DNA of 64,000 nt from positions 27,711,232 through 27,775,231 of the forward strand of contig NC_072794.1 in assembly GCF_028583425.1 (NCBI RefSeq), in the 5' to 3' direction. Below, piece after piece: positions 1-64,000 of the stretch. The position numbers were made by a program, and so were the translations under genes. The stretch's first letter is position 1. The number at the start of each line of letters is the position of its first letter. This DNA comes from Eublepharis macularius. Lineage: Eukaryota; Chordata; Lepidosauria; Squamata; Eublepharidae. The notes under the pieces were generated by a model. The model was not told the origin of the DNA and did no database searches. It worked only from the letters and a program-made list of their open reading frames with translations.

Positions 1-484
1 TGTCCTCTCTGTCAACCAACCCTACATCACTGGGTAATTGTAAGGATAAACTGAGGAATGAAGAATGATGTATGTTGCCTGAGTTCCTTGGAGGAAGAGC
101 AGGGTTAAAATGTAGTAGGTAGGTATGCCAAGCATTTTAAAGCACTGTGTTTCTCTCAATGGCTAAATGGTGGGCAGTAAAACACCCAGCGAGAGATGCC
201 ATGTTATCTAGGATTTGAGCATACAGTACCATTACAGCTCTGGGGCATAGGTAGCTAAGCATGCAGGAAACTCAAGTGTGAGTTTTGGCAGTTATGACTG
301 GAACTGGGGACAAATCAATGTTTGGGTGTGGGGGGAGGATTCCATGTGAAAGCACAGAATTGCACTAATATCAAGATTCTTGCAGGCCCCACCCACCAGC
401 ATCCATCATGGTTTCCCCCCATCCCCAACATAATTACCTTTTTTAAAATTTCAGAAATAATGGTTCCTTGGGCGCGGACTAATA
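1..484. other. Intergenic, nothing recognised
   Basis: Moderately AT-rich sequence with no gene-like reading frame, RNA gene or clear repeat that I could recognise. Confidence 0.5.
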
Positions 485-656
485 CTCTCTCTACACAAGA
501 CATACGGGGGATGCTCAAGTGAAAGATCTTACACATGTTCTCCCATTGTGGATACACACGCACTGCTAGGGAGAGAGAATACACCTTGAATATATGTAAG
601 TAACAGAACGTAGGTCACTTGAGCATCCCCGTGTAAGACGTCTTGTGTAGAGAGAC
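485..656. repeat. MITE with CTCTACACAAGAC inverted ends
   Basis: The left end CTCTCTACACAAGAC (about 485-503) is mirrored by GTCTTGTGTAGAGAG (about 638-653). Inside, a second mirrored block (gatgctcaagtga, near 510 and 616) makes the unit foldable. The same family recurs at 10918-11085, where an 8-bp target duplication suggests a hAT-like non-autonomous DNA transposon. The target duplication of this copy is not clear to me. Confidence 0.65.
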
Positions 657-1849
657 TCTAAGAGGCATCATTGAGCAGGTCAAGGAGGAGGTGAGATGCA
701 GAAAGAACAGAATCTGCCTAATTGGTATGGTCTTGCAATGGAAAACTGGCACAAAGTATGTGCTGAAGAGCTTCACTGCTTTAGGGAGTGCATTTGAAGA
801 GCTACATTGCAAAGGTGACATTTCAAAATGAATTAAATTAAAACCAAATGTCATCGAAGCAGTCAAGAATTTTTTTAAAAAAGAAATGGGAAACAGTTGA
901 TTTGTTTTCTCGGAGCTGCTGGCAAGCCTAAATCCCACTCTTTAAATCACTTCACCAAGCTAGCTCTTTAAGGCTTCATTTCTAAGAACACTTCCATGGG
1001 AGCAAAGTGTGACATACTTTAGAGTAGACCCGTGTAAGATTGCTCTCTAAGGTGAAATCCTAAGCACATGCCCTGACTGTGGTAGGCAACCCTGAATATT
1101 GAATGTGGCTTCTCAAAATGTGGAATCAAATGAAAATCAAATGGTAGTTATTAAATCATTTAAAATTATGTAGCAAGATAACAGCAGAGTTATCCATCCT
1201 GCTGTTACCTGAATATAGGTGCAAAAATGGGCATCGACATCCATATAACAGGAAGTTTTTAAAAAAACATTAAGAAATGTATTGTTTCTCAGTTTGCTGT
1301 ACTGAAACATGTTTAGAAGATGATAAATGAAAAGCCAGGCAGCATCCTGCTCAGAGGCTTGGTAAGGGCAGCAGGCCAGCACTTTTTCTTTAGCCTTGAG
1401 TTTATAGTCTAACTTATTAAAGCACAGTCAGCCACTGATTTAGTTTACACAATATATTGAGTTGAGACAATATATATGGAATACTTGAAATGTTCTACAT
1501 AAACATAAAATATTATTACTCTTCTAAATTCAGCTTGCAGCTAAGAATCTGATCTGTTTACTTTAGCCTACAGTCAGAGAAGACTGCTTCTTTGGTTTGC
1601 TGCGTCTTCTTTTTAAAACGGTCATTTGCATTTAACTAGAACTCTAAGCCAGCTGAAGAATTTGGTGGCTGGATAAAGGTTTCTAGGATATGTAAACAGA
1701 AACACCCGTGGGGTAAGAAAATTCCTGACTTGGAAACCACCACGTTCTGCCACAGTTCTCTGACAACACAGCACCGGCTGTCTACAGACTGCTGTTCATG
1801 ATGCAGGGTTATGGTTTACTTGAGTGTTATCACTGTAGGCTGGTACAAC
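657..1849. other. Intergenic, nothing recognised
   Basis: AT-rich DNA without a convincing coding region or named repeat. Short open frames on both strands have no recognisable domains. Confidence 0.45.
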
Positions 1850-2010
1850 CACATAGTGAGAGAGCTGGTTATAGCAGTTAGACGAACGGATAAATTTTAA
1901 TAGTGCCTGAACCAGCCGGAAACTCTTCATAGCAAGGAGGTAAATAACATTCCATTAAGCCTCAATTAAAGGGACAGGACATTTTTGCCTGGCCTATTTG
2001 CAACCTTGAC
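1850..2010. repeat. MITE-like repeat, 'taaataacat...cattaagcctc' family
   Basis: Shares the blocks gaggtaaataacattccatt, taagcctc.attaaagggacaggac and tttttgcctggc with the segments at 11240-11405 and 17720-17893. Three copies in one window with related but diverged sequence mark an interspersed, non-coding repeat. The GGTTGCCAA-like ends of the other copies suggest a non-autonomous DNA transposon. Boundaries are approximate. Confidence 0.55.
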
Positions 2011-2289
2011 TGAATGCAGATCAAACTGACCTGCTGGTGTCCAGTAACGCGTTTATTTATTCAGAGACTGTGTAGTCCTCACACTTAACCCTGTTAAAGA
2101 ACAGGATGGTTAGCTCTATGCAACTCAACTATGCTAGAATTTTCTTCATTGGGTAATGACCATGTCCTTTACCATGTGGTCACACAACCTGATATTTCAG
2201 TGTGGATTTCAGGAGATTGGGAGGCATGAATAATTAATTACCATGTAAAGCATTCTAAAGCAGGAGACTGGAAGTACAATCCCAAATAG

Positions 2290-2770
2290 AGTCACACCCC
2301 TTCTAATTATCAACCAGTTTCAAGTGTTCCGTTCTTGAGCAAGGTGATTGAACAGGTGGCGGCTGGACATCTTCAAAGATTCCTGAGTGAAGTGGATTGT
2401 CTAGATCGTTTCCAAGCTGGTTTCAGGCCTTGTTGTGGGACTGAAACGGCCTTGGCCACCTTGGTGGATGACCTGGGCTGGAAGATGGACGGAGAGGGTG
2501 TACGATTCGGTGACCCTCCTGGATCTTCCAGTGGCTTTTAATTCCATCGAACGTAGAATCCTTCTGGATCATCTTTCACGGCCGTGACTGGAAGGGACTG
2601 TTCTGGGGTGCTTTCAGTTCTCCCCGGAAAGTAGCTATCCAAAGGTGGTGCTGGGAGACTGCTGCTCAGCTCCTTGACTTCTGGCCTATGGGTTCCTACA
2701 AGTTTCTACTATGTCCCCCGTGCTTTTTAACATCTATGTGAAACCGCAGAGTGAGGCCATCCAGAGATTT
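2290..2770 (+). mobile_element. Degenerate L2 LINE, reverse transcriptase piece
   Basis: The + strand translates to an L2-type reverse-transcriptase block: NYQPVSSVPFLSKVIEQ, then a segment ending FQAGFRPCCGTETALATL, then remnants of the LLDLTAAFDTV and PQGSVLSPxLFN blocks in shifted frames. It matches the better preserved L2 copy at 58901-59415, so the clade call is safe. It is broken by frameshifts and stops and is not functional. The C-terminal part of what looks like the same copy resumes at about 4140. Confidence 0.8.
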
Positions 2771-2936
2771 AGGATTTGTTATCTTCAACAGAATGGTTCA
2801 GGGAGGGCTTTATAAAGGGAAAGGGCTTGCAGACTGTGCTCCTGTGTATAAGATGTATTATCAGTCTGTTGCATACATTACCTGTTGCTGCTACATTGTT
2901 TTCTACTGATGTAATATCATTCTTCTTCACTATGGC

Positions 2937-3112
2937 TGAATCCACATTACCTCCGCGCGTCCCGGTGTTGCACTAAATGTTCGCTAAACACCCGGAAGTA
3001 TAGCGTCTTTCTAGTGCAATTCAGAAATCGCGCTTGAAAGAAGCTATACTTCCGGGTGTTTAGCGAACATTTAGTGCAACACCGGGACGTGCAAAGGTAA
3101 TGTGGATTCAGC
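2937..3112. repeat. Long palindromic MITE
   Basis: The ends read GGCTGAATCCACATTACC and its reverse complement. The arms stay nearly identical for about 75 bases (shared blocks gtcccggtgttgcactaaat and gttcgctaaacacccggaag), with a short unpaired centre. This is a foldback non-autonomous DNA element, inserted between the two halves of an old L2. I could not fix a target duplication. Confidence 0.75.
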
Positions 3113-3631
3113 CCTGATCTGCATTGTGTATCATGCCTAATATGCTAGGATTATTCAGATTTCTGTAATCTTAGTTCATGCTTGTTAGAGGTCTCTTCAT
3201 ATCGATTGTACTAGCCTCCATGGTGCTTAGTAGATGTCTCTCTGTATGGACTGTTATTGATTCACACCGTGTAATTCTACTTTGAGCCTCAGTGAGAAAG
3301 AAATACGGTAAACAATATGTTAATGTCACTCAGGTCTATCTCACACTTCCAAAACCAGAAAGGCTTCCTGGTTGTGGAGGAGACAGCAGAGGGAACACCC
3401 TTTAGGAAATTGACTAAATTAACACTAGAAATGAAATATGGAATATGTGCAATCACCTTGAGAAAGATTTGACAAAACAAGAGTAATCAAAGCTAGCATC
3501 CTGTCGGGATAAAAGCTACCCCAGAATAACTTTTCCCTTCCTTGGGGACTGAAAGAGGACCACACCTACCTTGCACTTGGAGATCTGTGGAAAATCAAAG
3601 CTACCAATAAGGAACATTGAATAGTTCCATG

Positions 3632-3758
3632 ATGGCGCAGAGGGCAATCTAAACTCCCCTCTGTCTGGAAATCAGGGGGTGGGGCCACCAGCCATGTGAC
3701 CATTTTCAAGAGGTTCCGGAACTCTGTTCCACTGCGTTCCAGCTGAAAAAAAGCCCTG
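3632..3758. repeat. hAT MITE, right half only
   Basis: Matches the right half of the full elements at 14316-14579 and 24809-25068 and ends in the same GAAAAAAAGCCCTG terminus. It is flanked by GTTCCATG (3624-3631) and GTTCCATC (3759-3766), a 7/8 direct repeat of the length hAT elements generate, although the left terminus is absent. Confidence 0.75.
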
Positions 3759-4139
3759 GTTCCATCTAAGACTTTGATGCACGTAAGCACTTTGGACTGG
3801 TCTCTTGAAAGAGGAACGTTCCTCTGGACACTGGATGAACTGACTTCTTTTGGATGTATGTATTTCGGGTGTATCAGCATTTTTCCACATTCCAGAGTAT
3901 TTATAGCATTAGCACTTTAACTGTACCAGATTTTCAGTATTGTTGTTATTTTGCATTTTTGAGTGGGTTACGCCGCTGTTGTTGGATTTGTTACCAACAG
4001 TAATCAAGTATGTGATAAAATTAGCACTCAGCACTTTAATTGCAACACTCAATTTAATTGCATTACCTAATATATAAACTTCAGTGAGTAATTATAATGT
4101 GGGTAGACTGTTGTCCTGGTTTTGTTCTTTCATACTTCC

Positions 4140-4990
4140 AGCAGATCTCAGGAGGGCTGTAGAGACCCTAAACCAATACCAGGAGATAGTTGTAGATGTG
4201 GGCTAATAAACTGAAGCCTAATTCCAACAAGACGGCATTGCTGCTGGTGAGTAGAAGGAGTGATCCAGGATTTAAGATGTCTCCCAATGTAGATGGGGTC
4301 GTACCTATGCTGAAGAAACTAGTTTGTAGTTTGCGGGTGCTCCTGGACCCGGGTCTACTGCTGGATAAGCAAGTGACTGCTATGACTAGCAGTGCATTTT
4401 ACCATCTTTGACTCATTAGCCAACTGCAACCTTTCTTGGGCAGAACAGATCTGGCCACTGTGCTACATGTCCTAGTTATATCTAGGTTAGATTACTGCAA
4501 TGCACTCTACATGGGGCTGCCCTTGAAAAGTATTTGGAAACTTAAATGCTGCAGCCAGGATGTTAACTGGAGTGGGTCAGAGGGACCATATCACTCCAGT
4601 CTTGTTCCCTCTATGCTGGCTCCAAATTTGTTTCTGAGAACAGTTCAAGGTGCTGGTTTTGACCGATATGGCTTGGGACTAGTGTACCCTAAGGACAGCT
4701 GACTGCCACATGACCTTACCGGACTGTTACAGTCCTCATCGGAGGCCCTGCTTTGGGTGACAGTGCCTTCTAAGGTTAATGGGTGGTAACCCCAGAGAAG
4801 GCTTTCTTGGCCATGCCACTGAAATTACAGAATTCCTTCCCCAGGGATCTCCATCTGTTCTTTTCTATTTTACCAGCAGGTGAACACCTTTTCGTTTTCT
4901 CCCTCAGTGACTCCTTCCTGCTCTGTGTTTTTAAGTGCTATATCTGCATATTTACATATGTATTTTTGTTTTGGTTTTATGATCAGTTTT
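4140..4990 (+). mobile_element. Degenerate L2 LINE, C-terminal part
   Basis: Translated pieces (WANKLKPNSNKTALLLV; LRVLLDPGLLLDKQV; ISRLDYCNALYMGLP) are the linker and C-terminal motifs of L2 ORF2; compare SRLDYCNSLYPGLP in the copy at 60480. It is in the same orientation as the 2290-2770 piece, and together they look like one old insertion split by later DNA elements. Many stops and frameshifts. Confidence 0.8.
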
Positions 4991-5224
4991 TATAATGCTT
5001 TGTTTTGCTTAGGCAGAAAGGTGAGAGATAAATTTTGTAAACAAACAAAGAAATAAACCCATTGACTTCAATAGACTAAGACGGGTACAACTTTGTTTCG
5101 AATTGCAAATGCATTTGATCTTCCTGCAAAGGAAACATTATTATTTTATAATCAAGATGATATTTTAACAGATTTGGTGTATTATGTTCAAACATTTTAC
5201 AAGCAAGGACCCACACGTGCAGGG

Positions 5225-5600
5225 GCATCTCATTTTCCTCTCCCCCACTATTTCCCATTTCCTGAAAGCCCCCGTCGCCTCTCCCCTTTTCCTGATCCCT
5301 TTTGTCCTTCCAGCCCACCAGCAAACCTATCTGTATCTGCGCCCCTTGTCTCTGGTGTTCTCTCCTTCCCTCCCCCTGGCAGCCTCTCCCTGAGAAAAGT
5401 CTGGCCCAGTTGCACAGTGCCAGCTGCTGGGCTGGGCCGAGTTGCATGGTGGAAAGCTTGCAAGGACTTGCAGGGGGGACACCTCGCTTTCCTGTTTTCC
5501 CCTCCCCACATTATTTCCTCTTTTTCTCCTCCTGCCATCCCCTTATCTTCGCTTTTCAGTTTCCTTCTTTGTTTCCCACCCCCTACCTAAATTTTATCTA
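5225..5600. repeat. Pyrimidine-rich low-complexity stretch
   Basis: Strongly C/T-rich on the + strand. This composition keeps several frames open on both strands but yields only S/P/F/L-rich low-complexity peptides, so I do not call a gene. Confidence 0.65.
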
Positions 5601-5621
5601 GTCTCCATCTACAACTATATA

Positions 5622-6045
5622 ATTTATTTACTTCACATATACCCCATGTTTCTACTCAATGGGGCAGCAAAGCAGCTTACATCGTTCTCCTCTCCATTTT
5701 ATCCTCACAACAAACTTGTGAGGTAGGGATAGGCTGAGAGACTGTGACTGGCCCAAAGTCACCCAGTGAGCTTCCACAGCAGAGTGGAGATTCAAACTTG
5801 GCTCTAGGTTTGCCAGACCCCTGGCCCTGCTCACCTGGCTGGTGGGTGGGAGGAGGCATGGAGAGGAGAAGCACACGCATGCTCAAGTGCTCCTGTTGTG
5901 CTGGAAAATGTGGGAGCTGCGGGTTGCACTGAAGCCCAATTTATTAAAAATTGCCTGCTTGGACTCCTGGGGGACCCAGCAAACCTACTTGGGTCTCCCA
6001 GATCCTTAACTGAAACTCTAACTGCTACACGACACTAGCTTTTGT
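5622..6045 (-). mobile_element. tRNA-derived CORE-type SINE, interrupted
   Basis: On the minus strand it runs from a tRNA-like head (gtgtcgtgtagcagttagag, at about 6040) through a MIR-type core (tgactttgggccagtcacag, at about 5757) to an L2-like tail near the ttatttac stretch at about 5622. The same structure recurs at 10745, 18411, 28768 and 40722. A second element (5807-5985) sits inside it. Confidence 0.75.
5807..5985. repeat. MITE nested in a SINE
   Basis: It begins AGGTTTGCCAGACCC and ends GGGACCCAGCAAACCT, a terminal inverted repeat. The flanking SINE sequence is duplicated as TTGGCTCT on the left and TTGGGTCT on the right (7 of 8). The SINE resumes in register after it, which supports a simple insertion of a hAT-like non-autonomous element. 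Confidence 0.65.
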
Positions 6046-7564
6046 GGGGTGACTGCTGTTGAACCATATCAAACATCTAGGCTCGGGTAAGTCCTGCAAG
6101 TTGCATGGTGTCAAGTTGACTGTGGTTGCTGGTGGGCCTGTCCCCAGTGAGTCTTCTCTCAAAGGCCAAAATAGGCCTGGAAAGGGCCATCTCCTCCCTA
6201 TGGCTTTTACTGACAGAAACCAAGGCTGGAAGGCTGGCAAATGTGTTGTGGTTGCTTAGCAATGGCCAGCAAGGTCATTTGTTTCTTAAAGCAACAGGTG
6301 CCGATTTTATTATTTGGGGGAGGGGGTTAAATCACAATGTATTAATGTTTTAGATTTCAAATTTTTCTGCCAACCCAGGCCTTTTTTCAGATTTGTAGAA
6401 AGATCAGTCTTGTCTGTTTATGACTTCACTCTCTGGATTTAAATATCCACAGATGGGTTTGTATTGAGAATTAGATTTGATTATTGAACAAGAAATGATT
6501 TCATATTTAATTATTACACCTTTCCCTTTACTAAGGAAGAGCCATTCTGGTGTCGCAGCAGAGTGTTGGAGTTAATCCAGGGAGACCAGGGTTCAAATCC
6601 ATGTTTCCTTTGCAGCAGAGGTGGGAGAAAATGTAACACGTAAAGAATATGGAGGTCATTGCCAATGCAATCCTGAGGAAAGCTATCTCAGTGGACTTTG
6701 AAGGATTGTACTGTCACCTTTTTAAAAAATAGTTAATCATGCAATCAGAATCTTGCTATTTTTGGCAAACCTCCAGGTCACATGCCATCCAAGGATGTCT
6801 CACTATGGCAACATCTCAAACAAAGACTGGCACACCTTAGACTGATTTGTGAAGGACTGTTTACAGTAGAAGTAGAGTTGTCTGCCGTTTCCAGAGAAGC
6901 GACCGATCCGGGCACAGTTGTAAGTATTCAGTGTACTTTTCCACCAAAGAAACTATCAGGGATTGCCAGGTGCCTTCAGAAAGGTTCAATCCTTTTTGAA
7001 GATGTTCAGCTCTTGTGCTCCTCTCCCTAGTCAGATAAACAGAAAAGAAATAAATGTAATTTCCAGACAGGCATCTCTGCCCACACATGCCTTTCTGAAG
7101 TCAAGCGCCGACATTTTCACCTGAAATGTATTTTATGGTCTACCTTGTGGGTGACACACAACTTTATTTTTAGAGAGTGATTCATTGACTATTTAGAGTG
7201 GGGTAAATTAACAGATTTACATAATTTCCACCCAAATTATAGGGTCCATGTGAAAAAGGGATGTAGACCGCAAAGAACGTCCCTGGTCTCATGTTCCTCC
7301 TCAAAGGTCTTCAGAAAAATGAAGCTGGGCTGGGAAAGATCTCTGCCTAAGAGAATAGTCTGAACTTGATGGACAGGCCTCAATATAAGGCAGCATCTCC
7401 ATCTCCATACAATGCAACTTTATTGTGGGTGACCCTGTATATAGCAGGTGACATTCCTATCTTGGCATACATCCTTGCCAAGAACGATGGTAACAGTCTT
7501 ATGTAACTAGCACTACACTCAGGGCCATATTAACCCATTAGCTTAATTATGTTACGGAGAACAG
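6046..7564. other. Intergenic; one tRNA-SINE head fragment
   Basis: About 6535-6610 resembles the head of the CORE-SINE family (box B-like block gggttcaaatcc). The rest shows no recognisable coding region or RNA gene. Confidence 0.4.
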
Positions 7565-7790
7565 TCTTAGACAAACTGTTGCTTGCATTGTAAGAACTCT
7601 TTGGGTCGGCCATGGCCAGTACTTGGATGGGAGGCCACTGTGGAAGACTGGGGTCACTATGCAGAGGAAGGCAATGGGGAACCACCTCTGCTCATCTCTT
7701 GCCTGGAACGCCCTGTGGTTTGGGACGCCATGAGTTGGCTGTGACTGGAGGGCATGTTGTTTTTATCATTGTAAAGCCCTCTGAAATGCA
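7565..7790 (+). mobile_element. 5S rRNA-derived SINE
   Basis: The block ggccagtacttggatgggag at about 7609 is the internal/3' part of 5S rRNA (canonical GGTTAGTACTTGGATGGGAG). It is followed by a body (gaaggcaatggggaaccacc) and a tail (gccatgagttggctgtgact) resembling a BovB 3' end. A second copy lies on the minus strand at 15381-15592. This is a SINE, not a 5S gene, because the 5S part is incomplete and fused to a LINE-type tail. Confidence 0.75.
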
Positions 7791-8480
7791 TGTTTTGTAA
7801 TGGTACCATGTTCCCTCTAGTGGCTAAAGTGAAATAATATTTCAGAATAAAACTATTGTCCCCCCACCTCTCGATTATTTTTATACCTTATTCCAGAAAA
7901 GTCTATATAACACATTGGCTTTTAGGCAAAAAAACAATAGTAACAGAATTATTATTGCTGAACATAAAAGAAAAATGTACACATTTTAAAAATAGCTTAA
8001 ATTAAAATACACTAGAAAATCAACAGGCTTGCTTCTTGACTACTCTAATGTTGAATTGATGGTAATGATTTGAATTTTAAAAGCAGAAGAAATATATTTG
8101 GGAACAACCAGAGTGGTGCAAATTTCATTTTCAGATAGGAGATTAAGAATGTGATGATCATCCATTGGTCAAGGAAAGGGAGTTATCCTGAGAGCTCTTA
8201 GACCACCATAGAATTTACACAAAAAGAAAAAGTGTGTCAAGTTTTCAGGGACCTGTCTTGTGTATTAAACCCTTGAAAAGGAGCTTCGGCCAATGTTGGC
8301 TCTCTGATGAATAGGCCTTGTTGTTTACATATCTCAATTAGATATTATGGTTTTAGATATACACTTTTAAAATATCAATGATGTATGGATTTAAAAAAAA
8401 TGTGATGGGTGAATTGGTTCCTGTACGGACATGTATACATTTGAACCACTTCAAGTGCTTGCATGTACTAGCTTCCTGTT
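7791..8480. other. Intergenic, nothing recognised
   Basis: AT-rich sequence without coding signal or named repeat that I could identify. Confidence 0.4.
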
Positions 8481-8484
8481 GCCT

Positions 8485-8580
8485 GTACAATGTCTGACAA
8501 AGAGAACTGTGATTCTCGAAAGCTTATGCTACAATAAAGTTGGTTAGTCTTAAAGGTGCTACTGGACTCTTTTTAATGTT
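8485..8580 (+). mobile_element. Penelope-like terminal fragment with decayed hammerhead
   Basis: Shares agagaactgt, ctcgaaagcttatgctaca, aaagttggtt and ggtgctactggactcttttt with the better copy at 39014-39100. The hammerhead-like core begins CTGACAA at 8494 instead of CTGANGA, so the ribozyme is probably dead. Only one arm is present. Confidence 0.6.
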
Positions 8581-8891
8581 ATTTATATTGCTGCTTTACA
8601 CTGCAAAAAGCAATGTAGGATTAGACTCTGGAAGATAATTTATTTGAAAGCACTAGGCTAAAATCACCATCAACATGGGACACTAGGCCAGCCTTTGCTA
8701 AGCTAAATGTACAACGCAACAGCCAAATTAAACAGGGCCCCAGGAGCACCTTACTATGAAGCACAGTCCCAAATGGATGGCCCTTCTTGGTCCTTTGTGC
8801 TGGGTTTAGGAGCTCCAAAGTTTGGTGTACTGCAGACACATTAGAGCATGAGATGAAAATATATTTCAGGGGTGATGCACACTTCAGCTAA

Positions 8892-9515
8892 TAGCTAGCT
8901 AGCTTGCTGTGTTGGTCTGCAAAGAGCAAGATTTGGGTCCAGGAGCACTTTAAAGACCAACTAGATTTTCAGGGTATGAGCTTGCAAGAGTCAATGCTCA
9001 CTTCTTCAGATACATTTAGAAGTAGAAGCATGTAGGGTTTTATTTTTATTTGCAAATTCGGAACAATGGACCCCCCCCGGACTTAGTAGGAACATGGGAT
9101 TCTTCTCTCACTATAGATGCTGATTTTCTACTTTCACACCCCAACTCTATCAAGCTAATTATAGTATTATTATACCGGCTTACACCCTTAACTTTAGTTA
9201 CCCCTCCCACCTTCTGGCTGGACAAAATACTACATAGTTCTAGTTCTAAATAGATCAGGATAGGTAGCCATGTTGGTCTGTCTGTAGCAGCAGAAAAGAG
9301 CAAGAGTCCAGTAGCACCTATAAGACTAACAAAATTTGTGGTAGGGTATGAAGTGAGCTGTGACTCACGAGAGCTCATACCCTACCACAAATGTTAGCCT
9401 TACAGGTGCAACCGGACTCTTGCTCTTTTCTACTGCTACTTCTGTTCTGACTCTCGAAAGCTCACGCCCTGGAAATCTAATTGGTCTTTAAAGGTGCTAT
9501 TGGACCCGAATCTTG
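8892..9515. mobile_element. Composite hairpin Penelope-like insertion
   Basis: The outer ends face each other: gggtccaggagcactttaaa near 8936 and its diverged reverse complement ttaaaggtgctattggaccc near 9488. The whole is flanked by the 12-bp direct repeat CACTTCAGCTAA (8880-8891 and 9516-9527). A second hairpin of the same family (about 9296-9425) sits inside. Hammerhead-like cores are present but damaged: the minus-strand core around 8985-9010 keeps CTGAAGA but has GCAA in place of GAAA. Family assignment rests on the hammerhead-type ends and variable 12-14-bp duplications. Confidence 0.65.
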
Positions 9516-9589
9516 CACTTCAGCTAACAAGTGAAGATCCTCTCTTGCAATTCCTGTTTTGTAAATGGTCTTTTGGTCCCTCTAGTGCC

Positions 9590-10310
9590 CAAGCGGAAGT
9601 AATGCTTCACATTAAAGCGTTTACTCCACTTCCAAGCCGCGCTGCACATCTGTCTCCATTAAAGGAGCCTCGTCCTCCGTGGCTTGGGCTGGCAAGCAGG
9701 AGCACCGTTAATTCCCCTCTCACTGCTGGCGGCCGCAGCCTTCTCGCTCCCCCACCCCCTTGCATGTGGCATTCCCCCGGATTTCAAAGACTTTTGCAAA
9801 CTTCAGCCCTCGCACACGCTTCCCCTTTCCGAGAACTGAGAAGCCGCGGCGGGGGCAGCATTTCCTTCCGTCCTCGGGAAAAACTCCGCCTCGGGGGCGC
9901 GTCCCAAAGGCGGAGCTTCGCTTTGGGAGAAATCGGAGGAGAGCCGGCCTGGCGAGGCGGCCAAAAGCGGGCGCAGTTTCTTCCCCCTGGGGGGGGCATG
10001 GCGAGAGCAGGCGCACGGCTGGGGCTGCGCTGGCAGGCGGGTGTCAGGAGCGCGGCCCGGGTGGAAAGCTGCAGGTGCGACCGCAAAAATCTCCCGCTTG
10101 CTTTGCTTTCCTTCCGCGATCTTAGCCCTGCCGGTTTCCATCTGCTGCTCAATCAGCTTCGCCGCGGCCGGACTTTCGCATTTCCTCTTCTGGACCTGCG
10201 TGGGGAAGTCTTGGGTCGCCTAGTCCCGTCGCCTCCCCGCTGGTTCCGTCTGCGCAGCTTGTGCGTCTACACGGGGCAAACGCAGTGAGGTGGTGGTGGT
10301 AGCCCGGGCC
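9590..10310. promoter_or_regulatory. CpG-rich promoter region around exon 1
   Basis: GC content and CpG density rise sharply here compared with the AT-rich flanks, for example the run of CG dinucleotides between 9840 and 10060. The block contains the start codon of the gene at 9998. I see no TATA box at a suitable distance, which fits a CpG-island promoter of a broadly expressed gene. The exact transcription start cannot be placed from sequence alone. Confidence 0.65.
9998..10074 (+). CDS. CRYZL2: CRYZL2 exon 1 (start, targeting peptide)
   Basis: ATG at 9998, then 25 codons and two bases of a split Arg codon, ending AG|GTGCGA. The peptide begins MARAGARLGLRWQAG and is basic. Its phase matches exon 2 exactly, which is the main support, along with its position in the CpG block. 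The frame stays open upstream, so a longer N-terminus cannot be excluded, but this ATG gives a length close to the family's. Confidence 0.8.
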
Positions 10311-13300
10311 AGGCGAGGGAGTAATTTGTTGGGGGTTTTTTTGAATTTTTTTTTATTTTTAATATCTAACATAAAAAACTACAAAAGACTACAAAAATAC
10401 AAGGGGGAAAGAAACAAAAAAGGGAAGAGGGGCTGGGGAAAAGGGAAGAGCAACATACAAACAACAAACGCTACACTACATGTCTTGTATTCCCTTCCTG
10501 CTGCAATTTTTCTTAAAAGTTAACTTTCTAATATGCTATCAGATTGGTAGATCTTATACAATATAAACTATATTCAGGATCAGGTTTTCTCCCCCCCCCC
10601 CCCATCTCGGTCTAATTTGTTCAGCGCTCTTTTTCCCCTGACCAAATCCCCTCCTGCAAAGAGTCAAACTAGAACCTCTCTTGCTGATGTTCTGGTTTTT
10701 AAAAATTATTATTACTTGTTATTTTGCAGCGAGCTTTTAGGTGCAGGGGCATTATTTATTTATGTTTGTTCGTTCATTTCATGAATGAGTCCTCCAATGG
10801 GGACTCACCGCAACTTACATCATTCTGTAAGTCCATTCTCCTCCATTTCATCTAAAATCTCGCTGGCCCAGCAGTTTCCCAACGGAAGAGTGGGGATTTG
10901 AACCCGTATCTCCCAGAGCCTCTCCACACAAGACATCTTACATAGGGACGCTCAAGTGACTTGCTTTCTGTGTGATCTTATAGTGTACTCTGTCTCCCTT
11001 GCAGTGCATGTGTCTCCACAATGGGAGAACAGGTGTCAGATCTTTCACTTGGTCCTACTCAGGTAAGATGTCTTGCCTGGAGAGCCTCCCAGATTTGAAT
11101 CTGACGCACTTGCACTATGCTGGCAAATGTGGTTGTCTGTGCTTGGCGTCTTCCATTTCAACTGCATCAGGATTCTTCCTTATTCTTCTGCATGTATAAA
11201 TCAGGCTTGACTCTCCTTTGTTGTTTAAAGTTTACAGCTGAGGTTGCCAACCAGCAGGAGAAAACACATCCTGTCTGAGGCTTAATGTGTGGAAATGAGC
11301 AGTTGAAATTGTTCATGGCACAGAGGTAAATAAAGCCATCTGGTAAATAACATCTCATTAAGCCTCTGTTAGAGGGGGCAGGGCATCAGATTGTTGGCCA
11401 CCCTGCTTACAGCTTCCTTCCCCAGATTGAACTCTTGGACCCTTATGTGAGCCAAGTTGTGCCCATGGACTCCAAACAAAGGCCTAGCTTGCAGAAGTAG
11501 CCGTGCTGAGGGCATTTCAGATTGCTTTTTAAAAATTCCTTCCACATCGCTTGTGGAATCCACATTGTCTGTGGAAAACTAGTACAGTATGCAAACAGCT
11601 ATGCTGGAAGCTTACTTTTGTATATAGCTGCAAGATAGGGTTGCCAGTGGCCCGCTGGGGGCGGGGGATTCTCCACACTCACCCTCCACCCCTGCCTACC
11701 TGGCCAGTGGGGGGGGGACATGTCTCTCGGGGCACATGGGGCACTCCCAGGGCAAGCTGTGCGCTCCTGTGCACTGCAGTGGCCCAATTCGGGCAGATTT
11801 GGGCCTGATTCAGGCCCCTGTGGAGCACGGGAGCACTCCCAGGGCGACACTTGGCCTGGACAATGATATCACTTCCCAGAAGTGATGTCATTGTGCAGAC
11901 CGGGAGCGTATGCGCATGCTTTGCACGCATGTGAGGAGACTTTTTAAAGGAAGTGCCGGGTCTCCCACCTCCCTCTGAGAGGGTAAGGAGACCTGGCAAC
12001 CCTACTGCAGGGAGTTTTTGCGTAAGAGGAGCCCATTGTACCACCTCATTCTGCTGCATGCATAGACTGGGCTTAAGATGTTTCTGCGTAGTGTTGCACT
12101 CGCCCATAGACATTCTGCCTTTATGTAGAAAGCGGCGTTTTAGTGCAGACCGGGAGCGTATGCGCATGCTTTGCACGCATGTGAGGAGACTTTTTAAAGG
12201 AAGTGCCGGGTCTCCCACCTCCCTCTGAGAGGGTAAGGAGACCTGGCAACCCTACTGCAGGGAGTTTTTGCGTAAGAGGAGCCCATTGTACCACCTCATT
12301 CTGCTGCATGCATAGACTGGGCTTAAGATGTTTCTGCGTAGTGTTGCACTCGCCCATAGACATTCTGCCTTTATGTAGAAAGCGGCGTTTTAGTGGCTGC
12401 TGCTTTTCGCACCTTTGCAGGACAAATGGCTATAATTCCCTTTTTTGAGTTTGCTGCTCTGGTCTGGGCAGGCTAGACATGAATTAATACAAGGTAGGTA
12501 AAAGTTGTCTTCGTTTTTTCCTTTGTTTATTCATATCCCACCTTTCCTTGTGGCACAGGACAGCCTACAGATCACAAATTAAAAACATACAGACTATAAT
12601 AAAACTCCCCCTGAAAAGCTAACTGAAGTCTGTACCCTACTGAAAGCCTTGGCAAACAAGCTGGCTTTGCAACACCTCCTGAAAATTTCTAGAGAGAGCA
12701 CCCAACCTCACACATTCCACAGTGTGATGGTTACACTAGAAAAGGAGGATCTGAGTCCAGTGACACCTTAGAGACCAACAAGATTTTTTTAAGGAAGGGA
12801 GTTTTGATTCTCAAAAGCTTATACCCTTGAAAAATCTTCGTTGGTCTCTATGGTGCCATTGGACTCAAATCCTTCTATTCTATTGCATGGCTATCTTCCT
12901 GAAACTAGAAAAGGGATGGCCTCTAGTTGATGCCTGATAGGTTACTCTAAGCAGGTTTTTAAAAAATGCTGTTTACTTGTAAAACCTGGCTGGTCCTGGC
13001 ACCGGCCTGGTGGAACTCTCTGTCTGATGAAACCAGGGCCCGGCAGGATTTATTATCCTTCCACCGGGCCTGTAAGACAGAGATGTTCCGCCAGGCATAT
13101 GACGGAGGCCAGGCTGGGCCCCCGCCGGCCATACTTGACTTGACTTGAAAAGATCCGTCCGCTGCCCTATATTTATAGATATGAATATATGGGCCATGTC
13201 TGAAATGAAGTAACTTGTCCATCGCCATCTGAGAAGTTTTTATTGTATGTAGTGTTTTAAATTTTATTGTAATGTTTTATCGGCTTTTATGTGTTTTTAT

Positions 13301-16300
13301 GTAAATTAAAATGTTGTGCTCCGCCCTGAGCCCACTCGGCAGGGTGGGCGGACTAAAAATCGAACATAATAATTAAACAAACAAACAAACAAATAAAAGT
13401 TACACATGGGACCAAACCAGACATGATGTTGGTCGTTCCATATATCCTATGTGCTTCGTATTTGAAAGAGAACAAAAAAATACTAAGTGCTCCATATATG
13501 GAAATAGAACAGACACGGAGCTCCGTAAACAGAACTCCGGTGTAATGTTTGGTTTGCCTACGGAAGAGTGTAAGTGCCACCCTAGCTGTAGCAGACCCTC
13601 CTTTAAGAGGATACGCTTTGAGAGCGGCTGGGGTGACAGCAATACCTCTCCATTGCAGTATCCTCAGACATGCTCATGCTACCCTCCAGGCACTGTAGCT
13701 ATTTATATGCAGGAACGTTCCACCACGTTCTGGCTGGAAAAAAGCCCTGGAGCTCACACATTCTAGTTACAGCAGATTCCTAACTTGTAATAAGGAAATG
13801 CTTGGATGGCAGTGGCAACTCTCCCGTGCAGTGTGGTTGCTCTTGCTGGGTTTCTGCTTCATATGCATGTTATTGTGTTGTCACCATATATATTCTGGAT
13901 AGACAAAGTGACTAATGAACTTCTTGTGGTAGAGACTCCTAGGCTTCACTTCATCAGATGCATGGAATTATCCAAAATTATCACTGGGACTGAAATGGCA
14001 CAAAATGCAACAGGTTCTGTGACATTTTTGCATAGAAATGTCAGAGATCTCTTGCATTTATGGCCTATTGGCTCCAGTGCTCATATGTACCTGTATATAA
14101 AGGTATATAAGCAATAAGCTTCACCAGATTCACAATACTGGCAGAAGTTTACACATATATACCAACTAAGGACAAGGTCATGTATCTGATAAAGGAAGGT
14201 TTTATCTTTAGAAACTTTTGCCAGAATAAATGTGTTGAGTGCAATTCACGTGGTGTGTGGGCGGCTGAGCAGTGTGTGGGCGGCAACTCTACTGGAATGA
14301 GTCAATGGAGCTCACCAGGGCTTTTTTTCTGGGAAAAGAGGTGGTGGAACTCTGTGGTGGAACTCAGGACCACACAATGATGTCACTTTGGGTCAGCTGG
14401 AACAAGGGGGGAGTTTTTAAAAGTTTAAATCGCCCTCGGCGAAAATGGTCACATGGCGCAGAGGGCAATCTAAACTCCCCTCTGTCTGGAGATTAGGGGG
14501 TGGGGCCAACAGCCATGTGACCATTTTCAAGAGGTGCCGGAACTCCGTTCCACCACGTTCTGGCTGAAAAAAAGCCCTGGAGCTCACACATCCCATCTCA
14601 CCTTCCCTTCATGATCATGAAAAACTGCACCAGTGTGAACTAGGGGTCGCTTTTAAATATGGTTTAGAAACTGGTTTACAAATCCTGGTTAAACAAACAA
14701 ACAAACAAACACAGTTAGCTCTGGTGAAGATGCAGTGCTGTACTCTAATTAAAGCTAACCAGAGAAAGCATGAGGTGAAATCAATGTGAGAGAAGGAAGG
14801 AGAGAGTAACCCCCCTAACCGTGGTTCGGTTACATTATGTCTGCCTCAGGCCAATGAGGTTTGTGCCCCTTTAAAAACTTGTGTATTTTTACACAAGCAG
14901 ATGTGCGTCCGTTGAAAGGCACTTTTATTTAAAATTAAGAACAAGAATGCAGGACAATGTAACATTGCTACTAACTGTTGTTTTGCAGGAGGAATGGATT
15001 TGGCCAAGAACCGCTAAGTCCCATCTCTCTAAGTGGCGTCAACTTCCTGCAGCATCCAAGGGCCTATCGGGCAGCTCTTTGTACTGAGCTGACAAAGCCG
15101 TTGGTTGTAAGGGATGTCCCATCTTCTTCCTTGCAGTCTCATGAGGTAAAAAAGTGGCAATACTTGATGTCCTTAAAGAAGAATCTTAGAGATGCTTCCG
15201 CAGATTCAGAGAAAGAAGCAGGGGGTAACTCAAGGGTGTAGATGGGTAGATTTTAGGATCGTTATGCTGAACTCTCTGTGTTGACAAGGAGAAGAAATTG
15301 CTTGCTGTCATTCCCAGGCACTCCATTTTCTAAACTTTTGGGATTTTTATGTAAACATCTCCCATTTCCATGTTTTTGTGTGTCTGGTGCCCTCAAGCTG
15401 ACTTATGGCGACCCCTGGTGGGGTTTTCATGGCAAGAGACGTATAGGAGTGGTTTGCCATTGCCTGCCTCTGCAACCCTGGTCTTCGGTGGAGGTCTCTC
15501 ATCCAATTACTAACCAAGGCCAACCCTGCTTAGCTTCTGAGATTTGATGAGATCAGGCTTACCTGGGCTATCCAGGTCAGGCCCCCCTTTATGTATCTGG
15601 CCCCATTATGCAAATTTTTGATCCACACTCTGGGCCCAAGTTTGGAATTAAATATATGACAAATACCATACTGTGGTCCAATCCCAAAGCCTCAATTCTC
15701 ATAGAAATTAATGCATTATACACATATTACACACACAGGTAAGAAGCAAACAAAGCGGGGGGAATCTCTGTGGGGAAGCAGCACATCTGAAATTGGCTCA
15801 TACTGGGCTAACATGAAAAGTCCCATGTAATACAGAAGGAAATCCTTCCCTCCCCCATTGGGGCTCCTTCTTATGCTATAATTAACCCCATTCTTTAAGT
15901 TTTGCAGCTGGCGTCTGGAGGAACCATACTTTGAGGGTTCTTCAGGGGTAACCTGATCATAGGGCCAGAGTGACTTTAGCTCAGCTGGTTTAAATTTTTG
16001 GCCTGTGCAACTGTGATGACAAACTGACTCTTTGCGAGCATGCGATAACTCATCAGTACTGGTGTTTGTGCCTTGGACAGCTGCAACAGCATTCGGGTTG
16101 TTAATTACTCCTGTAACATTAGACTTGTGAAAAGATACCTGGCTGAAATCAATACAGCATGAGGGGAACAAATAAATATTTGCGTGTGTGTCAGTGTGAA
16201 TGAGTAATTGCTGATAAAGAAGTAGGCAGGGGAAAAAAATGATTTTTCAAAACAACATTCTAAGCTTTAATCAGATCCTGAGTGATTCCGCACACGTTGG

Positions 16301-19300
16301 ATAATGCACTTCCAATCCTCTTTATAGATGATTTGGAACAGATTTTTTCGTGCGCGGAACAAAAAATCCACCTCAAACGATTGATTAAGTGCATTGAAAG
16401 TGCATTATCCATTGTGCGCATAATCAGCCACTGGCTACTTTTGACAAAACATCTACAGTCTTGGCCTCGAACTAGATGCGATCTTGGTCCTTGAGTTGGG
16501 TCTGGGCAGCCAGATAGTGGCTGCGGTGAACTTATTTCCCTGCAGGGCCTGATTTGGCTTGGGGCCATGGGGTGAGGGGAGAAGGACCGACAGCTTGCCA
16601 TTTTCCTGGGCCAAAACAGCCCGAGGGGGTGTTACTTGTCCCACTGGAGGGCAGCATGTTCACTGAAAGGGCAAATAACGCCCCCATCGGTCCATGGGGA
16701 AGGCAGATCGGGTCAGGAGAACCCCTACCAGGCTTTTGGAACAAGGCCTCATTTAAGTTTGGGCATGACTCTTTAGCTGCCCGCAGGAAAAACTGCTTAC
16801 CAAATCTGCTGAGGATGGGGTGTGAAAATGACAACACATAGGAGGGGAGGTTTCAGTTAAGCTACGATGTAAGAAACAGCTCAGCAGCCAAGGTAACTCA
16901 CTAGTTGGATCTCAAGTTTTGAACCACTAATACATGTGGTTGCCAACTGACCAGAAAGAAAAGCAGCTGGGTTTGCTTTCTCTTGCTGGTGAAGCTTTGC
17001 ATGACCTTAAGGACACACGGAGGCCTGCAGGTTTAAATTGCTGTTCAAGAAACAGGAGCAGGGGCTGGTAAAAAAAAGTTGGCAATCCTGATAAGTACGT
17101 ATTAGCATGCTATTGGAAGGCAGGAACACATTGCTCTCGGAGGCTGCAATCCTGTTCATGCATGCTTAGCTGGTAGTAAGCCCTCATTGAACGCGGAGAG
17201 ACTTCTTTCTCATACACATGCACGGGACCAGGGTGCGCAAGAGCAGCTGTTTTTGTGACAGAACTGTGGGGAATTTCTTGAACATAAATACTCTTTGTGT
17301 GCTCTGGTCATGTGGCTGTCACATTCTTGTCATGGCTGACTTTATTGTAGCTTTTCATTTCCAGCCCAGATGCAGTAGTCATCGTTTTTTGGTTGCAGGC
17401 TAATAAAACAAGCTCCCTGGGGAAGGTGTGAAAACTTCTGGATTTACAAGAAGAGTTCCAACAGGCCTTGGGAAAGTGTTCCCTGCTTTTTGAGGATGTA
17501 GTGCTGCAAACCCAACTGAAGTTAGTGGGACAAGCCAGTTATGTAAAAAACACTATAAAAGTTACTAGCCCCCAGTGTTTCTTAATATCCCAATAGCCTA
17601 TATGTTTTGTTTCAATAGCCTGGGGGAAACCCCCCAAAGAACCACTTACTGTTTGGCTTATGTAAGCTGCTCTGACTAGCCACCTGGAAATAATTCTTAT
17701 CCCAGCCAACCAGCTGAGTAACTTTGGCTGCCAACTGCTTGGAGAAAAATTGTCTTGAGGCTTAATGGGATGTTATTTACTAGGTGATGTTGTTTTCTCC
17801 GTGCCACGAAAAGCTTCATCTGCTCATTTCCGCACATTAAGCTCTCGTTAAAAGGACAGGATATTTTTGTGCTGGCTTGTTGGCAACCCTGAGTAGCTAT
17901 TTTGCAATACTGTGCTAAGGAGAGTAACAGCCTGCTAAGCTTCTAAGTTTATGAGCGCACGGTGGAACAACCCAACTGTACAGGATATCCTTGTTTTAGC
18001 AAGGGAACTGGACTACGTGCGTTGTGGATTTCCTCCTAGCTCATGCCTCCTCGGATGTAAAAAGCATAAGCATCTTTTTTACAAACGGTTTGTCTGTTTG
18101 GTGATAATCCGTATTGTCTTTCAGGTCAGAGTTCGTGTCCGTTACTGTGGAGTAAATTTTGCGGATATACTGGCTTGTCAGGGTCTTTACCAAGATAAAC
18201 ATTCCCTTCCATTCACCCCAGGTGAGTAGGGTTTAAAAAAAAAAAAATCTAGCATTTGAGGACCACCGAAACTTACACTGAACCTCCTTAATTCAAGTGA
18301 AGAAAAAAATCCTTATCAGGTTCCTCTTTTGTATGATTAACATGAAACCAATGAAAGCTTTATTCATAGTTCAAACTAGAGATCGATGGAAGAGAGAAGA
18401 ATCTATGGTTTACTTACTTACTAACTTCATTTATGCCTTGCCTTTCTCCCCCAGTGGAGACCCAAAGCAGCGTACATCATTCTTCTTTCATCCGTCTTAA
18501 CCACACAACAACTCTGGGGTAGGTTAGGCTGAAAGTGTGTGACTGGCCAAAGGTCACTCAACAAGCTTCCACGACAAAATGGGGATTTGAACCTGAGCCA
18601 AAATATAAGACAGAATGCCAGCAAAGCCGTTAAAACGGTTATCAGACACAATAATAGATTAACAAAGCTAGACCCCAATAAGCTCAGTGACTTCAGTGGG
18701 GGTGTAACTGTGCTAAAAATTCCACTGCAAATAGATTGATTTGTTTAAAACTTTCTAGAGTATTGTTGTCTTCACAAAGTGCACAGGGGGTGTAGCTTAT
18801 GCATATAAAAAACCTATCAATAAAATCCACATGGACGTGAACTGCCACACCGCCTGACGCCTTACTGCTGCCCTCAGCCGTCTTCCTGGGTGCGTGGGTG
18901 GGACGCTCTCCCTAAGCCTCAGAAATGGGCAGGGGAGGGGGTGACTTCACCTGGTTCCTCCTGCCCGCTGGACTGTGAAACACTGTCCACTCGCTCGTAA
19001 CTTCACATCAGCTTGCTCCTGCCCAGCCTCACTGGGAGCCCTTCCCTTTATAGCACCCTTCCAACCATCCCCCCTTCCGGGCAGCCAGTCGGCCTCTGTG
19101 CTTTGTTTGGCCTCTTAGTCTCCCACCATCCTTACCTGCTGACACCCACAGGACGGGCCTAGCCCCCATGTCCCAGCTTGGGGCCCTTACTTTTCCCTGG
19201 ATCCTGGTACAATGGCAGCCTGGCTCCCATCCTGGCTCTCTGCAGATCCTGCCCTCCGTCCCAACTGCACCTGGCCTGGTGGCTTTGGGCCTGGCCTCCC

Positions 19301-22300
19301 TGGGCCATCCTCACTGGCTGATGCAGCTGCTGGCCTCTCCAGCCCGCTGTTTGGTTGGGCTGTGTCAGGTGGTGTCGTGGCTGCTTGCTCCAGGCCCTGT
19401 GGCAGAGGAAGGAGGCCTTGGGTGGCTCTGCCTGTGTCTCCCACCTCGACTGGGCCCACCATGTCAGCGGCATCTGCTGCCATGCCATCTTGGGCCTCAG
19501 CTGATGGGTGGCCTGCTGCTGTGCTGACGGGCAGCCCAGTTGACGGGCAGCCTCCTCCTGGCATTGAGGATCGGGCTCCCTGGCATCTCACCACCACGTA
19601 CGTGGGCCAGCGAGGCTGGTGTTGGGGCTGCTAGGGTCTTGGGGAGGGCTTACCCGGGTCCCCTCCCAGCTGGGGTGTTGGCACCAGGGCCGAAGCCAGG
19701 GCAGGTGATTGCTGCTCCGGACAATGTATATCTACACAGGAAACCCAATAATAGCTAAATATATTCATCTAGTTTTCTCTCCAGTGGGGACCCAAAGCAG
19801 TTTAAAATACAACAGAACCCACAGCTTAAGCTAAATCAGCTACTGCAATGTAACTACAGGTGCATCTAAATAGGACAGCCTCATACAGCTTATGAACGGC
19901 AGGGATGAAGGAAACAGGCTGTGCTACCATTTCAAATTATTGGAGCCTCCACCAAAAAAGCCCTGCAATGAGCCTCCACTTTCCTTAACCTCTCTATGGC
20001 TGGGGACAGGAAGGAGGAACTGACCAGATGAGAAGAACTCATAGTCTGGGGCTGATAAAAACAAAGTGAAAACATCAGTGAGTAGACATTGTGTATGTGT
20101 GTGTGCACGTATGCATGCGTTCGTGCTTCATGAGTTAGGAACTCGAAATGTTCTAGCTCCACTCTTCGAGCAGATCTGTTAGAAGGAAAAAAATGGGTTT
20201 CCTTTTCCTTGTGAAGTGGGAGCAGGGAAGAGGAAGAATTGGTGGGAAGGAAGGGATGCTCCTTTCCTACAAATACCCTGCCTGGGAAGTAAGCTTGCCT
20301 GAGGGAGAAACAACCTGAGGGGAACTTTCAAATTAGCTGGAGCAGTTTTAAGTGTTCCCCCTGTTGATTCTCCCCTAGAAATTCCTGCTCCTCTTGTGCA
20401 TTTGTGTTACCTTTGCAAGGACCAATTTAAAGGTGCCGTTTTAGCTAATCTTAGGCCTTACATTACTCCAAGGAGCATGGCGGTTTAGCACTCTGCCTGC
20501 TGCTTCACCTGGTCAGAAACTGCCACCACTCTGACAAGACTGCCTGGTCAAAACTGCCACCACTTTCTTGGCATAGCCTGACTTCTGCTTTTGACCATCA
20601 CTGATGCTGCTTAATTCTGTCATGTATAAGTGCAGGTGTGGCTGTCAACCCCCGTGGCAAACTCCAACCCATGGTCTTCTCTTTCAGGAATGGAGTTTTC
20701 AGGGGATGTGTTGGAGACTGGAGTGGAAGTCAGCAGTGTGAAGGAGGTGAGAGCACAAGGGCTGAGCTTTAAAAGTAGAGTGGTTAGTGCCCCGTAAATA
20801 GGCAAGGAGGAAAATAGGAGCCATTCATATAGTTGCTTATTGGTATGCTAATAGTTTTAGTTTATCTGGTTAGGGGAAAAAATAACTGGAATGTATCCAT
20901 CTGTCCATGGACTTTAAGGAGAAGGGTTTTCCTGCATCCGCCTCCCACTGCAGTCCACTAAGCACAATGAAATTTTAATTTTGCAGGTGAAGGAGACTCT
21001 CAGGAACAGCGTCAGGAACCAAGGGACTGAGTGCCAGTTTGGTGCAATGGTTAAGAGTGGCAGGACTCTAATCTGGTGAACCAGATTTGATTCCCCACTC
21101 CTCCACTTGAAGCCAGCAGGTGACCTTGGGTCAGTCACAGCTCCCTCAGAGCTCTCTCAGCCCCACCCACCTCACAGGGTGATTGTCGTGAGGATAATAA
21201 CAACATACTTTCTAAGCCACTCTGAATGGGTGTTAAGTTGCCTTGAAAGATGGTATATGAATCGAATGTTGTTGTTGTTAGGAAGTGGAGATCCACAGTC
21301 AGAGGGGGAAATTGGAAGAAATCGCTGCCTTTCTCTTTGAAAGACTTAAGAGCCATCACATTTTTGCATGGTTGGATACCCCTCCCCCCCCCCCCGCTTG
21401 TTTTTAAGCTATATCCACAACGCTCTGCTTTCATGCATATGTGTAGCAATTACTATTTTATAAACTTTTATAACCTCTTGTGCTCAGCACAGCCTTTTCT
21501 CCTTTCAGAGGTTTCTCCTTCTCCTTTTTAGATCCAGTTAACAGCTTTCCACACTGCTGATTTAGCCTCTATTACACAAACTGGATATGATACTTAAGTA
21601 GTACCATAAGGAAGAAGCTTTCTCCCACCGCCAACTAGTATGGAGTTGTCTGTCCTGAATTGTGGCTTCTACTCTGGTCTGTATTAGGACTAGCTTTGAT
21701 GAGTGCAGGGACAGGTACTGTCTGTGTGGCATCCTGGGGCCTGATGTGCTGATTGCAGCATACCCGATGCTTGAAAGTAGCAGTATTTCACAAAGGCAGG
21801 CAGTGATTGATCTAATCCTAACGGTTGTCTGATGATGACTTTTGGACAGGGGGAGCGTGTGATTGGTGTGGCTCACACCAAAGCTCTGGCTGAGGAGTAC
21901 GTTGCAGATCAAAAGGTAGGTGCTTTCAGAAAAACAAATGCAAAAGTATTGTTCTGTCCTCATGTTGCTGATTAATTGATCAAAGAATGTATTTATTTAT
22001 TTATGTCATATATAGTCCTCATGAAAAGTCCTCCCGCAAATTAACCAAGTTCTTCTTCTGCCAAGTCTCCTGCTATGAGCTGTGTGTGAAAACAGCACGA
22101 CTACCTCTTTCGTATAGCCCCATCACTGGGGAGAAACTCCAAAATGGGATGTGGGGACTGCCGCTTAGGAGAAAAGCCCGTGCTGTCCTTATTTCCCTTG
22201 CTCAAATTCAGTGAACACTTCCCCCACTCCTGCCTTAATGAGAAGTGTTGTAATTTTAAAGTATGCTTAACAGAAGGAGGCACATTTCCTCTTTCAAATT

Positions 22301-25300
22301 CTTGTCGTTGGAAAGTTATGTAAGAATAGAAATCCCAAGATCTCATGAGGAGATGACGTCAGGTTATTTCCAACACATTACAGCTTCTTCTGTAGTCCTC
22401 CGCATATTGAATGCTTAACAATGTTTTAAGCATTACATCTGATTGTGGAACGCATGGTTAATGTCTGGAATCCAGGATATAGAAACTTGGTTTGCAGGGT
22501 TGCAAATTGTGGTTTGCGTTAACTACAGTTAAACATTGCATGTTCACCTAGCTGGCTGTGGTTGAGCCAGTTTCTCCAGTTCTCTCCTGGCAAGATGAGA
22601 AGCCGATCAGTTGTCTGTCTGTGTCAATCAATTTCCCTCTCTAACACATACACAGAAGGTTTGGGGAAATAATAGGCTCCAGGTTAAGGTTATGCTATTA
22701 GAGGAGAATCTCAGTGGAGGAACAATGACCGTCGTAACCAGCCACCCTCTGAGGCTATGCTATCCCTTCTGCTTTGGACCAAGAACTTCTTGAGGAACCT
22801 TCCTCAGTGCACTGCCAGTTCTATGCTCCTTGGCCAAAAGCTGGTTTATGCATCGGTTTAACCAGATCCTTTGCCCTATCTAAAGAAAATTCACATGAAT
22901 TCCCTCTCTTAATTCTACCAGTCACAAAGTTGCCCTCGCCTGATAGGTGTATACTCTGTTGTTGCAGTACAATTCTTGGAGCATGTTTTTGCCAGATATC
23001 TGCAACTTAACGGATTGTGGGAAAATGCTCAGTGTTTGAGATCTGGAACAGATATCATGCTGCATGAGGTCTCCTGCCATGTGTGCTTTCTCTCTTTGAC
23101 ATGAACCTCCTTCCTTCCATTTATTTGCCTTAACTATGTTTTAATGTTACACGTGTAACGAAGCTGATCATGGTTAACATTGACCAGTTTCCTCCACTAT
23201 GGTTTGAAAATCAGATTTTGAAATGTGCTGAGAACCCTGGTTAATCTTGCTTTAGTGTGGATGCAGCGATTACATTAAACCATGACAACCAAACAGGAAG
23301 GTGTATTTTCCTAGGTTGGCTCCTTATTTTGCAAAACATAGTTTGCAAGGAGGAAGATCTAAAATTATGGATCTTATCAAACTTTTCCTAGTATTATCTA
23401 TACTTTTGCCTCTTCTAAAGCTCTTCTAGGAATTTCAGACACAGCAGTGTGAACTGGGTGATGACTTTCCAAATAGAATAAGTTATAATCCTTTATCACT
23501 CACTTCACTGGAAGAAGTGTTGGCATTGTTACGCACCTTACTTTCACTATGCTGTCCCCTGTGAGGCTTGTCTAGCACCTACCTTATGTTTCTTCGGCAC
23601 CAGGCTAAAACATTTGCCAGTCTCCTAAACTATTCTTGGGGGTCCTCCATCCCTTAGGAGTACTGTTTTGGAGGGAGTGGTGAAAATTATCCCTCCATGC
23701 GTGCATGCAGAAATCTAGGTGGGATCCAAGCCATAGACACTGCTTCTACAATTCCTGAAGGTTTTTTTAGCCTCCCATTTTATTTTTTAAACTTTTTGTA
23801 CTTTTCAGAACTACAACCTGCAGCTCTGGAATTTTGATCTGCATTGGTACCTTGTTGGCTTTTAAATATTTTCATGACGCTGTGTTTTTAAACGAGTCCA
23901 TATGCAACTAAAGGTGATCTAGGAATGTCAGAAATAAATGCACATTGTTTTTTTTTTACAGGGGGTTGGCAGGGCATCTGTAATGAAATAGTCTCCCCCC
24001 CCCCCCCCTTCAATGAGGTTGATGATTTTTGTTTCTTTTATGAAGTTGCTCTGGAAAATTCCACATGGAGTTCCTTATGAAGAGGCTGCAGTGTTGCCCG
24101 TCTCTTATGGGACAGCCATTTTGGCCCTGGAACATAGAGCTCACACACAGCCAGGGTAAGTGACGGGAGGAAAACACAAGATTACTTCGATGAAGACTGT
24201 TTCTTACTGGTCAACAAACTAGTATATTCTGTTGCATAGGAGGCCAGTGGAGGAGGCTGCCTTGAGACATCACAGTTGGGAAAATAATTTGTATATCAAT
24301 GTAGCTGATGAATAAAGTTGAGTTTCTACTCCATTCCTGTTCTACAGCTAAAGCAGATCTATAAATTTTGCACATACAAACTTTTCTAAAACTGAAAGTA
24401 TCAAATGATATCACGGATTAAGTTCTTTACAGGAGAAAATGGTCCTATGAAGTATGAATCTCCTAAATTAGAAATGGTTGTGCATTTTATACAGGGGGAT
24501 TGTCAAATTCAGTTTCAGATTCAAGCAACTGGTGTGAAAGTGTTTCTGTTCTTGTCTGTGCAAATCATGCACAACTGATTTTATGGTTCTGTTGCACTCT
24601 GAAGCATTTTGATTAATACTCCTGAGGCCGCTTATACCATTGGAACAAGTTGGAGCTCCCTGATACCTTCATTGTTCAGCTCTTATTTTGAGAACTTTTG
24701 ATTTAGGAGGAGATGCATTTTTTTCTGCTATAATCAGATTTGGGAAAGGAGTTAAGAAATTGGGGAGCTAAAGGAACTCTTAATACTAAACTAGATATTA
24801 CCCTAAATCAGGGCTTTTTTTCTGGGAAAAGAGGTGGTGGAACTCAGTGGGTTGCCCTAGGAGAAAATGGTCACAAGGCTGGTGGCTGCGCCCCCTGATC
24901 TCCAGACAGAGGGGAGTTTAGATCGCCCTCCGCGCCGCTGAGCGGTGTGGAGGGCAATCTCAACTCCCCTCTGTCTGGAGATCAGGGGGCGGGGCCACCA
25001 GCCATGTGACCATTTTCAAGAGGTTCCGGAACTCCATTCCACTGCGTTCCAGCTGAAAAAAAGCCCTGCCCTAAATGTACAGCTGCTGTTGAAACATGCT
25101 GTTTCCTCCATTTCCTTCATCATAGAATTTTCCTCAAGTTATGTCATTCTTCATTATTTTGCTTTTCCTTTTGTCAACCAATGATGCGGAGTGGTGATGG
25201 GAAGATGTGGAACATGACAACATCAGGATAGCAGATAACATTCTCCAAGATGTTAGCAGAGAGGGGAATTTGAGACACAGCAATCTGCAAAAATGGCAGC

Positions 25301-28300
25301 TGTGTTTTAAGAATAATACCGAACATGGGCCTTCAGGAGCACAAATGCTTGCCAGAAAGCTCCACTGACATTCATTGGAAAAGAGTTTAGGATTGGTTTG
25401 TTAGGGAACGAAGTGTTATGAGCCTGTTGGATAAAGTTTTCAGCTTCTCTTTCATTAAATCAAAATTTACATGAAATGTGACAGTTTTCATTGAAGGACT
25501 TGAGAGCATTTGGTCGAACAGTTGCCATATTAGGTTCTTTCTCTATGTTGTATTATCTTGGAATCAAACCTCAGATAATCAGATGCTTGGATAAATGGGA
25601 ATATTTATTTCAGCTGTGTTTGTGTATGTGCCATCCAGTCTCCTCCAACTGATGGTGACCCTATGAATGAAAGCCCTCCAAAGACTTAACAGACTTGCTC
25701 AGAACCTGCAAACTGGGGGACGTGGCTTCTTTTATTGAGCCAAGCCATCTCATTTTAGGTCTTCCTCTTTTCCTACTGCCTTCCAGTTTTCCAAGCTTTA
25801 CTGACTTTTCCAGAGAATCTTGTCTTCTTAGGACGTGACCAAAGTACAATATCCTCAGTTTTGTCATTTTAACTTCTAGGGAGAATTCAAGCTTGATTTG
25901 ATCTAGTACCCACTTATTTGTCTTTTTGGTTGTCTGTGGTATCCACAAAACTCTCCTCCAGCACCACATTGCAAATGAATCAATTTTCTTCCTATCAGCT
26001 TTCTTCACCATCCATCTTTCACATCCATACATAGTAACAGGGAATACCATAGTTTAGATTATCTTGATCTTGGTTCCCAAGGTTATTTCTGCTATACATT
26101 GAAAATTAGCCTTTGATAAGCTAAACTGTTACTGTTGAGACTTCTATAGTTCCCGCTGCAAACTCGCTGAGAAAGCTGGAGGGGTTTATAGAGCTACTAT
26201 CCACTTTATTTCATTGTTTACCTCTGCTTATCTTATGTTTCATTGACATCTAATTGTCCCTACATAGTGAGAAGGGGAACTAGTTGCTAAAGAAAAATAA
26301 ACAGATGAAAAAATGGAGCTGGGGCTCTGCCCCCTCCTCCAGTTTTCTCTGCATATTTCTTGGGAGAGGCCTCAGAATTCTCAAGAGGCACAGATTATCT
26401 TTTTAATCTGGGTCTTACCAGTGGCTACTTTGGACATGATGAGCGTAACACACAACTGGGCTCTTGGATGAAGCTACAGTGACCCCGGTGGAGGGCTGTG
26501 TACAGACAAAATTTGTAAACCACCTGATTTTGGGATACAGAACATCATTCTGTGTAGCTCTCTGTGTTCTGATTTGTCAATGATGCTTCTGTCTGTTGCA
26601 GGGAGACAGTTTTGGTTACGGCAGCAGCTGGTGCCACAGGACTCGCCACTGTGGATGTTGCAAGCAGTGTCCTTAAGGCAAAGGTATGTGATACTGATAC
26701 CTTCCAAGTGATCAGTGATCACTTCCAAGTGATGTGGTACTGATACCTTCCAAATGATCAGTCAGGGTGAACAAGAAGACCACACAAGATTCCTGATAAA
26801 TGCTGTTTCTAAAGAACATTTTTAGCTCTGATTGTTGGGGAAAATGATTGTGATGGTAATAGGAGTCTCAAGAATCAACCACCTTCGATTTAAGCTTTGC
26901 AGATACCATGATTTTGTTCTGTGATTTTGTTGTTTGCTCTTCAGAAAGATTGTTTTAAATGTTTTTGCCTATAATTAGTTCTATATTAGGCGTAAGTGTA
27001 AATGGATCATGTGATGTAACTCAGCATTTATTTCGGAATGTTCTACCCCGCTGTTCTGATATTAAAAATAGAGCTGCAGATCAACAATAAAGCCAGCATA
27101 ACAGATTAAGACAGCATCAAATCAGGATGTAAAAACAACAAATGATTTTGGAATAAAGAGATTTTGATGGGTCTTTGGAGTGCCAATATTCAGGGGCCAT
27201 GATCCGCTTCCTGGGAAAGGGAGGACTTTCGACCATTTAGGTAGAATTTAAGCTTCATCTCTGTAAGCATGGGCGCACACAGCAGGATTCAAGCAATTTA
27301 TCTCAATTCATGGGGAAGATTATATAAGCAAGGTGCTTCATGTATTCAAAGTCCTAACTAGTTCAGGGCTTTGTAAGGCAATCCTTGCGCTTTGAATTGA
27401 ACTTGGAAGCAAATCAACAGCCAGTGCAGTTGACGTGTCACTGGTGCTAAGTAGTCTCCTAGTTAGAACCCTTGTGGGTGTTATGGACCAGTTGAAATTT
27501 CCAGACATTCTGCAGCTGCTGCCCCAGCTGCAGGAGTCCAATCTGCATGATAACAAGTTTGTGGCTGGATCATTCTTTTCCAGAACAGCCACAGTGTGTG
27601 AACCAGATCAAAGTTCTGAAAGTGCACGCTCAAGCAGCAGGGCTAAGTCCAGAAGTACGTTCAGATTATGAAAGCCTGGTGCTACCCTATCCAGAACAGC
27701 ATAACCTATTTAACTCATCAGCTGAGAGAAAATTCAGTGTTATTGTTTTTTGCAACTTCAGGTAATTGCCGCAGCAGGAAGTGACAGGAAATGCAATCTG
27801 GCTCTCCAGAAGGGGGCGTCCCAGAGTGTGAATTACAGCCGGGCTGGCCTGAGGGAGGAACTGAAAAAGCTCACAGCCTATAAGGGAGTTGATGTGGCTA
27901 TTGACACCATCGGTGGAGACATCTTCAAGGAAGCATTGCATAGGTGAGCTAGGCCCAAATTTTATTTCTCCTGGAAAGCTTGTTCACATGGCACGGTCTT
28001 AGCCTATCGCTCCTTTAGCTTCCTGGGACTCCTTTTCCCATCAAAGGCAATAGGTTTCTTCTCAGAATGTGTGCTCTGAATAAGTTCCCTTCCCACAAAA
28101 ATGCCCGTTCTATCAGTAGATCCATGTTTATATTCCATGTTCAAAGTTTCCAGTGTTTTCATATTCCTTTACCTAATTTGCATATCTTGTTAGCAGCATC
28201 CAAAATGGCATCAGTCCTCCTATTGATTGATCCTTTGTTCAGGGATCACTAGGGTTGCCAACCTCCAGGGAGTAGCCAACAAAGATCTTAATCCCCGTAA

Positions 28301-31300
28301 TTAACACAATACACATTAACTTTCTCTTAACAAATGTTAATGATACTACTAAAGTGCAAGTGAAAACAAGTATGTGCAAGTACAGAAATACATTTCATCA
28401 CTTCATCTTTACAGGAAATAAGCAGGTAAGTACAAATTCATAAATATTTTTCACATGTCATCGTAACCAGAGCTCATGTAAAGAGATAGTACACTTAATA
28501 GTGATAGTACACTTAATATAGCCTCCAGGTAGTGGCTGGAGATCTCCCGGAATTACAACTGGTCTCCAGGCCACAGAGATCAGTTCACTTGGAGAAAATG
28601 GCTACTTTGGGGGGTGGACTCTATAGAATTATGCCATGCCAAGGTTCTTTCCCTCCCCAAACCCCACTTTCTCCAGGTTTCACCCCCTAGATCTCCAGGA
28701 ATTTCCCAACTTGGAGCTGGCAACCCTAGGGATCACATGGCACAAACCTCCCCCCTTTTACCTGCCTTGTATAGTGGTTAGTGTCCAGCTAGGAAGTGAG
28801 GCACCCAGATTCCAATTCCTACTCAGCGGTGGAAGCTCACTGGGTGACCTTGGGCCAATCACTCTCTTAACCTAACTAACCTCACAGGGTTGTTGTTGTG
28901 AGGATAAAAAAGAAGAGATAACAATACTGTAAACCCACTTGGGTTCCGATTGGTAAGAAAAGTGGTGTATAAATAAGGAAATAATCTCATCAGAACCATG
29001 TGTTCCAGAACTCCTAGGCTTGTGAGCCCCTTACTGTTCAACACACAGCCCATAACTTATTTACTGGCATTGTTTTGAACAAAGCATTTGTTAAAATATT
29101 GTCCAATGAGGCCGCCAGTTGTTGATCTTCCTCTCATTTTCTGCCTCCATCTTCCAGCCTGGCTTGGGAAGGCAGGATCGTGGTGGTTGGTTTTGCTGGG
29201 GGAACTATCCCTTCTATCCCAGCCAACTTGCTGCTTCTGAAGAACATCTCTGCCCTAGGACTGTACTGGGGCCGGTACAGGGACCAGGATTTCCCAGTCT
29301 TTTCCTCTGCGCTCTCTTCTGCTCTTCGGTATTGTCAAGAGGGACGAATCCAACCTCATGTAGGAGCAGTGTTCAAACTGGAGGAGGTAACTATGAGGTG
29401 GTTTGGGAATTGTCTGGTGGGTTAATGGAAGCTCTTGCTTCCTCCGTTGAAACAACTTGCCTCCACTGGAGAGGTTCTACTGACAGTTTTGTATAAGCGT
29501 GAGATACAGTCTATACCACTGTGGATTGCTGGTACTTGCTTCCGCCCCCGCCCCCTTTCAGAGTGAAGAATGCTAGATTAGCATTCTTTCTAATGCATTA
29601 GGAGGATAATCTACTATGTGCTTTTCTTGAATATTTGATTTAGTCATCACGAGAAGAAAACAGTGTTTGGAACTATTATACCTCTTGCAGGGTTGGGTTA
29701 AATAGCATGCTCTCATCATTGTTGTGTTGGGATGGACTTCTTAAAGTCTCAAGAATCTAGACAATTCTGGTATTCTCCATTTCAATTACAACTTCCTTCA
29801 GGAACAACTTCACGGGTGCTGGTGAAACACGGGCCCTCTTCAGTTTTACAAGACAGATGGAGTACATGCAATTAACATTTCTTAATTTTCGTCACAAGAC
29901 AGCTCGTTCCATTTCCCAGGCTGTCAGGTATACACGTCCCTTGTCTCCACTGAGTAAGCACTTAGCCGTTGTTAATTCACATTTGTCATGGTACGCTGGA
30001 AAAAGATTCACTGTGACTCATCCTCTCTGCTATGGTCCTATACTAATGGCACCTTAACAGAGTTCTGGTTCTGCAGGTTTGGACCTTAGCCAAATTGGGG
30101 ATGTGTTATCCAGATGAGTTCCTCCAGGCGCCTGTAAAAGGCTGAGCAGTTTAGAGAGCTGATGGCCATTCCCTCCACATCTGGAAAAATTGCATTGGCC
30201 ATACTCAGAAGTTTGGAAATCCAGATACACCACTAAGATATAGAATGCTCTCCCTACTATATAAGCCTTGAGTTGAGAATGAGCTGAAATGCATATGAGA
30301 TGGATGGGAGCTCTCTGCGTTTGTACAAACACATGGAACTTTGCCCTCCTCCGCCAGACAGCTGAAAATTAATCAATAGGATTTAAAAGTATAAAAACCG
30401 ACAGAAGGCATTTTGTGAAGAAGTAAGCAAAGAGTGAGAAGCAAACTCACATAGAGTGTAAAAGAAATCAAACCAGGTGCCTACTGGTGCTTAAAAACAT
30501 ACAGAACTTCTGAGACATGGCAGTCCAGTGTCTGATGGCCAGCATCAGATGCCACGAAGTAAACATTAGGGCACCTCAGGTATGATTAGTAATTCTCTAG
30601 ATTGGAGCATGAGGTTCATTGCCAAGCTAAAAGCGACCGTCAGCTACTATATATTCTCCTCTATAACTAGTTACGTCAGAGACAGAAGGGGCTGTAAAGG
30701 AGGCCACATTCAGATTGCTGTGTCTCTTGGAATAAATGATGGTGTCGTTTCTCCTTTACCCTCAGAGACCTGCTCCGGAAGGCTGTTGCCAGGATAAAAG
30801 AGAGAGGACCATAGCCTGAGCGACTTGAGTGGAAAGGGTGGGATTCAAAGGAAATAAGGGATAAAATATTTTTTAAAAAGGGTTTCTCTCATTGAAAGAC
30901 TTCTGTGCTAGCATAATTTTTTTTTTGCACTGTCGGTGACTGACAATTAACATGGAGAGCTGGTACAGTGTGTAGTTTATTCCGTGATCCATCTGTCACT
31001 TGATTGTCCCCAATTAACACGCTGGTTCCTGTTCATGTCTTGTTCCGAAAGTGCAAGCGTACCTCCTGCCATTAATCAGGACAAACGTCTCCTTGTTCCT
31101 TCTCCTTAGCCACTGTCTTGATTTTCATCATCACAGTCTTTTTATTCTTTAGAAAAAAATGAACAAACTGAACATTTAACGAGATTTTGTGCCAGTTCAT
31201 TCGTTTACTGTAGGGGGCTTGTTTCTGACCTTGCACAAACCTGGGTGCTTTGTGACCCCGTATCCAAAAATCTCCAAGGGTTGGATCTAGCAGAGTGTTT

Positions 31301-32272
31301 CTGTGACTTGAAGGATGGGGGGCTCAGTTTACTTTAAGTGCCCCTCCTGCTGCAGACCTCTGACTTCCCCTTTAAGCTATTCGTAGTGGTCCCCTGTCCT
31401 CCAGGGGCAGCATTTTGGTTGGCATTCTGGGCTGCAGTAGGAGTGGGGAGGCAAGAAATTTATATTCTGCAGATGAAAATCTCTTCTATCTGCAGAAATA
31501 CTTTGAGAGCTAATCTTAGGTCCTGCGTTATCTGTTGGTGGCCAGTAACTTAGAAACAATATGGTGGCCTTTGGCTTCTCTGTCCTAGTGGGTCGGGTCT
31601 CTGTTTACTTTTGGATCCCCATTTAGTATAAAACCAAGCAAACTCAAGCTTGCAACGTTTACAGAATGTAACCGGTTGCCCTAAAGGCAACTTACTAGCC
31701 ATGCTGTCAAAATTGGACCTGCTGAAAATTCTTAAATGTGACCTGTTTATGAATGTATTTATCTAGAAAATTTTGTATGCCTCCTTGAGGCAGCTCACAA
31801 CTAAAACCATAAAACAAAATCGGGGAGGGAATAAAAACAAATCATGCCAATCAATAAAATAGTTAAGAGCATGCCAATAAAAGCAAGCCAGGGTGTAAAA
31901 GCATAAAGCACATAAAACAAACAGCAGTCTAAAACAATATTGAAAAAGTCCTCAGGGTAGGAACACACCATAAAACATCTTAAAAGGATCAAACCACTTA
32001 GTTAAAAGCCTAGGTAAAGAGACATGCATTGGCATAGTGCCTAGAGGGAGGTAGATGCCAGGTGTCCCTTGAGGAGGGAGAGCATCCCAAAAGTGAGAGG
32101 CCATTATTTGTTGCATCTTTTGTGTGGTGGAAACACTGAGGAAGCACATGGATCCTTCCATCCTTGCAGAAGTCCTGAATGCCTTGTTTGAATTTCTTTA
32201 CAGGTAAACGAAGCCTTTGCACATGTGACTCAACGTAAATCTACAGGAAAGGTGATCATCTCAGTTAGTTAA
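9998..32272 (+). CDS. CRYZL2: Quinone oxidoreductase-like protein 2, 10 coding exons
   Basis: Predicted NAD(P)H-dependent oxidoreductase of the zinc-free quinone-oxidoreductase branch of the medium-chain dehydrogenase/reductase superfamily. Ten exons total 1128 coding bases (375 residues plus stop), with every junction AG/GT and in phase. Residues 1-26 are Arg-rich, with one acid residue near the end, like a mitochondrial targeting peptide. Residues 85-92 (YCGVNFAD) are the N-terminal GroES-like domain signature. Residues 196-202 (AAAGATG) form the dinucleotide-binding glycine motif of the Rossmann domain. Residues 292-311 contain the VVGFAGG block typical of the family. No zinc-ligand set is evident, as expected for this branch. 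From memory the mouse protein is about 350 residues and collinear. The human locus (CRYZL2P) is annotated as a pseudogene, whereas this copy is intact in sequence. The physiological substrate is not established. Confidence 0.93.
10311..10744. other. Intron 1 start; homopolymer tracts
   Basis: Contains T-rich, A/G-rich and poly-C (about 10590-10604) tracts. No coding or named repeat recognised. Confidence 0.4.
10745..11135 (-). mobile_element. tRNA-derived CORE-type SINE, interrupted
   Basis: Same family as 5622-6045: L2-like tail at 10745-10830, core and box-B block (gggatttgaaccc, near 10893), then the head resuming at 11094 after an inserted MITE. Minus orientation. Confidence 0.75.
10918..11085. 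repeat. hAT-type MITE inside a SINE
   Basis: The ends are GCCTCTCCACACAAGACATC and its diverged complement finishing GGAGAGC. It is flanked by a perfect 8-bp direct repeat CTCCCAGA (10910-10917 and 11086-11093) that lies within the host SINE, so the insertion is well defined. Same family as 485-656. Confidence 0.8.
11240..11405. repeat. MITE-like repeat, 'cattaagcctc' family
   Basis: Begins ggttgccaaccagcagg and ends ttgttggccacc. Internal blocks ctgaggcttaatgtgtggaa, taaataacatctcattaag and cctctgttagagggggcagg match 17720-17893 and 1850-2010. Confidence 0.6.
11636..12004. repeat. hAT-like MITE with TAGGGTTGCCAG ends
   Basis: Left end TAGGGTTGCCAG (11636) and right end CTGGCAACCCTA (12004) are a 12-bp perfect terminal inverted repeat. 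The flanks CTGCAAGA and CTGCAGGG agree at 6 of 8 positions, a decayed 8-bp target duplication. GC-rich inside. Its right part was later included in the tandem duplication at 11893-12392. Confidence 0.7.
11893..12392. repeat. Perfect 250-bp tandem duplication
   Basis: Bases 11893-12142 and 12143-12392 are identical when read line by line, with period exactly 250. The unit carries the right end of the preceding MITE plus adjacent unique intron sequence. Only a 3-base overlap (GTG) occurs at the junction. Confidence 0.95.
12740..12880. mobile_element. Hairpin Penelope-like remnant
   Basis: Mirrored arms: gagtccagtgacaccttaga at about 12753 and ggtgccattggactc at about 12853, with accaacaagat and atcttcgttggt inside. 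The centre keeps gattctcaaaagcttatacc, a decayed hammerhead 3' part (GAAA changed to AAAA). Same family as 39014. Confidence 0.6.
12955..13385 (+). mobile_element. L2 LINE 3' end
   Basis: Translates to the L2 C-terminus (VLAPAWWNSLSDETRARQDL; FHRACKTEMFRQA), then a 3' UTR ending ctgagcccactcggcagggt ggg and an AAAC-type simple tail. Only the last part of the LINE is present, a usual 5' truncation. Confidence 0.85.
13700..13749. repeat. hAT MITE terminal fragment
   Basis: Matches the last 45 or so bases of the element at 14316-14579 and also the first 11 bases of that element's right flank (GAGCTCACACA). Confidence 0.7.
14316..14579. repeat. Full-length hAT MITE, CAGGGCTTTTTTTC ends
   Basis: Terminal inverted repeats CAGGGCTTTTTTTC / GAAAAAAAGCCCTG and a perfect 8-bp target duplication GAGCTCAC (14308-14315, 14580-14587). 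No coding capacity, 264 bp. Sister copies at 24809 and 40175. Confidence 0.9.
14989..15145 (+). CDS. CRYZL2: CRYZL2 exon 2
   Basis: Starts after tttgcag and ends GAG|GTAAAA. It completes the split Arg codon of exon 1 and encodes residues 27-78, including the block YRAALCTELTKPL that begins the catalytic GroES-like domain in this family. The residues before that block (27-51) are lineage-variable linker. Confidence 0.92.
15381..15592 (-). mobile_element. 5S rRNA-derived SINE
   Basis: On the minus strand: ctgatctcatcaaatctcag, aagctaagcagggttggcct and tggatgagagacctccaccg are the middle and 3' half of 5S rRNA. A body with aggcaatggcaaaccactcc and a tail with gtcgccataagtcagcttga, like a BovB end, follow. 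Located in intron 2. Confidence 0.85.
15716..16171 (-). other. Unassigned 151-codon open frame in intron 2
   Basis: An uninterrupted minus-strand frame begins MFPSCCIDFSQVSFH. I recognise no domain, signal peptide or membrane segment, and it is Ser/Asn-rich. It could be a repeat-derived frame or chance. There is no supporting splice or promoter context. Confidence 0.2.
16268..16432. repeat. Palindromic MITE, 'ggataatgcactt' family
   Basis: gattccgcacacgttggata and atgcacttccaat on the left mirror attgaaagtgcattatccat and tgtgcgcataatca on the right. The interior is also partly symmetrical (attttttcgtgcg / gcggaacaaaaaat). Non-coding foldback element. Confidence 0.7.
17720..17893. repeat. MITE-like repeat, 'cattaagcctc' family
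   Basis: Third copy of the family seen at 1850 and 11240: ttgaggcttaatgggatgtt, atttccgcacattaagctct, acaggatatttttgtg and ttgttggcaaccct. Confidence 0.6.
18125..18221 (+). CDS. CRYZL2: CRYZL2 exon 3
   Basis: Starts after tttcag, ends CCAG|GTGAGT. Residues 79-110 plus the first base of Gly111. Carries YCGVNFAD (85-92), the N-terminal domain signature close to the active site in quinone oxidoreductases, and ends in the FTPG motif. Confidence 0.96.
18411..18600 (-). mobile_element. tRNA-derived CORE-type SINE
   Basis: Tail (cagtggagacccaaagcagc), core (gtgtgactggccaaaggtca) and box-B (ggggatttgaacctga) as in the copies at 5622 and 40722. The head is truncated. Located in intron 3. Confidence 0.8.
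18835..19720. other. GC-rich block of unknown origin in intron 3
   Basis: About 0.9 kb of sharply higher GC with abrupt edges against AT-rich intron. The composition leaves overlapping frames open on both strands (about 136-140 codons at 19187-19634), but the peptides are A/P/G/W-rich and unrecognisable. Probably an inserted element of a family I cannot name. Confidence 0.4.
20688..20746 (+). CDS. CRYZL2: CRYZL2 exon 4
   Basis: Starts after tttcag and ends AAGGAG|GTGAGA. Completes Gly111 and encodes residues 112-130 (MEFSGDVLETGVEVSSVKE), the G-M-E-FSG turn conserved in the family. Confidence 0.95.
21028..21285 (+). mobile_element. tRNA-derived CORE-type SINE
   Basis: Head (gtttggtgcaatggttaaga), core (ggtgaccttgggtcagtcac) and L2-like tail (gccactctgaatgggtgtta) with a TTG repeat end. 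Located in intron 4; its mirror family is at 35886-36122. Confidence 0.85.
21850..21915 (+). CDS. CRYZL2: CRYZL2 exon 5
   Basis: Starts after tggacag, ends CAAAAG|GTAGGT. Encodes residues 131-152, beginning GERVIGVAHT, the GDRV-type turn between the two lobes of the catalytic domain. Confidence 0.95.
21916..24045. other. Intron 5, mostly unidentified
   Basis: No coding signal. A poly-C run (about 23994-24008) sits just upstream of exon 6. The 22440-22560 and 23150-23300 stretches look like old non-coding repeats, but I cannot name them. Confidence 0.4.
24046..24155 (+). CDS. CRYZL2: CRYZL2 exon 6
   Basis: Starts after ttttatgaag, ends CCAGG|GTAAGT. Residues 153-188 plus two bases of Gly189. 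Contains EEAAVLPVSYGTA, the conserved helix before the cofactor-binding domain, in which the YGTA motif is diagnostic for quinone oxidoreductases. Confidence 0.96.
24809..25068. repeat. Full-length hAT MITE, CAGGGCTTTTTTTC ends
   Basis: Perfect 8-bp target duplication CCCTAAAT (24801-24808 and 25069-25076), terminal inverted repeats as in 14316-14579, 260 bp, no coding capacity. Located in intron 6. Confidence 0.93.
25600..26060 (-). mobile_element. BovB (RTE) LINE, C-terminal end
   Basis: The minus strand encodes the BovB ORF2 C-terminus: VTMYGCERWMVKKADRKKID, WCWRRVLWIP, YFGHVLRRQDSLEKSVKLGK and KRGRPKMRWL, all hallmark blocks of RTE/BovB, followed by a short tail. About 129 codons stay open. 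The 5' part, including the polymerase core, is absent. Strong support for a squamate host. Confidence 0.92.
26602..26683 (+). CDS. CRYZL2: CRYZL2 exon 7 (cofactor motif)
   Basis: Starts after tgttgcag, ends GCAAAG|GTATGT. Completes Gly189 and encodes residues 190-216. Residues 196-202 (AAAGATG) are the glycine-rich NAD(P)-binding turn of the Rossmann fold, preceded by the first beta strand TVLVT. Confidence 0.97.
27040..27600. repeat. Degenerate LINE-type repeat in intron 7
   Basis: agttcagggctttgtaaggc, ttgaattgaacttggaagca and agccagtgcagttgacgtgt resemble the minus-strand C-terminal/3' region of a CR1/L2-type LINE (compare the related arrangement at 47060-47120). Too diverged for firm classification. 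Confidence 0.45.
27762..27943 (+). CDS. CRYZL2: CRYZL2 exon 8
   Basis: Starts after aacttcag, ends CATAG|GTGAGC. Residues 217-276 plus two bases of Ser277. Carries VIAAAGSDRK, where the fold recognises the cofactor phosphate in NADPH-using relatives, and GVDVAIDTIGGD, the family's substrate-loop block. Confidence 0.97.
28253..28732. repeat. DNA transposon, GGGTTGCCAAC ends, interrupted
   Basis: Left end gggttgccaacctccaggg and right end gagctggcaaccct form the terminal inverted repeat. The interior has ggctggagatctcccggaat, tggctactttggggggtgga and tccccaaaccccactttctc. A 252-bp insert (28270-28521) splits it. Located in intron 8. Confidence 0.75.
28270..28521. mobile_element. Insert of unknown family with 8-bp target duplication
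   Basis: Flanked by a perfect direct repeat CCTCCAGG (28262-28269, 28522-28529) belonging to the host element, so its limits are certain. I see no obvious terminal inverted repeat or coding capacity. Near the right end, gatagtacacttaat is repeated in tandem. Confidence 0.7.
28768..28985 (+). mobile_element. tRNA-derived CORE-type SINE
   Basis: Head (cttgtatagtggttagtgtc), core (actgggtgaccttgggccaa), tail (acccacttgggttccgattg ... tgtataaata). Located in intron 8. Confidence 0.85.
29158..29386 (+). CDS. CRYZL2: CRYZL2 exon 9 (largest)
   Basis: Starts after cttccag, ends GAGGAG|GTAACT. Completes Ser277 and encodes residues 278-353: LAWEGRIVVVGFAGG (start of the second Rossmann half), ANLLLLKNISALGLYWGRY (dimer-interface helix) and HVGAVFKLEE. 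Very close to the mouse sequence I recall. Confidence 0.97.
29387..31749. other. Intron 9, mostly unidentified
   Basis: No coding signal or clear repeat recognised apart from short homopolymers. Confidence 0.4.
31750..32165 (-). repeat. LINE 3'-region remnant before exon 10
   Basis: A tail-like block (cctccttgaggcagctcaca) followed by an A-rich non-coding stretch, and at 32010-32160 a segment that reads like a non-LTR element C-terminus in the minus direction (FCKDGRIHVLPQCF). Degenerate; CR1/L2-like by appearance only. Confidence 0.45.
32204..32272 (+). CDS. CRYZL2: CRYZL2 exon 10 (stop)
   Basis: Starts after tttacag. Encodes residues 354-375 with the C-terminal signature QRKSTGKVIISVS, then TAA at 32270. 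QRKSTGKV is shared with the mouse protein as I recall it. Confidence 0.97.
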   Translation, partial: VNEAFAHVTQRKSTGKVIISVS

Positions 32273-34500
32273 GCCTGGTTTTTTTGTGTGCATGGACATC
32301 AGCCCTTGCTTCTTACTGCTCTTGCCACCTTCTCAAAAGACATGGGCCCTCCTACCATGAAGTCTAAAGAATTTTCTAAATTTGATCGTATGCAAAATTA
32401 CTTTGGCCCTAAGCCCATTAAAATACATGGACTTAGACTGGAGTAACTCTCGATAGGATTGTACTGCAAGTGGCCTAGGAATTTTCAGAGTATGAGAGCA
32501 AATGCTTGCCTCTTGAACTGTGCAACACCACTACAGCTTCCATCAGCCACGCAGAAACCAACACCAGCACGGCCTTGTCTGGTCTAACTTCAGCTTTCTT
32601 GATATTTACAAGTGGCGCATCAGTGACGCAGGATAATATACAAAACCTAGCACACCTTTATCCAGTATTGAAGTATGTAAGCCCAGACCATTGGCTTACA
32701 GAGTGGGCTGAAGCCACACAAAGCAGTTTTACCATTGAAATTCACAGTGTAAGCAGTTTGAATGGGAGATTGTCTGGGAATGGTAGGCAAGCGGCTCTGA
32801 AGTTCTTGGAGGAAAAACTGGCAACAAACGCATAAAGAACAGAGTATTCTGTCCAGTAGCTTGTCCTGCTAGATTGCTGCTTTTGAGAATGAAGCAGAGG
32901 AAAGTAGACCCATCTGCCAAGCTGACCTGCTGGCAAGTTTTTAAAATTTTATTTAAAAAAACATGTAACATATAAAACATAACATCAAAGAAAACCAGCA
33001 AAGGAAAAGATTGACAACGCCATTGTAATAAAAGGGAGGCAAAAACCTCCCTGTTCTTCATCTGCCTGTTCTGTACACAGCTAGTTACAGTTGGCAACTG
33101 TGGCTTCCAATTGCTGACCCCCTGTTTTCACAGTATTGGCAGGGGTCCTCTAGGGGCAGAGCTGTTGCTTAAAGTATTCATGTGAGCTCCTCCTTCACTC
33201 CCATTCTACCAGGGCCAGCTCAGAGATATTTTGCTGCTTGATTCTGGGTTTCTGCTGTCCAAATCCAAAGCGAGCTCGAGCTCTGGACCTGGGCAACAGT
33301 GGTGTGGGTCCGGGAGGTGACAACAGGGAGACATGCCTGGTAACTTCTTCCACAGTGTTGTGTCGGTGCCCTTGACAGATTGCAGTGCCCCAGGCAACTA
33401 CTTGGGTAGCTTCAGCTCCACATTCAACAAGCTAACCCCTCTACTATGTGCTCTGTTGGGCAATGCTGTCAACCGAAGGCAGGCCCTCTTGTTCAGGGAC
33501 CAAAATAGAGTGGAAATACACATTACCAAGTTCCTGGGGATGCTCAAGTGCAGGATTTTATGTGTGGTGCTCACTTCACATGCAGGCTGTATCTTGCTCA
33601 GCACATGTGCATGCCACTTTCATGGGAGCTCCCTTTGTGTGATTGCGTTTGCAAGTGAGTACGGAGGGCAGAGCACCAATTCAGCTCTGTTTTTGCAGCG
33701 AGAACTCTCAGGGATGGAGATGTGCCAATTTGCATTTCTTTAAGGTGTAAGAAAGTGTCGGGATCCGCATTTCAGTGAATGGATGTGGGAGATAGGGGAA
33801 TCTGGGAATTTGGCAGTTTTAAACAGAATTTCAATGTCAATGTTGAACACCTGAATGTACTCACATGGAGCAAGTGGACTGTCCGAGCAAGTGCATGGGA
33901 ATTTGGAGGGGGGACACGTGAAATGAGATTCACTCGAGCATTCCTAGGTACTTCATAATGTGTATTTCCACCCTAAGCTGTCTTGCTTTCTGTTGCTTTT
34001 TAAACTGCTTGCAGGGAAAGCGGACTATAAATAAAATAAATAAATAACAGCCTCTGCTAGCTACCAGTAATGGTTGAAAAAAAGGGCTGCTTTAACCTGT
34101 TCCCTTCCTCTCACTCTTCAGCTCAGCATTGCCCAGCTTATCTAGCATTATTCTCCGTTTCAACTCAGCCGCAGCCAAAAATATGTAGTGCCATAATGGC
34201 TAGATGATGTATTGCACTACGACAACACTCAGCCAGCGTATTACGTAGACTCACTGTGTGATTTTTTCCTACAAATAGCTGCATGTACATGTTTGTGCAT
34301 TCTCCTTCAGCTCATGGTATGTCTGGAATTTCTGAAAATTGTATTTTGTCTATAGCACTTGAATGGGCGGGGGGAAACAATCTCAGGGATAGAATTTTTA
34401 AGTTACATGTCTTTTTTGTTTATATAAAGAAACACAATTGTGTAAAGGAAATGAAAATAAAGTATATGATCATTTTATTCGTTTCTTTTATAGTCCAACT
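32273..34500 (+). other. 3' untranslated/flanking region, polyA site uncertain
   Basis: AATAAA hexamers occur at 33027, 34029 (in an L2-like AAAT tail) and 34456. The last lies in sequence that looks least repetitive, but none can be chosen without transcripts. An open frame of 109 codons (32506-32835) has no recognisable domain. 33980-34050 resembles an L2 3' end. Confidence 0.35.
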
Positions 34501-34560
34501 TTTTTATTGAGACTCTAGGTGGGTTATGCAATTAAAAGTAATGCCATAAGAACTGTTTTA

Positions 34561-34673
34561 GTGCACTGTTTTCTTACTTTGTAACTCTGTTTTATCCTTT
34601 GATGGTTGTGTATCTATAAGACATACAACCATCAAAGGATAAAACAGAGTTACAAAGTAAGAAAACAGTGCAC
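34561..34673. repeat. Perfect hairpin, 49-bp arms
   Basis: 34561-34609 and 34625-34673 are exact reverse complements with a 15-base loop. Outside them the symmetry continues imperfectly for a few bases. Not related to the other hairpins in the window by sequence. Confidence 0.93.
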
Positions 34674-34795
34674 TTAAAACAGCATAGCACATACAAAATA
34701 GTAGTAAAAATACCAATAATGTAGCAGAGCTGAGCTGCGTAATTGACAAACACAGTAATAAAAACTATGTACTCTATATACAAAGAATAAAGCCA

Positions 34796-35025
34796 TGAAA
34801 ACAGGTAGCCAGCTCAAGGTTGACTCAGCCTTCTATCCTTCCGAGGCTGGTAAAATGAGTACCCCCGTTTCCTGGGGGTAAAGTGTAGATAACTGGGGAA
34901 GGCAATGGCAAACCACCCCATAACAAAAAGTCTGCCAAGAAAACATCGTGATGCGATGTCCCCCCATGGGTCAGTAATGACTTGGTGCTTGCACAGGGGA
35001 CTACCTCTGCCTTTACCTATTCCCC
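34796..35025 (+). mobile_element. Sauria-type SINE, 3' part
   Basis: Shares cagctcaaggttgactcagc, aaatgagtaccc, ggtaaagtgtagataactgg and tgggtcagtaatgacttggt with 41633-41930. The tail with tgggtcagtaatgac resembles a BovB 3' end, as described for Sauria SINEs. The tRNA-like head is missing. Confidence 0.75.
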
Positions 35026-35644
35026 ATTATAAAAATGACCTAAACCATTTTGGCAATCGTTCAGACATACGTTAGTCCCCTCTCTACTGTACACTAGAAG
35101 TGAATAGCACATGGTCTTCCAGTTAAACTTGATGACCATCGATGTCACACTAGCTGTGTGCACTTGGAAGCCGATGTACTACCTCTGCAGTTGTGCATTT
35201 TTCCCATGCAAGGTGGATGGGGCTGTAAGTAATAACTGTGCATATACTGAATCAGCTCACTACAGGCAGGGAAGAAATCGAGCTTGAACATCAGAAGGGA
35301 TTCCCTTTCCATTAACTCATATGCTATGTTTTATCATACCATGCTGTTTATTGCACACTATGTGGAACCGAGTGCTTAGGTGAATATCTCATCAGCTGTC
35401 TGCTGCAGGTCGCTGCTGACATGGAGCTTTTTAAGTTTCCCATTGCCCCTGGAGAAGACTTAAACTTAAAACACATTTAGCTTTCCTAATTACCCAATTG
35501 TTTTAATTTCCTTTTTTATAGCTCAGAGGGATGTGAAAAAGCTTGTATCCCATCACCTGCAGGAGAGTCTTCCTTTTACAATACCACACCCACCCAAATG
35601 CAATAACCCAGCTACAGATAACTCACCAGTTAATCTAATGGCAG

Positions 35645-35885
35645 CTGTATTAGGGGAACCAGAAAGATACAATGATCAAAATGTTGGACTACACCTGGGG
35701 AGATCCAAGTTCAAATTCATGCTTGTTATAAAAACTCCTTCGGTTACCTGGTCATTTGTCCTCAGACTAACATACCTCACAGGACTGATGTCAGAATAAA
35801 ACGAGGAAGGATAACCATGGATGCTGCTTTATGCTCCTTGGAAAGAAAGGCAGGATAAAAATCTACTACTACTACTACTACTACT
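35645..35885 (+). mobile_element. tRNA-derived SINE ending in TAC repeat
   Basis: Head and box-B-like (gagatccaagttcaaattca), body, and a tail (gaaaggcaggataaaaatc) ending in (TAC)n at 35863-35883. Diverged. Confidence 0.6.
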
Positions 35886-36122
35886 TGATTTATATACCAC
35901 CCTTCAGGATGACTTAACACCCACTCAGAGTGGTCTACAAAGTATGTCATTATTATCCCCACAACAAAACACCTTGTGAGGTGGGTGGGGCTGAGAGAGC
36001 TCTGGAAGAGCTGTGACTGACCCAAGGTCGCCCAGCTGGCTTCAAGTGGAGGAATGGAGAATCAAACCGGGCTCTCCAGATTAGAGTCCTGCGCTCTTAA
36101 CCACTACACCAAACTGGGTCTC
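35886..36122 (-). mobile_element. tRNA-derived CORE-type SINE
   Basis: The reverse complement matches 21028-21285: tail (cactctgagtgggtgttaag), core (gggcgaccttgggtcagtca) and head (ttggtgtagtggttaagagc). It abuts the previous SINE tail to tail at the TAC repeat. Confidence 0.85.
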
Positions 36123-36448
36123 TAAGTAAATCATTTGGGAGGCAGGAGGGGAGGGGCCTCTAAGCTCTGGGCCACTTTTCACTGCAAGTTGTTCTGCATG
36201 AGTCGCATTGAAATGTGAACTTCCCACTGGATTATATTGTTGTTTTGTTTTTTGGACTCTCAAGTCTCCAAAATATTTTAACCAGCACTCTCTTAATCCT
36301 CTCAGATAGCAAATGAACCCTGTTTCAGGGTGGTTAATTTAGATACAGGTGCTGTTGTGAACCTTCTCCCTAACATACTTCCTGTATGTAAGGTCCAGGT
36401 GTTTGTTGCTGTTGTTTTAAAAGAATTATACTTCCAATACTCATTCAA

Positions 36449-36575
36449 GTGGGTAGCTGTGTTGGTCTGTAGTAGAAGACTATCTGATGAAGGAAGCTTT
36501 GACTCTCGAAACGTCATACCCTGGTAATCTAGTTGGCCTTTAAGGTACTGCTGGACGCAAACCTTGCTCTTCCAA
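36449..36575 (+). mobile_element. Penelope-like terminal fragment with hammerhead
   Basis: Starts gggtagctgtgttggtctgt and ends ctggacgcaaaccttgctct, matching the ends of 8892-9515. Single arm, no hairpin partner here. Contains the hammerhead-like core at 36481-36519. Confidence 0.65.
36481..36519 (+). ncRNA. Hammerhead-ribozyme-like motif
   Basis: Core CTGATGA at 36484-36490, then GAAA at 36508-36511, a two-base-pair stem III (AC/GT), and a predicted cleavage site after C36515. Stem I is 3 bp (TAT/ATA). Stem II is weak, with one mismatch, so activity is doubtful. Confidence 0.5.
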
Positions 36576-36599
36576 GAAACAGTTTTATCTTCTCTCCGG

Positions 36600-38920
36600 T
36601 GTTTGTGGCAACAAGGTTTTGCCTTATATAGAACACAGAGGCCTAGTTCTCACTGAAGCAGTAAAACCATGGCTGGATTGTATCACTTTCAGACTGCTGG
36701 TCAGGGAATGCGCCTCAATATATAAAACATATAAACATATACATACATAAATAATATATAAAACAAAGTTCCCCTGCCTGCAATCTGAAGAAAAGTTATA
36801 GGTCTGGAGGAAAGTGGGTCTGGAATTCTTCTGCTTGATACTGCTTTTCGGCACGGAAAGGTGGCCCCAGCCCCCTAAATCTGAAGCGGTACAGTCCCAA
36901 TACAGAATTGCCAAAAAAGAAGAAGCTAGCCTTGGTTTCGGAGTGCCTTGGGTAAAGCGCTCTCCTGTGATGCCCACCCCCCAAGCCTGCTGCTCCGACC
37001 CCATCCCATGTCATGTGCATCCAACACTCCCCCTCCTGGAGGCAACAGCAGCAGAAGAGCAATACTCTTCTATGCTTAGTCAAGCAATGTCAGTGTTGGA
37101 AGCTGACAGAGCCACACTCGGCCGCTTCCGGCTTCGTCCAACAGGAAATGGACCCAGAAGACCTTGCAACATAGCAGGGGACTCTGACTGGAGCATCCTC
37201 CTATTTCTTGATAGGGAGGAAAACTAGAGGGTGCGAATGAAAGGGAGAGCCCGGGAAGGAGAAGCAAGGGAACTAGATGTCTTCTTCTAGGCCAGGGTCC
37301 TTTTTGAACCTATGGGCACCATTGGAGTTCTGACACAGGGTGTTGGGCACAACCACAAAATGGTTGCCATGGGAGGCACTGCCAGCCACAAAATGCCAGG
37401 GAGTGAGGTTATGCATAAACTCTAATAGTAACTCTTCACCATTTCAGGCAGAAGCTCTGTTTAACAGGCTGCCCTTTTGAATGAACATATTGTTTAAGAT
37501 CCTTGTGCAGTGGTAGCAGCTGCTGCCAAACTAGCATTCTTTAAAATCTGCACAGCCAATCAGATATCCAACAGCCAATCAAAGCCCTGCTGGGCAAAGC
37601 CCTATCTGGCTCCACCCAAATGTTTGGTGGGTGCCGAGAAAGGTGTTGGCAGGTGTCATGGTTGCCATGTTGGGGACCCTTGTTCTTGGCATTTCTTGAT
37701 TACGTTCCTTTTCCTTGTTTCATACCAAGGAATATAGCAAAGGAGAGACTTTTGTTTGAATTATTTGATGGAATCCGGGGGTCAGGCTCCATTAAGCCTA
37801 TAGAATTAGACCAGCCCTGTAAACTCTTGTTCCCTGTTACGGCTTTAGCACCAGTTTTTTTGATGGATCTGTAGCATCAACAGGCAAGGCATGAGAAAAA
37901 AGAGCAAATAAATAATCTTTGCTTCCAAGTACTATGGAACACCCACATCTTGTCAAATAAATAAACTGAGAATTTTTGAAAAAGTGTGCATAATTATTTA
38001 CGTAGTTTCTTCAGCTGCAGGTTTGGGAACTTATAAAATCTAAAGGTTACTAGTATGAAAATTTGGTCTTGACCTTTTGTCTTCTATTAGCAGGGAAATA
38101 CAAAAGGTTAATTGACACAAAAATGCTTTTTCCTTCTGGGAAAACCCCCCCCACAGAGTAGTCTGGGCAGGTGAAGACGTTGTGCAGCGTTCTGCTTCCT
38201 AAAACTTGCCGAAACTATTATTTGCAATCCTGAGATCTAGAAACTTGCTTTAAAGAGAATGGCAACTTTTTCATAATGCCAAAACTTGCTCCCCTCCTTT
38301 CAATCTTCTGCAGCTTGTAAAATTCTAGAGCCTTGGCCATTTCGATTGCTGAATAACACATAAAACTGCACAGCAGGTTTTTCACCTTCATCTGAAATCA
38401 CTCTTAAAATGTAAATAAAATGTTTTAAATAATGCATCCTCGTGAATTATGGATGCCCCACTGTCAAGGTTGTCTGGTTTAACTTTTTTACCCAAAAGAA
38501 ACTATTTTAATTGCAAAACACATGCCAGAGTAGGTTGAAAACACTTTGACTTTTGTGACAATTAGCGGCATGCAAGATTCAGAGGCAAGAATGAAAATCG
38601 AGTTCTGAAGTTCTGTTTTTATCTGTTCATGAAGGCTGGATGCTCAGCAAGTAGATGAAGTCGTTGAAACTTTGTGCCTTTAAACCTTCAGAGGCTGTGG
38701 CATGTGGGGAGGTACATAGCAACAAAGGAGGTGATCGAATCCTGAGACTTTACAGTTAAAAATACCACTTTAGATGGATAAATGACATTTGTAATTCTCC
38801 CCCATGTTAATTAAATGCAAGTAAAACATACGAACAGTAAATCAGGGAGCAACGGTCTAGTGCAGCTTATATACTCTGCTGTATTTGTTTTTTATGTGCT
38901 GTGAGTCTATAAGACAACAT
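36600..38920. other. Intergenic, nothing recognised
   Basis: AT-rich tracts (36712-36770) and several short open frames without domains. No gene supported. Confidence 0.4.
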
Positions 38921-38924
38921 TCAA

Positions 38925-39140
38925 AAACAGAAGAGTCCAGTAGCACCTTGAAGACGAACCAACTTTAATGTAGCATAAGCTTTCGAGAACCACAGTTGTC
39001 TGCATCTGATGATGCATCTGAAGAAGAGAACTGTGGTTCTCGAAAGCTTATGCTACAGTAAAGTTGGTTCATCTTAAATGTGCTACTGGACTCTTTTCTA
39101 TTTTGCTACTACAGACTAACACGGCTAACTCCTCTGGATC
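38925..39140. mobile_element. Hairpin Penelope-like element, hammerhead kept
   Basis: The left arm (agagtccagtagcacc ... gtagcataagctttcgagaa) mirrors the right arm (ttctcgaaagcttatgctac ... gtgctactggactctt). The right side continues into ctactacagactaacacggc, the typical outer end. One complete hammerhead core lies in the right arm; the left-arm counterpart has lost CTGANGA. No clear target duplication for this copy. Confidence 0.7.
39014..39053 (+). ncRNA. Hammerhead-ribozyme motif, all core residues present
   Basis: Stem I GCAT/ATGC (39014-39017 with 39050-39053). Core CTGAAGA 39018-39024. One extra A (39025), a variation known from natural hammerheads. Stem II GAGAAC/GTTCTC (39026-39031 with 39036-39041), loop TGTG. 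GAA 39042-39044, stem III AG/CT, H17 = T39049. Penelope-like elements are known to carry hammerheads with such very short stem III. Activity is inferred. Confidence 0.7.
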
Positions 39141-39237
39141 TATGACCATGGAAAGCACCCCATTAAAAAAGAAGTTCCTTTACCTGCAACCTGAAGTGGA
39201 ACAGCCTGTTCTGCTACCTCAGGGCTCTGCCACCTAA

Positions 39238-39430
39238 TGGGGGTGGAGCTGTAACTCAGTGGTAGAGCGTCTGCTTTGCATGCAGAAGGTCCCAGGTTCA
39301 ATCTCCAGCATCTCTGGTTTAAAGCATCAGGCGATGTGATGGACCTCTACCTGAGACCCTGGAAAAAGTTGTTATTGGTCAGAGTGGGCAATATTGACCT
39401 GATACACCAGGGGTCGGACTCCATGTGAGG
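39238..39430 (+). mobile_element. tRNA-derived SINE
   Basis: Box A-like gtaactcagtggtagagcgt and box B-like ggttcaatctc are correctly spaced. They are followed by a non-tRNA body (gacctctacctgagaccctg, ccaggggtcggactcc). It does not fold as a full tRNA and is extended at the 3' side, so it is a SINE head, not a tRNA gene. Confidence 0.8.
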
Positions 39431-40174
39431 CAAGGTGAAATGCTTTCTTTTCATTCTGAGTCGTGTGTAGATCCAGCCCTGTAGCAATCATTTGCAATTG
39501 AATTGTCTTGTTTCCCCAGAAAAATCTAGATGTGAACGACTGCTTTAGCACAACAATAGGACAATATCCAGCCATGTATTAATGCGGTCCTATTCTTAAC
39601 TACTTTGATCTTCAAAATCAGACTGCAATTTTTAATTGATCAGTCAGGCCACATTTAATCAATTCAAAACAAACCCTTGGTTGACTAAACATCAGCCAAT
39701 TAATCTGAGAATTATTATTGATTAACAAAATTCGTAATTTGAAAATTACTTAGAAGCATTTTGGAGTGGGCCAAAAGGGTTTGTCATTGTCGGCTGTTAC
39801 ACATAAAATTAAACATCATTTTAAATACAGTCTAGCTTTCATTTTCGTTGACTCAAAATATGTCTCATTGAGTTCAATGGGACTTGTGCTTAGGATTGCA
39901 ACCTTAATTCAATTAATTGGCTAAATCTACCAGTGCAACCTTATGCAGCGTTACTCCAGTCTTAGCTTACTGAAGTCAGAGATCCATCTTAGACCGGAAT
40001 AGCTCTGCATAGGATTGCACTGCCAGTTTTATTTCATTGAGTGTCAGCACAAGAAAGAAATTATTGTTCCCTTGGAAGTGTCAGGCGGAGGACTGAATCC
40101 ATATTTGTCAAATCATTTTGTTTTTGTTCATGTCTTTCTCCTCTGTCTTGGCCTCATGCCTGGAGTGTTAAAGC

Positions 40175-40426
40175 CAGGGCTTTTTTTCAGCAGGAATGCG
40201 GGGGAACGGAGTTCCGGAACCGCTTGAAAATGGTCACATGGCTGGTGGCCCTACCCCCTGATCTCCAGACAGAGGGGAGGTTAGATTGCCCTTCGCGCCG
40301 CACGGACGGCAATCTAAACTCCCCTCTGTCTGGAGATCAGGGGGTGGGGCCACCAGCCATGTGACCATTTTCTCCGAGGGCAACCCACTGAGTTCCACCA
40401 CCTCTTTTCCCAGAAAAAAAGCCCTG
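40175..40426. repeat. Full-length hAT MITE, CAGGGCTTTTTTTC ends
   Basis: Inverted repeats as in 14316 and 24809, opposite orientation. Target duplication GTTAAAGC (40167-40174) / GTTAAATC (40427-40434), 7 of 8. 252 bp. Confidence 0.88.
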
Positions 40427-40721
40427 GTTAAATCAGTACAGAACGCCAAAGGATGGCTCTCCACGGACCCTATATTGAGCCCTTGAGCTTTCAGAGGAAA
40501 CTTCCGCAACAGAAAATCAAACGTACCACCAAGAGAACATTTGCTATTCATCACTTACTATGGACAGTGAGCCTCTAAGAGCACCTGCCAAAGAGCTACA
40601 TCCCCAAATGGTGCTGTTGCAAAGGATTAAGGCCCATTCTTTATATATGAGAACAAACACAACTACTGAGAAGATCATTTAGGTTTGATGGGTATCTGAG
40701 TCTGGAGGAAGTATTTTTAAT

Positions 40722-40945
40722 TTTTCCTTCATTTTTACCTCGCCTTTCTCCCAAATGGGGACCCAGAGCAGTGTACATTGTTGTCTTTTCCTCTTTATCC
40801 TCACAACAACCCTGTGAGGTAGGTTAGGATGTGTGTGACTGGCCCAAGGTCAACCAGCAAACTTCCATGGCAGAGTGGGGATTTGAACCTGGGATTCCAA
40901 GATCCTAGTCTGACACTAAACACTACACCACAGTGGCTCTCCAAG
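40722..40945 (-). mobile_element. tRNA-derived CORE-type SINE
   Basis: Tail (caaatggggacccagagcag), core (gtgactggcccaaggtcaac), box-B (ggggatttgaacctggg) and head (ctaaacactacaccacagtg). The best preserved copy of its family in the window. Confidence 0.9.
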
Positions 40946-41490
40946 CAAGTGAGCTTTCCTCCAACTGAAGTGGCTCTTTCTGCAGTGGAAGGCTCCTTAG
41001 GTTAGGGGAACTTCCATTAGCCTCAGATAGGATACTGCCTGTTACTTTCAGTGTCTCAATGGCCATATTCTATTGCTCTGCTGCAGTAAAACAGGCAAGA
41101 GCTCTGGATAGATAACTAATGCTGTAGCTAAAGCTTTTGGGAGCTGCCTCTGCCTGCAGCTGCTCTCCTCAATTTCAGGCAGAGAAAGTTTTACCAGCAT
41201 CTATGGCTACCACTTGAACAGGATCAGTGGCTGTGAGGGGGGACGAGTTGGACCAAATTCCAGGGACTTTGGTCACTCTGGGAGCCCGAAGTCATGTGCT
41301 TTGTTTTCCAGTGATATTTGAATGTAAATTAGCATGTGAAGAGTTGGTTCCTTTCTCCCTCCTTTTTGAAGAGTTTTGTCTTTTGAAGGTGGTGAAGGGC
41401 CAGCCTAAGGGGCCAAATGAAAGGGGAAGGCTACAGTATTTACTTTAAAGGAAGACAACTGTGAATGTAAGATGACCCCCCCTTAAAACG

Positions 41491-41515
41491 TTACACACAC
41501 ACACACACACACACA
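41491..41515. repeat. (CA)n microsatellite
   Basis: Uninterrupted AC dinucleotides, about 12 units. Confidence 0.95.
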
Positions 41516-41632
41516 TTGTTAGACATAACTATAACTTGTATGTGAATGTAAGACAACCCTCCTCTTCTTTTGATGGCATAAATATGAAAAAAAACCTAGT
41601 CTTGCATTTGAGTAAATTTTGTATTTTCTGTT

Positions 41633-41930
41633 TGGCGCAGAGTGGTAAGCTGCAGTACTGCAGTCCAAGCTCTGCTCATGAGTCACGACCTGAGTTTGAT
41701 CCTGGTGGAAGTTGGATTCAGGTAGCCGGCTCAAGGTTGACTCAGCCTTCCCTCCTTCTAAGGTTGGTAAAATGAGTACCCAGTTTCCTGGGGGTAAAGT
41801 GTAGATGACTGGGGAAGGCAATGGAAAACCACCTCATAATAAAAGTCTGCCAAGAAAACGATGTGATGCGACGTCCCCCATGGGTCAGTAATGACTCGGT
41901 GCTTGCACAGGGAACTATCTCTACCTGTTT
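41633..41930 (+). mobile_element. Sauria-type SINE, near full length
   Basis: tRNA-like head (ggcgcagagtggtaagctgc; box B gagtttgatcctg), the conserved body (gccggctcaaggttgactca; gggtaaagtgtagatgactg) and BovB-like tail (tgggtcagtaatgactcggt). The tail match to the BovB LINE explains mobilisation by BovB, one copy of which is at 25600. Confidence 0.8.
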
Positions 41931-42194
41931 ATCTGTTTGGCTAAGCTGGAAATTGTTTGCTAGTCACTCTGTCATCCCCCCTAACCATGCACCAGGGTCC
42001 CTCCTGAGGCACCAGGCAGACACAACCAATGCTCTTCCCATATCCCACCTGGATCCACACCCTAGTTTACCAGTCATCCTTCCCTCCCCTCCAGTCTCAG
42101 GGTTTATGTTGCATGACCGTCCTCACACATTTAGCCATTTGGAGGGTGGAGCCTGGGGAAGATAGGGTTTAGGTAAAGGAGGGACCTCACAGGT

Positions 42195-42320
42195 ATTTTT
42201 GTTTATTTATTTATTTCAAATTTCTATTCCTCCCCGCAAGCGGGCTCAGGGCGGATAACAACATATTAAAATACAATAAAAATTTATCTACATTAAAACA
42301 TCATAATGATCACTCCTTTC
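42195..42320 (-). repeat. LINE (L2/CR1-type) 3' tail
   Basis: TTTA-rich start, then ccccgcaagcgggctcaggg and an A-rich body: the reverse of the ctgagcccgcttgcgggg ... taaata ending common to squamate L2 elements. Only the tail. Confidence 0.6.
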
Positions 42321-42339
42321 TGCCCAGTTTTTAAAGGGA

Positions 42340-43135
42340 CAGGGTAAAAGCCGGAATGAGACGGAACAGGCCAGAACGGGCACTAAAGAAATGCCAGTGC
42401 CACAAAAAAGAGGGGGATGTGTTAGAGACACTCCAGAACAATATTTTAGAAATGAAAGCTCTGGACTGGCACCCTTTTATTAACCCATTCCATGCCAAAA
42501 AGCTCCCGGAACAGCACAAAACAGCCCGGAATGGGCACTAAAGAAATGCCAGTGCCACAAAAAACAGTGGGATGTGTTAGAGACACTCCAGAACAATATT
42601 TTAGAAATGAAAACTCTGGACTGGCACACTTTTATTAACCCGTTCCATGCCAAAAAGCTCCCGGAACAGCACAAAACAGCCCGGAACGGGCACTAAAGAA
42701 ACGCCAGTGCTACAAAAAACAGTGGGATGTGTTAGAGACACTCCAGAACAATATTTTAGAAATGAAAACTCTGGACTGGCACACTTTTATTAACCCGTTC
42801 CATGCCATAAAGCTCCCGGAACAGCACAAAACAGCCCGGAACGGGCACTAAAGAAATGCCAGTGCCACAAAAAACAGTGGGATGTGTTAAAGAACAATAT
42901 TTTAGAAATGAAAACTCTGGACTGCCCCGCTTTTATTAACCTGTTCCATGCCAAAAAGCTCCCGGAACAGCACAAAACAGCCAGGAACGGGCACTAAAGA
43001 AATGCCAGTGCTAAAAAAACAGTGGGATGTGTTAGAGACACTCCAGAACAATATTTTAGAAATCAAAACTCTGGACTGGCACACTTTTATTAACCCGTTC
43101 CATGCCAAAACGCTCCCGGAACAGCACAAAACAGC
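42340..43135. repeat. Minisatellite, about five 155-bp units
   Basis: The landmark gccagtgc recurs near 42393, 42548, 42703, 42858 and 43004 (spacings 155, 155, 155, 146). Units share ggatgtgttagagacactcc, gaacaatattttagaaatga and ggcacacttttattaacc; the fourth unit has lost part of the first of these. Each unit holds complementary CCCGTTCC and GGAACGGG near its ends. Because 155 is not a multiple of 3, the frames shift between units, so it is not a protein repeat. Confidence 0.93.
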
Positions 43136-43139
43136 ACTA

Positions 43140-43256
43140 AAGGCGGGGCAGGGGGCGTCGGGGGGAGCGGCGCAGCCGCGGCCCCCGGGGGCCCGGCTGT
43201 CTTCGTCTTCGTCTTCGTCTGGGGATGGGGATGGGGATGGGGATGGGGATGGGGAA
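43140..43256. repeat. GC-rich patch, (CTTCGT)n and (GGGGAT)n
   Basis: A GC-rich stretch at 43140-43198, then about three CTTCGT units (43200-43219), then about six GGGGAT units (43221-43255) with G-quadruplex potential. It directly follows the minisatellite. Confidence 0.9.
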
Positions 43257-43677
43257 TTTTATTTTTGGCAACCTCTTCTACATGCAAAACTTTTTTGGTA
43301 CAAAGTTGTAATGTTATAAAATGGTAAAAATTTCATAAAATTGTAATTTTACTAACAATCCAACTCAAATAAGTTTATAGATAATTCAAACAGTATTGCT
43401 TCTATAATCATATTAGGCATAAATATTAAACATAACTTTTAAACATTAACTAAAAAGTATTAAATACTCGGTAGAGATGGGTTGAAGGTTTTATCTTAAA
43501 TCCTGAGCAGCTTGAAACCTTCAAGTGAGAACTGAAAACACGTTTCTCTGTTTTAGAGAAACTGCTTTTCAGTACAAAATAAACGGGATGTATGTTTTTG
43601 TTGCACTCTCCCAGCCAGGAGACAGACTCCTCCTAAGAGTTTAATGGCTTCTTTCATTAACAAACGCTAGTCGTTTT

Positions 43678-43788
43678 GGTTGTTGGGGGTTTTCCGGGCT
43701 GTATTGCCGTGGTCTTGGGAAGACCACGGCAATACAGCCCGGAAAACCCCCAACAACCATCGTTCTCCGGCCGTGAAAGCCTTCGACA
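43678..43788. mobile_element. Short hairpin Penelope-like insertion
   Basis: ggttgttgggggttttccgg ... ccgtggtcttg and its reverse complement face each other with almost no loop, followed by the unpaired tail atcgttctccggccgtgaaa gcc. Flanked by the 12-bp duplication GCTAGTCGTTTT (43666-43677, 43789-43800). The hammerhead region present in the 50156 copy is missing. Confidence 0.75.
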
Positions 43789-43800
43789 GCTAGTCGTTTT

Positions 43801-44198
43801 CATTACGTGAGGTATCAAAATATAAATGTTTATTTAAATAAAACATAGAAAAATAGAACAGATGAACACAACAAGAATTAAGTTTCCTAACATTTCTTAA
43901 TGAAATCTAACTCAGTCAGATTAACGATGAAATGCATTCAAGTTACCGTAGCACATATTACAAGGGTAAGTTTCCTGCCTAGATCTTCATGAGATTTCTT
44001 TTGGCCAAAACCCTGATCTGCTATTTGGATTACCATTTTTATATATTATCTTATGCAGAAATCTAAGATCTTTTCATATGGTAACAAAGATAAATATCAA
44101 ACCAATCATAATTTAATTCTTTTTTACTATTTCCAATCATGTGACATTCTACCTAGCCAAAAGTACCACTATGCCCAGCTGCAAGATAAGAGATATGG
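43801..44198. other. Left shoulder of the palindrome, nothing recognised
   Basis: AT-rich. It may or may not have a partner to the right, because the right arm leaves the window at 64000. Confidence 0.4.
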
Positions 44199-44394
44199 AT
44201 AGTAAAAATGACAAGAAAAGTTACATGACCAGATCATCCTTGGTCTCTGCTAACAATTACAGAACATGTATCTGATACTGTTCACTATTTTTAATTGACT
44301 GTCAAAGATAAAGCACCAGTTATACACCATACTAGAAAAACAACTACAGTGATGTTCATACAGCGTTATTTAGAATGCATATGTTTCACGAAGT

Positions 44395-44600
44395 ATGTGT
44401 TCTAAACCATAATCAGCAGTCTACTGGTTTGAATCCCACTACTGACATGAGCTCAGTAGGTGGCCTTGGGTCAGCCACTCCTCTCAGCCCCAGCTCCATT
44501 GTGGGGATAAGAATAACACTAACTTGTTCACTGCTCTGGGTGAGGCACTAATATGTGTCGAAGAGCGGTATATAAGCACAGTTATTATTATTATTTATAT
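44395..44600 (+). mobile_element. tRNA-derived CORE-type SINE (left-arm copy)
   Basis: Box B-like (tggtttgaatcccac), core (ggtggccttgggtcagccac), tail (gaagagcggtatataagcac) with a TTA repeat. Its mirror copy in the right arm is at 63600-63785, so it predates the duplication. Confidence 0.85.
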
Positions 44601-45369
44601 TTCCATGACACCATCCCTTGACCTGTGAAATTAAGTATTTTGATAAATATGAAAGTGATACAAAATATAAATGCATTGCATAATGTGTGAGTGTACATAT
44701 ACAAACTTTAAAAATTGTATTGGATAATACCGCAAAGCATGATTACTGAGAAAGCTGCTTTCACTGCTTTCAGTGTGGAGAGCTGCTTGTAGATCAAAAC
44801 AACCTGACGAGCTGTCTTCATGCAGAGTACACTTGATTCTCTTGGCTTTCAATTCTGCTTTCGTTCAGCATGGGTAAATCAATGTGTCAGCAGTAAACAT
44901 TTGTATCAGTCCTCTCTGAATGACCTTTTAAATTTTACTGCCTATCGTGTCAAAGCAATTAAAATTAACTGCTAAGCTGCTAAGATCAATTAATGGCTCT
45001 TAGGCTTTATCTATTGATCTAGTGACATCTTCAAAACCCACTGGTAACAGACTATACATACTTCTCTTCTATCCACAATATATACACAAGGATTGATTAC
45101 ATATTCTTATCTTCTAAATTACATATTTAAATGACATATTCTTATCTCCTAAATTAATTAGTCAAACTCTTACATCAAGGATTGGTGACAAGTTGTGGAC
45201 AGACTATGCTTGGACAGAATATACACTGAGAATAAATGACATCAAACAAATTGGAAACTAAATAAATCACTTTTATTTAACAAATAAATTTCTTCTGAAG
45301 TCTCTTTAGAAATTAAACAATAGAAACAATGTGGCATTCCTCAAATCCACGTGTAGGATGCTATGGAAG

Positions 45370-46365
45370 TGGTACTTAGAGGGAAATTAATCTCCGTTGC
45401 CTCCTGTCATGAAGAGCAAAAAGAAAACATTAGAAATGAAATGATATCTAGAATAAGAAAACTAGAAGATGAACACAAAAAGGCCACCCAATCTATAAAC
45501 TTGCTTGCATGAAAATTAGAGGAAAAAACCTCCTCACATTCTATACAAGCTATTAAAGGCACCCAGGAAAAACTCAAACTAATTCTGTAAAATTAGCCGA
45601 TGTATTTGCTGAATACTACCAAACCATTTGTACATCAGACAATCCTGACACTAATCATATTTTAAATTATTTATCATCACAGGAAATTTGGAAAAAACCT
45701 CACAAGAACATAAACAATATCTGGACCAACCAGTCACAACAGAAGATGTTACAGTCACTATCAAATCCTTGAAAAAAATAACAAAGCTTCAGACAGGGAT
45801 GGATTCCCTGCCAAATTTTTACAAAAAAATACATTCACCTAATTTCAACTCCACTAACTGCCACATGCAACTCTGTTATGTTAGGAGGTAGCATCCCTCT
45901 ATCTTGGTCAGAGGCTGAAATGGTAGTTACTCCAAAAAAGGACAACCATATTACAAATACTAAATCTTCTCAACCAATACCCTTACTGAATCAAGACCAA
46001 AAGATCTTTACAAGCATATTTGCCAAAACATTGTCTAAATTTAAATAACCAACTACATTCACCTTGACCAGACAATACACGTAACACTTTAACTATAATT
46101 AATTTCTGTGAAGCATACAAAACCCCTGCATTACTTCTGGCCTTTGATATAGAGAAGGCATTTGATTAAGTGGAAATACCATATCTGAAACTTTTACTTC
46201 AAAAAATGGGTTTTGGCGACCAATTCTAAAATGCCATTAATGATCTTTATCTTTCTCCAAAAGCTACAGTTAGGACTAACAATGTACATTCAATAGATAT
46301 CCATATAGCAAGGGGAACTAGACAAGGCTGTCCCCTTTCCCCATTTCTGTTTGCCATAACTATAG
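45370..46365 (+). mobile_element. L1 LINE ORF2 fragment (left arm)
   Basis: Translated pieces in several frames: GKLISVASCHEEQKENIRNE-type linker, then FDIEKAFD-VEIPYLKLLLQ (RT block), KATVRTNNVHSIDI and RGTRQGCPLSPFLFAI (the catalytic-region blocks of L1). Frameshifted and cut off at about 46365 by unrelated sequence. The 45579-45596 segment is the uninterrupted version of the target of the right-arm hairpin at 62482. Confidence 0.85.
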
Positions 46366-46539
46366 ACAGGGCCAATGCTACCATTAGACCAACTAGGCCG
46401 CCGCCTTGGGCACAGACCTCAAGAGGGGCATAGTTTTAAACAGATTACTTTCTTGAAAAAAATGCAACTGAGAAAACCTATTGAGCACCCCCTAAATGGT
46501 CCTGTCCACAGACATCAAGCAGCTCAAAAGCTCACCGTA

Positions 46540-46541
46540 AC

Positions 46542-46572
<31 letters not shown>

Positions 46573-49122
46573 TTTGATGTATACCCTGCCCTCCTCACAG
46601 ATGGGCTAAGGGTGGCTAACAACATTAAAAAATACATTAAAATCACAGAAACATAAAAATAAATCATATTTTTTTAAAAATAATTAAAATAGTCCAGGAG
46701 CAGGCTATTTAAACAAATATTGGGAGTCCGTATACAGGCATGGCAGATGGCTGAGGGCAGCTCCGGAAGAAATGGTGGTCTTAGATGGAAGAAGAAGGAC
46801 ACTCGCTGGCACTCAGCCAAAGGCCCAGCAGAACATTTCCATTTTACAAGCCCTGCAAAACTGTAACAGGGCCCACAGGGCCCAGATCTCCAGCGGGAGA
46901 GCATTCCACCAGGCCAGGGCCAGGGCAGAAAAAGCCCTCGCCCTGGTTGAGGCCAGATGGATGTCCTTTGGGCCAGGGACCACCAGGAGTTGCTTGTCTG
47001 CAGAGCGCAACACCCTGCAGGGGACGTAATGGAAGAGGCGGTCCCGCAGGTATGGAGGTCCCAGTCCATGAAGGGCTTTAAATACCAAGGTTAATACCTT
47101 GAACCAGATCTGGAACTCCACTGGAACCCAGTGCAGCTGGCACAGCACATGATGAATGTGCGCTTGGATGGGCGTTCCGGTAAGGATGCGTGCCGCTGCA
47201 TTCTGGATCAGCTGTAACTTCCGGGTCAGACCCAAGGGCAGTCCAGGATAGAGTGAGTTGCAATAGTCTAGCCTGGAGGTGACCGTTGCATGGATTACTG
47301 TGGCCAGGTCCTGTGGTGAAAGATAGGGCGCCAGTTGCCTGCCCTGTCGAAGATGAAAAATGGCAGACCTGGCAACAGTCATGACCTGGGCCTCCATTGA
47401 AAGTGTAGCATCCAAGGTCACACCCAGACTCCTCACCATCAGGAAAGGTTTCAATTGTACCCCATCAACAGCTGGGAGCCGGTTCCCAGCTCTATTGCCC
47501 CATGATCCAGACACAGAACCTCTGTCTTCAGGGGATTCAATTTCAGGCGACTCTGATGTAACCATCCCGTCACAGCCTCAAGACCCTTGACCAAGGAATC
47601 CAAAGCAAGATCGGACTGGCCATCTGTAATGATTCCAAGTAAATGTGTGCATGTATCTTTAAATGCTTGATGAGATAGGTGAAGAGTGGGGGGTGAAGGA
47701 GATGGATGAGTGAGTGATATGTGTCAGGCTATGGCATTCCAGACTTGATAGTCTGTTTCACTCCCTTCTGCAAGAAGACGAGGTCTTTTGATTTCAAAAG
47801 GTTTATTGTGAAAGACAGCATTCAAGCCCAGATGTGCATATCCCAGGATTAGAGATCCTGGCCGAGCAAAGCGTTGCTAGGAATGAATCATAGAGCAAAG
47901 GTTGTTACATTTCACACTCCCGGAGCCCAGCCCCCCCCCCCCCCCCGAGTTCATACAGCAAAACTTCTCAGAGGTGCGCTGAGCTGGCCAAGGTCGAAAC
48001 AGCAGATAAGACAGGATCCTTTCCCATGGAATCGGCTCCTTGCAGGTGTTGCCTGGAGGGAAAGAAGTCTAAACACTACACGATTAAATATGGCGTTACT
48101 TAGGTTAAAACAGTTTCTGACAATATGATTGGTTGAGGACTGAGAGGGTGGGTGGAGTGAATGCAGTTTGACACTGAGAGTAGAGAGAAAATTTTTAGTC
48201 AGAAGAAAGCAGGCTCGCTGTGTGCTGCCTGAATATGTTGAAGTGTTTATGAGAGAAATATAACCTGTGTGGAACCTGAACTGAGCATGTTTGTGAAAGG
48301 ACACTCAGTCAGGGAAAGAGAGGCCAGCTGTGTGAATGAGAGTAAATGAAGTCACTTTAAGAACCGAGAACTACGTTTATGAAACCAATACGCTTCTCGA
48401 ATAAATAAAAGCTTATTTTTGTTTTCTATATCCCAGTGTAGCTGTCATTGTTATATCCCATTCCTATCTTCAGGGCCACATAGAACCACGAAGGAGCCTG
48501 ATGCTTAGGAACGTTACCAAAGGGAAAATTTAAATAAAATATCTTGGAATAAAATATTCCGGGTGGCAGCAGACTACCCAGAGGGTTAAGGGATAGCTTA
48601 AAAGAAAAATCTACCCTAAAGAAAGTAAAGGTCATAACACCATCCATTAGCAGATAGAGCTGAGTGTCATCCGCATACCAGTGACAACCTAGCCCAAAGC
48701 TGCGGGCTAACGGGGCAAGGGGGCACATATAGATGTTAAATAGCATCGGGGAAAGAATCGACCCCTGAGGGATGCCACATACCAAAGAATGGTAAGCAGA
48801 CATCTCTTCCCCGAGTGCCACCCTCTGTCCTAGATTGTGAAGGAAGGAGTTCAGCCATTGCAGGGCTGTTCCTCGAATCCCCACATCGGCAAGGCAATGG
48901 GTCAGAAGATTATGATTGACCATGTCAAATGCTGCTGTAAGATCTAAAAGTATCAGCAGTGCCGACCCACTCCGGTCCAGGTGTCGCCGCAGATCATCTG
49001 TGAGGGCAACCAGAGCCGTCTCTGTACCATGGCCAGGCCTGAAGCTGGACTGGAATGGATCCAGGATAGAGGCATCACCCAGGTATACCTGCAGCTGTTC
49101 CGCTACTGCCCTCTCAATTACT
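46540..49122 (-). mobile_element. L2 LINE (left arm), 5' part deleted
   Basis: 3' end at the TTTA repeat (46540-46575). The open C-terminal part is at 46813-47565 (SRLDYCNSLYPGLPLGLTRK; HWVPVEFQIWFKVLTLVFKA). The RT part is at 48645-49122 (NHNLLTHCLADVGIRGTALQ; YADDTQLYLL catalytic box; CGIPQGSILSPMLFN). A solo LTR splits it. It ends abruptly at 49122 where the right-arm copy continues, so about 2 kb was lost here. Confidence 0.9.
47625..48639 (-). mobile_element. Solo LTR inside the L2 (left arm)
   Basis: Fossil LTR of about 1.0 kb, with TG...CA ends (TGTTATGA/TCATTACA) in the minus orientation and the 5-bp target duplication CCATC on both sides (47620-47624, 48640-48644). No internal region. 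Family not identified. The same LTR sits at the same L2 position in the right arm, so it predates the duplication. Confidence 0.85.
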
Positions 49123-49333
49123 CAAAGTTATCTCAGAAGTCTCAGTCAACTTGAGAGGAACAATCCTTAGTGAAACTACTCCTTTTTAGCTCTCCAGAGA
49201 GGCAGCTAAAAAGAAGAAAGCAAACAAATTAAGTAACTGCAGACAAAAGTATCTCCTTTTCAAGTACAACACAATTCTCTCTCTCATTGTCTCACAGCAA
49301 ACATGAGAAGGGGGTGGGAGTAGAAGACACTCT

Positions 49334-49535
49334 GAGCCAAGCCACAAGTGACGCCTGACACAGGTTGGACACTTGTCAGCTTCCCTCAAGTTTTGATGGG
49401 AAATGTAGGCATCCTGTTCTTGCAGCTGTAATGGAGAGCCAAGCTGTAAAACCAGGATGCCTACATTTCCCATCAAAACTTGAGCTAAGCTGACAAGTGT
49501 CCAACCTGTGTCAGGCGTCACTTGTGGCTTGGCTC
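49334..49535. repeat. Palindromic MITE private to the left arm
   Basis: Arms starting GAGCCAAGCCACAAGTGACG run about 85 bp with high symmetry (shared block gggaaatgtaggcatcctg), around a short centre. The corresponding right-arm site (about 56745) is uninterrupted, giving a 3-5-bp target duplication (TCT or CTCTG). Inserted after the duplication. Confidence 0.85.
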
Positions 49536-50209
49536 TCTGTTGTGCCAGCCAGGAAAAAGGTGGGGAAATAGCTTCCAATGCTACAAAAAGAAACTTTTCA
49601 GCAACTTGAGGAAGCCAAGCAAGAAGTGAGAAGGAAAACAAAAGGGAAAAGGGGGGAAACTGCCTCCAGAGCTAAGAAAAAAACCCACTTCTTAGAGCAA
49701 ACTGTATCCCAGCAACACCAAGAGAAGAGGCAGAGTGGAAAACACTAAAATCTTCACAGCTATTCTGCTGTGTCTGGAAAGAAATGGGCAGAAAGTCAGC
49801 TTCATGGCTGCAATAAAAGGGAGGAAAGTAGGGAAATTCTGCTGTAGCAATGCGCAGAGCATACTTGCTGCAGAGGAACAAGTGCAGGGAAAAATACCTC
49901 TGCACTAGAACCTACAACTATATAGCCAAGCTTTTAAGGTTTCCTCAAAATCTGAAAATCCTTTAAAGAGTTATGATGACCTCGTCCAATCCTTAAGGCC
50001 ACTTTTGGTAGGTGCTCGAGAGGGAAAACTGGTCAAGACCAATCTGTCATCTAAAGCTTGGTTTGATCAGAGCTGTATTTGTGCTAAAAATGCTTTAATC
50101 TATGCCTATAAGCCAGCACTGAGAGCTGATGAAAAGACCAGACAAGATGCATATCGATGGTTGTTGTGGGTTTTCCGGGCTGTATTGCCGTGGTCTTGGC
50201 ATTGTAGTT

Positions 50210-50250
50210 CCTGACGTTTCGCCAGCAGCTGTGGCTGGCATCTTCAGAGG
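50210..50250 (-). ncRNA. Hammerhead-ribozyme motif, minus strand
   Basis: Exact reverse complement of the motif at 50336-50376: CTGAAGA at 50247-50241, GAAA, stem III AC/GT, predicted cleavage next to C50213. See the + strand entry for the fold. Confidence 0.65.
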
Positions 50251-50335
50251 TGTAGCACCAAAAGATAGAGATCTCTCAGTGTCACAGTGACACTGTCACT
50301 GTGACACTGAGAGATCTCTATCTTTTGGTGCTACA

Positions 50336-50376
50336 CCTCTGAAGATGCCAGCCACAGCTGCTGGCGAAACGTCAGG
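50336..50376 (+). ncRNA. Hammerhead-ribozyme motif, plus strand
   Basis: Stem I CCT/AGG (50336-50338 with 50374-50376). Core CTGAAGA 50339-50345. One extra T (50346). Stem II GCCAGC/GCTGGC (50347-50352 with 50360-50365). GAA 50366-50368, stem III AC/GT (50369-50372), H17 = C50373. The layout is that of Penelope-like hammerheads, whose two-base-pair stem III is thought to favour dimeric cleavage. Confidence 0.7.
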
Positions 50377-52979
50377 AACTACAATGCCAAGACCACGGCA
50401 ATACAGCCCGGAAAACCCACAACAACCATCGTTCTCCGGCCGTGAAAGCCTTCGACAATACAAGATGCATATCATTCTTTCATTTTTAAAAAAGAAGTAT
50501 AAATCACTGGTTGCCCACTGTAAGAAAGAACATACCAGAAAACTGTGGGCCAATATAACTGAAGCAGCTACGAGCAAAAACTCAGTGGTGTTCTGGAAAC
50601 TAGTGTCAAACCGCGCCTCCACAGCCGCCTCCCCCTTGGCTTCCGCTATCCCCCCCAGATAAATGGACTTCTTTTTTCCAAAAAATGTATGATGATCCTA
50701 TTCAACCTCCTCCTGCTCTAACAATAGAAAATCTGGCCAAATGCCCCCCAGTTCATGCCGAAGAGGTAAAAGCTTATATTAGCCAGTTAAAGAATGCAAA
50801 AGCCCCTGGGCTTGATGGAATATCTCCAGAATTATTAAAAACAAATAAGGACTGGTGGGCAACTTTCCTAGCCTCCCCATTTACTTATATTGATGAAACC
50901 GGCTACATCCCCAATGACTGGGGAATGGCTATAGTAGTCCCCTTCCATAAGAAGGGAAAGAAGGAGGATCCATCCAATTATACACCAATCAGCTTACTAA
51001 GCATTGTAAGCAAGTTGTCTACAAAACATCTGCTGGAGAAATTTTTAGACTGGCTAGAACAGGAGGAAATAATTGCTGATGAGCAAGCTGGGTTTAGAGC
51101 TGGCAGGTCAACAATAGATCACTGCCTAGTAATGCAACACCTTGTAGAGAAATACGCTACAGGAGACCAAGCATCACTTTACTGGGCATTTGTTGATTTA
51201 AAAGCAGCTTTTGACACAGTCTCTAGAAATAGACTTTGGAGGAAACTGCAGGCCTCCTCTATTGATAGGCGACTGCTGTCCCTTTTGGGGGCTATGCACA
51301 AGCAAACTGCCCTGAGTAAGGTGCAGCCGAATTGGGCATTTGACTGACCCCATTCAAACTTACAGGCAGGTGTGCCTTCTAGCCCCCTTTCTGTTTATCT
51401 TCTACATCAACAATTTGGTAAACCTTTTGAATGACCCTGGATTGCACCCTCCCAAATTAGCAAATAGGCACATTCACATACTGCTCTATGCAGACGATGC
51501 TGTATTACTTTCTAGGACCCCCATAGCGCTGAAACGAGCCCTAAAAAAATTCTCCCAATTCTGTGATACTGAACACCTTCTAACTAATTACCAAAAAACT
51601 AAGATCCTGGCTTTCGGTAAAAATCCAAAGATCAGACGATGGGAGCTTCAGGGGCATCAGTTAGAACAAGTTACCAGCTTCAAATATTTGGGTGTAGTTT
51701 TGCAAGCCTCAGGTACCAAAACAACACATAGCAGCTTCATTGCTGATGTGGGAGAAAAAACAGCACACAGTATACTGAAATTCTATCGATCACAAGGGGG
51801 GCAGTATGTACCGGCTGCACTCAGTTTGTTTAAAGCCAAACCATTGGCCCAATTAGTATACGGATCATTCTTGGGGCTGCCATCCTCCTCTTTCTCTCAA
51901 CTTGAGAGAGTGCAGTCCAAATTCCTTAGAGCTCTATTACAAGTGCCCAAATGCATGCCTAACTCATGGGTTAGACTGGAAACAGGAATGTTAAGGGTAG
52001 AGGCCAGAATCACCATCCTTTCAATTTTCAAATGGCTATCAGGGTGTCTAAACCCGCAAGGTCTGCTCCCTCTGTTATTCCAAGACAATCTAATTGGCAA
52101 AAGGCGACTCTGAAATCCCTGGGAAAATTGGGTCTTTCCCCTCAAAGTTTGCTAGTCATGGGGTTAGACCCAGCAAAATCACTCATTAAGCAGAGAGTGA
52201 CAGACATTGAAAGACAAACATTTTCTTAGAGCACCAGGTTTTATTTCTTCAGATACTACTAAATATATTGCCGCTCCTGCAGCCTATTTTTACTTTCTTG
52301 AATCCAGTAACTCCAGAAGGGCATTTGCTTTAGCTAGAAGTTCAACTCTACCCTCTGCCGTTCTGGAAGGAAAGTTTAAAGCTGTCCATTACTCTCTTAG
52401 GCTTTGCTCCTATCCCCTAAGAGAAACTGACTCAGTGGAGCACATCTTCTTCAACTGCCCAAGTCATAGTAAAATTAGAGCGGAAACCATCAGTCCATTA
52501 GTAGAAAGATTCCCTGGAAGTTCAAATAAAATCAAACTTGATTATCTTTTGTCTGATCGGAATCACCAGACACCATGTCAAGTAGCAAGATTCTGTGCCC
52601 AGGTCTACAAGCAACGTAAATCACATAAGGCAGCTTAAACAACTAATTTATGATGATCTTATTTTTTTCCTCTTATATTTATTCATCGTTCTTCCCCGGT
52701 ATCCAGTCTCAACTGCTGTTAAACTGATTTGCAAATGGTTTTATATGTACTGGTCACAGATTGTAATAATAAACTTGACTTGACTACCTCTGCACTAAGA
52801 ACAGCAGAAATACCTGAACCTACTTCATGGGGTGAATTATCCTAGCTACCACCAGAAGAAGCTGAGAAATGGAGAAAAGCGGAGGGTGTGGTGTCGGTGT
52901 TGAAGAGAATGATAGCACTTTGAAAGAGCTCCGTCTCTCCCATGCCTGAAATTTAAAATTTATGTTGAAAGGGTAAAGT

Positions 52980-53130
52980 AAAAATATTTACCCTTCCAAC
53001 GTAAAGATACGCTAAGAGATCCGAAAGGCAGATTCATATTTATTAAAGGCACTATAGAAAACCAAACTTACACATTTGGCTCAATTTATGCCCCAAACCA
53101 AGACAGCCTAATGAAATTCTAAAACAAAGT
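52980..53130 (+). mobile_element. L1 LINE endonuclease fragment (left arm)
   Basis: Translates to RDPKGRFIFIKGTIENQTYT followed by FGSIYAPNQDS, the L1 ORF2 endonuclease block containing the IYAPN motif. Its mirrored copy is at 54035-54180. Confidence 0.75.
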
Positions 53131-53225
53131 TCATTAGAATACACATGTATCACTTAGTATAATTTGCTCTAAACCATATTTTCATGACAAACCCACAGAA
53201 ACAGCAGCAACATAATCTAAGAGTA

Positions 53226-53934
53226 TTTATTTGATGTATACCCTAGGTGGGTTGGCATCAATTGTCAGGTAGTATCTATGTGGGGTATAATTCTGCATAG
53301 GCCAGCCTAAGAAGCCTCCATGTTTCGGAGAATGTTAAAACCTGTCATTTGGAGATCAGTTGTAATTTGTGGGGATCTCCAGGAGGGTTGACAACCACAG
53401 TGTCATCAAGCCAGGCGGCCTTAGCATGGACCTGCATGCTGCCAGAACTGCCACTGTCTCCCAAAGAACCCCAGGAGCAGCGAAGGCTGAGGGTAAGGGC
53501 AGAGTCATGGACCAAGCACAGGAGCGCATGCCTGGCAGCCCACGGCCTTCCCCCTGCTGAGGAAATGTCAGGAGAGCCAGTAGAGGATCTGATCTACTCC
53601 TCCTGAGTAGCAGAGATGAGCCAGCTTGGAGAAAGAAGCTTAATGAACCCAGCCTCACCTGTAGGAGAAACTCCCTTTATAAGGCCGCAGCTAGCATGGG
53701 ATTAGCTAGTCAGAATTGTGGCATTCTGGACTTAGCTGTTGGTGAGCTCTTAGGCTCTGGCTGCCTGAGCCTTGGTGGGTCACAGTCTTTGATTCTGGAA
53801 TCTGTTACTTGACCATGGAGTTTGACCTGAGAATCTTTGTTGTTGGCCCTGTTGTCGTCAGAACTTGCCTCCAACCTAGTGAGCAGGATATTTTTAATTC
53901 CTTCTGTTTCTATTTGTTGCTCTTCATTATACTC
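53226..53934. other. Spacer of the palindrome
   Basis: Non-repeated sequence of about 709 bases between the arms. The left edge carries tatttatttgatgtataccc, also found at the 3' end of the L2 copies (46560). It has GC-richer central sequence with open frames on both strands (53349-53658) but no recognisable protein. 53330-53395 resembles a scrap of the 28253 DNA transposon. Confidence 0.55.
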
Positions 53935-54034
53935 TTAGATTATGTTGCTGCTGTTTCTGTGGGTTTGTCATGAAAATATGGTTTAGAGCAAATTATGCTA
54001 AGTGATACATGTGTATTCTAATGAACTTTGTTTT

Positions 54035-54180
54035 AGAATTTCATTAGGCTGTCTTGGTTTGGGGCATAAATTGAGCCAAATGTGTAAGTTTGGTTTTCTA
54101 TAGTGCCTTTAATAAATATGAATCTGCCTTTCGGATCTCTTAGTGTATTTTTATGTTGGAAGGGTAAATATTTTTACTTT
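54035..54180 (-). mobile_element. L1 LINE endonuclease fragment (right arm)
   Basis: Mirror copy of 52980-53130. Confidence 0.75.
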
Positions 54181-54370
54181 ACCCTTTCAACATAAATTTT
54201 AAATTTCCGGCATGGGAGAGATGGAGCTCTTTCAATCTGCTATCATTCTCTTCAACACCGACACCACACCCTCCGCTTTTCTCCATTTCTCAGCTTCTTC
54301 TGGTGGTAGCTAGGATATTTCACCCCATGAAGTAGGTTCAGGTATTTCTGCTGTTCTTAGTGCAGAGGTA

Positions 54371-56640
54371 GTCAAGTCAAGTTTATTATTACAGTCTGCG
54401 ACCAGTACATATAAAACCATTTGCAAATCAGTTTAAAAACAGTTGAGACTGGATACTGGGGAAGAACGATGAATAAATATAAGAGTAATAAAATAAGATC
54501 ATCATAATTTAGTTGTTTAAGCTGCCTTATGTGATTTATGTTGCTTGTAGACCTGGGCACAGAATCTTGCTACTTGACATGGTATCTGGTGATTCCGATC
54601 AGACAAAAGATAATCAAGTTTGATTTTATTTGAACTTCCAGGGAATCTTTCTACTAATGGACTGATGGTTTCCGCTCTAATTTTACTATGACTTGGGCAG
54701 TTGAAGAAGATGTGCTCCACTGAGTCAGTTTCTCTTAGGGGATAGGAGCAAAGCCTAAGAGAGTAATGGACAGCTTTAAACTTTCCTTCCAGAACAGCAG
54801 AGGGTAGAGTTGAACTTCTAGCTAAAGCAAATGCCCTTCTGGAGTTACTGGATTCAAGAAAGTAAAAATAGGCTGCAGGAGCGGCAATATATTTAGTAGT
54901 ATCTGAAGAAATAAAACCTGGTGCTCTAAGAAAATGTTTGTCTTTCAATGTCTGTCACTCTCTGCTTAATGAGTGATTTTTCTCGGTCTAACTCCATGAC
55001 TAGCAAACTTTGAGGGGAATGACCCAATTTTCCCAGGGATTTCAGAGTTGCCTTTTGCCAATTAGATTGAAATTTGTTTTGGAATAACAGAGGGAGCAGA
55101 CGTTGCGGGTTTAGACACTCTGACAGCCATTTGAAAATTGAAAGGATGGTGATTCTGGCCTCTACCCTTAACATTCCTGTTTCCAGTCTAACCCATGAGT
55201 TAGGCATGCATTTGGGCACTTGTAATAGAGCTCTAAGGAATTTGGACTGCACTCTCTCAAGTTGAGAGAAAGAGGAGGATGGCAGCCCCAAGAATGATCC
55301 GTATACTAATTGGGCCAATGGTTTGGCTTTAAACAATCTGAACGCAGCCGGTACATACTGCCCCCCTTGTGATCGATAGAATTTCAGTATACCGTGTGCT
55401 GTTTTTTCTCCCACATCAGCAATGAAGCTGCTATGTGTTGTTTTGGTACCTGAGGCTTGCAAAACTACACCCAAATATTTGAAGCTGGTAACTTGTTCTA
55501 ACTGATGCCCCTGAAGCTCCCATCGTCTGATCTTTGGATTTTTACCAAAAGCCAGGATCTCAGTTTTTTGGTAATTAGTTAGAAGGTGTTCAGTATCAGA
55601 GAATTGGGAGATTTTTTTTAGGGCTCATTTCAGCCCAATGGGGGTCCTAGAAAGTAATACAGCATCGTCTGCATAGAGCAGTATGTGAATGTGCCTATTT
55701 GCTAATTTGGGAGGATGCACTCCAGGGGCATTCAAAAGGTTTACCAAATTGTTGATGTAGAAGATAAACAGAAAGGGGGCTAGAAGGCACACCTGCCTGT
55801 AAGTTTGAATGGGGTCAGTCAAATGCCCAATTCGGCTGCACCTTACTCAAGGCAGTTTGCTTGTGCATAGCCCCCCAAAGGGACAGCAGTCGCCTATCAA
55901 TAGAGGAGGCCTGCAGTTTCCTCCAAAGTCTATTTCTAGAGACTGTGTCAAAAGCTGCTTTTAAATCAACAAATGCCCAGTAAAGTGATGCTTGGTTTCC
56001 TGTAGCGTATTTCTCTACAAGGTGTTGCATTACTAGGCAGTGATCTATTGTTGACCTGCCAGCTCTAAACCCAGCTTGCTCATCAGCAATTATTTCCTCC
56101 TGTTCTAGCCAGTCTAAAAATTTCTTCAGCAGATGTTTCGTAGACAACTTGCTTACAATGCTTAGTAAGCTGATTGGTGTATAATTGGATGGATCCTCCT
56201 TCTTTCCCTTCTTATCGAAGGGGACTACTATAGCCATTCCCCAGTCATTGGGGATGTAGCCGGTTTCATCAATATAAGTAAATGGGGAGGCTAGGAAAGT
56301 TGCCCACCAGTCCTTATTTGTTTTTAGTAATTCTGGAGATATTCCATCAAGCCCAGGGGCTTTTGCATTCTTTAACCGGCTAATATAAGCTTTTACTTCT
56401 TCGGCATGAACTGGGGGGCATTTGGCCAGATTTTCTATTGTTAGGGCAGGAGGGGGTTGAATAGGATCATCATACATTTTTTGGAAAAAAGAAGTCCATT
56501 TATCTGGGGGGGATAGAGGAAGCCAAGGGGGAGGCGGCTGTGGAGGCGCGGTTTGACACTAGTTTCCAGAACACCACTGAGTTTTTGCTCGTAGCTGCTT
56601 CAATTATATTGGCCTACAGTTTTCTGGTCTGTTCTTTCCC
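54371..56640 (-). mobile_element. Non-LTR retrotransposon (LINE), right-arm copy
   Basis: Mirror of 49908-52784. The 143-codon C-terminal part (54948-54517) differs from the left copy at 2 residues and the 220-codon RT part (56477-55815) at 5. The 3' target-duplication copy is near 54358-54370. The 5' part, with the other duplication copy, was removed by a deletion whose edge is at about 56640. Confidence 0.88.
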
Positions 56641-57655
56641 TTTTGTTTTCCTTCTCACTTGTTGCTTGGCTTCCTCAAGTTGCTGAAAAGTTTCTTTTTG
56701 TAGCATTGGAAGCTATTTCCCCACCTTTTTCTTGGCTGGCACAACAGACTGTCTTCTACTCCCACCCCCATCTCATGTTTGCTGTGAGACAATGAGAGAG
56801 AGAATTATGTTGTACTTGAAAAGGAGATACTTTTGTCTGCAGTTACTTTGCTTTCTTCTTTTTAGCTGGCTCTCTGGAGCGCTAAAAAGGAGTAGTTTCA
56901 GTAAGGATTGTTCCTCTCAAGTTGACTGAGACTTCTGAGATAATTTTGAATCTCCTAGACTATTTTGAGATGCAGCAATGACTGGCAGTATTATCTGAAA
57001 GCAGGATGATATAACTCATAAGGTTTGCCTTTTTTGAGAGTTAATGATCTCATATTGCCTATCCAAAGCCATACCATACTGCTGTTATTCAAAGAACAAT
57101 ATACACGAATCGCTAGCATCTTTTTCACCTTAATAATTACTTCAACTGGTCCACTTTGTTGGGGGAGAATGTTAAAAAATAGCTTTTCTTCAGAGGTGCA
57201 ATGGATCTTGAATCAATAGAGAGTCAGCACACGAGTTTAGCTTTTAAAATCATTTACTTCTAAAGGAAGAAAGGTTAACAGGATTGCCTACAAAATAACA
57301 AATGCCTGGAGCTACATTTTCACTACTAGTTACAAACAAAGAGCTGGGATAACTGAATGGAGAATCTTCTTCTTCCTCTGTCTTCTTGACCCTGAAAGAA
57401 AATCACCTGACCTGTTGACCAATAACAGTTTACAAACACTCAAGTTTTCTGGGCTTGCAGATTATTGGCTTTGAGCCGGTTCCCCTTCCAGGTCAATCTA
57501 AACAATAGCATGGTAGGTAAACACATTAACCCCATAATGAGTGAATCTCAGACCTTGCAACACACATATATTCCAACACATTTATGGTACAGGTTTCTCA
57601 TATTTGTTTTACATATTGGGAAATGTCTTGTTGAGGTAGTGGTGCTCATTCGAGT
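56641..57655. other. Right-arm sequence without recognised genes
   Basis: 56641-56948 mirrors 49125-49640 without the MITE. 56949-57655 has no partner in the left arm and no feature I can name. Confidence 0.5.
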
Positions 57656-60600
57656 CTTTCTCCATCAAGCTGCTCCCTTTGCCAAAGATTGCTGGCATTG
57701 ATTGTGTGGGCCTGGTGTGGGATGCCGAGGAGAGTATAGCCATCTGTCTGGTGTACCGATTGCCCAGTGCACCAGCAGATGCTGTGCCTGGCCTGTTAGA
57801 GGCGGTGGCTGGCTGGGCCTTGGAGTACCCCAGGCTTCTGGTCTTAGGGGACATCAGTGTCCATGCCGATGATGCTACCTCCTCACAGGCCATGGACATG
57901 ATAGCCTCCATGGCAGCATTAGGACTCTCCCACTTTGTATCAATGCCCACACATCGAGCAGGACACACACAGGATTTGATCTTTGGGTTCGGGATACAGG
58001 TGGATCTGGATGAAGCTATAGCAGTGCCATGGTCAGACCACCTCATCCTGAGGGCTTGTCTGGGCACCATGACCCCCTCCTGCTTGGGCGATGAGCTGAT
58101 TTATGCTCACCCGTGGAGTCAAATGGATCCAATTGAATTGCAGAACGCTCTGTAGGATCCGATGCCCCCTGGTGGCTCATTGGATGAGCTGATAGAGGAC
58201 TGGAATGTCCGTTTCTCTGAAGCTATTGATGAGATCGCTCTCTCCGCCCTCGAACTAGAGTAGCTCCTTGGTATACTGATGAGCTACGACAAATCAAATG
58301 GGAGCTGAGACGGCTAGAGCGAGTGTGGCGGCGACTCCATGATGAAGTGACAAGAACATCTTATAGGACGTTTATGAAGGCCTATGAGATGGCACTGAAA
58401 GCTGCAGAGACTACTATGCAGCTTCCACTGCGTCCACTAGTTCTCTCCCAGCACAACTTTCCAGAGTGATTTGGTCTTTAACGTCCCTCACACATGGGAC
58501 AAATAAAAATGTAAATTCGGTAATAAGCTGTGAGGCTTTTGGAGACTATTTTGCAGATAATATCTTGTCACTCCGCCAGGATCTGTCCACCACAGTTGAT
58601 GCAGTTGATGCAGTATGTGTACTGGAGGCCCCTTGGTCGTCCTCAGGGTTGACATTAGATCAATTCAGGCCACTCTCCCAGGAGGAGGTGGGCAGGGTCC
58701 TTCATGCTGTGAAACCTACCACGTGCCCACTGGACCCATGCCCATCATGGCTGGTGAAAAGCGGTGGTGATGGGATTTGGGCACCATTAGCTGACATCAT
58801 TAATTTTTCTCTGAGTTCTGGGTTTTTTCCAGACTCACTGAAAGAGGCAGTGGTGTGGTCCTTATTAAAGAAACCATCACTGGATCCTGCTGATCCAGCC
58901 AATTATCACCCAGTTTCGAATATTCCATTCCTCGGTAAGGTAATTGAGAGGGCGGTAGCGGAACAGCTGCAGGTATACCTGGGTGATGCCTCTATCCTGG
59001 ATCTATTCCAGTCCAGCTTCAGGCCTGGCCATGGTACAGAGACGGTTCTGGTTGCCCTCACAGATGATCTGTGGCGACACCTGGACCGGAGTGGGTCGGC
59101 ACTGCTGATTCTTTTAGATCTTACAGCAGCATTTGACATGGTCAGTCATAATCTTCTGACCCATTCCCTTGCCAATGTGGGGATTCGTGGAACAGCCCTG
59201 CAGTGGCTGAACTCCTTCCTTCACAATCTAGGACAGAGAGTGGCACTCAGGGAACAGATGTCTGCTTACCATTCTTTGGTATGTGGCATCCGTCAGGGGG
59301 CGATTCTTTCCCCGATGCTATTTAACATCTATATGTGCCCCCTTGCCCGGTTAGCCCGCAGCTTTGGGCTAGGTTGTCACCAGTATACGGATGACACTCA
59401 GCTCTATCTGCTGATGGATGGTGTTATGACCTTTACTTTCTTTAGGGTAGATTTTTCTTTTAATCTATCCCTTAACTCTCTGGGTAGTCTGCTGCCACCA
59501 GGAATATTTTATTCCAAGATATTTTATTTAAATTTTCCCTTTGGTAACGTTCCTAAGCGTCAGGCTCCTTCATGGTTCTATGTGGCCCTGAAGATAGGAA
59601 TGGGATATAGCAATGACAGCTACACTGGGATATAGCAAAACAAAAATAAACTTTTATTTAGTCGAGAAGCGTATCGGTTTCATAAACGTAGTTCTCGGTT
59701 CTTAAAGTTACTTCATTTACTCTCATTCACACAGCTGGCCTCTCTTTCCCTGACTGAGTGTCCTTTCACAAACATGCTCAGTTCAGGTTCTCTCATAAAC
59801 ACTTCAACATATTCAGGCAGCACACAGCTAGCCTCCTTTCTTCTGACTAAAAATTTTCTCTCTACTCTCAGTCTCAAACTGCATTCACTCCACCCACCCT
59901 CTCAGTCCTCAACCAATCATATTGTCAGAAACTGTTTTAACCTAAGTAACACCATATTTAATCGTGTAGTGTTTAGACTTCTTTCCCTCCAGGCAATACC
60001 TGCAAGGAGCCGATTCCATGGGAAAGGATCCTGTCTTATCTGCTGTTTCGACCTTGGCCAGCTCAGCACACCTCTGAGAAGTTTTTCTGTATGAACTTGG
60101 GGGGGGGGGGAGGCTGGACTCCGGGAGTGTGAAATGTAACAACCTTTACTCTATGATTCATTCCTAGCAACCCTTTGCTCGGCCAGGATCTCTAATCCTG
60201 GAATATGCACATCTGGGGTTGAATGCTGTCTTTCACAATAAACCTTTCGAAATCAAAAGACCGCGTCTTCTTGCAGAAGGGAGTGAAACAGACTATCAAG
60301 TCTGGAATGCCATAGCCTGAAACATATCACTCACTCATCCATCTCCTTCACCCCCCCACTTTTCACCTATCTCATCAAGCATTTAAAGATACATGCACAC
60401 ATTTACTTGGAATCATTACAGATGGCCAGTCCGATCTTGCTTTGGATTCCTTGGTCAAGGGTCTTGAGGCTGTGACGGTATGGTTACATCAGAGTCGCCT
60501 GAAATTGAATCCCCTGAAGACAGAGGTTTTGTGTCTGGATCATGGGGCAATCGAGCTGGGAACCGGCTCCCAGCCATTGATGGGGTACAATTGAAACCTT

Positions 60601-61490
60601 CCCTGATGGTGAGGAGTCTGGGTGTGACCTTGGATGCTACACTTTCAATGGAGGCCCAGGTCATGACTGTTGCCAGGTCTGCCTTTTTCCATCTTCGACA
60701 GGGCAGGCAACTGGCGCCCTATCTTTCACCACAGGACCTGGCCACAGTAATCCATGCAACGGTCACCTCCAGGCTAGACTACTGCAACTCACTCTATCCT
60801 GGACTGCCCTTGGGCCTGACCTGGAAGTTACAGCTGATCCAGAATGCAGTGGCACGCATCCTTACCAGAACGCCCATCCAAGCGCACATTCATCATGTGC
60901 TGTGCCAGCTGCACTGGCTTCCAGTGGAGTTCCAGATCCGGTTCAAGGTGTTAACCTTGGTATTTAAAGCCCTTCATGGACTGGGACCTCCATACCTGTG
61001 GGACTGCCTCTTCCATTATGTCCCCTGCAGGGTGTTGTGCTTTGCAGACAAGCAACTCCTGGTGGTCCCTGGCCCAAAGGACATCCATCTGGCCTCTACC
61101 AGGGTGAGTGCTTTTTCTGCCCTGGCCCTGGCCTGGTGGAATGCTCTCCTGCTGGAGATCTGGACCCTGTGGGACCTGTTACAGTTTTGCAGGGCTTGTA
61201 AAATGGAGATGTTCTGCTGGGCCTTTGGCTGAGTGCCAGCGAGTGTCCTTCTTCTTCCATCTAAGACCACCATTTCTTCCGGAGCTGCCCTCAGCCATCT
61301 GCCATGCCTGTATACAGACTCCCAATATTTTTTTAAATAGCCTGCTCCTCGGCTATTTTAATCATTTTAAAAAATATATTATTGATTTTATGTTTCTGTG
61401 ATTTTAATGTATTTTTAATGTTGTTAGCCACCCTTAGCCCATCTGTGGGGAGGGCAGGGTATACATTAAATAAATAAATAAAGTTACGGT
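57656..61490 (+). mobile_element. L2 LINE (right arm), most complete copy
   Basis: APE endonuclease C-terminal half (57679-58120: VLGDISVHADD, SMPTHRAGHTQDLIFGF, VPWSDHLIL). Then linker, then RT (58870-59415: NYHPVSNIPFLGKVIERAVA, FRPGHGTETVLVAL, LLDLTAAFDMVSHNLL, CGIRQGAILSPMLFNIY, then YTDD where the catalytic YADD is expected). C-terminal part 60480-61232. The 3' end at 61470-61490 has an AAAT tail. Interrupted by a solo LTR (59422-60420). The start and N-terminal half of the endonuclease are absent. Confidence 0.92.
59422..60420 (+). mobile_element. Solo LTR inside the L2 (right arm)
   Basis: Fossil LTR, 999 bp, ends TGTTATGA...TCATTACA, 5-bp target duplication GATGG (59417-59421, 60421-60425). 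The L2 frame resumes directly after it. Mirror of 47625-48639. Family unknown; only an LTR remains. Confidence 0.88.
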
Positions 61491-61659
61491 GAGCTTTTGA
61501 GCTGCTTCATGTCTGTGGACAGGGCCATTTAGGGGGTGCTCAATAGGTTTTCTCAGTTGCATTTTTTTCAAGAAAGTAATCTGTATAAAACTATGCCCCT
61601 CTTGAGGTCTGTGCCCAAGGCGGCTGCCTAGTTGGTCTAATGGTAGCATTGGCCCTGTC

Positions 61660-62830
61660 TATAGTTATGGCAAACAGAAATGGGGAAAGGGGACAGCCTT
61701 GTCTAGTTCCCCTTGCTATATGGATATCTATCGAATGTACATTGTTAGTCCTAACTGTAGCTTTTGGAGAAAGATAAAGAGCATTAATGGCATTTTAGAA
61801 TTGGTCACCAAAACCCATTTTTTGAAGTACAAGTTTTAGATATGGTATTTCCACTTAATCAAATGCCTTCTCTATATCAAAGGCCAGAAGTAATGCAGGG
61901 GTTTTGTATGCTTCACAGAAATTAATTATAGTTAAAGTGTTACGTGTATTGTCAAAAAGATTCCTTATTGGCATAAAGCCAGTCTGGTCAAGGTGAATGT
62001 AGTTGGTTATTTAAATTTAGACAATCTTTTGGAAAAAAATATGCTTTTAAAGATCTTTTGGTCTTGATTCAGTAAGGGTATTGGTTGAGAAGATTTAGTA
62101 TTTGTAATATCGTTGTCCTTTTTTGGAGTAACTACTATTTCAGCCTCTGACCAAGATAGAGGGATGCTACCTCCTATCATAACAGAGTTGCATGTGGCAT
62201 TTAGTGGAGTTGAAAGTAGGTGAATGTATTTTTTTGTAAAAATTTGGCAGGGAATTCATCCCTGTCTGAAGCTTTATTATTTTTTTCAAGGATTTTATAG
62301 TGACTGTAACATCTTCTGTTGTGATTGGTTGGTCCAGATATTGTTTATGTTCTTATGAGTTGTTTTCCAAATAATTTCCTGTGATGATAAATAATTTAAA
62401 ATATGATTAGTGTCAGGATTGTCTGATGTACAAATGGTTTGATAGTATTCAGAAAAGAAATTGGCTAATTTTACAGAATTATGGTTGTTGTGGGTTTTCC
62501 GGGCTGTATTGCCGTGGTCTTGCCAAGACCACGGCAATACAGCCCGGAAAACCCACAACAACCATCGTTCTCCGGCCGTGAAAGCCTTCGACTTTACAGA
62601 ATTAGTTTGAGTTTTTCCTGGGTGCCTTTAATAGCTTGTATAGAATGTGAGGAGGTTTTTTCCTTTAATTTTCAAGCAAGTAAGTTTATACATTGGGCAG
62701 CCTTTTTTGTGTTCATCTTCTAGTTTTCTTATTCTAGATATAATTTCATTTCTAATGTTTTCTTTTTGCTCTTCATGACAGGAGGCAATGGAGATTAATT
62801 TCCCTCTAAGTACCACTTCCATAGCATCCT
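61660..62830 (-). mobile_element. L1 LINE ORF2 fragment (right arm)
   Basis: Mirror of 45370-46365 with the same L1 RT and linker blocks (e.g. MEVVLRGKLISIASCHEEQK at 62822). A hairpin element interrupts it at 62482-62592. Confidence 0.85.
62482..62592. mobile_element. Short hairpin Penelope-like insertion, private to right arm
   Basis: Arms tggttgttgtgggttttccg ... gtggtcttg and complement with almost no loop, then the tail atcgttctccggccgtgaaa gcc. 12-bp duplication TTTACAGAATTA (62470-62481, 62593-62604). The left arm has the empty site at 45579-45596. Confidence 0.88.
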
Positions 62831-63599
62831 ACACGTGGATTTGAGGAATGCCACATAGTTTATTTGTTTCTATTGTTTAATTTCTAAAGACTTCAGAAGA
62901 AATTTTTGTTAAGTAAAAGTGATTTATTTAGTTTCCAATTTGTTTGATGTCCATTATTCTCAGTGTACATTCTGTCCAAGCATAGTCTGTCCACAACTTG
63001 TCACAAATCCTTGATGTAAAGAGTTTGACTAATTAATTTAGGAGATAAGAATATGTCATTTAAATATGTAATTTAGAAGATAAGAATATGTAATCAATCC
63101 TTGTGTATATATTGTGGATAGAAGAGAAGTATGTATAGTCTGTTACCAGTGGGCTTTGAAGATGTCACTAGATCAATAAATAAAGCCTAAAGGCCATTAA
63201 TTGATCTTAACAGCTTAGTAACTGTATTGTTAATTTAAATTGCTTTGACACGATAGGCAGTAAAATTTAAAAGGTCATTCAGAGAGGAGTGATACAAATG
63301 TTTACTGCTGACACATTGATGTACCCATGCTGAACGAAAGCAGAATTGAAAGCCAAGAGAATCAAGTGCACTCTGCATGAAGACAGCTCGCCAGGTTGTT
63401 TTGATCTACAAGCAGCTCTCCGCACTGAAAGCAGTGAAAGCAGCTTTCTCAGTAATCATACTTTGCGATATTATCCAATACAATTTTTAAAGTTTGTATA
63501 TGTACACTCACACATTATGCAATGCATTTATATTTTGTATCACTTTCATATTTATCAAAATACTTAATTTCACAGGTCAAGGGATGGCATCTTGGAAAT

Positions 63600-63785
63600 A
63601 TAAATAATAATAATAACTGTGCTTATATATCACTCTTCTACACATATTAGTGCCTCACCCAGAGCAGTGAACAAATTAGTGTTATTCTTATCCCCACAAT
63701 GGAGCTGGGGCTGAGAGGAGTGCCTGACCCAAGGCCACCTACTGAGCTCATGTCAGTAGTGGGATTCAAACCAGTAGACTCCTGA
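63600..63785 (-). mobile_element. tRNA-derived CORE-type SINE (right-arm copy)
   Basis: Mirror of 44395-44600, starting at an AAT repeat and ending in the gtgggattcaaaccagta box-B side. Confidence 0.85.
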
Positions 63786-64000
63786 TTATGGTTTAGAACA
63801 CATACTTAGTGAAACATATGCATTCTAAATAACGCTGTATGAACTTCACTGTAGTTCTTTTTCTAGTATGGTGTATAACTGGTGCTTCTTTATCTTTGAC
63901 AGCCAATTAAAAATAGTGAACAGTATCAGATAAATGTTCTGTAATTGTTAGCAGAGACCAAGGATGATCTGGTCATGTAACTTTTCCTGTCATTTTTACT

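Follow-up and report, generated by a model that had tools for sequence, protein, structure and literature searches.

A 25.9-kb palindrome in Eublepharis macularius as a single insertion of a giant foldback-type DNA transposon

The stretch of DNA analysed here (hereafter the window: 64,000 nucleotides of Eublepharis macularius, RefSeq assembly GCF_028583425.1, contig NC_072794.1, positions 27,711,232 to 27,775,231) ends inside a very large inverted repeat, and the question it raises is whether this palindrome was built in place, as a locally duplicated block of retroelements, or arrived as a unit. A sequence-only reading had described a giant palindrome with arms of at least 9-10 kb, running past the right end of the window, and had favoured the first of these origins.

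Architecture of the palindrome

Self-BLAST of the window established that the inverted repeat is real, and self-alignment of the locus with 40 kb of sequence beyond the window (the analysis that the sequence-only reading had asked for) confirmed the arms and traced the palindrome from 42336 to 68266 (25.9 kb), the right arm indeed ending outside the window. The previously proposed left limit (44199) is set by the window edge and is no arm end, since base 64000 pairs with 44201; the long inverted copies stand, but the left arm begins at 42336. The paired blocks within the window are 44201-45591 with 64000-62593, 45580-49121 with 62481-58940, 49122-49334 with 56949-56745, 49536-49649 with 56748-56635 and 50524-53226 with 56638-53929 (left and right arm, respectively). 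The features of the element are as follows (positions above 64000 lie in the extended sequence).

42327..42335, no strand: left copy of the 9-bp target-site duplication (TSD), GTTTTTAAA; right copy at 68267-68275, 4.3 kb beyond the window
42336..53226, plus strand: left arm, 10.9 kb, young-subfamily type
42336..42364, plus strand: left outer terminus, GGGACAGGGTAAAAGCCGGAATGAGACGG; its inverted partner, one base different, ends at 68266
42365..43135, plus strand: array of five tandem 155-bp units, outer part of the left arm; counterpart on the right at 67768-68251
43678..43788, no strand: hairpin insertion, left arm only; TSD GCTAGTCGTTTT at 43666 and 43789
44400..44600, plus strand: presumed SINE-like piece, present in left and right arm as well as 6 of the 8 further copies
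46542..49121, minus strand: presumed L2-like LINE, antisense, left limit approximate, RVT_1 match
47625..48639, minus strand: LTR-like insertion within the L2-like LINE; TG...CA ends, 5-bp TSD GATGG
49335..49535, no strand: palindromic MITE-like insertion, left arm only; right-arm site empty
49908..52784, plus strand: second LINE; 13-bp TSD TACCTCTGCACTA at 49895 and 52785; reverse transcriptase frames 50604-52113
50155..50459, no strand: hairpin insertion, left arm only; TSD ACAAGATGCATAT at 50142 and 50460
53227..53242, plus strand: 16-bp filler; falls within 21 bp that match the tail of the LINE at 46567
53243..53928, minus strand: inner domain; at the 39 other genome places scored over it, colinear with the right arm
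53929..64000, minus strand: right arm, continuing past the window to 68266, 14.3 kb, older-subfamily type
56950..58939, plus strand: older-subfamily segment of this right arm; whole in copy C12, partial in C6 and C5b
62482..62592, no strand: hairpin insertion, right arm only; TSD TTTACAGAATTA at 62470 and 62593

The inverted arms thus account for most of the 25.9-kb element, which is the architecture of a foldback element. They differ by 225 substitutions over 7892 aligned columns (2.85%), a value close to an earlier hand count of about six differences in 260 bases, and they are only partially colinear: both hold private insertions, about 2.0 kb (56950-58939) is found in the right arm only and about 0.87 kb (49650-50523) in the left arm only. 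Moreover, the right arm has undergone a large tandem-repeat expansion (arrays of 67-bp, 7-bp and 6-bp units), which, together with the 155-bp array, gives the element the internal tandem repeats of the foldback class; a 2.9-kb extra stretch of this arm, considered as a candidate insertion, proved to be part of this expansion. The spacer has the size foreseen for it (702 bp, against 0.7 kb), with limits now placed at 53227-53928. The 16-bp filler at its left edge was probably templated during end-joining repair, as it lies within the 21-bp match to the LINE tail; a further inner part, which in several copies contains tandem units of about 195 bp, is absent from the window copy.

As the sequence-only reading had noted, a stack of several layers is common to left and right arm: an LTR-like element nested in an L2-like LINE, a second LINE and a SINE-like piece (we take the names L1, L2 and SINE to apply to members of this stack, the domain tested being the reverse transcriptase). 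The L2-like LINE, with a reverse transcriptase frame at 48426-49121, is truncated at 49121 by a deletion of about 2 kb belonging to the young subfamily. Eight further copies were examined over long stretches (several of these readings stop short of one outer end or both, and that of C12 begins inside the arm). The LTR-like insertion occurs in both arms (59422-60420 in the right one) and in 6 of these 8 copies, the LINE together with its LTR likewise in 6, and the second LINE in both arms and all 8; in C6 the LTR is missing and so is most of the first LINE, and C5b is without these and the SINE-like piece as well. The private insertions have another distribution: the sites of the hairpins at 43678..43788 and 62482..62592 are each unoccupied in the opposite arm, and likewise in the 6 other copies whose readings span them, and the MITE-like insertion is absent from all 8. 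For the hairpin at 50155-50459, Rfam returned only matches below the gathering score, mostly to microRNA families, which we take to be a by-product of self-complementarity. A domain scan of eight arm frames matched RVT_1 alone in five and nothing in three, and no host gene was found among the frames scanned.

Termini, target-site duplications and the dispersed family

The outer termini of the palindrome match each other (GGGACAGGGTAAAAGCYGGAAYRAGACGG) and are flanked by an exact 9-bp TSD, as are those of copy C7. A search of the 2.24-Gb genome for the terminus with at most three mismatches gave 395 matches (195 + 200; controls 0 + 0); the exact terminus class comprised 210 (121 + 58 + 31; controls 0). 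Among the 189 listed termini of these 210, to which the pairing analysis applies, 30 neighbouring pairs faced inward within 60 kb, none outward, and 13 lay on the same strand, as compared with 0.36 inward pairs by chance (maximum 3 in 500 trials). The 30 paired loci measure 0.6-38 kb (median 22.6 kb). When the outermost terminus found at each locus was used (one pair of ends per locus), the 9-bp TSD was exact at 21 loci, carried one mismatch at 3 and was missing at 6, whereas the cross-pair control yielded none of 870 combinations with at most one mismatch and 5 with two; another cross-pair set of 342, including second ends of the same loci, contained 3 with at most one mismatch (lowest 0). 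At lengths of 7, 8, 10 or 11 bp, no exact TSD occurred at any of the 30 loci.

Matching termini at many sites, bounded by TSDs, are what a mobile foldback element would display, and the window palindrome is one such insertion, that of a DNA transposon of foldback type whose arms exceed 10 kb. Its build comprises long inverted arms, a short middle, a common terminus of about 30 bp, the 155-bp units, the fossil retroelement stack and the 9-bp TSD. We are confident that the family as a whole (the repair-based explanation given below included) consists of dispersed giant foldback-type DNA transposons in a vertebrate genome, which are apparently non-autonomous.

From the 9-bp TSD (exact at 21 of 30 loci, in line with the roughly 9 bp expected of Mutator/Foldback elements) and the build, we infer a Mutator/Foldback affinity. 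The superfamily is unproven, since none of the 17 MULE-domain places detected by domain search in the genome could be tied to the element: all lie outside the listed pairs, and even the closest is separated from a listed terminus by 43.6 kb (189 of 210 listed). The Merlin superfamily has a TSD of 8-9 bp; its IS1595-type transposase had no genome match at E <= 0.001. The P superfamily (that of Galileo, with a 7-bp TSD) was set aside, because exact TSDs of 7-8 bp were found at none of the 30 loci and those of 9 bp at 21.

Arm histories and competing origins

A tree built from 12 arms placed the two arms of the window copy apart, the left one among a young burst and the right one in an older clade; the left arm is 1.3-1.6% from young copies, compared to 2.9% from its own right arm, so that among the arms sampled the two are not the mutual closest relatives that a local inverted duplication would produce. 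The older-subfamily segment of the right arm is absent from the left arm, C2a, C2b, C7, C9 and C5c. The inner part of the right arm reaches at best 98% identity with the 39 other scored places, and the older look of this arm may reflect close relatives missing from the sample. Probably, a young-subfamily copy served as template when the left arm was rewritten, and the 16-bp templated filler marks its junction with the older right arm.

Elsewhere in the family, the arms seem to have been re-copied from one another, since some are nearly identical and many loci bear inverted pieces of their own flanks, as arm-to-arm repair that overshoots would leave. The arms of C2a (about 11.5 kb) and C2b are 99.94% identical over 9.0 kb and 99.97% over 9.9 kb, respectively (98.8% and 99.9% when more of the outer arrays is included), with the two loci about 1.3% apart; less alike are stretches of C5c (97.6 and 98.9%) and the outer part of C7 (98.2%, arrays included). 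Inverted copies of the own flank are carried by 11 of the 30 loci (10 and a 0.6-kb mini copy), in 5 of the 11 inside the element. In five of the ten the length of the inverted flank and its identity were measured: 235 bp (96%), 1149 bp (99.5%), 671 bp (99.85%), between 3.6 and 10 kb (100%) and about 10.4 kb (100%). At C5:101.7, C4:127.0, C4:108.2 and C3:89.0 the flank piece is buried and the TSD lies at a further outer terminus (with one mismatch each at C4:108.2 and C3:89.0), and the mini copy holds a buried flank piece of 11 bp (0 of 2000 shuffles). Signs of both the deletion and the arm-to-arm copying anticipated by the sequence-only reading are present in other family copies. Conversion between the two arms of the window copy is not supported: these arms are non-sisters, and the substitutions between them are scattered as a Poisson distribution predicts (index 1.03, P 0.36), so that no conversion tract is visible; the outer and inner segments of this copy do differ (P 0.008) in a comparison chosen after looking.

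These observations bear on how the palindrome arose. A unique block of stacked transposable elements copied in inverted orientation by fold-back or template-switch repair would leave inverted arms around a short unduplicated spacer, and the 702 bp found here come close to the spacers of 766-70,466 bp described for human fold-back duplications at 21 sequenced junctions (excerpted text of PMC3907307). Block duplication of this kind, which had been the earlier interpretation, nevertheless fails at this locus: the palindromic unit is present at many genomic places, its arms are bounded by transposon termini and a 9-bp TSD, and they are non-sisters among the sampled arms, so that we regard such an origin as highly improbable. 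The derivation of the arms from different subfamilies could alternatively point to two family elements inserted head to head, or to an ectopic exchange, giving a chimera that mimics one insertion, much as Galileo chimeras in Drosophila combine divergent terminal inverted repeats (TIRs). Those chimeras, in the portion of PMC3573991 available, have no matching TSDs, while the outer flanks here share an exact one; inward pairs are moreover the rule of the family (30 versus 0 outward), and gene conversion of one arm accounts for both the mixed arms and the TSD. We thus hold this origin to be improbable as well.

An artefact of assembly, arising from chimeric fold-back reads or from a wrong path taken through the assembly graph, would explain why two loci have perfect inverted flanks (about 4-10 kb), and arms as alike as 99.9% are difficult to assemble. 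The window arms are however 2.85% apart and carry arm-private, TSD-flanked insertions, the window flanks differ and yet share the TSD, and two of the measured inverted flanks have clearly diverged (96% and 99.5%), which leaves an artefact scarcely credible for the palindrome. The perfect flanks and the 99.9% arms could themselves be partly assembly errors, given that such palindromes exceed many reads. Rather less implausible, though still unlikely, is that every transposition remakes a perfect palindrome from one arm through a filled-in hairpin intermediate, with no repair in place. The near-identity of arms within C2a and within C2b, while the copies differ, agrees with it; on the other hand, flank pieces buried inside TSD-bounded elements require that copying took place once the element had inserted, at the site where it now lies, and the window copy has non-sister arms.

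Under the repair-based explanation that we prefer, a transposase of the Mutator/Foldback kind supplied in trans would recognise the termini and move the whole palindrome. After insertion, the palindrome would break near its centre or in its arms, and the broken arm would be repaired by copying the opposite arm or that of another copy; at times the copying would overshoot the terminus and leave behind an inverted piece of the opposite flank. Such repair would keep the arms alike and spread an insertion from one arm to both, in which case the retroelement stack would stand on both arms for this very reason, and the same process would yield deletions and chimeras. As to the fuller picture of a 'self-healing' palindromic transposon (a vertebrate Mutator/Foldback-like element whose arms are mutual repair templates, both being restored, so that chance insertions spread to both sides, host flank is at times copied into or beside the element, a frozen stack is carried along and inverted duplications are seeded in the host), we consider the chances to be evenly balanced.

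Relation to known systems

Two parallels come from Drosophila. Tetris, a Foldback element, is described in the accessible text of PMC4079207 as having, like the present family, long inverted arms with tandem repeats (about 220 bp, 155 here), a middle without evident coding capacity, TSDs of 8-10 bp (9 here), no autonomous copy found and smaller relatives that share its ends. Its TIRs reach 1,735 bp and three copies are structurally complete, whereas the present family has arms above 10 kb, a fossil retroelement stack, 30 two-ended loci and a vertebrate host. Galileo (P superfamily), as far as the partial text of PMC3573991 goes, likewise shows variable, internally repeated TIRs, non-autonomous copies of two TIRs, subfamilies and divergent-TIR chimeras, but its TIRs extend to about 1.26 kb, its TSD is 7 bp and its chimeras have no matching TSDs, while the window chimera keeps an exact one. 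Several groups of Mutator-like elements share the 9-bp TSD, and in Rehavkus a minisatellite adjoins the TIR (PMC6446971, in extract); unlike them, the present family has no MULE transposase linked to it. That paper doubts reports of vertebrate MULEs and counts the question of why vertebrates lack them among those still open, and a Mutator-like mover, if true, would bear on the presence of that superfamily in vertebrates.

Sex-chromosome palindromes with arm-to-arm gene conversion resemble the element in their large arms and in an identity above 99.9% (reached by two copies here), but belong to one chromosome region, in contrast to a mobile, dispersed element (available part of PMC3723533). Human fold-back inverted duplications share the inverted copies and the short unduplicated spacer and are, in the text at hand (PMC3907307), immobile and without transposon termini or TSD. 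In Pack-TIRs, formed via gap filling or fork switching (PMC8277862, in part), repair synthesis within TIR elements likewise captures other sequence; in the present family it is the element's own flank that is captured, in inverted orientation, as is to be expected where the opposite arm is the template. Among the matches listed, titles and abstract openings of the open-licence literature mentioned no vertebrate foldback family this large.

Palindromes longer than 20 kb are expected to be unstable, and against this expectation a dispersed family is built as such palindromes, with some copies looking recent. Arm divergence, buried flanks and TSDs preserve a history of palindrome repair across dozens of independent loci, by which the breakage and healing of long palindromes in a vertebrate germline become testable through comparison of copies and of individuals. 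For genome projects, such loci mimic both segmental duplications and assembly errors.

Extent of the palindrome and its dispersed family

Comparison of the window with itself bore out the inverted arms proposed in the sequence-only reading, whose outer limit was just the window edge (base 64000 pairs with 44201). In the sequence examined (40 kb past the window, numbered onward as 'ext', a 20-kb stretch around every one of eight further genome copies, and some outer pieces), the arms extend outward to a 155-bp tandem array (42333-43135 on the left pairs with ext 67768-68269), giving the following layout:

42336-53226: left arm
53227-53928: spacer
53929-ext 68266: right arm
42336 (+ strand) and ext 68266 (- strand): terminus GGGACAGGGTAAAAGCCGGAAYGAGACGG, 1 base different between the two ends

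Directly outside this structure, the left and right flanks both carry GTTTTTAAA, and copy C7 of the family is flanked by ATATTTCAA on either side. With matching termini and identical flanking bases, the entire 25.9-kb palindrome looks like a single insertion. The arms of the window copy differ by 2.85% substitutions (225 in 7892 aligned columns), whose spread has a dispersion index of 1.03 (P 0.36, 2000 permutations) and with a longest identical run of 212 (206 expected); in a comparison chosen after looking, outer segments carried 158/4878 substitutions vs 67/3014 in inner ones (P 0.008). The right arm also holds arrays at ext 64881-67768 (G000:C5:27776112-27778999; a GC-rich 67-bp repeat in ~20 units, TGTCTT in 214 and a 7-bp repeat in 17), the left-arm counterpart of which has about one 67-bp unit and a few hexamers.

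In the 2.24-Gb assembly (72 contigs; the window is G000:C5:27711232-27775231), a 1.2-kb query spanning the palindrome centre gave 104 matches. Among the 40 scored of 918 first-look candidates, the 39 places other than the window align colinearly to the spacer and inner right arm from window 53243 (97-98% identity), and the spacer and right arm therefore constitute a dispersed unit. A 35-bp terminus pattern (<=3 mismatches) matched the genome 195 times forward and 200 times in reverse, its reversed control giving 0 matches at the same threshold, while exact-class patterns divided by preceding base gave 121, 58 and 31 matches (controls 0). When 189 of these 210 exact-class places were ordered along contigs, neighbouring termini within 60 kb formed 30 pairs facing inward, 0 facing outward and 13 on the same strand, as compared to a mean of 0.36 inward pairs (maximum 3, 500 trials) expected under random placement. 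The 30 inward-facing pairs are 0.6-38 kb long (median 22.6 kb), and the smallest two-ended copy observed (L090, G000:C9:67788861-67789603) is a mini copy of 621 bp that consists largely of termini and 155-bp units and is bounded by an exact target-site duplication (TSD). Copies C5b, C6 and C12 (L017-L020, L027, L028) carry a ~195-bp tandem repeat after the inner domain, and in C6 these repeats make up an inverted array some 4 kb long.

Target-site duplications and affiliation

Flanks were obtained for all 30/30 paired loci, using the outermost terminus found at each, and a 9-bp TSD was exact at 21/30, had one mismatch at 3/30 and was absent at 6/30. None of 870 cross-pairs of flanks came within <2 mismatches over 9 bp, exact TSDs of 7, 8, 10 or 11 bp occurred at 0/30 loci, and the target 9-mers of the 30 loci have no fixed base in common.

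We found no transposase tied to the family: MULE-domain matches occur at 17 genome places (0/17 inside listed terminus pairs, with 43.6 kb between the closest one and a listed terminus), and a Merlin-type transposase domain had 0 matches in the genome. In its foldback architecture and its 9-bp duplication, this family resembles Mutator/Foldback elements, and Tetris was put in that superfamily on similar grounds (PMC4079207); a superfamily survey doubts vertebrate reports and leaves the question open (PMC6446971). We therefore file the family as a foldback-type element and regard its membership of Mutator/Foldback as likely. Its arms exceed 10 kb, whereas the terminal inverted repeats (TIRs) reach up to 1.7 kb in Tetris (PMC4079207) and about 1.26 kb in Galileo (PMC3573991), and among the open-licence papers listed we found no vertebrate foldback family of such size. 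The repeats present suggest a scaled reptile as the host.

The retroelement stack and proposed arm-to-arm copying

As a retroelement inserts into one arm only, the mirrored presence of a fossil stack in both arms means that at some point one arm must have been copied from its partner. The eight other copies retain its parts to differing degrees (SINE-like piece, first LINE and LTR-like element 6/8 each, second LINE 8/8): C6 has lost most of the first LINE, together with the LTR-like element, to a deletion, C5b is without the LTR-like element, first LINE and SINE-like piece, and the stack misses of C12 reflect examined sequence that begins within the arm. The LTR-like element is flanked by the duplication GATGG and the second LINE by TACCTCTGCACTA. 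The element names (L2-like LINE, SINE-like, LTR-like) are presumed, with the exception of reverse transcriptase (RVT_1), which was found in 5/10 frames scanned; the other 5/10 gave no domain match, and 2 of those 5 lie outside the element. Three hairpin insertions, each private to one arm (43666-43800, 50142-50472 and 62470-62604), share the tail CATCGTTCTCCGGCCGTGAAAGCCTTCGAC and are flanked by TSDs of 12-13 bp; we take them to resemble minimal Penelope-like elements, the middle one presumably containing a hammerhead-like core.

Within-copy arm identity reaches 99.94% over 9.0 kb in C2a and 99.97% over 9.9 kb in C2b (98.8% and 99.9% with more of the outer arrays counted), the two loci being ~1.3% apart; the arms of C5c are less alike (97.6% and 98.9% in two stretches), and the outer part of C7 shows 98.2%. 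Furthermore, at 10/30 loci the first 20 bases outside the termini are reverse complementary (<=1 mismatch). At five measured loci these inverted flanks reach 235 bp (96%), 1149 bp (99.5%), 671 bp (99.85%), between 3.6 and 10 kb (100%) and ~10.4 kb (100%), the last two from sampled points, and the six pieces behind the first three contain no N bases. Four of the ten loci have a further terminus outside, and since that outer terminus bears a TSD, the inverted flank there lies inside the element:

C5:101.7: GATATTTTA, exact
C4:127.0: AGTTTTTAC, exact
C4:108.2 and C3:89.0: one mismatch each

Apart from these ten, the 0.6-kb mini copy has an 11-bp inverted piece of its left flank adjoining an internal terminus (0/2000 shuffles). 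The simplest account of these structures, drawn from the structures themselves, would be repair that uses the opposite arm as a template and proceeds outward along it, at times beyond the arm's end, after which the copied end would be joined to the remnant of the broken arm. A 35-kb element with inverted flanks (G000:C8:102160412-102210470) is accompanied by another member's inner domains, which lie as mirror images at a distance of 6541 bases beyond either terminus.

History of the window copy

Distances and a tree were obtained for twelve arms. The window left arm lies 1.3-1.6% from C9, C2a, C2b, C7 and C5c and 2.9% from its own right arm; the tree groups the right arm with C12 and then C5b and C6 (support 97-100), and places the left arm within a young burst, apart from that clade. 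An independent marker (56950-58939) agrees with the tree, being present in the window right arm, C12 (whole), C6 and C5b (both in part) and absent from the window left arm, C2a, C2b, C7, C9 and C5c. The centre is joined through 16 bases, which form part of a 21-base stretch matching the LINE tail (46567). We interpret the window copy as an older insertion in which the left arm was probably rewritten from a young copy; Galileo chimeras have unmatched ends, whereas the window chimera retains its duplication (PMC3573991). Single-row substitutions number 116 in 7896 columns in the right arm vs 38 in 7935 in the left, an excess that is partly one of coverage because C12, C5b and C6 are without some segments; in segment E (twelve rows present, whole or in large part) the counts are 22 vs 8 of 2703, and unsampled right-arm relatives could reduce the excess further.

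Elsewhere in the window, a tRNA-Ala (tgc)-like sequence at 39244-39317 is the only Rfam match above gathering score, and two identical 250-bp tandem copies occupy 11893-12395.
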